NCBI GenBank assembly: GCA_017624915.1
Contig: JAGAMC010000044.1
Location: 1-36,604, forward strand
DNA length: 36,604 nucleotides
Origin: Oscillospiraceae bacterium
Lineage (GTDB): Bacteria; Bacillota; Clostridia; Oscillospirales; Oscillospiraceae
Reading direction: 5' to 3'
The translations under genes were made by a program, and so were the position numbers. Of the stretch, positions 1 to 36,604 are shown one piece after another. How positions within the stretch are numbered: position 1 is the first letter of the stretch; every line of letters begins with the position of its first letter. The notes under the pieces are model-generated. The model saw only the letters and a program-made list of their open reading frames with translations. It was not told the DNA's origin and did no database searches.

Positions 1-521
1 ATCTCGCCCGCGCCCTCGCAGTCGCTGGCGGTAATGATGGGGGTGTGCACGTAGACAAAGCCCCGGTCCTGGAAGAAGCAGTGGACGGCGTGAGCGGCCA
101 CGGAGCGCACCCGGAAGGCGGCGGAGAACAGATTGGTTCTGGGACGCAGGTGCTGGATGGTGCGCAAAAACTCAATGCTGTGGCGCTTTTTCTGCAGGGG
201 GTAGTCGGGGGTGGACACGCCCTCCACGGCGATGGAAGCGGCCTTGACCTCCAGAGGCTGCTTGGCCTCGGGGGTGAGGACCACGGTGCCGGTGACGATC
301 AGGGCGGCGCCCACGTTCTGGCCGGCGATCTCCTTGTAGTTGTCCAGCACATTGGCGTCCATGACCACCTGCAGGTTCTTGAAGCAGGAGCCGTCGTTCA
401 GCTCGATAAACCCAAAGGTCTTCATGTCACGGATGGTGCGGGCCCAGCCCATAACGGTGACGGACTGGCCGCCCAGCTTGTCCTGGTCGGCGAAAAGGGC
501 GGCGATGGTGATGCGATCCAT
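1..521 (-). CDS. asnS: asparagine--tRNA ligase, N-terminal part
   Basis: Class II aminoacyl-tRNA synthetase that charges tRNA-Asn in the cytoplasm. The visible 173 residues begin [10 protein letters not shown] and hold the OB-fold anticodon-binding domain (about residues 15-100, with [20 protein letters not shown]) and the start of the catalytic domain, including the motif 1 area ([21 protein letters not shown] without its last residue). The usual length is about 460 residues, so the gene runs off the left edge. An in-frame ATG five codons upstream is possible, but GGAG nine bases before the ATG at 521 favours the start given. AsnRS is preferred over AspRS because of the SDCEGAGE-type sequence after motif 1. 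This identification is from memory of the family. Confidence 0.9.
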
Positions 522-560
522 AATTATCCACTCCATAATACTGTCAAAGACAATGTTTTT

Positions 561-599
561 ACAAAAATAGGACTGCTCTGTTTTCAGAACAGTCCTATT
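561..599 (-). terminator. intrinsic terminator after the LytTR/DUF3021 operon
   Basis: On the minus strand a 14-bp stem (one G.U pair) with a four-base loop is followed by TTTTTGT. It lies 55 bases past the stop of the gene ending at 654 and overlaps the asnS promoter. It should stop incoming transcripts while leaving asnS initiation unaffected. Confidence 0.75.
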
Positions 600-625
600 A
601 TAATGCTTGTTTGCACCTTTTACAA
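597..625 (-). promoter_or_regulatory. sigma-A promoter for asnS
   Basis: TTGTAA, 17-base spacer, TATAAT on the minus strand, about 75 bases before the asnS start. The -10 box overlaps the base of the hairpin at 561-599, so transcripts begun here would start inside its first arm and could not form the full stem. Confidence 0.7.
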
Positions 626-653
626 GCAAAACGGAACAAAATTTTCCATTTGC

Positions 654-1154
654 TCAGTACATGGGGATGAAGAACGTCCACGGCGCGGTGGCGATGGCAA
701 GGGTAAGGCAGATGATGTGCCGCTGCCGGTCAGTCAGCTGATCGCAGGAGCGCATGGCCCATTTGTCAAAGAAGTAGATGCACACGCCGGATAGGGCCAC
801 CGCCGCCGCCGTCCACAAAAAGGCCAGGGGGGAGCGGAAGCAGTTGTACAGAATGGGCTCCACCCATGCCGACCACCAGTCGTATTGGGGACCGGACAGG
901 TTTATGCCCATAAACAGGGCGGGCAGCATAAAGGCGATGCCCACAAAGTCGGCCCCGAAGCCCAGCAGCCAGATCTTCCACCAGACTTGTTTGAGTACGG
1001 TCAGCTTGGCGGTGTGCCTGAGTGCGGTCAGGGTGATGAGCAGGACGGCACAGTCGATGATCAGGTTGCCCGGCAGGGCGATGAGCCACACTTGGGGAAC
1101 CAGAAACAGCATCCACACGGGGAAGATCACGTTGTAAAGCCGGGTCTTTTTCAT
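654..1154 (-). CDS. hypothetical multi-pass membrane protein, 166 aa
   Basis: No family recognised. The protein starts MKKTRLYNVIFPVWMLFL and has about five hydrophobic segments (roughly residues 10-30, 34-47, 60-85, 108-132 and 145-163), so it is an integral membrane protein. The start is set by AAGGAGGT eight bases upstream. Its ATG overlaps the stop of the preceding DUF3021-like gene (ATGA), so the two are probably translationally coupled. It is the last gene of a LytTR-regulator operon. By analogy with other LytTR/DUF3021 loci the regulator probably controls these membrane proteins, but their function is unknown. Confidence 0.75.
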   Translation of the reverse strand: MKKTRLYNVIFPVWMLFLVPQVWLIALPGNLIIDCAVLLITLTALRHTAKLTVLKQVWWKIWLLGFGADFVGIAFMLPALFMGINLSGPQYDWWSAWVEPILYNCFRSPLAFLWTAAAVALSGVCIYFFDKWAMRSCDQLTDRQRHIICLTLAIATAPWTFFIPMY

Positions 1155-2002
1155 GGGGATACCTCCTTGTCCTGTTTGCATTTGCGGTGCACAGCACCGA
1201 TGATGTTGCCGATCAGGGCAAAGGTGAACAGCAGGTCGGCGTGGAACAGGGCGGTATAGTTGAACAGCCAGAAGACGATAGGCACATACAGCAGGTAGGC
1301 AGCCACGGGGTAGAGAACACAAAAGCCCTGCCGCTTGCCAAGAGAGATGCCCGAGCACAGACCCACCACCGGGAACAGAATATAGGGCATCAGAAGGCCG
1401 GACAGCATGGGGAAACTGCCGGCGAAGAAGAAAAGATCAGCCCAGACCAGCGCGATGGGCAGGACGATGCACAGCACCAGCAGGAAGGGGAGATAGGGCA
1501 GGGTCTCACGCCATTTCAAGGGGGAGTGGGCCGGGGCGAGGCCCAGCTTGACCTTGATCTGGGCCACCTCCACATACCAGCCCACCCACCGGCCAAACCA
1601 GATCAGCAGGTACAGCAGGGTGTAGGGGATGAGCAGCAGCCGCCAGCCCCAGTCCAGAAGACAGAATACCCAAGCGTTGAGCAGGACCAGTGCGCCGGTG
1701 ACGATAAAGTGGACAAAGGAGTCTTTGAGCAGGGAGCGGGTGTCATCGGCAAAGGGCATGGTAGCGATGCCGATGGATGCACCCAGCGCGAAGATGCAGG
1801 TAAACTCCACCACCACGGCAAGCCAGTAGGAGCCGAACATGGCCACAGTTGCACCGGCTGCAAGGGTAAAGTCTCCCACAGGAACTGTGCCCTGGGGGCT
1901 CCAGCCGGTCAGGTGGAACCAGACCCAGAAGCCCAGCAGAAGCAGTTTTGCGGTCACACCGCCGATGATGGCACGGACGAGCAGTTTCTTCTTTTCGGTC
2001 AT
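1151..2002 (-). CDS. DUF3021-type membrane protein with extra C-terminal membrane domain
   Basis: The N-terminal half (about residues 1-155) fits the DUF3021 pattern. It has four membrane segments, the sequence ASIGIATMPFADDTRSLLKD, then FVHFIVTGALVLLNAW, and ends in a WYVEVAQIKVKL amphipathic stretch. DUF3021 proteins are typically about 140 residues and are encoded next to LytTR regulators, as here. The C-terminal half (about 165-275) adds four more hydrophobic segments with no family I recognise. That makes the protein 283 residues, about twice the usual size. RBS AAGGAGG precedes the ATG. It lies 15 bases after the LytTR gene and overlaps the next gene by four bases. The role is probably regulatory or transport-associated, unproven. 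Confidence 0.8.
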   Translation of the reverse strand: MTEKKKLLVRAIIGGVTAKLLLLGFWVWFHLTGWSPQGTVPVGDFTLAAGATVAMFGSYWLAVVVEFTCIFALGASIGIATMPFADDTRSLLKDSFVHFIVTGALVLLNAWVFCLLDWGWRLLLIPYTLLYLLIWFGRWVGWYVEVAQIKVKLGLAPAHSPLKWRETLPYLPFLLVLCIVLPIALVWADLFFFAGSFPMLSGLLMPYILFPVVGLCSGISLGKRQGFCVLYPVAAYLLYVPIVFWLFNYTALFHADLLFTFALIGNIIGAVHRKCKQDKEVSP

Positions 2003-2017
2003 GGGAACACCTCCTTT

Positions 2018-2458
2018 TTAAAGCTCCAGTGCCTGCCTGATCTTCTTCAGGCAGCGCCGGGACACAAAACAGGTCACGCCGCCGGTGAGGGTCATGCGGA
2101 TGGTGCCGCTGAGACTCAGATCCAGAGCGGTGACGTGGGCGAGGCTGACGATCTCCGAGTGGGAGATGCGCACGAATTTATGGGGGTCCAGCAGCTCCTC
2201 CAGCTCGTACAGCCGCTGGCGGACGGTGTATATGCCGTCGGCAGTCTGGACGGACACGGACTTGCCGTCGGCAAAAAAGCGCAGGATGCTGCCCGGATCC
2301 AGCAGCAGCACCTGGTCGCCCTGCGTGGCGGTGATGGCCGTGGGACGGCCGTGCTCCAGCCGGAGCAGAAGCTCCCGGATCTCATCGGTCAGCCGGTCTG
2401 CACAGACGATGATCTTGGGTGTGGTTTGCGCGGGGTCAAGCCTGAATTCAACGTCCAC
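2018..2458 (-). CDS. LytTR-family DNA-binding response regulator without receiver domain
   Basis: 146 residues with GTG start and AGGAGG eight bases upstream. The C-terminal about 100 residues form a LytTR DNA-binding domain: GDQVLLLDPGSILRFFADGK, then TVRQRLYELEELLDPHKFVRISHSEIVSL and a terminal basic helix RRCLKKIRQALEL. The N-terminal 40 residues are too short for a CheY-type receiver, so this is a stand-alone LytTR protein of the kind coupled to DUF3021 membrane proteins. It is the first gene of a three-gene operon with its own promoter. In this arrangement the membrane partner often restrains or signals to the regulator (known of the family, not shown here). Autoregulation is likely but no operator pair was identified. 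Confidence 0.88.
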   Translation of the reverse strand: MDVEFRLDPAQTTPKIIVCADRLTDEIRELLLRLEHGRPTAITATQGDQVLLLDPGSILRFFADGKSVSVQTADGIYTVRQRLYELEELLDPHKFVRISHSEIVSLAHVTALDLSLSGTIRMTLTGGVTCFVSRRCLKKIRQALEL

Positions 2459-2484
2459 GGGGCATCCTCCTTTCTGTCATCTTC

Positions 2485-2513
2485 AGTATAAAAGGTTTAC
2501 GGGGCTATGTCCA
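2485..2513 (-). promoter_or_regulatory. promoter of the LytTR operon
   Basis: TGGACA, 17-base spacer, TATACT, reading leftwards. The -10 box is 26 bases before the GTG start. Confidence 0.6.
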
Positions 2514-2645
2514 GCGGTTTGGAACAGACGGTCGTTTTCCGGGGATAAGTGGTCAGCTGGAAAAATTATGGTGGGGGTGTATAAGGGGGGAGGAGGCTGT
2601 CCAAACTATGGTACACAGGGGTGCGCAGCCCCGAAGGAGGTAAGT

Positions 2646-3413
2646 ATGAAGAAAACGACCGTGTTCAAGCGGGTAGGCGACTTTCTGCTGGGCAGGGGCT
2701 ACTACATAGCCCTTGCCCTGTGTGTGGCCACCATAGGGATCTCGGGCTATTATCTGGTATCGGTATTCAACAGCGGGCAGCAGCCCCCGGACCCCCAGCA
2801 GGTGAGCGGCGGGGCGCAGGTGGTCATCCCGGATGACGAGGGGGACCAGCCGCCCCTGCCCGACAAGTCGGGCGTGCCCCAGCTGGACGAGCATAAGGAG
2901 TCTGTGCAGCAGCAGGACAATCCTGCGCCACAGACCGAGCCGCCTGAGCGTCAGCAGACGGACAAACGGGGGGACGGCGGGACTGAGACGGTGGCCGCAC
3001 CCCCGGTGTACACCTGGCCGGTGAAGGGCGAGATCTTCAGTGGCTTCAGCCTTGAGGTGCTGGCCTATGACGAGACCATGGGGGACTGGCGCACCCATTC
3101 CGGGGTGGACATCGCCGCGGCGGAGGGCACCCGGGTGCTGGCCATGAGCAGCGGCACGGTGTCCAAGGTGTACGAAGATGACCTGATGGGCATGACGGTG
3201 GTCATTGACCACGGGGACGGTCTGGAAAGCCGCTATCAGAACCTGACCGGCAAGCCCACAGTGGCCGAGGGAGATGCGGTGGTCACCGGCACAGTCATCG
3301 GCGCGGTGGGCGATACCGCCATTGCCGAGCTCAACCGCCCCGCACACCTCCATCTTGAGGTCACACTGGAGGGCAGGGAAGTGGACCCGGTGGGCTATCT
3401 GCCTCAGTATTAA
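2646..3413 (+). CDS. spoIIQ: M23 (LytM) family membrane-anchored peptidase, SpoIIQ-like
   Basis: 255 residues. A short basic N-terminus and one membrane segment (about 20-41) are followed by a Pro/Gln/Glu-rich linker (45-120) and a LytM/M23 domain (125-255). The zinc ligands are present: HSGVD (H151, D155) and HLH (H234, H236). It should therefore be catalytically competent, unlike Bacillus subtilis SpoIIQ, which lacks a ligand. Size, single membrane anchor, linker and the sequence WPVKGEIFSGFSLEVLAYDE match Clostridia SpoIIQ. SpoIIQ sits in the forespore membrane and binds SpoIIIAH across the engulfment space. A general cell-wall endopeptidase is the alternative. GAAGGAGG lies eight bases before the ATG. 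The gene stands alone, and I could not find a convincing sigma-F promoter. Confidence 0.75.
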   Translation: MKKTTVFKRVGDFLLGRGYYIALALCVATIGISGYYLVSVFNSGQQPPDPQQVSGGAQVVIPDDEGDQPPLPDKSGVPQLDEHKESVQQQDNPAPQTEPPERQQTDKRGDGGTETVAAPPVYTWPVKGEIFSGFSLEVLAYDETMGDWRTHSGVDIAAAEGTRVLAMSSGTVSKVYEDDLMGMTVVIDHGDGLESRYQNLTGKPTVAEGDAVVTGTVIGAVGDTAIAELNRPAHLHLEVTLEGREVDPVGYLPQY

Positions 3414-3683
3414 AAAGAACGCACCCGGACCATGTCCGGGTGCGTTCATTTGTCAAAAAAGCCTCGCAGAGTTTCGCCGCCGCCAGCGGCGAAAGAAAGT
3501 GAAATCGTTTTCTCCGGCGACATGTGCGTCGGAGAAAACACAGCTCAGCCTGCAAACGTGCGAGTTGTCCGCCGCAAGCGGACAAAGAGTGCGCTGCAGC
3601 AGGCTGCATCCATCTCGAAAAAGTGGCGAAGCCACTTTTTCGACAGTCTCAACGCACCCGGACAGTTGTCCGGGTGTGCTTGC
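3414..3683. repeat. intergenic block of six strong hairpins
   Basis: No gene. Six stem-loops lie in series: 3417-3447 (14 bp), 3472-3494 (9 bp), 3507-3539 (13 bp, one G.T), 3565-3585 (8 bp), 3615-3643 (13 bp) and 3655-3676 (10 bp). The first and last share the arm AACGCACCCGGAC, so the block is bounded by direct copies of the same half-site. Two loops share CGC plus A/CA next to GCGGC-type stems. It separates two convergent genes. It may be a composite terminator or a non-autonomous palindromic repeat element. Confidence 0.7.
3417..3447 (-). terminator. strong terminator hairpin between convergent genes
   Basis: Perfect 14-bp stem GAACGCACCCGGAC with three-base loop. Read on the minus strand it is followed by TTTTTA, so it best ends transcripts of the leftward flavoprotein operon. 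It begins three bases past the peptidase stop and may also slow rightward transcription. Confidence 0.7.
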
Positions 3684-4745
3684 TTACATAGGGCACAGAG
3701 TGCGCAGAATGTTGTCCGCAAAGCGGTCCAGTCGTGTCTGGATCCCAGGCAGGGCCAGGGCCGCGCCGGGGTCGTTGGCCGTTTCGATCAGGGCGAATTG
3801 GCCGGGCAGGTGGAAGGATTTATTCATGTTCAGGGCGCTGATGAGCTGCCGGGCCACGATGTCGCCCCCGGAGTAGCCGGAGACCACGATGGCGAACAGG
3901 GCCTTGTCGTAAAAGCGGGTCTGCCGGAACAGAGCGGTCAGCCGGTTGACAAAAGCGGTGAGGTTGGCGGAGATGGCATCGTTGTAGTTGGGGCAGACCA
4001 TCACGATGGCGTCTGCCCGGCGCACGGCGGGATAGACCTCGTTTTGCATCACGCCGCCGTAGAAGCAGCCGCCCTTTTCTCCGAAATGCAGACAGGTGGT
4101 ATAGGGGCAGCCGGAACAGTCGGACAGGGTACCGTTGCGCAGCCCGATCTCCGTCACCCGGCAGCGGCCGCCAAGGCGCGCCTTTACCTGCTCCCACAAA
4201 TCCAGCGTGTTGGACACATGGTGGCTGGAGGCGTGGAGGACCAGCAGCTCGGGCTGTTCCCTGCGGGTGGGTGTAAAACCCAGCAGCCGCTGCACAAGCT
4301 CCGCCGCCGCGGCCAGATATGCCCCCTGCAGGTCGGTGGACAGGTTGGCGGCCTGGATCCGAAAGTTGGCCAGCGAGCCGGTCCCCTCCACCAGCGGGCG
4401 GCCGATGAAGCTGCAGCCGGACAGATTGGCCGCCAGCGTCAGCTCGGCGGCGGTGGATTTGGTATAGAGCTCGCCGCTGCCGTCCACGATGAGTCCGGCG
4501 GTGCAGCCGGTCAGCAGGGTGGGGTCGGAGCGCAGGGCCAGCAGCATGCGCTGGTACTCCGGATTTACACCGTGCCGACCCACCGGGACAGCGAACAGCA
4601 GGCGTTTGCCGGCCAGACCGGACAGCTCCTCTGCTCTGCTCAGGGTGTGAAGGTTAATACCTTGCGTGACGCTGAAGAGCAGTTGATCCAGCCGCTGACT
4701 GTCTGCGCTCTCATCCAACCGGGGATAGATTACGGTCAGGGACAT
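3684..4745 (-). CDS. iron-sulfur-flavoprotein-like NAD(P)H/FMN oxidoreductase family protein
   Basis: 353 residues. The C-terminal about 185 residues form a flavodoxin-like fold of the NADPH-dependent FMN reductase / iron-sulfur flavoprotein group. It has LLVLHASSHHVSNT (167-180), a Cys cluster at C210, C213, C218 and C227, then ADAIVMVCPNYNDAISANLT (244-263) and AIVVSGYSGGD. FMN is expected, and the four cysteines could hold a [4Fe-4S] cluster. The N-terminal 160 residues resemble a second, degenerate flavodoxin-like unit (KRLLFAVPVGRHGVNPEYQR, then GLIVDGSGELYTKSTAAELT) without such cysteines. The gene starts one base inside the stop of the dehydrogenase-like gene (TAATG), so the two are coupled. 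The substrate is unknown. Confidence 0.75.
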   Translation of the reverse strand: MSLTVIYPRLDESADSQRLDQLLFSVTQGINLHTLSRAEELSGLAGKRLLFAVPVGRHGVNPEYQRMLLALRSDPTLLTGCTAGLIVDGSGELYTKSTAAELTLAANLSGCSFIGRPLVEGTGSLANFRIQAANLSTDLQGAYLAAAAELVQRLLGFTPTRREQPELLVLHASSHHVSNTLDLWEQVKARLGGRCRVTEIGLRNGTLSDCSGCPYTTCLHFGEKGGCFYGGVMQNEVYPAVRRADAIVMVCPNYNDAISANLTAFVNRLTALFRQTRFYDKALFAIVVSGYSGGDIVARQLISALNMNKSFHLPGQFALIETANDPGAALALPGIQTRLDRFADNILRTLCPM

Positions 4746-5986
4746 TACAGCACTTCCTTCAGATGCTCCGCCGCATCCGTGATGCGCTCATACAGCGCGT
4801 CGGGGATGCTGGGGAGAAGCTCGGTCTCGATGCCGGCGGGGGTGTAGCGGTTTTTCACGCCCATATAGATGCCGTCCAGAAACACCGAGCCGCAGTGCCA
4901 CTCCCCCCGCAGGGTCAGCAGCAGGGACAGGGCGCCGGAGGACAGGGCGGGGGCCACATAGGGTTTGAAGCCGATCTGGCGCATTTTCAGGTTGGCGGTG
5001 ACGGTCAGCTCGGTCAACTGCTGGGACAGGGCGTCGTCATAGTGCTCGATGGAGTTGGCGATGGTCAGCCCCGTGCCGTGGGGGCCGAAGGAACGGCCCT
5101 CCGTCAGGAAAGAGGCAAAACGTTCGTCCCGCTTGGCATAGTATGCCGCCCGGGCGTTCATCACGCCCAGACCGAAGCCCTGCACTTGCTCGGGGCGCAG
5201 GCCCTTGCCGTCAAACACGCCGTTTTCATCCTTGTTGCTCTCCAGATAGGCGGTCTTGGCAAGGGGGTCCACGGGGTCGGACACGGCGCACCACAGGCCC
5301 TTGAAGCCTGCGTTTCGGGCCATCTTCGCGTAGTGGGTGACGATCTTTGCGTTGTTCTCAAACTGGTACATGCGCACGTCCTTTACATCCGAGCCCACAG
5401 GGGGGATGCCCTTGGAGGCCACGAAGACGAACATGTCGCAGTCAAAAAGCTTTTCAGGGGGGATGACCTCCACCTCCGGCATGGCGTCGTACTGCCAGGG
5501 CAGGGTGATCTGGCCCATCTCGAACTCCCAGCGGGCGGTGATCTGGTCGCTCAGGTCACAGATGCCAATAGACTCGATCACATCTGCGCCCAGCAGTTTC
5601 AGACCGGTGAGCAGGGTGGAGCCCACGTCGCCGATGGCCAGAACATTCACCCGCTTTTTGCCCGCCTTCGGCTCGGTGTCCAGAACGGACTGCCAGTTGG
5701 GACGGTCCATGTTCACCGCGGTCAGCTGACCCCGGGCAAGGGCGGCGGCGATGGGTGTTTCCGGCTCGGGGCAGGGCAGGCGGGATGCGTCCAGCACCTG
5801 CAGACTGTGGGGGAACTCAAGCTGACCGGGGTGGGTCACCTTGAAGCTGCCGCGGCCCAGCACCGGGTCGCCGTGGACGAGAACGTAGAGGGGAACGCCG
5901 TCCAGAGGGGCGGTTTCAGGACCAAAATCATCCAGAAGACAAGGGCTGGCAAGGTTAAGACCTTTGCAGGAATAGTAGTGATACAT
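4745..5986 (-). CDS. lactate/malate dehydrogenase superfamily protein, divergent
   Basis: 413 residues. About 110 residues of unassigned N-terminal extension precede an LDH/MDH-like body. The Rossmann motif is VLAIGDVGSTL (115-125). VSDPVDPL (235-242) matches the conserved VSNPVD of the family. FGPHGTGLTIANS (300-312) stands where LDH has GEHGDS, so H303 would be the catalytic histidine. VFLDGIYMGVKNRYTPAGIE (368-387) matches the C-terminal nucleotide-domain strands. Asp replaces Asn in the VSNPVD motif, and the substrate-specificity loop does not look like classical LDH or MDH. It lies five bases after the giant NadD-fusion gene and overlaps the flavoprotein gene by one base. It is probably an NAD(P)-dependent 2-hydroxyacid or related oxidoreductase, or a non-catalytic nucleotide-binding partner. 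Confidence 0.75.
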   Translation of the reverse strand: MYHYYSCKGLNLASPCLLDDFGPETAPLDGVPLYVLVHGDPVLGRGSFKVTHPGQLEFPHSLQVLDASRLPCPEPETPIAAALARGQLTAVNMDRPNWQSVLDTEPKAGKKRVNVLAIGDVGSTLLTGLKLLGADVIESIGICDLSDQITARWEFEMGQITLPWQYDAMPEVEVIPPEKLFDCDMFVFVASKGIPPVGSDVKDVRMYQFENNAKIVTHYAKMARNAGFKGLWCAVSDPVDPLAKTAYLESNKDENGVFDGKGLRPEQVQGFGLGVMNARAAYYAKRDERFASFLTEGRSFGPHGTGLTIANSIEHYDDALSQQLTELTVTANLKMRQIGFKPYVAPALSSGALSLLLTLRGEWHCGSVFLDGIYMGVKNRYTPAGIETELLPSIPDALYERITDAAEHLKEVL

Positions 5987-5990
5987 ATGG

Positions 5991-8900
5991 TTACCTCACA
6001 TCGGGAAAGGTGCGCATCAACAGTTCCAGATCGTTTTCCAGATAGACGGATGCGGCCAGGTTGGGGTCGTAGGATACGCATGCGCCCTTGTCGGGGCACA
6101 GGGGCAGGATGACCGCCTCGGGCAGGCGGCTGAGGGTCAGGTTGCGGGAGTAGAGCAGACGGTACTCCGTCTCCAGCACCAGCATGAGGTCCCGGGCATT
6201 TTCAAGGCAGCAGCGGGACAGCCCGAACACAGCCTGCTCCGGGCACTCGCCCCGGAAGGTGGGGGAGGCGTAGGGCAGGATGTGGTTGATACCGGGCAGC
6301 AGGCCCGGGACGGGGGCTGCGGGACGGCGCACCGTGTTGCCGCCGATGAAGGGGTAGAGGGTGGACTCCACAAACCACTGGCGCAGCCGCGGGACGAAAT
6401 ACACGCTGTCCACCGGGCGGCGGCGCACCTGCATCAGGTCCCGGCCGTAGCCGGACAGCACGCCCACCAGCACCGTTTTGATGGGCACATCCTCCTGCCG
6501 GAAGATGGGGTCAAGGGCGTTGATGCGGATGCCGGGGTGCATCAGGTCGTCCACAAGGATCACCGGCCGGTTGAAGGACTTGATGGTGCGGACCTGGTTG
6601 GGGATGGGGGAGTAGTGGAGAAATGCTTCGATAGAGCTGGAGTTCAGGTCTGGCTCATATACCTTGTCGGTGTGCAGGGTCTTGGTCACGGTGTTGGGCA
6701 CCGCCTTGCTGCGCAGCAGCTTGCCGAAGGGAACACACATATACTCACCCAGTTGACGGGGAGTGGTGGGCGTGATGGGCACGTTGTTAATGGCCGTGAT
6801 CTTTTCCAGCAGCCGGTGGTGGATCACATCGGAAGACAGGGTGAGCACCAGATTGCCCGGGTAGAGCCCGGTCACGGACTGCTGCAGCCGGTGATGGCAG
6901 CGGCGGATGGTCTTCAGCACCCGGCGGTTGTGGGAAAGGGGCTCCTGAATCGTGGTCTCCAGATTCTGGATCAGCACGGTGGGGGCGCGCATATCCACCT
7001 GGTAAAGGCAGGGAGCGTCCGCCACAGTCTGGAAGCCCTGACGCAGCAGCAGGTCATGGGTATCGCCCGGACACAGGCCGCTGTGGGGCAGGAACAGGGC
7101 GTAGACACAGTCCTCCTCCACGCACCGGGCCAGCAGCTCGCTGAGCAGCAGCTGGGCCGGGTCCTGAATGTGCCGGTCGTCCTCCACCTGCACGGCGGTG
7201 ATGAGCAGTACGGTGCCGGCCGCATTCAGACGGATACGCTGGGCAAGCTCGGCGTTTTTCAGGGCGGAGAACAGCTGGGCGGAGGAGAGGGTGCGGTAGC
7301 TGACCCAGCCGGCCAGCCGGTTTTTGTGTCCGGTGTCCCGCAGCACCAGCAGGCTGTCACCGTCCCGTTCCATGGCATGGCGCAGGGATTCCCGGTCGGG
7401 CCGGGCGGCGGTCACTTCGTCCAGCAGGTCCCTGTTGGGCCGGTCTGCCCACAGGAAGTGGGCTGCGCCCGCACCCAGCACGGGTTTGTTCTGGGCATCC
7501 CGCAGATACAGGCCGTTCTGATAGATGAAGTCCTGGATCACAGGGTCGATAAAGTTGGAGATGTCCCGGTTCAGATCCACGTTTTCGCGGATACGGGTGG
7601 AGCTGATGTCCTCCAGATGGGGGGGGAGCTGCAGCTGAATGACGTCGCCGGTGATGGGGGACAGGTCGGGCTGCACATCCCCGGGGCGGCGGAAAATAAT
7701 GTGGTTCATGGAGTGGATGGACCAGTCGGAGGGCTGAGCCTTATAGGAGGAGGCGTTGAGCACCACGTCGCTGCCCACCACCATATAGACCTGCCGGCCG
7801 GGGAAAATGCTGCACAGGCGGTGCAGGTCGTCGGGGTTGGCGATGTTCACGGGAATGTTGTCCGGGAACAGGTGTACATGGAAATCACCTGCCACCGACA
7901 TGCTGACGATCTGCCGGCGGATCAGATGGGGCTGGGCCTTTTTGGACCAGGAAAATTCATCCACGGCCAGATACACTTCAAAGCCCATGTCCCGGATGGC
8001 CTGCACGATGCCCTTGTGAGACAGGGTGAAGGGGTCAAAGGTGCCGGGGAAGAAGGCGATCCTGCGGGGGGCGCAGAAGGACATGGGGCCGTGATCCAGC
8101 CGGTACAGGGACAGGAAACGGTAGATGTGAGACAGGGCGGAGGCCCGGTAGAAGAAGGTCAGCCGGTCATCCTGTGGGGTGCGCTGAAGCAGGAACAGCA
8201 GCTTTTGATAGATGAGGGAGAACAGACGGGTCTTCTCCTCCAGCGGCAGCAGGGGGCTTTCAAACAGGTGCTTGCCGACCACCAGCATGGCCTCCTGCCG
8301 CACGCCCTCCCGGTAGTGGGCCAGACCCTGCAGCAGCATGCCCAGCAGCTCCTGACGGCGGGCTTCATACACCTCGTCAGACTCGGGGAACCGCTGGCGG
8401 TATGCGGGGTAGTGCTGCAGCAGCACACCCACAGTGGACAAAGCAACGGAGACGACGCTGTCGATGGGGTTGCCCAGCAGCTTTTTCAGAGTGACGATCT
8501 GCTCGTCAAGTTCGGTGGGGTGGAGATACAGGGCCGCTTCGCCCAGATAGTCGGGGATATACTTGGAGATCTCGTACTGGCCCATCTCAAGGCCCTTGCC
8601 CAGCTCCACGATCACCTCGTTGCGCTGTTCCCGGCGCAGCAGGGGCATCAGGTGTGCCAGGGCACGGCCCGCGTCATGGCGCACCACCACCCGTTCAGAC
8701 ACCTTGACCAGATTGGAAAGGTGGGTGGCGATGTGCAGAATGTGGTCGTGCCTGCCGTGCTCCACCTGATCCACCAGCAGCTCGATGCCGATGGTCTTGA
8801 TCAGCCAGGGGGTGGCGGTTTTCAGGTTGTTCAGGAACACATCGCTGACGATGTCCTGCTTGTAAAGCAGAGCCTCGTGCAAAGCGGTGTCCTCGCCGGA

Positions 8901-10793
8901 GGTCTGCAGCAGTTTGTACTGCAGGAACACAAGGGTCAGGTCCGAGCCCATTTCCACGCTGCGGGCGATGTCCGCGATACGGCGGCTGGGGGGGAGCTCG
9001 TCGGGCAGATAGGTGCTCAGAGTCAGCAAAAAGCGCAGAGCGGCCACCTGCAGACGGGACTCGCCGGAGTGGGAGAAGTGTGCGGCGAACTCGATCAGTT
9101 CGTCCAGTGTATGGGCGTTGTAGTAGTCCGGGGGCAGGTAGCGGATGGCATCCAGCAGAGTGAATGCGGTGTCGGCCTCCATGCGCTCGGGGTGGACATA
9201 GTACTTCAGCAGTGCGCCCACGAAGCGGTCAAAGTCCTCGGCCCGGCAGTTGTCCAGAAGGGAGCCCACCACCAGCTTCAGGGTATAGCCGATATGGCTG
9301 CGCTGGGGCAGGGTGGTCTTGTGGTCGGGGAAGATGAGCTTGTCGAGATACTGCTCCCACAGGGTGAAGGGGACCTGCTCGGCGGGGTCGGCCTGTGCGT
9401 TGGCGGGCAGCTCCTTGCGGTAGACCAGATGGAATCGGGCGATGATCAGACCGATCAGGGCGGCGGCCTGACGGCGGATATCACCTTCCCGGTGGACCAG
9501 CAGCTCGTAGAGGAAGGCGAGAGCCTGCTGCTTCTGGCGGGCAGACAGATAGGTGAAGTATTCCTCAAATACGTTCAGGTAGGCGCGCAGCTGCTTCCAG
9601 TCCTTGGCCGAGCGGGCGGCCTCGATGATGTTGCCGAACTGGCGCTCGCTGCTCAGAGCGTGCATCAGCTCCAGATTGTGCTCCACTGCCATCAGTGTGA
9701 TGGACTGGATCATCTCGTCCGGGGTCATGAGGGAAGCGTCCTTGACAGGGACGGGGGCGGGGCAGCTGCCCGACAGTTCCACATCCACCCCAAGGCGGCG
9801 CATATAGTCCTCAAAGTCGTGAAGCTTGCCGTATACAAATTCATAGCGGCGGCGCTTGGCGTCGTCCACATTGTCCAGCTTGTTCAGGATGATCCGGAAG
9901 GACTGTTCCAGCGGGTAGATGACGCTGATCTCATTGCCCTGAGCGTCCCGTTCCTGCTTGGAGCGGAAGTCGGCGTAAATCAGGCACAGGGACTCCACGG
10001 ACAGGGACTCCAGCTCCAGATCCCAGGTGGAGTGGTTGGAGGCGATGTGACTGATGCCCTCCATATTCCGCTCCAGCAGCCACTGATCGGTGTAGTAGTA
10101 GTGCAGGTAGGGTACGCGCTCGCCGGGGCGGCAGCCGTACTTGCCCAGGTCGTGGGCGGCTGCAGCGGCGGAAACCAGAGCGGGATCCACGCTGACTCCG
10201 GCCCGGCGCAGACCGTCGGCCGCGCAAACGGCGATGTGGTGTACGCCGGCGATATGGTTCAGTGTGCGGAAGGGGGTGACTTCGTTGCCCAGACGCATCA
10301 GTTCGTACACGTATTCCTGACGCAGGGCGGCGAGAAAGCGGAGGTATTCCTTGCCGTGGTCGCAGGTGCGGGCCTCATCCTCGGAAAGGAAGAGAAAGTC
10401 GTACGCACAGTCAAAAGGCAGCGCCTGCCGCTCCTGCTCAAAAAGGACCTGCATTGCGGTCAGCAGCAGGTGAGCACCCTCTGCATAGGCGGCCGAATCC
10501 GGAGCGAAGTCGGCATCCGGGAACATGAGGGAGCGGGCATAGCGGTGACAGAAGGACAGCCAACCGTCTTCCGGTTCGGGGGAGATCCGGGGCAGAATAT
10601 CCCCACACAGCTCCAGCACCCGGGCGCAGGTCAGCCGGCTGCGGATGGGCAGCAGCTCCTCCAGACCCTGTGTCCATGAGGGGGTATGCAGCAGGGTCTG
10701 AGCGGATTTTTTGCTGGGAGCAAAGGGCAGACGCCGGGAGGCAAGCCGTTCAGCCACCAGTGAGGTGACCTGCCGTATAAGCTTGTCGTGCAT
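5991..10793 (-). CDS. 1600-residue HD / helical-repeat / NadD-like / acetyltransferase-like / PRTase-like fusion
   Basis: The domains in order are as follows. Residues about 175-330 are an HD phosphohydrolase domain (H185, H214-D215 in AAAAHDLGKYG, then NHSTWD and YADFRSK), most like YqeK-type Ap4A hydrolases. About 360-880 is an alpha-helical HEAT-like repeat region. About 908-1095 is a nucleotidylyltransferase domain with GTFDPFTLSH (917-926) and ISSTRIR (1063-1069), the two signatures of NadD/CoaD enzymes. About 1120-1265 is GNAT-like. About 1275-1600 is a phosphoribosyltransferase-like part with VILVDDLMHPG (D1415, D1416). Bacterial NadD is normally about 200 residues, though NadD-YqeK pairings are known. 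The start ATG follows GGAAAGGCGG. It heads a three-gene operon. An NAD-related biosynthetic, salvage or repair role is inferred only. Confidence 0.8.
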   Translation of the reverse strand: MHDKLIRQVTSLVAERLASRRLPFAPSKKSAQTLLHTPSWTQGLEELLPIRSRLTCARVLELCGDILPRISPEPEDGWLSFCHRYARSLMFPDADFAPDSAAYAEGAHLLLTAMQVLFEQERQALPFDCAYDFLFLSEDEARTCDHGKEYLRFLAALRQEYVYELMRLGNEVTPFRTLNHIAGVHHIAVCAADGLRRAGVSVDPALVSAAAAAHDLGKYGCRPGERVPYLHYYYTDQWLLERNMEGISHIASNHSTWDLELESLSVESLCLIYADFRSKQERDAQGNEISVIYPLEQSFRIILNKLDNVDDAKRRRYEFVYGKLHDFEDYMRRLGVDVELSGSCPAPVPVKDASLMTPDEMIQSITLMAVEHNLELMHALSSERQFGNIIEAARSAKDWKQLRAYLNVFEEYFTYLSARQKQQALAFLYELLVHREGDIRRQAAALIGLIIARFHLVYRKELPANAQADPAEQVPFTLWEQYLDKLIFPDHKTTLPQRSHIGYTLKLVVGSLLDNCRAEDFDRFVGALLKYYVHPERMEADTAFTLLDAIRYLPPDYYNAHTLDELIEFAAHFSHSGESRLQVAALRFLLTLSTYLPDELPPSRRIADIARSVEMGSDLTLVFLQYKLLQTSGEDTALHEALLYKQDIVSDVFLNNLKTATPWLIKTIGIELLVDQVEHGRHDHILHIATHLSNLVKVSERVVVRHDAGRALAHLMPLLRREQRNEVIVELGKGLEMGQYEISKYIPDYLGEAALYLHPTELDEQIVTLKKLLGNPIDSVVSVALSTVGVLLQHYPAYRQRFPESDEVYEARRQELLGMLLQGLAHYREGVRQEAMLVVGKHLFESPLLPLEEKTRLFSLIYQKLLFLLQRTPQDDRLTFFYRASALSHIYRFLSLYRLDHGPMSFCAPRRIAFFPGTFDPFTLSHKGIVQAIRDMGFEVYLAVDEFSWSKKAQPHLIRRQIVSMSVAGDFHVHLFPDNIPVNIANPDDLHRLCSIFPGRQVYMVVGSDVVLNASSYKAQPSDWSIHSMNHIIFRRPGDVQPDLSPITGDVIQLQLPPHLEDISSTRIRENVDLNRDISNFIDPVIQDFIYQNGLYLRDAQNKPVLGAGAAHFLWADRPNRDLLDEVTAARPDRESLRHAMERDGDSLLVLRDTGHKNRLAGWVSYRTLSSAQLFSALKNAELAQRIRLNAAGTVLLITAVQVEDDRHIQDPAQLLLSELLARCVEEDCVYALFLPHSGLCPGDTHDLLLRQGFQTVADAPCLYQVDMRAPTVLIQNLETTIQEPLSHNRRVLKTIRRCHHRLQQSVTGLYPGNLVLTLSSDVIHHRLLEKITAINNVPITPTTPRQLGEYMCVPFGKLLRSKAVPNTVTKTLHTDKVYEPDLNSSSIEAFLHYSPIPNQVRTIKSFNRPVILVDDLMHPGIRINALDPIFRQEDVPIKTVLVGVLSGYGRDLMQVRRRPVDSVYFVPRLRQWFVESTLYPFIGGNTVRRPAAPVPGLLPGINHILPYASPTFRGECPEQAVFGLSRCCLENARDLMLVLETEYRLLYSRNLTLSRLPEAVILPLCPDKGACVSYDPNLAASVYLENDLELLMRTFPDVR

Positions 10794-10847
10794 AAGAGCA
10801 CCGCCTTTCCATGATACGCGGAAAAAAAGACAATAATACAGTTTAAT

Positions 10848-10876
10848 ATTTTAACACAGAACATACATACAGGCAA
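10848..10876 (-). promoter_or_regulatory. promoter of the NadD-fusion operon
   Basis: TTGCCT, 17-base spacer, TAAAAT on the minus strand, 55 bases before the ATG, in an AT-rich stretch shared with the divergent trxB-like promoter. Confidence 0.6.
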
Positions 10877-10917
10877 ATGAAATGTTGGATATTCTCCTGC
10901 CCACAGACATATTTTGC

Positions 10918-10945
10918 TTGTCAAAAATCGGGGGATGGATATAAT
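10918..10945 (+). promoter_or_regulatory. promoter of the trxB-like/trxA operon
   Basis: TTGTCA, 16-base spacer, TATAAT, 38 bases before the ATG. It is divergent from the NadD-fusion promoter. Confidence 0.65.
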
Positions 10946-10983
10946 AGAGGAAAGGAAACAAAACTGTTGTCAGGAGGGGCGAA

Positions 10984-11838
10984 ATGGAACAGCGGATCAT
11001 TGTATTGGGCACAGGGCCTGCCGGTCTGGCGGCTGCCATTGCTGCCCGCAGCCGCAACAAGGAAGTTCTGGTCATTGGTGCTGCCGGGCAGGACAGCCCT
11101 CTGGCCCGGGCGGAGCGGGTGGACAACTACCCCGGGCTTCCCGGCCTGACGGGAATGGAACTGCTGCACGTGATGGAAGAGCACGCAAGAAGCATGGGGG
11201 CACAGATCGTGACCGCCCGCGTCAACGCGGCCATGGGTTGGGGCGGCATGGTTTCCCTGACCGCAGGCAGCGATGTGTATCAGGGCGGTGCCCTGATCCT
11301 CGCCCCGGGCGTTGTGCGTGCGGCCAAGTTCCCCGGCGAGGAGCGGCTGCTGGGTCGGGGCGTAAGTTACTGCGCTACCTGCGACGGCATGCTGTACCGC
11401 AATAGGCGGGTGATGGTAGTCGGCCGAACCGCGGATGCGCCCCAGGAGGCGGCATTCCTGCGCTCCATCGGCTGTCAGGTCAGCTACGTCAGTGCCCAGC
11501 GTCCGGAACAGCTGGCGGATGGGATCAACTACATCCCCGCGAGCCGGCTGGAGGTGCTGGGAGAGCAGACGGTGAGCGGTTTGCTCATCAACGGCGTGGA
11601 GCACCCCTGCGACGGTGTGTTCATCCTGCGCCGGGCGGTGGCCCCCGCCGACCTGCTGCCGGGACTGAAGGTCACGGACGGCTGTGTTGACGTGGACAGA
11701 GGCATGGCCACCAACATAGAGGGCGTTTTTGCCGCCGGTGACTGTACGGGAACTCCCTATCAGGTGGCGAAGGCCGTGGGCGAAGGGCTGGTGGCCGGCG
11801 AGCACGCGGCGGAATATCTGGATACAAAAGTAAAATAA
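10984..11838 (+). CDS. thioredoxin-reductase-like flavoprotein lacking NADPH-binding motifs
   Basis: 284 residues (classical TrxB is about 305-320). The FAD motif GTGPAGLAAA (9-18) and the C-terminal FAD motif GVFAAGDCTG are intact, and the redox dithiol is C130-A-T-C133. The pyridine-nucleotide half is altered. Where TrxB has GGGNSA there is VVGRTADAPQEA, and the HRRxxxR NADPH-phosphate motif is absent (YVSAQRPEQ). This is the pattern of pyridine-nucleotide-independent TrxR relatives such as the ferredoxin-dependent flavin thioredoxin reductases of Clostridium. It presumably reduces the thioredoxin encoded 13 bases downstream, perhaps with electrons from ferredoxin (inference). AGGAGG precedes the ATG. 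Confidence 0.85.
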   Translation: MEQRIIVLGTGPAGLAAAIAARSRNKEVLVIGAAGQDSPLARAERVDNYPGLPGLTGMELLHVMEEHARSMGAQIVTARVNAAMGWGGMVSLTAGSDVYQGGALILAPGVVRAAKFPGEERLLGRGVSYCATCDGMLYRNRRVMVVGRTADAPQEAAFLRSIGCQVSYVSAQRPEQLADGINYIPASRLEVLGEQTVSGLLINGVEHPCDGVFILRRAVAPADLLPGLKVTDGCVDVDRGMATNIEGVFAAGDCTGTPYQVAKAVGEGLVAGEHAAEYLDTKVK

Positions 11839-11851
11839 GGAGGAAATCAAT

Positions 11852-12169
11852 ATGACGGTGCATTTTAACAAGGAAGGCTTCGACAAGGCGCTGGCCGGCG
11901 GTCAGCTGATCATGGTGGACTTCTGGGCCGACTGGTGCGGCCCGTGCAAGATGCTCTCACCGGTGATCGAGGGGCTGGGCGACGAGTACGAGGGCAAGGC
12001 CATCGTGGGCAAGATCAATGTGGACGACGAGCAGGAGCTTGCCATCCGCTACGGGGTCATGTCCATCCCCACCGTGATCTTCTTCAAGGACGGACAGGAA
12101 GTGGCCCGCAAGGTGGGCGTGATGCCCGCAGGCGAGTTTACCGCCGTACTGGACAATTATCTGGGCTGA
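11852..12169 (+). CDS. trxA: thioredoxin
   Basis: 105 residues, full length for thioredoxin. The active site is W28-C-G-P-C32 in FWADWCGPCKM, with the cis-proline in MSIPTVIFFKDG. It is a cytoplasmic disulfide reductase that donates electrons to ribonucleotide reductase, peroxiredoxins and other targets. AAGGAGG is eight bases before the ATG. It lies 13 bases behind the reductase-like gene and ends at a strong terminator, so the pair forms a two-gene redox operon in which the reductase is the likely electron donor. Confidence 0.95.
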   Translation: MTVHFNKEGFDKALAGGQLIMVDFWADWCGPCKMLSPVIEGLGDEYEGKAIVGKINVDDEQELAIRYGVMSIPTVIFFKDGQEVARKVGVMPAGEFTAVLDNYLG

Positions 12170-12171
12170 AA

Positions 12172-12208
12172 AAGAATGGGCGCCGCAAAGCGGCGCCCAT
12201 TCTTTTTT
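12172..12208. terminator. bidirectional terminator between trxA and the GlsB-type gene
   Basis: Perfect 15-bp stem AAGAATGGGCGCCGC, three-base loop, then a run of T on the plus strand. The A-rich left flank also gives a T tail on the minus strand. It serves two convergent genes. Confidence 0.9.
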
Positions 12209-12214
12209 GCCTGT

Positions 12215-12451
12215 TTACTTGAAGAACTTTTTGATCAGCCACAGCAGCAGGCAGCCGCCGGCGATACCGCCGATCAGGCCGCCGATGATGCCGGAGAAGC
12301 CGATGCCCAGCAGACCGAACACGTAGCCGCCCAGCCAGCCGCCCACAATGCCGACGAGGATGTTGCGCAGCAGGCTGCCCTCGTCCTTCATGATCTTGCC
12401 GGCGATCCAGCCGGCCACCGCGCCGAGAATGATACTGATAATAATGTCCAT
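12215..12451 (-). CDS. GlsB/YeaQ/YmgE family stress-response membrane protein
   Basis: 78 residues, the usual length. Three glycine-rich membrane helices are visible: MDIIISIILGAVAGWIAGKI, then LLRNILVGIVGGWLGGYVFG, then a helix from FSGIIGGLIGGIAGG to the basic end LIKKFFK. This is the transglycosylase-associated-protein family, small inner-membrane proteins induced by envelope or general stress with no known enzymatic activity. AAGGAGG is nine bases before the ATG. It is monocistronic with its own promoter and a shared terminator. Confidence 0.9.
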   Translation of the reverse strand: MDIIISIILGAVAGWIAGKIMKDEGSLLRNILVGIVGGWLGGYVFGLLGIGFSGIIGGLIGGIAGGCLLLWLIKKFFK

Positions 12452-12486
12452 ACTGTGTGCCTCCTTAAAATTTATTTGCTGTTTTT

Positions 12487-12515
12487 ATTATAAATCAGAG
12501 CGGCAAAAAAAGCAA
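12487..12515 (-). promoter_or_regulatory. promoter of the GlsB-type gene
   Basis: TTGCTT, 17-base spacer, TATAAT on the minus strand, 36 bases before the ATG. Confidence 0.65.
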
Positions 12516-12572
12516 TGAGCAGTTGTGAGGACAACAACACTCCAAAAAAGACAGATAAGTGGTTGGCGGCAC

Positions 12573-12601
12573 TTGAAATTCCGGCCCCGTTCGTTTATAA
12601 T
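12573..12601 (+). promoter_or_regulatory. promoter of leuS
   Basis: TTGAAA, 17-base spacer, TATAAT. The leader of about 75 bases is too short for a T-box. It contains a nested hairpin (CGGCTT ... AAGCCG enclosing CCGT GTAA ACGG) ending about 25 bases before the start codon. Confidence 0.75.
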
Positions 12602-12681
12602 ACTCAAATGTGTACCCAAATGGCGGCTTTGGCCGTGTAAACGGCTGCAAGCCGAAGTTTTGAATACAGGAAGTGTTTAAA

Positions 12682-15111
12682 TTGAAGTACGACTTTACCG
12701 CTATCGAGAAAAAGTGGCAGACGAAGTGGAAAGATGAAAAGACCTTCTCCTGCGCCACCGGAGATACCGCCAAGCCCAAGTTCTACGGTCTGGTGGAGTT
12801 CCCCTATCCCTCCGGCAACGGCCTGCACGTGGGTCATGCCCGCCCCTACACTGCCATGGATGTGATTGCTCGCAAAAAGCGCATGGACGGTCAGAATGTG
12901 CTGTTCCCTATCGGCTTTGACGCCTTCGGCCTGCCCACGGAGAACTATGCCATCAAGAACCACATCCATCCCGCGCAGGTGACGAAGGACAACATTGCCA
13001 ACTTCACCCGTCAGCTGGAGATGCTGGGCTACTCCTTCGACTGGGACCGCGTGGTGGATACCACCGACCCCGACTACTACAAGTGGACCCAGTGGATATT
13101 CCTGCAGCTGTGGAAGAAGGGTCTTGCCTATAAGTCCACCATGCCCGTGAACTGGTGCACCAGCTGCAAGTGCGTGCTGGCCAACGAGGAAGTGGTGGAT
13201 GGCGGCTGCGAGCGCTGCGGCAGCCCGGTCATCCGCAAGGAGAAGAGCCAGTGGATGCTGAAGATCACCGCCTATGCCCAGCGCCTGATCGACGATCTGG
13301 ACGAGGTGGACTTTATCGAGCGTGTCAAGGTCCAGCAGAAGAACTGGATCGGTCGTTCCACCGGCGCTGAGGTCACCTTCAAGGCCACCACCGGTCAGGA
13401 CATCGTGGTCTTCACCACCCGTCCCGACACCCTGTTCGGTGCCACCTACATGGTCCTGTCTCCCGAGCACGAGCTGATTCGCAGCTGGCTGGACGGCGGC
13501 AAGCTGGCCAATGCCGACGAGATCCGCGCCTATCAGAAGACCGCCGCCTCCAAGTCCGATCTGGAGCGTACCGAGCTGAACAAGGACAAGACCGGCGTGT
13601 GTCTGGACGGTGTGGCGGGCATCAACCCCGTCAACGGCAAGCAGATCCCCATCTTCATCTCCGATTACGTTCTGGCTACCTACGGTACCGGCGCCATCAT
13701 GGCCGTTCCCGCCCACGATGACCGCGACTGGGAGTTTGCCAAGAAGTTCGGCTGCGAGATCATCGAAGTTGTTTCCGGCGGTGAGGATGTACAGCAGGCC
13801 GCCTTTACAGCCAAGGACGAGACCGGTATCATGGTCAACTCCGAGTTCCTCAACGGTCTGACCGTGAAGGACGCCATCCCTGCCATCACCAAGTGGCTGG
13901 AGGAGAAGGGTATCGGCGAGGCCAAGGTCAACTACAAGCTGCGCGACTGGGTTTTCTCCCGTCAGCGCTACTGGGGCGAGCCCATCCCCATGATCTGGTG
14001 TGACAAGTGCGGCTGGCAGCCTGTGGACGAGAGTCAGCTGCCCCTGCTGCTGCCCGAGGTGGAGAGCTACGAGCCAACCGACGACGGAGAGTCTCCCATT
14101 TCCAAGATGACCGACTGGGTGAATACCACCTGTCCCTGCTGCGGCGGCCCCGCCAAGCGCGAGACCGATACCATGCCTCAGTGGGCCGGTTCCAGCTGGT
14201 ATTTCCTGCGGTATATGGACAACCACAACAATGATCAGCTGGTCAGCAAGCAGGCTGAGAACTACTGGGGTCCCGTGGACTGGTACAACGGCGGTATGGA
14301 GCACACCACCCTGCATCTGCTCTACAGCCGCTTCTGGCACAAGTTCCTCTACGACATCGGCGTGGTCTCCACCAAGGAGCCATACGCCAAGCGCACCTCC
14401 CACGGCATGATCCTGGGCGAGGGCGGCATCAAGATGTCCAAGTCCCGGGGCAACGTGATCAACCCCAACGATATTATCGAACTGTACGGTGCGGACACCA
14501 TGCGCACCTACATCATGTTTATCGGTGACTTTGAAAAGGCCGCTGCCTGGTCTGCCAACGCCGTCAAGGGCTGCAAGCGCTTCCTGGACCGCGTGTGGAA
14601 TCTGGCCACCGAGCAGGAGCATGCCGGCGATGAGTACTCCAAGGCAAACGAGTCCGCCATCCATAAGGCCATCAAGAAGGTGTCCGAGGACATCGAGGCC
14701 ATGAAGTTCAACACTGCCATCGCTGCTCTCATGGCGCTGGTCAATGACTTCTACGCCAACGGTGCAAGCCGCGGCGACATGAAGGCCCTGCTGCTGATGC
14801 TGTCCCCCTTTGCCCCCCATATGTGCGAGGAGCTGTGGGAGATGGCCGGCTACGGCGGCGAGGTCTGCCTGCAGGCCTGGCCCGAGTACGACGCGTCCAA
14901 GACCGTTTCCGCCACCGTCCAGATGGCCGTTCAGGTCAGCGGCAAGGTCAAAGCCAACATTATTGTGCCCGCCGACAGCGGTGACGAGGACATCGTGGCT
15001 GCAGCTTTGGCCGACCCCAAGGTCGCCAAGCTGGCTGAGGGCATGACCCTTGTCAAGTCCATTGTTGTCAAGGGTAAGCTGGTCAGCCTGATTTTCAAGC
15101 CGCAGGTATAA
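12682..15111 (+). CDS. leuS: leucine--tRNA ligase
   Basis: Class Ia synthetase, 809 residues from the TTG start, normal for bacterial LeuRS. HVGH (49-52) is the HIGH motif and KMSKS is at 584-588. The CP1 editing domain carries [14 protein letters not shown] and AHDDRDW (344-350), the conserved editing aspartate region. Zinc-type cysteine pairs are seen around CTSCKC and CERCG and again at [11 protein letters not shown] at 12682 is preferred because AGGAAG lies eight bases upstream and LeuRS normally begins MKYDF/MxYNF. A GTG three codons earlier (12673) is in frame but touches the SD. The last 15 codons ([14 protein letters not shown]) occur again 189 bases downstream. Confidence 0.95.
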
Positions 15112-15255
15112 GCCCTTGACAACGGCCGCGCGAAGGCGCGGCGCGCCGGGTGGCGCGCAAATTCGCAGCGAAGCGGAGAATTGCGCAGGGCGAATTTATT
15201 TCGCCCGAGCATTTAAAATGAATTGGGGTCCCCGCGAAATATATTTCGTGGGGCG
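15112..15255. repeat. palindrome-rich insert between two copies of the leuS 3' end
   Basis: 144 bases, no gene. Stem-loops are at 15125-15142 (7 bp GCCGCGC), 15141-15158 (7 bp GCGCGCC), 15188-15206 (GGGCGAA) and 15230-15253 (CCCC G/T CGAAATA, 12 bp with one wobble). The insert is flanked by 45-base direct repeats (15067-15111 and 15256-15300, 42 of 45 identical). It may also terminate leuS transcription. It resembles the short extragenic palindromic elements of Oscillospiraceae intergenic regions (from memory; needs a genome search). Confidence 0.7.
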
Positions 15256-15300
15256 GTCAAGGGCAAGCTGGTCAGCCTGATTTTCAAGCCGCAGGCATGA
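15256..15300 (+). pseudogene. duplicated leuS C-terminus fragment
   Basis: Fifteen codons ending in TGA that repeat the leuS end codon for codon. The three differences are GGT/GGC, GTA/GCA (Val to Ala) and TAA/TGA. There is no start codon or RBS, and it is not linked to a reading frame of its own. It is either the displaced original terminus of leuS or a partial tandem duplication. Confidence 0.85.
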
Positions 15301-15368
15301 TTTTTCCGTTTTGGAAGAATGTTTTTGGTTATTCATAAAAATTTCAAAACTTTATTTCAAAACCGTCC

Positions 15369-15397
15369 TTGACAAGGGGACAGATATTGCATATAAT
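15369..15397 (+). promoter_or_regulatory. consensus promoter of rpsU
   Basis: TTGACA, 17-base spacer, TATAAT, a perfect match to the sigma-A consensus. The leader of about 72 bases holds GCCAT/ATGGC and CTCCG/CGGAG hairpins, the second directly before the GGAGGG ribosome binding site. Apart from this leader, 15301-15368 is AT-rich with nothing recognised. Confidence 0.85.
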
Positions 15398-15475
15398 AAT
15401 TTACTGTTAAAGCCATAAATATGGCCCTTTCATGATGGAGAACGCTCCGTTATGTCGGAGGGAGGGATATAGTCA

Positions 15476-15658
15476 ATGTCGGAAGTCCGTGTTAGAGAAA
15501 ACGAGTCTCTGGAAAGCGCCCTGAAGCGCTTTAAGCGCAGCTGCGCCAAGTCTGGTGTGCTGGCCGAGGTCCGTAAGCGCGAGCATTACGAGAGCCCCAG
15601 TGTCAAGCGCCGCAAGAAGTCCGAAGCTGCCCGCAAGAATCGCAAGAAGTTCTATTGA
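15476..15658 (+). CDS. rpsU: 30S ribosomal protein S21
   Basis: 60 residues, usual length for S21. Typical start [19 protein letters not shown], then the conserved [16 protein letters not shown] stretch and a basic tail ending [18 protein letters not shown]21 binds near the platform of the 30S subunit and helps initiation. GGAGGGAGGG lies upstream of the ATG. It is monocistronic with a consensus promoter and its own terminator. Confidence 0.97.
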
Positions 15659-15665
15659 TGAGCTG

Positions 15666-15699
15666 AAAGAACGCCGCAACGTATGTTGCGGCGTTCTTT
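15666..15699 (+). terminator. rpsU terminator
   Basis: Perfect 15-bp stem AAAGAACGCCGCAAC with a GTAT loop. It starts seven bases past the rpsU stop and ends in TTT, followed by GCTTGT. Confidence 0.85.
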
Positions 15700-15742
15700 G
15701 CTTGTCCCAAAAAGAAAAAATTTAAAAAGATGAAAAATATAA

Positions 15743-15771
15743 TTGACAAATGGAATCCTATCTGTTAAGAT
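15743..15771 (+). promoter_or_regulatory. promoter of tRNA-Ala copy 1
   Basis: TTGACA, 17-base spacer, TAAGAT, 41 bases before the mature tRNA. The spacer sequence differs from that of copy 2. Confidence 0.75.
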
Positions 15772-15812
15772 ATCACTTGCGCTGAGGCGAATGCCGATGA
15801 GGCGTGACATAT

Positions 15813-15888
<76 letters not shown>

Positions 15889-15890
15889 AG

Positions 15891-15918
15891 AGGACATCCA
15901 ATCGGGTGTCCTTTTTTT
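15891..15918 (+). terminator. terminator of tRNA-Ala copy 1
   Basis: Stem GGACATCC/GGGTGTCC (one G.U), four-base loop, then seven T. The same stem occurs after copy 2. Confidence 0.85.
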
Positions 15919-16471
15919 GTTGCCATTTCAACCTAAAAACAAGGTGATATTCTGCAATATCAATTATTTTCTGAACTTTTTAATTGTTTCCAATATTGCC
16001 CCTGAAACTCCAAATGCAGTTTTGACCCAGAACTACAAGGAGAAAACATTTTGGATCTGATGGGAAGCCATATGGGAATCCCATGTGGCTCCCACCAATC
16101 CCTTAGGGGTAGCCTATTTGAAATCATCATATCAAATAGAAAACCAACAAACAAGGGGTGCGTAATCGCGATCACGCACCCTTAGGGCTTTATGGGAGGG
16201 ATAGATATTAGTTGCTGTTCAGGAGAAGGATTAAATAGCAATCCCCAACTTCTTAGCGATGTTTATCTATGCCTTTAGAATGGGAGCAGAATTCACACTT
16301 GACCTATTCCCAGGAAGAAACTACGGGTTGCCACTCAGTTTTAGGTAACTCAGTGGGGAGCGCTCCGGCGCTCCCCACTTTCTTTTTGTATATTGGACAG
16401 TTACCGGCTGATACCGGACAGAAAATTATATTTTCTTTTGAAGTGCACTTTCAAAGGAGGATATGATAAGT
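15919..16471. other. AT-rich gene-free region with palindromes and gene debris
   Basis: No convincing gene. The first about 55 bases repeat the sequence after tRNA copy 2. Then come an imperfect 15-bp palindrome (16062-16093), an 8-bp inverted repeat CTATTTGA/TCAAATAG (16114-16139) and a 26-base palindrome with one mismatch (16156-16181, GGGTGCGT..ATCGCGAT..ACGCACCC). A TTG-start frame (16051-16185, 44 codons, AAGGAG eight bases upstream) spans these palindromes and is probably not a gene. A frame ending FRMGAEFTLDLFPGRNYG then a stop at about 16345 looks like the tail of a lost small protein. Base composition is clearly lower in GC than the flanks, consistent with transferred or decaying DNA. 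Confidence 0.6.
16352..16387 (+). terminator. orphan strong terminator
   Basis: 12-bp stem AGTGGGGAGCGC, TCCG loop, then TTCTTTTT. No intact gene ends here, so it probably belonged to the vanished reading frame that stops just before it. Confidence 0.8.
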
Positions 16472-16504
16472 ATGCAGATTAGTGAAATAAGTGTGTATAT
16501 TTAG
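16472..16504 (+). pseudogene. gene truncated after ten codons at the cofactor-cluster boundary
   Basis: AAAGGAGG lies 11 bases before an ATG that opens MQISEISVYI and then hits TAG. That TAG overlaps the stop codon of the converging moaB/moaE gene. A strong RBS behind a terminator, with a protein-like start that ends at once, suggests the 5' remnant of a gene cut by insertion of the cofactor cluster. The start is loosely like the N-terminus of serine recombinases (xISxxxVYIR), which is too short to rely on. Confidence 0.4.
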
Positions 16505-17394
16505 TTCAGTTCTTTTTCTGTGACGCAGTTATTCTTTATGTCGCTCACAAGGGCGGTAAGCGCATCAAGAACGCGGGGGCGAATATCGCCGCCGACGAGG
16601 GCAAGCATAATATCGTCTCCGGTGGAAAGGGTGCCTTCGTTGAGCCACACGCGGACATAATGTATGCCGGGCATGCTCTTTGCAGCGGCAACAGCGGCAT
16701 CGAGCTTTTCTCTGTCGTAGCTGAATTCCATGCCTGTTACAGGGGCGGATTCTATCCCGTCCCGCACCTGTGCTTTGGCGGTGCCGCGGACGGTCCCGTT
16801 ATGGAAAAGAAACATGCCGCACTCCTTTGCACATGGGTCTTCTTTGGCTTCCTTCAGCCACGCATCAAGGGAGGGAGCTTTTTTTGCGGGGATACGTACC
16901 CGGCCGGCACAGTCGGCAGAACCCTCGCTTCTGAGCATTTCAACGCCGTGTTTTACAGGCTTTAACACCGCAAAGATGTTTTCTCGCGCGGCTTTTTCGC
17001 TGCCCGGGAGATTGATGATCAGGGACCTGCCCCTTATGCCCGCAAAAGAGCGGGAAAGACAGCCCATTGGCGTTATGCGCATGCTTTCGGCCCGCATGGC
17101 CTCGGGAATGCCCGGTGCCTCACGCTCGATGAGCTCTTTGGTGGCTTCCGGGGTGATATCTCTGGGAGAAAAGCCCGTTCCGCCCGTGGTGAGCACCAGA
17201 TCTGCTTTCAACACATCGCAGCACTCTATCAGCTGCTTTTTTATCAGTTCCACCTCGTCGGGAACGATGCTGTAATGACAGATATCCCAACCGTTATCCT
17301 CCAGAATCGCGCAAAGGGAGGGGCCGCTGGTATCCTCGCGCTCTCCCCGATAGCCTTTATCGCTTACAGTGATCACTGCCGCAAGATAGGGCAT
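16501..17394 (-). CDS. MoaB/MogA-MoaE fusion, molybdopterin synthesis
   Basis: 297 residues. Residues 1-160 are the MoaB/MogA domain (AAVITVSDKGYRGERED, TTGGTGFSPRDITPEAT 69-85), which adenylates molybdopterin before metal insertion. Residues about 190-297 are MoaE-like: GMFLFHNGTVRG, VTGMEFSYDREKLDAA, VRVWLNEGTLSTGDDIML, with lysines at 287 and 294 at the positions of the MoaE active-site lysines. MoaE is the large subunit of MPT synthase and needs MoaD, which is not in this window. The second of two ATGs is chosen because GGAGG is seven bases from it and only one base from the first. Last gene of the mod-moa operon. Confidence 0.85.
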   Translation of the reverse strand: MPYLAAVITVSDKGYRGEREDTSGPSLCAILEDNGWDICHYSIVPDEVELIKKQLIECCDVLKADLVLTTGGTGFSPRDITPEATKELIEREAPGIPEAMRAESMRITPMGCLSRSFAGIRGRSLIINLPGSEKAARENIFAVLKPVKHGVEMLRSEGSADCAGRVRIPAKKAPSLDAWLKEAKEDPCAKECGMFLFHNGTVRGTAKAQVRDGIESAPVTGMEFSYDREKLDAAVAAAKSMPGIHYVRVWLNEGTLSTGDDIMLALVGGDIRPRVLDALTALVSDIKNNCVTEKELN

Positions 17395-17396
17395 AT

Positions 17397-18350
17397 TCAT
17401 TCCTCCCTTGTAAAATCGCCGTGGACCCCGCCTGTCTTGGACAAAAGCCGGATGTCCGAGATGACCATATCTTTCTGGACCGCCTTGCACATATCGTAAA
17501 CCGTGAGCGCGGCGGCGGAAACGGCGGTAAGAGCCTCCATCTCCACCCCCGTTTTGCCGTCGCAGGAGACGGTGGCGGTGATGTTGACACAAAGGCGCTG
17601 CTCATCCAGACTGAGGCTCAGATCGATCCCGCTTACGGGGATGGGGTGGCACATGGGTATGATATCAGGGGTGCGCTTGGCGCCCATGATCCCTGCGATC
17701 TGCGCAACGGTCAGCACATCGCCTTTTTTCATGCCGCCCGTTTTGATGAGGTCGAATGTGCCTGCGTTAACAAGAACCCTCGCGGCGGCAACGGCGGTTC
17801 GGTGGGTAATATCTTTTTCGCCCACATTTACCATTCTGGCCCGTCCCTCGGCATTGAAGTGGGTAAAATCCTGTGTGTTCTGCATGATAAACTCCGTGAT
17901 CCCTTCTATGTCTTCAAAGGTGAATATTGGTGTATCCGTAACGATATCTTCATCCGTGACGATGGCGATATACCGTTCGGGGGAGTGCACCAGCCCTTTT
18001 CCGCAGGCCTTTCTTGACAGGCCGATCTGCTTGACATTGCTGTGTTTATAGCCCTCTACCAGTATGATATCCACGCTATGTATGTTTTTTAGAATGTCAT
18101 CAAGAGTCAAAGTGCGCTGTTCGATACAGGCGGTCTTTTCCTCCGAGTTTATCACGGTAACTTCCGCTCCCGCCTTTGCATAGCGGTAGGAATCCTTACC
18201 CTCGTGGTCGATTTCGAAGCGGTGTCCGTCGTGCTTGATAACGGCGACCCTTACGCCCAAGCTCTTAAGGCGAATAACAATTTTTTCGATCAGGGTGGTC
18301 TTGCCCGTGCCCGAATAGGCGGCAAAACCTATAACAGGTATGTTGTCCAC
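17397..18350 (-). CDS. MobB-MoaC fusion, Moco biosynthesis
   Basis: 317 residues. Residues 1-155 are a MobB-type P-loop GTPase (AYSGTGKTTLIEK, K17; IILVEGYKHS 95-104), usually tied to guanylation of Moco or GTP delivery. Residues about 161-317 are MoaC, cyclic pyranopterin monophosphate synthase: FTHFNAEGRARMVNVGEKD, KGDVLTVAQIAGIMGAKRT, IIPMCHPIPVSGIDL, GKTGVEMEALTAVSAAALT and the terminal SKTGGVHGDF. MoaC acts directly after MoaA. The start is GTG at 18350 with AGGAGG five bases away; it lies one base after the moaA stop. The neighbouring ATG at 18352 is out of frame. Confidence 0.9.
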   Translation of the reverse strand: MDNIPVIGFAAYSGTGKTTLIEKIVIRLKSLGVRVAVIKHDGHRFEIDHEGKDSYRYAKAGAEVTVINSEEKTACIEQRTLTLDDILKNIHSVDIILVEGYKHSNVKQIGLSRKACGKGLVHSPERYIAIVTDEDIVTDTPIFTFEDIEGITEFIMQNTQDFTHFNAEGRARMVNVGEKDITHRTAVAAARVLVNAGTFDLIKTGGMKKGDVLTVAQIAGIMGAKRTPDIIPMCHPIPVSGIDLSLSLDEQRLCVNITATVSCDGKTGVEMEALTAVSAAALTVYDMCKAVQKDMVISDIRLLSKTGGVHGDFTREE

Positions 18351-18351
18351 A

Positions 18352-19305
18352 TTAGCCTCCTATCTTGTTCATGCTTCTGCCTGCGCGGCTTGCGCTTTGG
18401 GAAGAAAGCTCGCAGTGCATCTCCGGCTTGCTCATGATGGCGCGCCTGAATTGTTCAGTCATATCCTCGTAGGAGAGCCCCTTTACACAGAACTCGTCAC
18501 GGGAGTGCAGACAGGGCTTGATGTGCCCGTCGGCGGTGAGGCGGATCCTGTTGCAGGCGGCACAGAAATGGTCGCTGATGGGGCTGATAAGTCCGATGTT
18601 GCCCATGGCGCCCGGAAGCTTATACAGCCTTGCAACACCTCCGTCATGCGCAGCAGGGACCAGATCCTCCAACACATCGGTAACCGTTGAGCAGGGAATA
18701 TACGCCGAAGTGTCAAATCCGTTGCCCTCGTACATGGGCATAAGCTCGATAAAGCGGACATCCACGGGGTATTTGCGGGTGAGCCCGGCAAGGGCGGGGA
18801 TCTCGTCGTCGTTGAAGCCGCCGATGAGCACCACGTTGATCTTCACCTTTTCAAAGCCCGCCGAAAGAGCGTGATCCAATCCGCGAAGGGCAGCTTTCAG
18901 TTGTCCTGTGCGGGTGATATAGGCGTATTTTTTCTCGTCGAGGGTGTCGAAACTTAAGTTGACGCGGCGTATGCCCGCATTTTTTAAGTCTGCGGCGAAC
19001 TTGGGCAGCAGGATGCCGTTTGTGGTCATGCACACTTCGTCAATACCCTGCGTGGAAGCGGTCTTTTCGCAGATGGAGAGGATGTTTTTCTTTACAAGGG
19101 GTTCTCCGCCCGTGATGCGCACTTTGGATATTCCCAGAGAAGCGGCGGCTGTTACCGCCATGATGGTCTCTTCCTCGGTGAGCACATCTTTGTGGGGCTT
19201 TTTACAGATGCCGTCTTCGGGCATGCAGTAGCGGCACCGCAGGTCGCAAAGCTCGGTGACAGACAGCCGCAGATAATTTATTTTTCTTCCGAATCCGTCG
19301 ATCAT
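18352..19305 (-). CDS. moaA: GTP 3',8-cyclase MoaA
   Basis: Radical SAM enzyme, 317 residues, slightly short but complete. It converts GTP to 3',8-cyclo-GTP, the first step to the pyranopterin. The radical-SAM cluster is C20-x3-C24-x2-C27 (ELCDLRCRYCMPEDG), followed by the SAM motif ITGGEPL. The C-terminal second cluster is C248, C251 and C265 (FCAACNRIRLTADGHIKPC). The protein ends in the conserved Gly-Gly tail (MNKIGG) needed for activity. It sits inside the operon, with its ATG two bases after the stop of the molybdopterin-binding-protein gene. Confidence 0.97.
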   Translation of the reverse strand: MIDGFGRKINYLRLSVTELCDLRCRYCMPEDGICKKPHKDVLTEEETIMAVTAAASLGISKVRITGGEPLVKKNILSICEKTASTQGIDEVCMTTNGILLPKFAADLKNAGIRRVNLSFDTLDEKKYAYITRTGQLKAALRGLDHALSAGFEKVKINVVLIGGFNDDEIPALAGLTRKYPVDVRFIELMPMYEGNGFDTSAYIPCSTVTDVLEDLVPAAHDGGVARLYKLPGAMGNIGLISPISDHFCAACNRIRLTADGHIKPCLHSRDEFCVKGLSYEDMTEQFRRAIMSKPEMHCELSSQSASRAGRSMNKIGG

Positions 19306-19306
19306 A

Positions 19307-20323
19307 TCAATACCTGCCGAACGTACAGTTTGGATAATGGCACGCGGCGCACAGCTGACAAAGTCCGCCGTCCGCTAATTTTGCAAGGTCTTTAAACGTA
19401 AGCTTTTCATCGGTGAACAGCTGGGGCAGCAGAACATCCAGCACGGTAGTGGGCAGGCTTACGGCTGCTCCCGGAACGCCAAGCACGGGAATATCACCGA
19501 TATACGCAACAAGGGTCATATTCCCCGGCTGAGAGGGAACGCCGTGGGTGATGATTTCGGCGCCCAGCTGTTTTACGGCGGCGGGGGTCAAATCGTCGGG
19601 ATCCACAGACATCCCGCCTGTGAAGATGAGCATATCGGCACCCATGGACAGTTGCTTTTTTGCGGCGCTGACGATCATCTCCAGATCGTCGTCACAGATG
19701 GTCACATCCACGATCTCGGACGGGAAAGCGCTCATCTTTTTCCTTATGACGGGCTCGAATTTATCGGTTATCCTGCCGGAATACACCTCGGAGCCGGTTA
19801 TGATAACGCCAATTCTTTTGTGCTTGTAGGGCAGCAGTTTTATGAGCGCTTTGTGGGCGCACAGCGCTTCGGCCCGGGCAATATTTTCCTCCCTGGTGAC
19901 CAGGGGAATGATGCGCATGGATGCCAGCCGCGCACCCGCCTCAACGGGATAGTGGTCGGGCAGCGTTGCGATGGTGATGTCGCCTATGTTGTTGATCTCG
20001 GTCAAAAGGGCGGTATCGACCCGCAGCATTCCGCGCACGTCCGCCATTAAAAGCACCTTGCCCTCGGAGGGGGCGGTGTAGTGCGCGCCGCTGACGGGGC
20101 ACATTGCCGCCATGCGCAAAGCGGCATCTTCCTCATGCACCTCACCTGCGTTTTCCTCCCAGATAAACACGGTGCGCTTTCCCAGGTCCAGAAGTTTGGG
20201 GATATCCTCTTCGGTGATGACATGGCCGCGCTGGAAGGCCGCGCCTTTGAAGCCGTCCACCATTTTTGTGATGTCGTGGCAAAGTGCCATGCCGACTGCA
20301 TGTTCAACATTGATTTTTTTCAT
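19307..20323 (-). CDS. MoCF-type molybdopterin-binding protein with C-terminal Cys cluster
   Basis: 338 residues. The MoCF/MogA-type pterin-binding domain (about 165-310) has GVIITGSEVYSGRITDKFEP, DMLIFTGGMSVDPDDLTPAA and GVPSQPGNMTLVAYIGDIPV. The N-terminal part (MKKINVEHAVGMALCHDITK) is typical of MoeA-like proteins that lack the full MoeA architecture. The C-terminus ends C322-x2-C325-x2-C328-x4-C333 (CQLCAACHYPNCTFGR), a likely metal or Fe-S site. It overlaps moeA by four bases (ATGA). Two MoeA-type proteins in one locus may divide metal insertion or storage, for example between tungstate and molybdate (inference). Confidence 0.8.
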   Translation of the reverse strand: MKKINVEHAVGMALCHDITKMVDGFKGAAFQRGHVITEEDIPKLLDLGKRTVFIWEENAGEVHEEDAALRMAAMCPVSGAHYTAPSEGKVLLMADVRGMLRVDTALLTEINNIGDITIATLPDHYPVEAGARLASMRIIPLVTREENIARAEALCAHKALIKLLPYKHKRIGVIITGSEVYSGRITDKFEPVIRKKMSAFPSEIVDVTICDDDLEMIVSAAKKQLSMGADMLIFTGGMSVDPDDLTPAAVKQLGAEIITHGVPSQPGNMTLVAYIGDIPVLGVPGAAVSLPTTVLDVLLPQLFTDEKLTFKDLAKLADGGLCQLCAACHYPNCTFGRY

Positions 20324-21534
20324 ACCGTAAATCCCTTTAAGACCGTGCCTGCCCTCAGTTTGTCGCTGCCTGCGGGCACGATGGCAAATACATTGCAGCC
20401 GATCATGCTGCTGATGATCACGTTTCCCTGCTCGCTTGGGATGTGCATTTTCACACAGCCGTCCGTAAGGTCGAGCCTGCCCCGGAGAAAACGCGTGGCC
20501 TTGCTCTTTTTGTTGAAATCCTCGGCCAGTATCACATCGAAAAGCTGATGCTCAGGATGCTTGATGCCGCAGAGCTTTTTAAATGCGGGGAGCGCCACAG
20601 CGCACAGATTGGTGACCGAAGAGGCGGGGTTGCCCGAAAAACCCAGAACGAGCTTGCCGTCTTTCACGCCGTAGGCACAGGCCATGCCCGGCTTGATGTT
20701 AACGCCTTTGACAAGGATATCCACGCCGGACTGCTCCATGGCGGCGGGGGTGAGATCGTAATCACCCACGGAAACGCCGCCCGTTAAAACCACGGCAGCG
20801 CAGTGGCTGAGCGCAAGGTCGATCAGGCGGGAGATATCGCCCACATCGTCATGGGCGGTGCCGAAATACTTTGTGTCGCAGCCAACGCAGGAAAGCGCGG
20901 CAGAGATGGCGTATCGGTTGGAGTTGTATATGCCGCCTGCGGGCAGGGGCCGGCCCGGCTCGGTGACCTCGTTTCCGGTGGATATAATGCCGACAAGAGG
21001 CTTTTTATAAACAAGGACTTCCGCCATTCCCAAAGACGCCAGCGTGCCGGAAAGACCGGTATCGATCACGGTGCCTTCTTCGGCGAGGATCTGCCCCTTT
21101 TTGACGTCTTCGCCTGCCAGCACGATGTTTGCGCCCCTTTTGACCGGCGCGTACAGCGTGACCGTTTCATCGGTAAAGGAGGTTTCCTCGTACATGATCA
21201 CCGCGTCGGTGCCAGCGGGGATGGGTGCGCCTGTGAGCACCTTGGCAGCAAAACCCGAAGATACGGGCAGAGAGGGCACCGCCCCTGCGGCGATTTCTTC
21301 GGTGATCTTTAACGTAACGGGACAGTCGGATGATGCCGCCCGCACATCATCGCTGCGCAGAGCGTAGCCGTCATAAGGGGAGCGGTCAAAGGGCGGGACG
21401 TTGTCAAGTGCTACAAGGGGTTTGGCAAGCACCCTGCCGGCGGCCTTGTCCAGACTGACGGTTTCCGTGTGCGGGGTGCGGGCGATTTTAAGCAGCAGGC
21501 CGGAAGCCTCGTAATACTCTGTTACGGTGTTCAT
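20320..21534 (-). CDS. moeA: molybdopterin molybdotransferase MoeA
   Basis: 404 residues, full length. It inserts metal into adenylylated molybdopterin. The MoeA N-terminal signature DNVPPFDRSPYDGYALRSDD is at about 43-62. The catalytic MoCF domain has GIISTGNEVTEPGRPLPAG and VLTGGVSVGDYDLTPAAM, followed by VKGVNIKPGMACAYG and GFSGNPASSV. A C-terminal beta-barrel domain IV follows (about 330-404). It starts four bases after modC in the same operon and overlaps the next gene by four bases. Confidence 0.96.
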   Translation of the reverse strand: MNTVTEYYEASGLLLKIARTPHTETVSLDKAAGRVLAKPLVALDNVPPFDRSPYDGYALRSDDVRAASSDCPVTLKITEEIAAGAVPSLPVSSGFAAKVLTGAPIPAGTDAVIMYEETSFTDETVTLYAPVKRGANIVLAGEDVKKGQILAEEGTVIDTGLSGTLASLGMAEVLVYKKPLVGIISTGNEVTEPGRPLPAGGIYNSNRYAISAALSCVGCDTKYFGTAHDDVGDISRLIDLALSHCAAVVLTGGVSVGDYDLTPAAMEQSGVDILVKGVNIKPGMACAYGVKDGKLVLGFSGNPASSVTNLCAVALPAFKKLCGIKHPEHQLFDVILAEDFNKKSKATRFLRGRLDLTDGCVKMHIPSEQGNVIISSMIGCNVFAIVPAGSDKLRAGTVLKGFTV

Positions 21535-21537
21535 GGC

Positions 21538-22581
21538 TTATCCTTTCAGCAAAATGATCTTTTGCGGCTCGATGGAGATATCAATTTCATCGGCGGCGAT
21601 GCTCTGCCACTCTGCCTTGCTGCAGACGACACCGATGGGAATACAATGGCAGGGCGCCTGAAGCGGTCTTAACATGACCGTGTAGGAGAACGGATTTTCT
21701 GTGACAGAAACAACGTTGCATTTAAAAGTGTTGTCCCCCCGGGAGCCGAAAGCAATATCGTGCATTCTGATGCCGACATGATCGGCTTCGGCGTCCTCCG
21801 CACTCAGTTCGATGCCCCAGTCTTCGGCGAATATACGGCCGGCAGAAAGACGTCTGATACGGGAGATGTTTTTGCAGCCCGTGAGCATTGCGGCGGTTTT
21901 GGTAACAGGGGAGGCAAAAATCTGCTTTTTTTCGCCGATCACATCGATGCTGCCGTTATTCATGACCGCCACGGTGTCGGCTATCCTGTAAACTTCATCC
22001 CGGTCGTGGGAGACGAAGATCACGGTCTTGGAAAGCTTTTTTAAGATGTCAGCAACCTCCTGCTCCAGACGGAACCTTAAATGGCTGTCCAGCGCGCTGA
22101 AGGGCTCGTCCAGAAGCAGGATGTTGGGCTTTGAAACCAGTATTCTTGCAAGGGCGGTGCGCTGCTGCTGACCGCCCGAAAGCTGGTGGGGATAGTGATT
22201 GATCAGTTCTTTCAGACCGAAGCTATCAATGACCTCTTGGGTGATGCGCTCGCGTTCGGCGGGGTCTTTCTCCCGTTTTGCGCCCATGCGGATATTCTGC
22301 AGGACCGTCATGTTGGGGAAAAGAGCATAGTTCTGAAACAGGATCCCCGTGCGGCGCGCCTGTGCGGGCAGGTTGATATGCTTTTCCGAATCGAAAAGCG
22401 TGACGCCGTCGAGCACGATTCTGCCGCGGTCGGGCTTAACGATGCCTGCGATGCAGTTTAATGTCATGCTCTTGCCGCAGCCCGAGGCGCCCAGCAGCGC
22501 GAGGATCTCGTTTCCTGCGGAAAAGTTCACCTCGAGCCTGAAATCACCGAGGGTTTTTTCTATATCAACATAGATCGACAT
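21538..22581 (-). CDS. modC: molybdate ABC transporter ATP-binding protein ModC
   Basis: 347 residues. ABC ATPase with Walker A GASGCGKSM (31-39), Q-loop LFQNYALFPN, signature [13 protein letters not shown] (134-146), Walker B NILLLDEP and H-loop VSHDRDEV. The C-terminal TOBE-like region (about 270-347) is where oxyanion can bind and regulate. Met replaces the usual Thr after GKS in Walker A. ATG at 22581 is chosen: it follows AAAGGTGG with about seven bases spacing and lies one base after the modB stop. An in-frame GTG at 22593 overlaps the SD. It powers oxyanion import with ModB and ModA. Confidence 0.93.
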   Translation of the reverse strand: MSIYVDIEKTLGDFRLEVNFSAGNEILALLGASGCGKSMTLNCIAGIVKPDRGRIVLDGVTLFDSEKHINLPAQARRTGILFQNYALFPNMTVLQNIRMGAKREKDPAERERITQEVIDSFGLKELINHYPHQLSGGQQQRTALARILVSKPNILLLDEPFSALDSHLRFRLEQEVADILKKLSKTVIFVSHDRDEVYRIADTVAVMNNGSIDVIGEKKQIFASPVTKTAAMLTGCKNISRIRRLSAGRIFAEDWGIELSAEDAEADHVGIRMHDIAFGSRGDNTFKCNVVSVTENPFSYTVMLRPLQAPCHCIPIGVVCSKAEWQSIAADEIDISIEPQKIILLKG

Positions 22582-22582
22582 A

Positions 22583-23263
22583 TCATTTCCCACCTTTTAC
22601 GGCTTTCGTGCGGGCTCCTTTTTCAAACAGGTTTACGGCGACCAGTACCGCAAAGGAGATGGCCAGATTGACCAGCACCCATTGAAAGGCGAGGGCGTCA
22701 TTGTCCGTACACCAAAGCTGATAGACGGTGGTGGAAACGGTAGCCGTTCTGCCGGGGGTGTAGCCTGCGACCATGCTGGTGGCACCGTACTCGCCCAGGG
22801 CACGGGCAAAGCTGAGAACTGTGCCTGCCAGCATGCCCTGCCTGCAGTTGGGCATGCGGATTCGCCAGAAGATGAACGAGTTTGAAAGACCGATGGATCT
22901 GCCCGAATACGCCAACGTCTCGTCAAAGGATTCGAAGGCCCCCCGTGCCGTGCGGTACATAAGCGGGAAAGTGACGATAACGGTGGCAAATATTGCCGAC
23001 CACCAGGTCATGGTGAGTCTGGTGCCAAAGATCGAAAATACAAACGCGCCCAGGACACTTTTCGGGCTTAACAGCTTTAAAAGCAGGTAGCCGATCACCG
23101 TAGGGGGGAGGACCAAAGGCAGAGTGAGGATCACATCCACGATGCCCTTTAACATTCTGGGTATCTTTGCAATATAATAAGCGGCGAAAATGCCTGCGAA
23201 AAACACGATCACCGTACTTATGAGTGATATTCGAAGTGAATTCCACAACGGGAAAAGGTCCAT
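22583..23263 (-). CDS. modB: molybdate ABC transporter permease ModB
   Basis: 226 residues, normal for ModB, with five to six membrane helices. The cytoplasmic EAA loop that docks ModC is SGRSIGLSNSFIFWRIRMPN, followed by the typical ALGEYGATSMVAGYTPG. DVILTLPLVLPPTVIGYLLL is a ModB/CysT-family signature near the N-terminus. GAGGGGG precedes the ATG. It lies 23 bases after modA and one base ahead of modC, in the mod-moa operon. Confidence 0.95.
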   Translation of the reverse strand: MDLFPLWNSLRISLISTVIVFFAGIFAAYYIAKIPRMLKGIVDVILTLPLVLPPTVIGYLLLKLLSPKSVLGAFVFSIFGTRLTMTWWSAIFATVIVTFPLMYRTARGAFESFDETLAYSGRSIGLSNSFIFWRIRMPNCRQGMLAGTVLSFARALGEYGATSMVAGYTPGRTATVSTTVYQLWCTDNDALAFQWVLVNLAISFAVLVAVNLFEKGARTKAVKGGK

Positions 23264-23286
23264 GATTGCGCCCCCTCTCTTAAAAA

Positions 23287-24111
23287 TTATGCAATGGGTG
23301 TGAAGCCCACGGATTCAAATACCTGATCCGCTACGTCGCTCTTCAGGTAATTGAGAAAAGCCTTTGCGGCATCCGTGTTTTTTGAAGTGCTGAGGATCGC
23401 GGCGGGGTAGATGACCTGTCCGCACATTTCGGCAGTGGCGGTATCGACAACGGTCAGACCGGCGGAAAAGGCATCGGTCTGATAGACTGCGCCGCAATCC
23501 ACTGCGGCTTCGGAAATTTTGGATATAACATCCTTTACATTAATTCCGTAAGTGATGGTTCCCGCGCTTGCCATGGCTTTTTCGTCCAGACCGCAGTAAG
23601 CAAATATCCTCTTGGTATACTCACCCACGGGAACATCGGAATTGCCCGTGGCAAACAGGATATTGCCCTTTTCCAGAGTGGTTTTAAGCCCTTTAAAAGA
23701 CGTGATGCCGGAAGGGTTGCCCTCAGGAACCACGAGAGCGACCTTGTTTTCAAGAAGATCAAAACGGGAGCCGGAAAGAACAAAATCAAGCCCGTCCGTA
23801 TTCACTTGGGAAGATGCGGCGATATCCAGCTGATCCATCTGCTTCTGACCGGCGGAGATGAAAATATCCGCGATGGCCCCTTCCTGAATCTGCTTTTTCA
23901 GTGTGCCGGAAGAGTCAAAGTTGAAGACGATGTTGACGTTTTCGTTGGCTTGCATGTACTTGCCGCCCAGCTCGGTGAGCGTTTCGGTCATGGAAGCGGC
24001 GGCAAAGACGATCAGTTCGGTTTGGGTATTTCCTTTTTCGGCAGCTGTGCATCCGCTGAAAAGCGTAAGCACCAGTGCGATAACGGATGCAAAGGCAACC
24101 TTTTTTTTCAT
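23287..24111 (-). CDS. modA: molybdate/tungstate-binding lipoprotein ModA
   Basis: 274 residues. Lipoprotein signal peptide with lipobox LFSGC (Cys21). The ModA core is LIVFAAASMTETLTELGGKY, VFNFDSSGTLKKQIQEGA, DIFISAGQKQMDQLD, then VALVVPEGNP and IYPAAILSTSKNTDAAKAFL. It captures oxyanion outside the membrane and hands it to ModB. It is first gene of the eight-gene operon, directly after a riboswitch-like leader with terminator. Whether it prefers molybdate or tungstate cannot be read from sequence; the partner enzyme suggests tungstate. Confidence 0.95.
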   Translation of the reverse strand: MKKKVAFASVIALVLTLFSGCTAAEKGNTQTELIVFAAASMTETLTELGGKYMQANENVNIVFNFDSSGTLKKQIQEGAIADIFISAGQKQMDQLDIAASSQVNTDGLDFVLSGSRFDLLENKVALVVPEGNPSGITSFKGLKTTLEKGNILFATGNSDVPVGEYTKRIFAYCGLDEKAMASAGTITYGINVKDVISKISEAAVDCGAVYQTDAFSAGLTVVDTATAEMCGQVIYPAAILSTSKNTDAAKAFLNYLKSDVADQVFESVGFTPIA

Positions 24112-24128
24112 GGTTCTTTTTCTCCCTG

Positions 24129-24303
24129 AAAAAACAAAATATCCGTCTTTTTACAGACGGATATCCTAAAACGCCCAAACAATGCAGGCGTTTTGAAGCA
24201 ATGACCCGTCTCCTTTTCAAAAGGGAAGGCCAAATCGTTTCCGTATCTGACCCTGTGCTGCGCAAAAGCGCAGGACGGCTTTAAATCCGTGGCATAAATG
24301 CTT
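24129..24303 (-). promoter_or_regulatory. Moco/Tuco-type riboswitch with terminator, before modA
   Basis: The minus-strand leader begins with P1 half AAGCA (24299-24303), closed by TGCTT (24196-24200). In between lie a CTGCGC TTTT GCGCAG hairpin, GGGTCAGATACGG, TTTGGCC and a CCTTTTGAAAAGG hairpin. The blocks GGGTCA..GATACGG..TTTGGCC match, from memory, the Escherichia coli moaA Moco riboswitch in order and spacing. The expression platform has hairpin AAAACGCC/GGCGTTTT (24168-24194) and a 10-bp terminator ATATCCGTCT/AGACGGATAT followed by TTTGTTTTTT (24129-24164). Cofactor binding would be expected to end transcription of the import and synthesis operon. Confidence 0.75.
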
Positions 24304-24344
24304 TAGGAAGAAAAGCTCGAAGACTTGTTGAACTTTGTTATAAA

Positions 24345-24373
24345 ATTATAAGATGCGGCGGCGAAAAAAGCAA
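24345..24373 (-). promoter_or_regulatory. promoter of the mod-moa operon
   Basis: TTGCTT, 17-base spacer, TATAAT on the minus strand, just past the end of fdhD and about 40 bases before the aptamer. Confidence 0.7.
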
Positions 24374-24386
24374 TGATTTCGATGGC

Positions 24387-25070
24387 TTATTTTGTAACAT
24401 AGCCGCTCTCTTTGACCGAAAAAAAGACTTTTAATCCCAGTTCTTCGGCGAGCATGAGGGCATCGCGGGTGATGACCGCCTTGCTCATAAGGCAGCTGAT
24501 CTTACAGCGTGCGGCTTTTTTAACTGTCTGCACATTGATCCTGCCGCTGGAAAACATGACCGCACCGCGCAGGTCATAACCCGCCAGAACAGCGGCACCC
24601 ACAGCCTTGTCTATGGCGTTGTGGCGGCCGATATCGGTGCGCAGAATGTGCCAGCCATCTCCTTTTATTACGCATTCATGGATGCCGTGGGAACGGGAAT
24701 ACTTGTCCGAAGCTTCGTTAAAAAGTTCGAGCATCTCCTCGGTGGAGGCACTTGTTCTGCACGGCAGACGGAGTTTTTCCGGCTCAGCGGGAAAAGCGCA
24801 GGCGCCTTTCACAGCGGCAGTATGACCGTCCCGTGACACCTCCACGGAATCTGCGGCATATCCCTCGGTCAAAAGCCAGCCCGCACAAAGCTCGCCCAGT
24901 GCGCAGGGACTGCACACAAAGGAATGGAGAAGCGCATCTCCACAGTAAAGGTTAAGCGTGTGCTCCTCGTTCAGCACAACGGGGGTGGGCCGGCTTGCCC
25001 CGTATGAAACGGCTGAAAGCACAAGCTCGGTCTCGTCGGGTCTGTTTTCGAAAAGATCTGTCAGCTGCAT
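24387..25070 (-). CDS. fdhD: FdhD-family sulfurtransferase-like protein without CxxC
   Basis: 227 residues from the ATG at 25070 (GGGAG eight bases upstream). FdhD family: FVCSPCALGELCAGWLLTEGY (without its last residue) at 52-71, TDIGRHNAIDKAVG (145-158), MFSSGRINVQTVKKAA (172-187). In formate dehydrogenase systems FdhD carries sulfur from IscS to the Mo/W cofactor through a CxxC near the middle of the protein. Here the corresponding stretch (LRLPCRTSAST, about 100-110) has only C104, so the usual sulfur-relay pair is missing. Other cysteines (53, 56, 62, 189, 193) could substitute. It has its own promoter and is divergent from the oxidoreductase operon. It probably helps mature that enzyme. 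Confidence 0.85.
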   Translation of the reverse strand: MQLTDLFENRPDETELVLSAVSYGASRPTPVVLNEEHTLNLYCGDALLHSFVCSPCALGELCAGWLLTEGYAADSVEVSRDGHTAAVKGACAFPAEPEKLRLPCRTSASTEEMLELFNEASDKYSRSHGIHECVIKGDGWHILRTDIGRHNAIDKAVGAAVLAGYDLRGAVMFSSGRINVQTVKKAARCKISCLMSKAVITRDALMLAEELGLKVFFSVKESGYVTK

Positions 25071-25110
25071 GCAAGCCACTCCCAAAACAAAGATCGTCAA
25101 GGACAATTGT

Positions 25111-25140
25111 ATATTACCCTGTGTTTCCGTACTGTGTCAA
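25111..25140 (-). promoter_or_regulatory. promoter of fdhD
   Basis: TTGACA, 18-base spacer, TAATAT on the minus strand, about 40 bases before the start. Confidence 0.55.
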
Positions 25141-25208
25141 CCTTCGGTCGGCGATAGAATTTTCGTGCATATTTATACGTGTGTTGACTGAAATGTCTGC
25201 ATGTACAA

Positions 25209-25319
25209 ATTGATATGCGATTAAAGTTGAAGACAAACGGGGATTTGCAAAGTCAAAACAAACAAAAGTGTTGTTTTTACGTTATTTACATGATATACTT
25301 TTACCAATTGAAATGCGAT
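25209..25319. repeat. 13-bp direct repeat pair in the fdhD-oxidoreductase intergenic region
   Basis: ATTGATATGCGAT at 25209-25221 and ATTGAAATGCGAT at 25307-25319 differ at one base. One copy lies upstream of the oxidoreductase promoter and the other about eight bases downstream of its -10. This looks like a paired regulator site. Confidence 0.45.
25271..25299 (+). promoter_or_regulatory. promoter of the oxidoreductase operon
   Basis: TTGTTT, 17-base spacer, TATACT, 60 bases before the ferredoxin-subunit ATG, in a markedly AT-rich stretch. Confidence 0.55.
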
Positions 25320-25358
25320 ATAACATACAATTGGGTAAAGGAGAGTAAGTGGAGAGCC

Positions 25359-25841
25359 ATGAAAAACGACCATATCATCCAGTATCCCGAAGAATACAGC
25401 CATTGCATAGGCTGTTCAAGCTGCGAGCTTTTCTGTTCCCTCGTTCATGACGGCGTAACAGGCCCCTGCCGTGGCGGCATAAAGCTGGAGCTTGGCAAGC
25501 TCAGCACCCTGATGAACAAGGTCTATGTGTGCGAGCACTGCGAGGATCATCCCTGCTACGAAGCATGTCCCAAGAAAGACAGGGCCATGTGCGTGGACGA
25601 GAATGGCACCGTTTACATCAACGAGGAAGAGTGCATCGGCTGCGGCCTGTGCGCCAGAGCCTGCAAGCTCACCCCTTCCCGCATCACCATGGACAAGAAA
25701 AACCGCAAGGCCCACAAGTGTGACCTTTGCCGCACCAGAGAAGACGGACCGGTCTGCATCAAGCGCTGCCCGGTGGTGTGTCTGGGTCTTGCATCCGATC
25801 CGCTTCCCTATGATCCCGAGAAATTAGGAGGTGCAAAATAA
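25359..25841 (+). CDS. four-cluster [4Fe-4S] ferredoxin subunit of the aldehyde oxidoreductase
   Basis: 160 residues with sixteen cysteines in four groups: C16/19/22/26, C58/61/66/70, C92/95/98/102 (CIGCGLCARAC) and C121/124/133/137. This is the HycB/DmsB-type fold that carries four [4Fe-4S] clusters. No signal peptide, so it is cytoplasmic. The ATG at 25359 is used; GGAG lies four bases upstream with a better AAGGAG farther away. An upstream in-frame extension lacks any RBS and is low-GC. The stop overlaps the next start (TAATG), so the two subunits are coupled. It probably passes electrons between the tungsten site and ferredoxin or another carrier. Confidence 0.9.
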   Translation: MKNDHIIQYPEEYSHCIGCSSCELFCSLVHDGVTGPCRGGIKLELGKLSTLMNKVYVCEHCEDHPCYEACPKKDRAMCVDENGTVYINEEECIGCGLCARACKLTPSRITMDKKNRKAHKCDLCRTREDGPVCIKRCPVVCLGLASDPLPYDPEKLGGAK

Positions 25842-27946
25842 TGGCAAAAAAGAAGCTTTTTGACAAGCTGCCCTCCTGTTATGCGGGAAAGATCCTGCGG
25901 ATCGACCTGACCACTAAGACCACCTCCATCATCCCCACCGAGAAGTACGCTAACGACTATATTGGCGGCCGTGCCCTGGCGAACAGACTGTATTGGGATG
26001 AAGTGAAGGACGGCAATGTTCCTGCGCTTTCCGCAGAGAACACCCTTATTTACATGAACGGTCCTATGTCCGGTACCGGCCTTCCCTATTCCGGCCGTGC
26101 AGTTATGACGGGTGTTTCCGCCAAGAACATTCCGGAACAGTATACTCATTCCTCCTGCGGCGGCTACTTTGGCACCGTGCTGAAATGGGCGGGTTACGAC
26201 GGCTTTATCATCACCGGCAAGGCGGATGAGCTTACCTATGTTCTCATTGACGATGACAAGGTCTCCTTTGAAAGTGCCGAAGAACTGAGAGGCGCTTATG
26301 TTCAGGCAACACAGGAAAAGCTGTTTGAGAAGTACGGTAGAAGATCTTCCTCTCTGGTCATCGGCCCTGCAGGTGAAAACTGCTGCCGCCACGCATCCAT
26401 TGTCACCCACGCCGACAGCGCATTTGCAAAGCCCGGCTTCGGTGCTGTGTGGGGCTATAAGAACCTGAAGGCGGTCGTTGCCAGAGGCACCGGCACCATT
26501 GCTCCTGCAGATGTGGACGCGGTCATGCGGATCCATGACTGGGAGGACAACCCCCCGAAGGGCAAGCCCGAAACCGGCGACTATCTCAACACCATCGAAT
26601 TTGCGGAATTTTCCGGCCCCACCGAGCCTTACCGTCAGGTATTCAACTCCTGCAACCCCGCCTGTAACCACCGCTGCATGATCACCAGATGTGGCCTGAC
26701 CAATCCTCTGGATCCCAACGGCGACAAGGTCTCTATGGTCGGCAAGTGCCTGGACGAGCAGATCTGCATCATGCGGGCCGACAATTTCTTTGCCTTCGGT
26801 GCGTATATCGATTTCCCCAGACAGAACAAACCCGGCAACTACAAGTGGATGTTCCCCCAGGTCGCTGATCCGGAGGATCCTCTGCTGGACGTCTATATGC
26901 AGCAGTACGATGGCAACCTGCTGAATATGTGGGGCCCGGACTTTAACTTCGGCACCATGATCAACTGGTGCTGCAATGAGTATGGCCTTGACAAGTGGGA
27001 CATCGGCTTCTGGCTGTTTACCTGGATCTATCAGTGTCAGGAGGAAGGCCTCTTTGATGACGGTAAGGTGGACTTCGGCAGACCCATCGACTTTGAAGAT
27101 CCCCAGTTTGCAAAGCACATTCTGGACTGCATGACCTACCGTCAGGGCCCCATGGGCGATCTGCTGGCCGAAGGCGTGGGCAGAATGATCCGTGCTCTGG
27201 GCAAGGAAAAGTACGGCGATACCCTCCGCCACGGCATCTTCACCAGAGACGGCGAAGAACGGCTCACCCCTGTCAGCTGGGAAGCCAGCTGGGGCGAACC
27301 TTCTCACTGGCAGGGCAGAGGCTTCCAGGGCTGTGAAAAGAACATCTGGGCCTCCATGAACCTGGTGAACATGATCGGTGCCCGTGACGAAGCGGGCGGC
27401 GGTCACTCCCATGACAGCTACGAGAACTACCTCACATATAAGGACGATCCCTGCCACTCGCCGCTGCTGATCAAAGCGACGATCCACAATAACCGCAGAA
27501 GCGAGATGAAAGACAGCCTCGTTCTCTGCGAGTACAAGGATCCCGATCCCGGCAGACCTAACCTGGAAGTTGAATTTATCAAGGCGGCCATAGGCGTGGA
27601 CATGACCAAAGAAGAGATCGACCACATTGCTGACAGAGGTAAGCTCCTCGAAAGAGCCATTCTGATGCGTGACCATGGCAGAACCCGTGATATGGAAGTC
27701 GCTGAGGTCTATCCGTGGATGACCTACGAAGACCCGTGGGGTCAGACCGTCACCTGGGATGAATGGAACGATTTCGTGGATCTTTACTATCAGGCCTACA
27801 ACTGGGATCTGGAGACCGGCTGGCCTACAAAGGAAGCTTGGGAAGATGTCGGACTGGACGACATTGCGGATTTCTTCGAAAAGGAAGGGAAGATCCCTGT
27901 CGAAAATCCCAATTATGTGAGAAAAGCCAATCCTTTTGACAGATAA
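25841..27946 (+). CDS. aldehyde:ferredoxin oxidoreductase family tungsto/molybdoenzyme
   Basis: 701 residues, longer than archaeal AOR (about 600). N-terminal AOR domain: KILRIDLTTKTTSIIPTEKY, YIGGRALANRLYWDE, GPMSGTGLPYSGRAVMTGVS, SSCGGYFGTVLKWAGYDGFI and VIGPAGENCCRHASIVTHAD. [4Fe-4S] ligands are C271, C275 and C279 (CNPACNHRC) with C563 (VLCEY) as the expected fourth. The metal is held by two pterins; this family normally uses tungsten. Length and the dedicated four-cluster subunit resemble the multi-subunit WOR5/BamB branch more than monomeric AOR. Substrate unknown: an aldehyde, or in reverse a carboxylic acid. It ends at a strong terminator. Confidence 0.93.
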   Translation: MAKKKLFDKLPSCYAGKILRIDLTTKTTSIIPTEKYANDYIGGRALANRLYWDEVKDGNVPALSAENTLIYMNGPMSGTGLPYSGRAVMTGVSAKNIPEQYTHSSCGGYFGTVLKWAGYDGFIITGKADELTYVLIDDDKVSFESAEELRGAYVQATQEKLFEKYGRRSSSLVIGPAGENCCRHASIVTHADSAFAKPGFGAVWGYKNLKAVVARGTGTIAPADVDAVMRIHDWEDNPPKGKPETGDYLNTIEFAEFSGPTEPYRQVFNSCNPACNHRCMITRCGLTNPLDPNGDKVSMVGKCLDEQICIMRADNFFAFGAYIDFPRQNKPGNYKWMFPQVADPEDPLLDVYMQQYDGNLLNMWGPDFNFGTMINWCCNEYGLDKWDIGFWLFTWIYQCQEEGLFDDGKVDFGRPIDFEDPQFAKHILDCMTYRQGPMGDLLAEGVGRMIRALGKEKYGDTLRHGIFTRDGEERLTPVSWEASWGEPSHWQGRGFQGCEKNIWASMNLVNMIGARDEAGGGHSHDSYENYLTYKDDPCHSPLLIKATIHNNRRSEMKDSLVLCEYKDPDPGRPNLEVEFIKAAIGVDMTKEEIDHIADRGKLLERAILMRDHGRTRDMEVAEVYPWMTYEDPWGQTVTWDEWNDFVDLYYQAYNWDLETGWPTKEAWEDVGLDDIADFFEKEGKIPVENPNYVRKANPFDR

Positions 27947-27972
27947 GAGGAACAAAAAACGGCAATTTCAGC

Positions 27973-28010
27973 AAAAGACCGAGACAAGTTCTCGGTCTTT
28001 TGCTTTTTTT
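27973..28010 (+). terminator. terminator of the oxidoreductase operon
   Basis: 12-bp stem AAAAGACCGAGA, five-base loop, followed by GC and seven T, 27 bases past the stop. Confidence 0.9.
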
Positions 28011-28114
28011 GTGGAGGCGGGCGGGAATCGCTGACGCTTTTCTGCCAAACCACCCCTCTACAGCCATCGCTTCGACGAAATATGGCTTTTTTCGGCATTT
28101 TATGTCGAAAAAGG

Positions 28115-28144
28115 TTGAACGGTGTACCACCAAAGAGGTACACT
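28115..28144 (+). promoter_or_regulatory. promoter with overlapping inverted repeat before the HTH gene
   Basis: TTGAAC, 18-base spacer, TACACT. Within it is the perfect inverted repeat GTGTACC (28122-28128) / GGTACAC (28137-28143), 15 bases centre to centre. This fits an operator bound by the dimeric HTH protein encoded 66 bases downstream. Confidence 0.5.
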
Positions 28145-28209
28145 TTTCGTGATAGTATTTTGTGCAAGGAAGGCTGTGGCCTGCGGGATGGCAAGAGAGG
28201 AGGGCGGCG

Positions 28210-28401
28210 TTGAAGTACTTTGTGGGTGAGGTTCGCTATGAGAAAGGGCTGAGCCTGCGAAAGCTGGCGGCGAGGGCCGTGATCTCCAAAAGCTATTTGC
28301 AGCGGATCGAGGCCGGAGAAGCAACGCCGTCGCTGGAGGTAATGGTGCGGCTTGCGCGGGCGCTGGAGGTATCGCTGGACGAGCTCTATCAGCAGGAATG
28401 A
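28210..28401 (+). CDS. small XRE-family HTH transcriptional regulator
   Basis: 63 residues, almost entirely one Cro/CI-type helix-turn-helix domain: LSLRKLAARAVISKSYLQRI at about 14-33, then EAGEATPSLEVMVRLARALE and the usual end SLDELYQQE. The TTG start is chosen because AGGAGG lies seven bases before it and the domain starts right there. An in-frame GTG at 28162 has no RBS. It probably acts as a dimeric repressor of its own promoter. It is followed 37 bases on by a small protein in the same direction. Confidence 0.82.
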   Translation: MKYFVGEVRYEKGLSLRKLAARAVISKSYLQRIEAGEATPSLEVMVRLARALEVSLDELYQQE

Positions 28402-28438
28402 CAGCCTGCAAAGCACAAAAGAAAGAGAGGTGCCCGGC

Positions 28439-28690
28439 GTGAAGACAGATGAGACACGCGGCATAGTATTGGATCAGAAAGCCTTTGATGAGAGGATGGA
28501 GGACTGGCTCAGACGGCAGGCGGCCGGAAGTCAGGAGGCCAACAGAGCCCTTGAATGGGCCAGTAAGGCGGGGATCGCGGACGGAACGGCTCCCGGGGCA
28601 TTTATGACCCGGGAGGAGACTGCAGACATGATCAGAAGGGCGCTTACATACTTTTTCGAGCGAATCGTGCAGATTCTTGAGGAAAATTGA
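28439..28690 (+). CDS. small protein with SLH-like motif, 83 aa
   Basis: GTG start with GAGAGGTG about eight bases upstream. There is no signal peptide or membrane segment. Residues about 37-69 (ALEWASKAGIADGTAPGAFM then TREETADMIRRAL) follow the pattern of an S-layer-homology repeat (A-x-WA-x3-GI-x-DGT ... MTREExAxMIxRAL), as also found at the C-terminus of clostridial phage amidases. The rest is charged helix. It lies downstream of the HTH gene and next to a large SLH protein on the other strand. Function unknown; a cytoplasmic relative of an SLH or lysin tail is the best description. Confidence 0.6.
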   Translation: MKTDETRGIVLDQKAFDERMEDWLRRQAAGSQEANRALEWASKAGIADGTAPGAFMTREETADMIRRALTYFFERIVQILEEN

Positions 28691-28709
28691 GAGGTCTGCA
28701 TAACAAAAC

Positions 28710-28740
28710 AACAGCGGATGCGTTTTGCGCATCCGCTGTT
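28710..28740 (-). terminator. terminator shared by the SLH-protein operon and the HTH operon
   Basis: 13-bp stem AACAGCGGATGCG with five-base loop. It is followed on the minus strand by TTTGTTA, so it mainly serves the leftward MacAB/SLH operon. Confidence 0.8.
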
Positions 28741-28746
28741 ATCTGC

Positions 28747-31077
28747 TCAAAGGAGGTCACCGGCCACGATCACCCGCACCTGGGCTCCGGTGGAGGCGGT
28801 GCGGTCGTAGTATATGTTCAGCGGCAGACCGGCGGAAATGGCAGAGGAGATCGCATTTTCACCGCTCAGCCACCGGTCACTGGTGGCTATGTAGACCTGT
28901 ACGCGGTCGCTGACAGGGAAATCATGGCCGTTTGCGCTGGCGTACCAGTCATCGCCCTGGAGGGTGAAACAGCCGCCGTCCAGATCGGAAAGGCTGCTCA
29001 GTGGGAGCAGCGCGGTGACCCGCTGATAGCTGTCGCTGTGCCGGCCTGTGGCAATGCCGTAGAAACGGCTGGAAACGGAGGTCAGGAGGGAACACAAGAG
29101 CTTTTGGCCCGTGCCCCGGGCATTGGTCAGCGTTGCCGCAGAGGAGAAAATCGGCCGGGGAGAGGTGGCGGTCATGATGCCCTCGGAGTCGGTATAGCGC
29201 TTCAGTCTGCCGTAGTCATAGCAGTTACCGGTCACATCCTCCAGCAGGAGCAGATCCACTTTTCCTGCCCCATTCAGGCGGAAGGCTCTGACATCGGCGG
29301 AGGAAATGGTGTCGGCCCAGAACAGGGCGTCAAAATCGGTGGAGCTTTGCCCCACATCTCCGCTCAGGCTGCAGACATAGCTGCCGTTGACCGCCTCGTA
29401 GATATGACAGGAGGGAGCCAGCTCATAGCCGCCCAAAGTGCGCCGGGCGAGGTCCAGATCGCCGGGGGCGGGAGAGGTGTATGCCGAGCAGATGAACCGG
29501 TCGTCCTGTGTTGGATAGACCTTTACAAGGGTGCCGGCCAGAGAGATGTCTGCGGAGATCTCTCCGGAGGTAACGGTCAGCCCGCTTCCTGCAAGGGTGA
29601 CGGACCGGCGGTCAGCGCTTAGCACGCCTACCATGCTGGCAGCGGCTGCAGAGGGAGAGACCGCGGCGGCCACCTGACAGTCATCGGTGAGCAGCAGGGT
29701 GACCCGGTCTCCGGGCCGGAAGCCGGACAGGCTGTCCCACGCGGCCTCCAGTACATTCACAGTGCAGCCGGCCACGGTGATGGTCTGTGCCCCGTCCAGA
29801 GCGGGGGAAGCGCTTTCAATGTAGCCGGTCAGACGGTGATCGCTGGTGCGCAGAGTTCCGGTGGCTTTGTCGAAATAGGCGGTGTCATAGGCCGCCAGAT
29901 CATTTGCCTGTGCGGCCATGCCGTTTTTTGAGATGGAATATGGCCCGGACACGCCAAGGGAGGCTGCCAGCTCGGCGGCGGGGGTGTCGCTCCGGGCAAC
30001 GGCCACCTGCTGCGCGGTTTTTGCCTTACCGGAGGAGATGTGCACGTAGGTGATGGAACCGTCCTCATCGTAGTACAGCCGGGCAAGAGAGCCCTGCAGA
30101 CCGTTGGCGCGGATGTGGCCGGTGCTGCTCCATGCAAAGATCTCGTCGCCCACGATGGTGGATGTGGCACCGGGGATCTTATGCACACTGCCGTCAGTGC
30201 CGGTGATGCCGGAGGCCTTGGCAGAGGAAATGACTACATCCCGGGTGAGGGTGGAGGAGGGCATAAAGCCGACAACCTTGTCAGCACTATTGACCAGCAG
30301 ATCTCCCTCACAGCCGATCAGGGCATCGGACAGGATGTTCTTCTGCGCAAAGTATTGGGTGGAAACGCCGCCGGGACCGATCACACAGGCCATGAGCAGG
30401 CCGGAGGCAGTGCCGTTACAGGCATCGGTGTCAAAGATAATGACATTTTTGACTGCAGCGGTGTCCCCAAACGTGTTGTAGAACTTGGAAGCGCCGCCTT
30501 TGGCATGGGTATTGAGGGTGTTGTAAAGCAGAATGGCGGCCTGCCCACGGGTGACGTGGTCGCCGGCGGACAGCCGCACCCCGTCGTCCAGTTCCAGCGA
30601 AGCAGCGAAGTTTACATAATCCGTCGGCCAGACCTTGCCCACATCGGCGGAGGTGTAGTTTAAGATACGCAGCAGCAGGGTAGCGGCCTGCCCGTAGGTG
30701 ACGGGGTCATCCGGACCGAACCGGCCGTCACCGTAGCCGGCCAGCAGACCCTGCGAGTAGGCCAGATTGACGTAGCCCGTGTACCAGTTTCCGGGCTTTA
30801 CATCGGTGAACAGGGTCTTTTGGGTGTAGGTGTTTACCTGATCCTTCAGCCCCAGTGTGTGTACCATGAGCACGCAGAACTGGGCCCGGGTGAGCCGGGT
30901 GTCGGGGGAGTAGATCCCCTCGCTGACGCCGCCCACGATGCCCATGCTCTGCAGCACGCCGGCGGCAAGGGCGGTGTCGGGGTCCGGAATGTCCCGAAAG
31001 GACACCGCCGCATTTACGGGACAAGCCCCGCACAGCACGCAGACTGTGAGTAAGATACAAAGGAGTCTCTTTTTCAC
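28747..31077 (-). CDS. secreted S-layer-homology domain protein, 776 aa
   Basis: Signal peptide (about 1-24, VNA cleavage). Three SLH domains occupy about 27-85, 88-145 and 148-200, with [18 protein letters not shown], then [20 protein letters not shown] and [19 protein letters not shown] triplets bind pyruvylated secondary cell-wall polymer, so the protein is anchored on the cell surface. The remaining 570 residues are beta-rich, Ser/Ala/Gly-rich and unassigned. They contain repeated short modules ([10 protein letters not shown]..., [15 protein letters not shown]), probably OB- or Ig-like. It is the last gene of the MacA/MacB-type operon, 13 bases after the permease, so it may be a partner or substrate of that exporter. 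AGGTAATATT lies before the ATG. Confidence 0.85.
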
Positions 31078-31090
31078 AATATTACCTCCA

Positions 31091-32287
31091 TTAATCGTAA
31101 CGCAGGGCGTCGATGGGATTGAGGATGGCCGCTTTCCTTGCGGGCAGGAAACCGAAGATAATGCCGATGGCGGCAGATGCGCCGAAGGCCAGCGAGATGG
31201 AATAGAGGGTGGGCGTGACCGCCATGTTCACCTGCAGCAGGGCTTCGATCGCAACGGTAGCCACAGAGGACAGAGCGTAGCCGAAGGCGATGCCGATGAT
31301 GCCGCCCAGAGCGCTGATGACCGCGGCTTCGATGACGAACTGGGTCAGGATATAGCGCTCCTTGGCGCCCAGGGCCTTGCGGATGCCGATCTCCCGGGTG
31401 CGCTCGGACACGGACACCAGCATGATGTTCATAATGCCCACGCCGCCCACCACCAGAGAGATGGCAGCGATGACGGCCAGAATGGTGATCATCACGTTGA
31501 TCATTTCCTTCATGATGTCCAGGATCTGGGCCAGACTGATGACCAGATAGGCGTCTTCCGAGCGCAGGCGCTGGTACAGGGCGTTCTCCAGTACCTCGGT
31601 AGCCGAATCGGCAAGATCCTCGGAGGTGATGGTCACAAGAAAGCTGGACACCGTGCCCAGTCCGGACCGGCGGGCGGCGGTGGTGTATGGGATATAGACC
31701 GCGTCGTCGGTCCCGCCCTCATCCATAGTATCAAGCTCCTGCTCCAGCACGCCCACGATGGTGAATACAGTTCCGCCGATGCGGATGCTTTGGCCTACGG
31801 ATCGACCGCCATACCATACCTCGTCAATATAGTTGCCGACGACACATACCTGAGTGCGGTTTGCCATGTCCGAATAGCGCAGACTGCGGCCCTGTTCCAG
31901 TTCATAGCTTTTAATATCGAAGTATCGTTCGCCCACGCCGGTAACAGAGGTGGAGTCCAGCGTTTCTTTTCCAACCTTTACGGTGCCGTGGAACGTGACG
32001 GTGGGAGACAGCTCCTGCAGAAATGTGGAGTTTTCCGCTACGATCTGCTCCAGGTCATCCACGCTGAGTTCCCGGGACGTGCCCCGGCCGGTGAGGGTGA
32101 CAGTCAGGGTGTTGGTGCCCATGCTTTGGAACATATCGGTCATATAGTTCTCCATGCCGTTGCCAAGGCCGATGATGACCATGACGGAGGATATGCCGAT
32201 GATGATGCCCAGCATGGTCAGAAAGGCGCGAAATTTTGCGGTGCGGATGTTCTGAAAGGCAAGCATGAAGCTTTCGGTCAGTCTCAT
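31091..32287 (-). CDS. MacB-type ABC transporter permease
   Basis: 398 residues. MacB/FtsX topology: one N-terminal helix (about 21-43, [20 protein letters not shown]), a large extracytoplasmic MacB-PCD domain (about 45-260), then three helices near 265-292, 318-345 and 360-385. The typical sequence [20 protein letters not shown] lies between helices 2 and 3. This family does not move substrate through the membrane but uses ATP to drive mechanical work on the outside. It overlaps the ATPase gene by four bases. Substrate unknown: peptides, antibiotics or surface proteins. Confidence 0.92.
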
Positions 32288-33030
32288 TGTCCGGCCACCT
32301 CGTCTCTGTGCACGCCCGAGGCGGGGTCGTTGGCCGGACCGTCAAAGACCACACGGCCGTCTTCCAGTCGGATGACCCGTTCGGCGGTGGCGGCGATGGA
32401 GTTGTCGTGGGTGATGAGAACGACGGTATTGCCCGCCTTGTGGAGGGAGCGCAGGATGCCGAGTACTTCCCGGCCTGTGCGGGAATCCAGCGCGCCCGTG
32501 GGCTCGTCAGCCAGGATCACGCTGGGGCTATTGGACAGGGCGCGGGCGATGGATACCCGCTGCTGCTGACCGCCGGACAGCTGGCTGGGCAGATTTTTCA
32601 GTTTGTCGCCCAGACCGACGCTCTCCAGCGCGTGCAGGGCGATTTCGCGCCGCTCTCTGCGGGATCGGCCCGCGTACATCAGGGGAACGGCCACATTGTC
32701 CAGAACCGAAAGCTTGGGCAGCAGGTTGTACTGCTGAAAGATGAAGCCCAGCTTTTCGTTGCGGAATTCCGCCAGCTGATCTTTGCTCATCTGACCTACG
32801 TCTTTGCCATCCAGAAGGTATTGGCCTGAGGTGGGTACATCCAGACAGCCAATGATGTTCATGCAGGTGGATTTGCCCGAGCCGGACTTACCCACGATCG
32901 CCACAAACTCACCTTCATAAATGGAAAGTGAGATGTTGTCTGCGGCGTTGACCACGGTGTCGCCCATAGTATAGGTCTTGCGTACGTTGCGAAACTCGAT
33001 CAGGGGAGGGGCTGCAGAACGTGTGTTCAA
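32284..33030 (-). CDS. MacB-type ABC transporter ATP-binding protein
   Basis: 248 residues. Walker [10 protein letters not shown] (47-55), Q-loop [10 protein letters not shown], signature [15 protein letters not shown] (151-165), Walker [13 protein letters not shown] (171-182), H-loop LITHD. This is the LolD/MacB/FtsE subgroup. Start is TTG with AGGAGG eight bases upstream. It lies 15 bases after the adaptor gene and overlaps the permease gene. The adaptor, ATPase and permease form one exporter. Confidence 0.93.
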
Positions 33031-33045
33031 GACTGGACCCTCCTC

Positions 33046-34755
33046 TCAGCGGCCGCCGGGCATGCCGCCCATTTGACTGCCGGGTCTTCCGCCGCCCATC
33101 TGACCGCCCATTCCGGCCATCCCCATTCCCATCATCATTTCCAGAGAACTGTTTGCGGGGCCTTCAGGAAGCCAGACGATCTCATCGCCCGGCTCAAGTC
33201 CGGAGAGGATCTCCACATAATCCTCGTCCGAAGTGCCAAGCTCCACCTTTACATAGTCATAGCCCTCGGGTGCGTCCGCACCGGTGGAGCCGTCGTCCGT
33301 TTTGACAAGGACACGGCTGCCGGCCTGTACAGCGGCGGCGGGGATGGCCAGCGCGTTGGGCTTCTGGCTGATGATGATGGAGATATCTGCGTTCATGCCG
33401 GGCAGCAGACCCTCCGTCTGGTCGATCTGCACCTTGACCGGGTAGGTGGTCACACCGCCGGAGGTGGTGCCGTTGATGCTGACTTCGGTGATCGTGCCCT
33501 CGTATACAGCGTCGGGGACGGAATCGCAGGTGACCTGCGCTTTCTGGCCCACAGCCACACTCTTGATATCCAGTTCATCGATGTTCAGGGTGACGGTGAG
33601 GCGGGACAGGTCGAAGATGGTGCACAGAGTCCTGCCGCTTTCAGCGTTTTCCCCTTCCTTATAGTATTTATCCACGATGGTGCCGTCAATGGGGGCTTCG
33701 ATGGTGTAGTTGGACAGGATGTCATACTGGTTTTCCAGTGTCAGCTCTGCGTCGCGCAGGCTGTCTCTGGCGTTGGCGATCTCATCATCCAGCGTGTCGC
33801 TGCTCATTTCCAGCAGGATCTCACCTTTGGAAATCATCTCACCATTTCGGACATTGACCTTTTCCACTGTGCCGGAGACCCCGGCGGTGATGACCTTTCG
33901 GTCGTTGGAACCAAAGCCATCTTCATCGGTTATGGTGGGGAATACCTCGCCCTGCGTGCCGTCCAGCCAGCAGGTAGCGGTGCCCCCTACAGCCAGAGAA
34001 CCGGGGTTTTTCACCTGTACCGTTACAGCAAAGCAGGGTACGCCGGTCTCGGAGATCCGCTTGAGACTGTGAATCTCCTTCACGCTGCCCCGCAGGGTGA
34101 GCATATGGTCGGAGATGGATATGGTGGCGGGCATCCCCGCATAGATCTGATCGGCATACTCCTGGCTGTAATACTCCGTAAGCAGCAGCGTGCCTGTGTC
34201 TTCAATGACGGCCAGAACGGTCCCGGCATTTACCTTTGCGCCCAACTGTGTTTGGAAGCCGGAGATCGTGCCTGTAATGGGCGCGGTGACGATCAGATCA
34301 TCCCGGGACTCCAAAATTTTGTTGTAGCTGCGCCGACGCTGATCCAGTGCGGTTTCGGCCCGTTCGATGTTGGTGGAGGCGTCAGAGGGGTCCACCTGAT
34401 AGAGCACGTCATCTTTGGCTACCGTGTCGCCGGTTTCAAAGGCGGCGGACAGGATCTCGCCGGATACCAAGGAGATCACAGTGTAAGAGTCGGCGGGCTC
34501 CAGCGACCCGCTGTCCGTGAGTGTGGCGGTGAGGTCACGGATCCCGACCGTGGCGTGCAAGTACTGTGCCGCCCCGCCGCTGCCGCCTCGTCCGCTGTCG
34601 GAAATGCCGCGGTGAAGCAGACCGGCAAGCACAAACATTGCCAAAGCACCAACGGCAATCAGACAGAGGATCAGTTTTCTGCGGCGCCTGTGCGCTGTTG
34701 CGCAGGCGGAGCCGGGATCGGCGGCGGTCTGCGGTTTTCTACCGGGCAGTTTCAT
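33046..34755 (-). CDS. MacA/HlyD-family efflux adaptor with tandem hairpin units and Met/Gly-rich tail
   Basis: 569 residues. A basic N-terminus and one membrane helix (about 27-47) place the rest outside the cell. There are two biotinyl-lipoyl/hairpin units: about 92-190 (VSGEILSAAFETGDTVAKDD, TAPITGTISGFQTQLGAKVN) and about 290-385 (VSGTVEKVNVRNGEMISKGE, EAPIDGTIVDKYYKEGENAE). A beta-barrel region (385-465) and a membrane-proximal domain (465-535) follow. The last 30 residues are rich in Met and Gly (MMMGMGMAGMGG...). MacA normally has one such unit; two suggests duplication. The start ATG has AAGGAG about 11 bases away. No clear promoter was found upstream. Confidence 0.88.
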   Translation of the reverse strand: MKLPGRKPQTAADPGSACATAHRRRRKLILCLIAVGALAMFVLAGLLHRGISDSGRGGSGGAAQYLHATVGIRDLTATLTDSGSLEPADSYTVISLVSGEILSAAFETGDTVAKDDVLYQVDPSDASTNIERAETALDQRRRSYNKILESRDDLIVTAPITGTISGFQTQLGAKVNAGTVLAVIEDTGTLLLTEYYSQEYADQIYAGMPATISISDHMLTLRGSVKEIHSLKRISETGVPCFAVTVQVKNPGSLAVGGTATCWLDGTQGEVFPTITDEDGFGSNDRKVITAGVSGTVEKVNVRNGEMISKGEILLEMSSDTLDDEIANARDSLRDAELTLENQYDILSNYTIEAPIDGTIVDKYYKEGENAESGRTLCTIFDLSRLTVTLNIDELDIKSVAVGQKAQVTCDSVPDAVYEGTITEVSINGTTSGGVTTYPVKVQIDQTEGLLPGMNADISIIISQKPNALAIPAAAVQAGSRVLVKTDDGSTGADAPEGYDYVKVELGTSDEDYVEILSGLEPGDEIVWLPEGPANSSLEMMMGMGMAGMGGQMGGGRPGSQMGGMPGGR

Positions 34756-34893
34756 GGGACAACGATCTCCTTTACATGGAATGTGATGTTGATTCTGGAA
34801 CAGATTACCTTGGAAATATGAACAGAATAAGAACAATACCTTAAAAATACATGAAATTGGCCGCGTTCCAGGCGGAAAAGTGGCGAACAGCAA

Positions 34894-34928
34894 ATAAAAA
34901 CCGGAGCCTGCTGCTGCGGACTCCGGTT
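34894..34928 (-). terminator. terminator of the antiporter gene
   Basis: On the minus strand the stem AACCGGAG/CTCCGGTT with a 14-base loop is followed by TTTTATTTG, eleven bases past the stop. The loop can extend the stem (CCGCAGCAGCAGG). Confidence 0.8.
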
Positions 34929-34938
34929 CTGCACGGAT

Positions 34939-36231
34939 TCAGTTCTTCTTGGACAGCTCAGCCAGTTTATTCTGACGACGGTTCTTCACGTGTTCAGGCT
35001 GAGGCTTAATGTCTCCGGCCTGGGTCAATGCCCACTTGGTCATCATGGGACCGACCAGTTCATATACCAGCACGGAGAACAGAATGATATTGCGGATCAG
35101 GTCGCCCTGCTCGCCCAGCTGACGGGCAGTCAGGCACATGCCCAGAGCCACACCGGCCTGAGGCAGCAGCGTGATGCCCAGATACTTGCACACGGCAGGG
35201 GAGCAGTGAGTCCACTTGGTGCTGATGAACGCGCCGAAGATCTTGCCGGCGGAGCGGAACAGAATGTAAACCACGCCGATGCCCACAATAGCCAGGCTGG
35301 AGAAGACGCTCAGGTCCAGCTCGGCGCCGCTGAGCACGAAAAACAGCGCAAACAGGGGAGAGGTCCAGCGGTCGGTCTTTTCCATGAGATCTTCGGACAG
35401 GGGGCAGGTGTTGCAGAATACAGTGCCCAGCATCATGCACACCAACAGGGAGGAGAAGCCCACGTGGACAGAACCGATCCGGAAATCAATCATGGCCAGA
35501 GAAGCGGTAAGGAACACGAAGGCGATGGTCATGTTCAGACGGTTGGTATTGGAGTGGAACAGCTTTTCCAGCTGGGTGAGCAGCCAACCCATAATTGCGC
35601 CCAGAATCAGGGAGGCCACGATCTCAACAAGGGGGGTGACGATGATGGAGATGAGGTCAGAGGTGCCGGTGATCAGAGTGCGGGCGATGCCGAAAGAAAT
35701 GGCGAATACGATCAGGCCCACAGCGTCATCCAGAGCGACTACGGGAAGCAGCAGGTCAGTCAGGGGACCCTTGGCTTTGTACTGACGAACCACCATCAGG
35801 GTCGCGGCGGGGGCGGTGGCGGTGGCGATCGCGCCCAGGGTGATGGCCTGAGCGGGGGTGATCAAATTGGGGAACATTTTGTACAGGGTCAGAAGGGCCA
35901 GATCCACAAACAGGGTGGCGACCAGAGCCTGTACGATGCCGACGACTACAGCCTGGCGGCCGGTGTGCTTTAAATCGTTCAGACGAAATTCGTTCCCGAT
36001 GGAGAAGGCGATGAATCCGAGAGCCACTTCACTGATCAGGGACAGGGAAGACACCGTGTCAAGAGATGTAAAGCCCAGCCCCTCTATACCCAGCAGGCCC
36101 AGGCAGAAAGGCCCGACTGCAACACCGGCCAGCAGATAAGCGGTCACGTCGGGCAGTTTCAGGGGCTTAAGTACACGGGTCATCAGAAGGCCCGCCAGCA
36201 AAGCGACAGAGACAGATAATAATATGGTCAT
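34939..36231 (-). CDS. monovalent cation:proton antiporter, CPA2 (KefB/NapA-like) family
   Basis: 430 residues from the ATG with GAGAGGAAG nine bases upstream. There are about twelve membrane helices. The family signature LPDVTAYLLAGVAVGPFCLG is at about 26-45, and the ion-binding pair region contains ATATAPAATLMVVRQY and LLPVVALDDAVGLIVFAISF. The C-terminus is a short charged tail, not a TrkA-N/RCK domain, so no NAD- or glutathione-gated control is built in. It exchanges Na+ or K+ for protons across the membrane. Monocistronic. Upstream in-frame codons lack an RBS and overlap the promoter, so a longer start is rejected. Confidence 0.92.
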   Translation of the reverse strand: MTILLSVSVALLAGLLMTRVLKPLKLPDVTAYLLAGVAVGPFCLGLLGIEGLGFTSLDTVSSLSLISEVALGFIAFSIGNEFRLNDLKHTGRQAVVVGIVQALVATLFVDLALLTLYKMFPNLITPAQAITLGAIATATAPAATLMVVRQYKAKGPLTDLLLPVVALDDAVGLIVFAISFGIARTLITGTSDLISIIVTPLVEIVASLILGAIMGWLLTQLEKLFHSNTNRLNMTIAFVFLTASLAMIDFRIGSVHVGFSSLLVCMMLGTVFCNTCPLSEDLMEKTDRWTSPLFALFFVLSGAELDLSVFSSLAIVGIGVVYILFRSAGKIFGAFISTKWTHCSPAVCKYLGITLLPQAGVALGMCLTARQLGEQGDLIRNIILFSVLVYELVGPMMTKWALTQAGDIKPQPEHVKNRRQNKLAELSKKN

Positions 36232-36268
36232 ATTGTGATACTTCCTCTCGAAAAACAATGGCTGAACC

Positions 36269-36296
36269 AGTATAATCGTTTTACAGAAAAAAGCAA
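36269..36296 (-). promoter_or_regulatory. promoter of the antiporter gene
   Basis: TTGCTT, 16-base spacer, TATACT on the minus strand, 37 bases before the ATG. Confidence 0.6.
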
Positions 36297-36377
36297 GAGG
36301 AAAAGTAGTAAAGATTTCGTAAATATATAAGGGAATTTTTACACTTTTCACAGGGAGAGAGAAAAAGAAAAATCCTG

Positions 36378-36406
36378 TTGACAAACAGGGTGCGGTCTGC
36401 TAAAAT
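36378..36406 (+). promoter_or_regulatory. promoter of tRNA-Ala copy 2
   Basis: TTGACA, 17-base spacer, TAAAAT, 26 bases before the tRNA. Confidence 0.8.
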
Positions 36407-36432
36407 GACACCTGCGCTGAGGCGTGGCATAT

Positions 36433-36508
<76 letters not shown>

Positions 36509-36524
36509 ACACGAGAGTGTGAGC

Positions 36525-36555
36525 AAAAAAGGACATCCAGTGGATGTCCTTTTTT
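36525..36555. terminator. terminator of tRNA-Ala copy 2
   Basis: Perfect stem AAAAAAGGACATCC with AGT loop and six T, usable in both directions. It carries the same core stem as after copy 1, preceded by 16 extra bases containing a small ACAC/GTGT hairpin. Confidence 0.9.
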
Positions 36556-36604
36556 GTTGCCATTTCGCCTTGAAAACAAGGTCATATTCTGCAATATCAA
36601 TCAT

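Follow-up and report, generated by a model that had tools for sequence, protein, structure and literature searches.

The locus and its genes

We analyzed a stretch of 36,604 nt (the window) of DNA from Oscillospiraceae bacterium, a gut organism (assembly GCA_017624915.1, contig JAGAMC010000044.1). Its minus strand carries a gene for a giant protein, followed by two smaller genes. The features of these genes, each with what supports or locates it, are as follows.

5991..10793, minus strand: gene for the giant protein, 1600 aa from ATG, gene 1 of a three-gene unit
9759..10301, minus strand: putative YqeK-type HD hydrolase domain, residues 165-345 (Pfam HD, hhalign, invariant ligands)
8079..9761, minus strand: HEAT-repeat region, about residues 345-905 (Pfam HEAT)
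7500..8072, minus strand: NadD-type adenylyltransferase domain, residues 908-1098 (motifs and curated matches)
6990..7481, minus strand: GNAT-like domain without the acetyl-CoA loop, residues 1105-1268 (hhalign)
6294..6896, minus strand: PRTase-like domain, residues 1300-1500 (hhalign; weak Pfam Pribosyltran match)
6525..6569, minus strand: modified PRPP-type loop RPVILVDDLMHPGIR, residues 1409-1423 (conserved residues, 40-row alignment)
4745..5986, minus strand: LDH-like NAD-type dehydrogenase, 413 aa (4 bases past the giant's stop)
3684..4745, minus strand: NADPH-dependent FMN reductase-type flavoprotein, 353 aa (one-base overlap with the LDH-like stop)

Given the 4-base gap and the one-base overlap, the three genes very likely share one transcript. 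Judged by its sequence, the open reading frame at 5991-10793 is a real gene, and conservation of the giant over its full length rules out a chance fusion or artefact. An open frame of 1465 codons (6282-10679, plus strand) faces the giant, and long opposite frames occur in its relatives too; we read this frame as a codon-bias shadow, because it is the minus strand that encodes the conserved motifs.

Divergent from the giant and upstream of it are a thioredoxin reductase-like gene (10984-11838, with a Pyr_redox_2 match) and a thioredoxin-like gene (11852-12169); a leucyl-tRNA synthetase-like gene (12673-15111) is also opposite to the giant in direction. These three names reflect our reading of the sequences. 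Molybdenum cofactor genes occupy 16501-24334 (a MoCF_biosynth-MoaE fusion, a MobB-MoaC fusion, a MoaA-type radical SAM protein, MoeA and an ABC ATPase), with a molybdenum cofactor riboswitch at 24194-24334. Adjoining this cluster is an aldehyde ferredoxin oxidoreductase gene (25841-27946), so the cofactor may be the tungsten one. Elsewhere in the window, genes for a LytTR regulator and a DUF3021 protein adjoin each other (1151-2458, minus strand). We rejected riboswitch control of the giant, as no riboswitch lies beside it in the window and 17 relatives show none on the giant's strand. L034 has a T-box and L137 a cobalamin riboswitch <1 kb upstream of the giant, in both cases on the opposite strand.

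Five parts of the giant protein

The earlier note on this DNA had described the giant as a fusion of HD, repeat, NadD-like, acetyltransferase-like and PRTase-like parts. Sequence and profile comparisons bear out this five-part architecture at 5991..10793, and the order of the parts is kept in full-length relatives down to ~33% identity. Conservation was assessed in an alignment (A2) of 40 rows, made up of 25 of 37 cluster representatives plus 15 of 17 further loci, with fragments excluded; the 37 representatives were drawn from 111 full-length giants (122 were recovered in all). With the window protein as reference, identities range from 75 to 33%. Mean conservation in this alignment is 0.69, 0.70 and 0.65 for the HD, NadD-type and PRTase-like segments, respectively, 0.41 for the GNAT-like segment, and 0.42-0.61 for the HEAT region.

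Pfam HD matches 24 of the 40 giant relatives (best E 8.3e-6), with a sub-threshold score of 17.8 bits in the window protein (cut-off 22). Comparison of the HD part with a YqeK profile, built on all 20 YqeK loci from 20 genomes, gave an hhalign probability of 57% and a score of 35.0, the best of 60 column-shuffled queries reaching 23.7. TIGR00488 (YqeK) is not matched by the window protein in NCBIfam at E up to 1. In the reported crystal structure of YqeK, metals sit on His29, His58, Asp59, His91, His117 and Asp135, and mutation of Lys62 is reported to lower activity as well (PMC11857287). Residues H180, H214, D215, H231, H254 and D275 of the giant, together with K218, are invariant (40/40), with H231 one column off its YqeK counterpart in the automatic hhalign alignment. 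The HD part thus contains the YqeK metal-ligand set H-HD-H-H-D plus the Lys. The adjacent region matches Pfam HEAT in 13 of the 40 relatives (best E 1.2e-6).

The NadD-type part has recognizable versions of the NadD motifs GTFDP...H and ISSTxIR, in the form GTFDPF(T/S)L(S/G)H and SSTRIR, and a terminal NGLY; solved NMN adenylyltransferases align with it over this SSTRIR...NGLY end. Among curated families it matches nicotinate-nucleotide adenylyltransferases best, at E 8.8e-9 in the window protein. The E for TIGR00482 is 7.5e-6 in the window protein and, over the whole model, 1.5e-14 in one divergent relative. All four giants scanned score below the NadD equivalog cut-offs: the window protein reaches 26.1 bits on TIGR00482 (cut-off 112.45) and 35.1 on NF000840 (cut-off 150), and three divergent giants reach at most 54.5 on TIGR00482. 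Eight residues toward the N-terminal side of this part (F919, D920, P921, H926, K951, R959, G1007, D1009) and four in the SSTRIR region (S1064, S1065, I1068, R1069) are invariant in all 40 rows. Hence catalytic residues are conserved among orthologues in the HD and NadD-type parts (40/40), so that for these two parts the loss of conservation which the earlier note would have taken as refutation is not seen.

That note had also asked whether the genome has nadD and yqeK elsewhere. It does, as an ordinary NadD-YqeK fusion on contig C16 (L151:1489-2685) that scores above the cut-offs of both families; CoaD and a RibF-type gene are likewise separate from the giant. In light of these separate genes we reject the giant as the housekeeping NadD or YqeK: a genome with its own NadD-YqeK fusion has its housekeeping enzyme already.

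Most of the earlier note's domain names hold, but its two C-terminal parts are less secure than it took them to be. The GNAT profile was built from 29 of 30 loci (L233, with a stop inside, was excluded), and the corresponding part of the giant matches it with an hhalign probability of 88.5% and a score of 41.2, compared to 15.0 for the best of 60 shuffles. Pfam GNAT matches none of the 40 giant relatives. The R/Q-x-x-G-x-G/A acetyl-CoA loop is absent from the giant at residues 1211-1216, where hhalign pairs RRRGIAKAL of a GNAT with IQDPAQLLL. Acetyl transfer by this part is unlikely, since the loop is absent, and on the same grounds we set aside an active acetyltransferase.

The PRTase-like call appears the least secure, and most weakly supported, of the five. 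In the C-terminal regions of the 40 giants, Pfam Pribosyltran gives a weak match in 11, with a best E of only 0.022; other Pfam families match at most two, and a single SIR2_2 match (E 0.016) is slightly better than Pribosyltran. Against a pooled PRTase profile (32 of 34 loci, leaving out L203, which is short, and L194, which has stops), hhalign gave 71.7% and a score of 37.8, the best of 60 shuffles scoring 17.6. The best of six sub-profiles gave 74.8% and 39.5 (best of 60 shuffles, 20.7), one more gave 61.7%, and the remaining four stayed between 1.7 and 14.5%. Of the three best PRTase profile matches, two cover only ~30 columns around the loop, and comparisons with wrong-fold profiles are all at or below 12.2%. 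The residues of the PRPP-type loop are well conserved (D1415 39/40, D1416 39/40, H1419 36/40, G1421 39/40, R1423 39/40); the acidic pair is retained and the T positions are replaced (H1419, R1423), so that the loop is not of the TTG type. Because of this altered loop, transferase activity of the PRTase-like part is only putative. Taken with the four low sub-profiles and the missing GNAT loop, it means that both C-terminal parts may be non-enzymes.

Distribution and partner genes

The giant is present in 24 of 25 same-genus genomes, its own included, with full-length copies at 65-69% identity; it is split over two contigs in G004 and G021 and was not found in G024. Among 40 relatives searched, 25 match the giant at E 0.001, namely 24 of the same genus and one from another family, the last by a weak match to the NadD region only. 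One internal stop was reported in each of two rows (G015 and G012); the shorter tblastn ends suggest that it is the natural stop. Wider sampling shows a patchy distribution, with the giant in 31 of 250 genomes drawn from the family, 3 of 295 from the order and 8 of 398 from the phylum (own genome counted in each).

In a scan of named genomes, relatives of the giant were encoded by 103 stretches, the best 80 of which were kept and gave 78 loci. Among these best 80, carriers are mostly Oscillospiraceae (Pseudoflavonifractor, Flavonifractor, Flintibacter, Lawsonibacter and MAGs), joined by Clostridium sporosphaeroides, Faecalispora, Lachnospiraceae, Clostridium-named strains such as C. symbiosum and C. 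fessum, and one Peptostreptococcaceae MAG. Five MAG contigs labelled Chloroflexi, Anaerolineaceae or Flexilinea (L077, L082, L083, L088, L110) carry the unit, with a giant of 58-60% identity. If these labels are right, they imply transfer between phyla; otherwise the contigs are misbinned. In Acetoanaerobium noterae the three genes are found in the same order, the giant having 35% identity. This replicon (NZ_CP154629.1) is recorded as a plasmid and, at 2.63 Mb, is probably a chromosome.

Several other origins or contexts were considered and rejected. The giant's C-terminal 503 residues have no phage match, and none of 63 viral pattern matches encodes a relative. One 'plasmid' match is the 2.63-Mb Acetoanaerobium replicon. 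A free-standing C-terminal part is ruled out, in that all matches, found in 4 of 299 genomes, lie within open frames of 1573-1667 codons. As for a defence system, PADLOC models gave no match at E up to 1 to the giant or to either partner.

The LDH-like gene follows the giant within 1.5 kb on the same strand at 68 of the 73 loci that have at least 3 kb of downstream sequence, and the flavoprotein gene does so within 3.5 kb at 66 of the 73. Five loci are exceptions for the former: at L083 and L127 it lies farther off (1512 bases and 3.3 kb), at L105 and L108 it is upstream (and inverted at L105), and at L123 none was found near the giant. For the flavoprotein gene the exceptions are L054 (opposite strand), L105, L108 and L127, and no proper copy was found in the sequence stretch around L074, L107 or L123. 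The three-gene unit is therefore not always intact, with the flavoprotein missing from the stretch covered at L074 and L107 and neither partner properly found near L123. Clustering of neighbors at 77 loci placed the LDH-like gene at 72 and the flavoprotein gene at 67, and the next cluster at no more than 27, a figure that leaves aside clusters of frames overlapping the three genes, as judged by eye. This drop argues against a wider operon. Counted by source, any other recurrent neighbor gene appears in at most 5 of 31.

Co-occurrence across the family is close to complete. We searched 250 family genomes for the giant with a single-protein query (E 1e-6) and for the LDH-like gene with a profile (E 1e-20). 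The latter was found in 32 genomes, comprising all 31 giant carriers and G480, an 88% complete genome that is the sole one of the 250 with an LDH-like gene and no giant found. Both genes are present on different contigs in G377 and G503. Two draws of 250 genomes have equal tallies (161 good genomes, 106 genera), the matchless genomes being incompletely itemized. Pairwise identities of the giant correlate with those of the LDH-like protein (r 0.93, 25 loci) and the flavoprotein (0.92, 17 loci), correlations that could be explained by shared descent too.

Both partners depart from the enzymes they resemble. The LDH-like protein matches Pfam Ldh_1_N with an E of 6e-4, under that family's cut-off, and the profile of its family matches LDH at E 3e-8. 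In an alignment (A6) of 28 of 35 candidates, the window copy among them, R205, R279 and H303 are invariant (28/28) and align with two LDH arginines and the catalytic His, which we take to be 109, 171 and 195 in LDH numbering. The position of LDH Asp168 is an invariant M276 (28/28) and its partner His195 is kept, so the Asp168-His195 catalytic pair is not intact in these 28 sequences. The Asn of the NPVD motif is likewise changed, to an invariant D237, and in some copies the match begins only near position 103. An active site altered in this way, as aligned here, fits a non-standard substrate or cofactor.

The flavoprotein has a clear FMN_red match in Pfam (E 2.2e-19) and no solved relative at E 0.01. 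Its residues C210, C213, C218 and C227 (CX2CX4CX8C) are invariant in all 20 sequences of the alignment (A7; the window copy plus 19 of 25). These four cysteines are consistent with a 4Fe-4S cluster, and the protein presumably resembles iron-sulfur flavoproteins.

The three-gene unit, which the earlier note did not contain, is the strongest functional clue and more important than the architecture of the giant. Among the literature matches listed, no title or abstract opening describes the giant or the gene trio, in a coverage with subscription papers mostly outside it.

A possible dinucleotide pathway and its alternatives

The fusion of mostly nucleotide-handling parts and the two recurring redox genes point to a so far undescribed pathway that probably centres on an NAD-like molecule, and a role of the giant in pyridine-nucleotide synthesis, repair or signalling, as the earlier note had proposed, is plausible. 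In JCVI-Syn3A, NadD is reported to make wrong-base NaAD analogues at least as well as NaAD, and the YqeK domain fused to it is reported to hydrolyse these analogues, proofreading NAD synthesis (PMC9426524). From the architecture, the conserved HD and NadD-type sites, the altered LDH-like and PRTase-like sites and the three-gene link, all of them observed at the level of sequence, we infer the reactions, the substrate and the order of steps that follow. Our tentative preference is for a giant that both synthesizes and edits an NAD-like dinucleotide and that is linked to dedicated oxidoreductases. The PRTase-like domain would bind, and perhaps make, a phosphoribosylated substrate, i.e. carry out the preceding step; the NadD-type domain would couple a mononucleotide with AMP; and the YqeK-type HD domain would cleave the wrong or surplus dinucleotide, like YqeK beside NadD. 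The GNAT-like domain may serve in binding or as a structural element, with the HEAT region perhaps keeping the active sites together. Of the partners, the LDH-like enzyme would have either a carboxylate-bearing metabolite or the dinucleotide as its substrate, and electrons would be handed on by the flavoprotein. Since both active sites are kept in the giant, synthesis plus editing is the most economical reading, and the genome's own NadD-YqeK fusion, CoaD and RibF-type gene make a different substrate or purpose likely. Several points count against it: those same genes would render a second dinucleotide enzyme superfluous for housekeeping, a sensor role could be compatible with the same conservation pattern, the PRTase-like and GNAT-like parts may be non-enzymes, and the unit is broken up at some loci. 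A bolder form of the proposal, which we regard as doubtful, is that the trio produces, and itself employs, a private redox cofactor: an NAD-like dinucleotide whose base is non-standard. Assembly of this dinucleotide would then fall to the PRTase-like and NadD-type parts, the HD part would stop it mixing with ordinary NAD, and the altered LDH-like enzyme and the four-cysteine flavoprotein would use it.

Other functions can be envisaged for the unit. It may clear NAD(P)(H) or flavin dinucleotides that are damaged or miscoupled: the HD part would cut them, the NadD-type part would rebuild them, and the redox state would be reset by the two oxidoreductases. Such metabolite repair is unlikely, if worth serious thought: both partners resemble redox enzymes, proofreading is reported for a YqeK domain fused to NadD (PMC9426524), and thioredoxin reductase-like and thioredoxin-like genes lie divergently upstream of the giant in the window, but no thioredoxin family was recognized among the recurrent neighbor clusters listed, and presence in 31 of 250 family genomes is oddly patchy for repair of a universal cofactor. 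We find it rather unlikely that the giant is a sensor or signalling hub, whose HD and NadD-type parts would produce and degrade a signalling dinucleotide (Ap4A, for instance), while the GNAT-like and PRTase-like parts would read nucleotide ligands and control the two redox enzymes. The altered binding loops of both C-terminal parts, the HEAT region and the reported hydrolysis of Ap4A by YqeK (PMC11857287) fit this idea. Retention of the HD and NadD-type catalytic residues (40/40) speaks against it, as does the window protein's lack of a match to any DNA-binding or output domain; its relatives show scattered weak matches only, e.g. HTH_IclR in 2/40 (E 0.13).

A catabolic operon, activating and degrading a nitrogen heterocycle or odd nucleotide with the dinucleotide as an intermediate only, strikes us as improbable. 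Many carrier records among the best 80 of 103 name gut or rumen samples, and the LDH-like enzyme retains the arginines aligned to the substrate arginines of LDH; however, one carrier, Acetoanaerobium, comes from sludge, and no widely recurring transporter or ring-cleavage family was recognized among the neighbor clusters listed. Nucleic acids can be bound by HEAT repeats, and a NadD-like fold is found in TmcAL-type enzymes. The HEAT region might accordingly bind an RNA that the nucleotide domains modify. This we hold to be very improbable, as the NadD match covers the whole length of that family including the NGLY end, no RNA-binding domain is matched in the window protein, and RNA modification does not fit the redox partners.

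If the giant does make a dinucleotide, as in the synthesis-and-editing reading that we prefer, it would represent an additional pathway of nucleotide-cofactor chemistry. The trio, whose members co-occur almost strictly and which is found in named genomes of gut anaerobes (Pseudoflavonifractor, Flintibacter and Clostridium symbiosum among them), lends itself directly to testing. The pairing of NadD with YqeK, for which synthesis plus proofreading is reported, is now seen in a second, far larger architecture.

Among known systems, the NadD-YqeK fusion (NF005519/PRK07152; reported for JCVISYN3A_0380, PMC9426524) has both domains in one chain, as does the giant. Unlike that fusion, the giant has its HD domain first, with ~560 residues bearing HEAT repeats between it and the NadD-type domain, GNAT-like and PRTase-like parts after the latter, and a NadD score far under the equivalog cut-off. 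With the symmetrical Ap4A hydrolase YqeK (TIGR00488) it has the residue set H-HD-K-H-H-D in common, although the likeness is at profile-profile level only (57%). Type I PRTases (PF00156) share with the PRTase-like part the strand and acidic-pair loop VILVDD...G, but carry a TTG-type phosphate loop where the giant has DDLLHxGxR. Of the partners, the LDH-like protein has the Rossmann domain, arginines and catalytic His of L-lactate/malate dehydrogenases and differs in its Met for Asp168, its Asp for the NPVD Asn and an extra N-terminal region of ~100 residues. The flavoprotein has the FMN_red domain of NADPH-dependent FMN reductases and is set apart by its CX2CX4CX8C spacing and an N-terminal region of ~160 residues.
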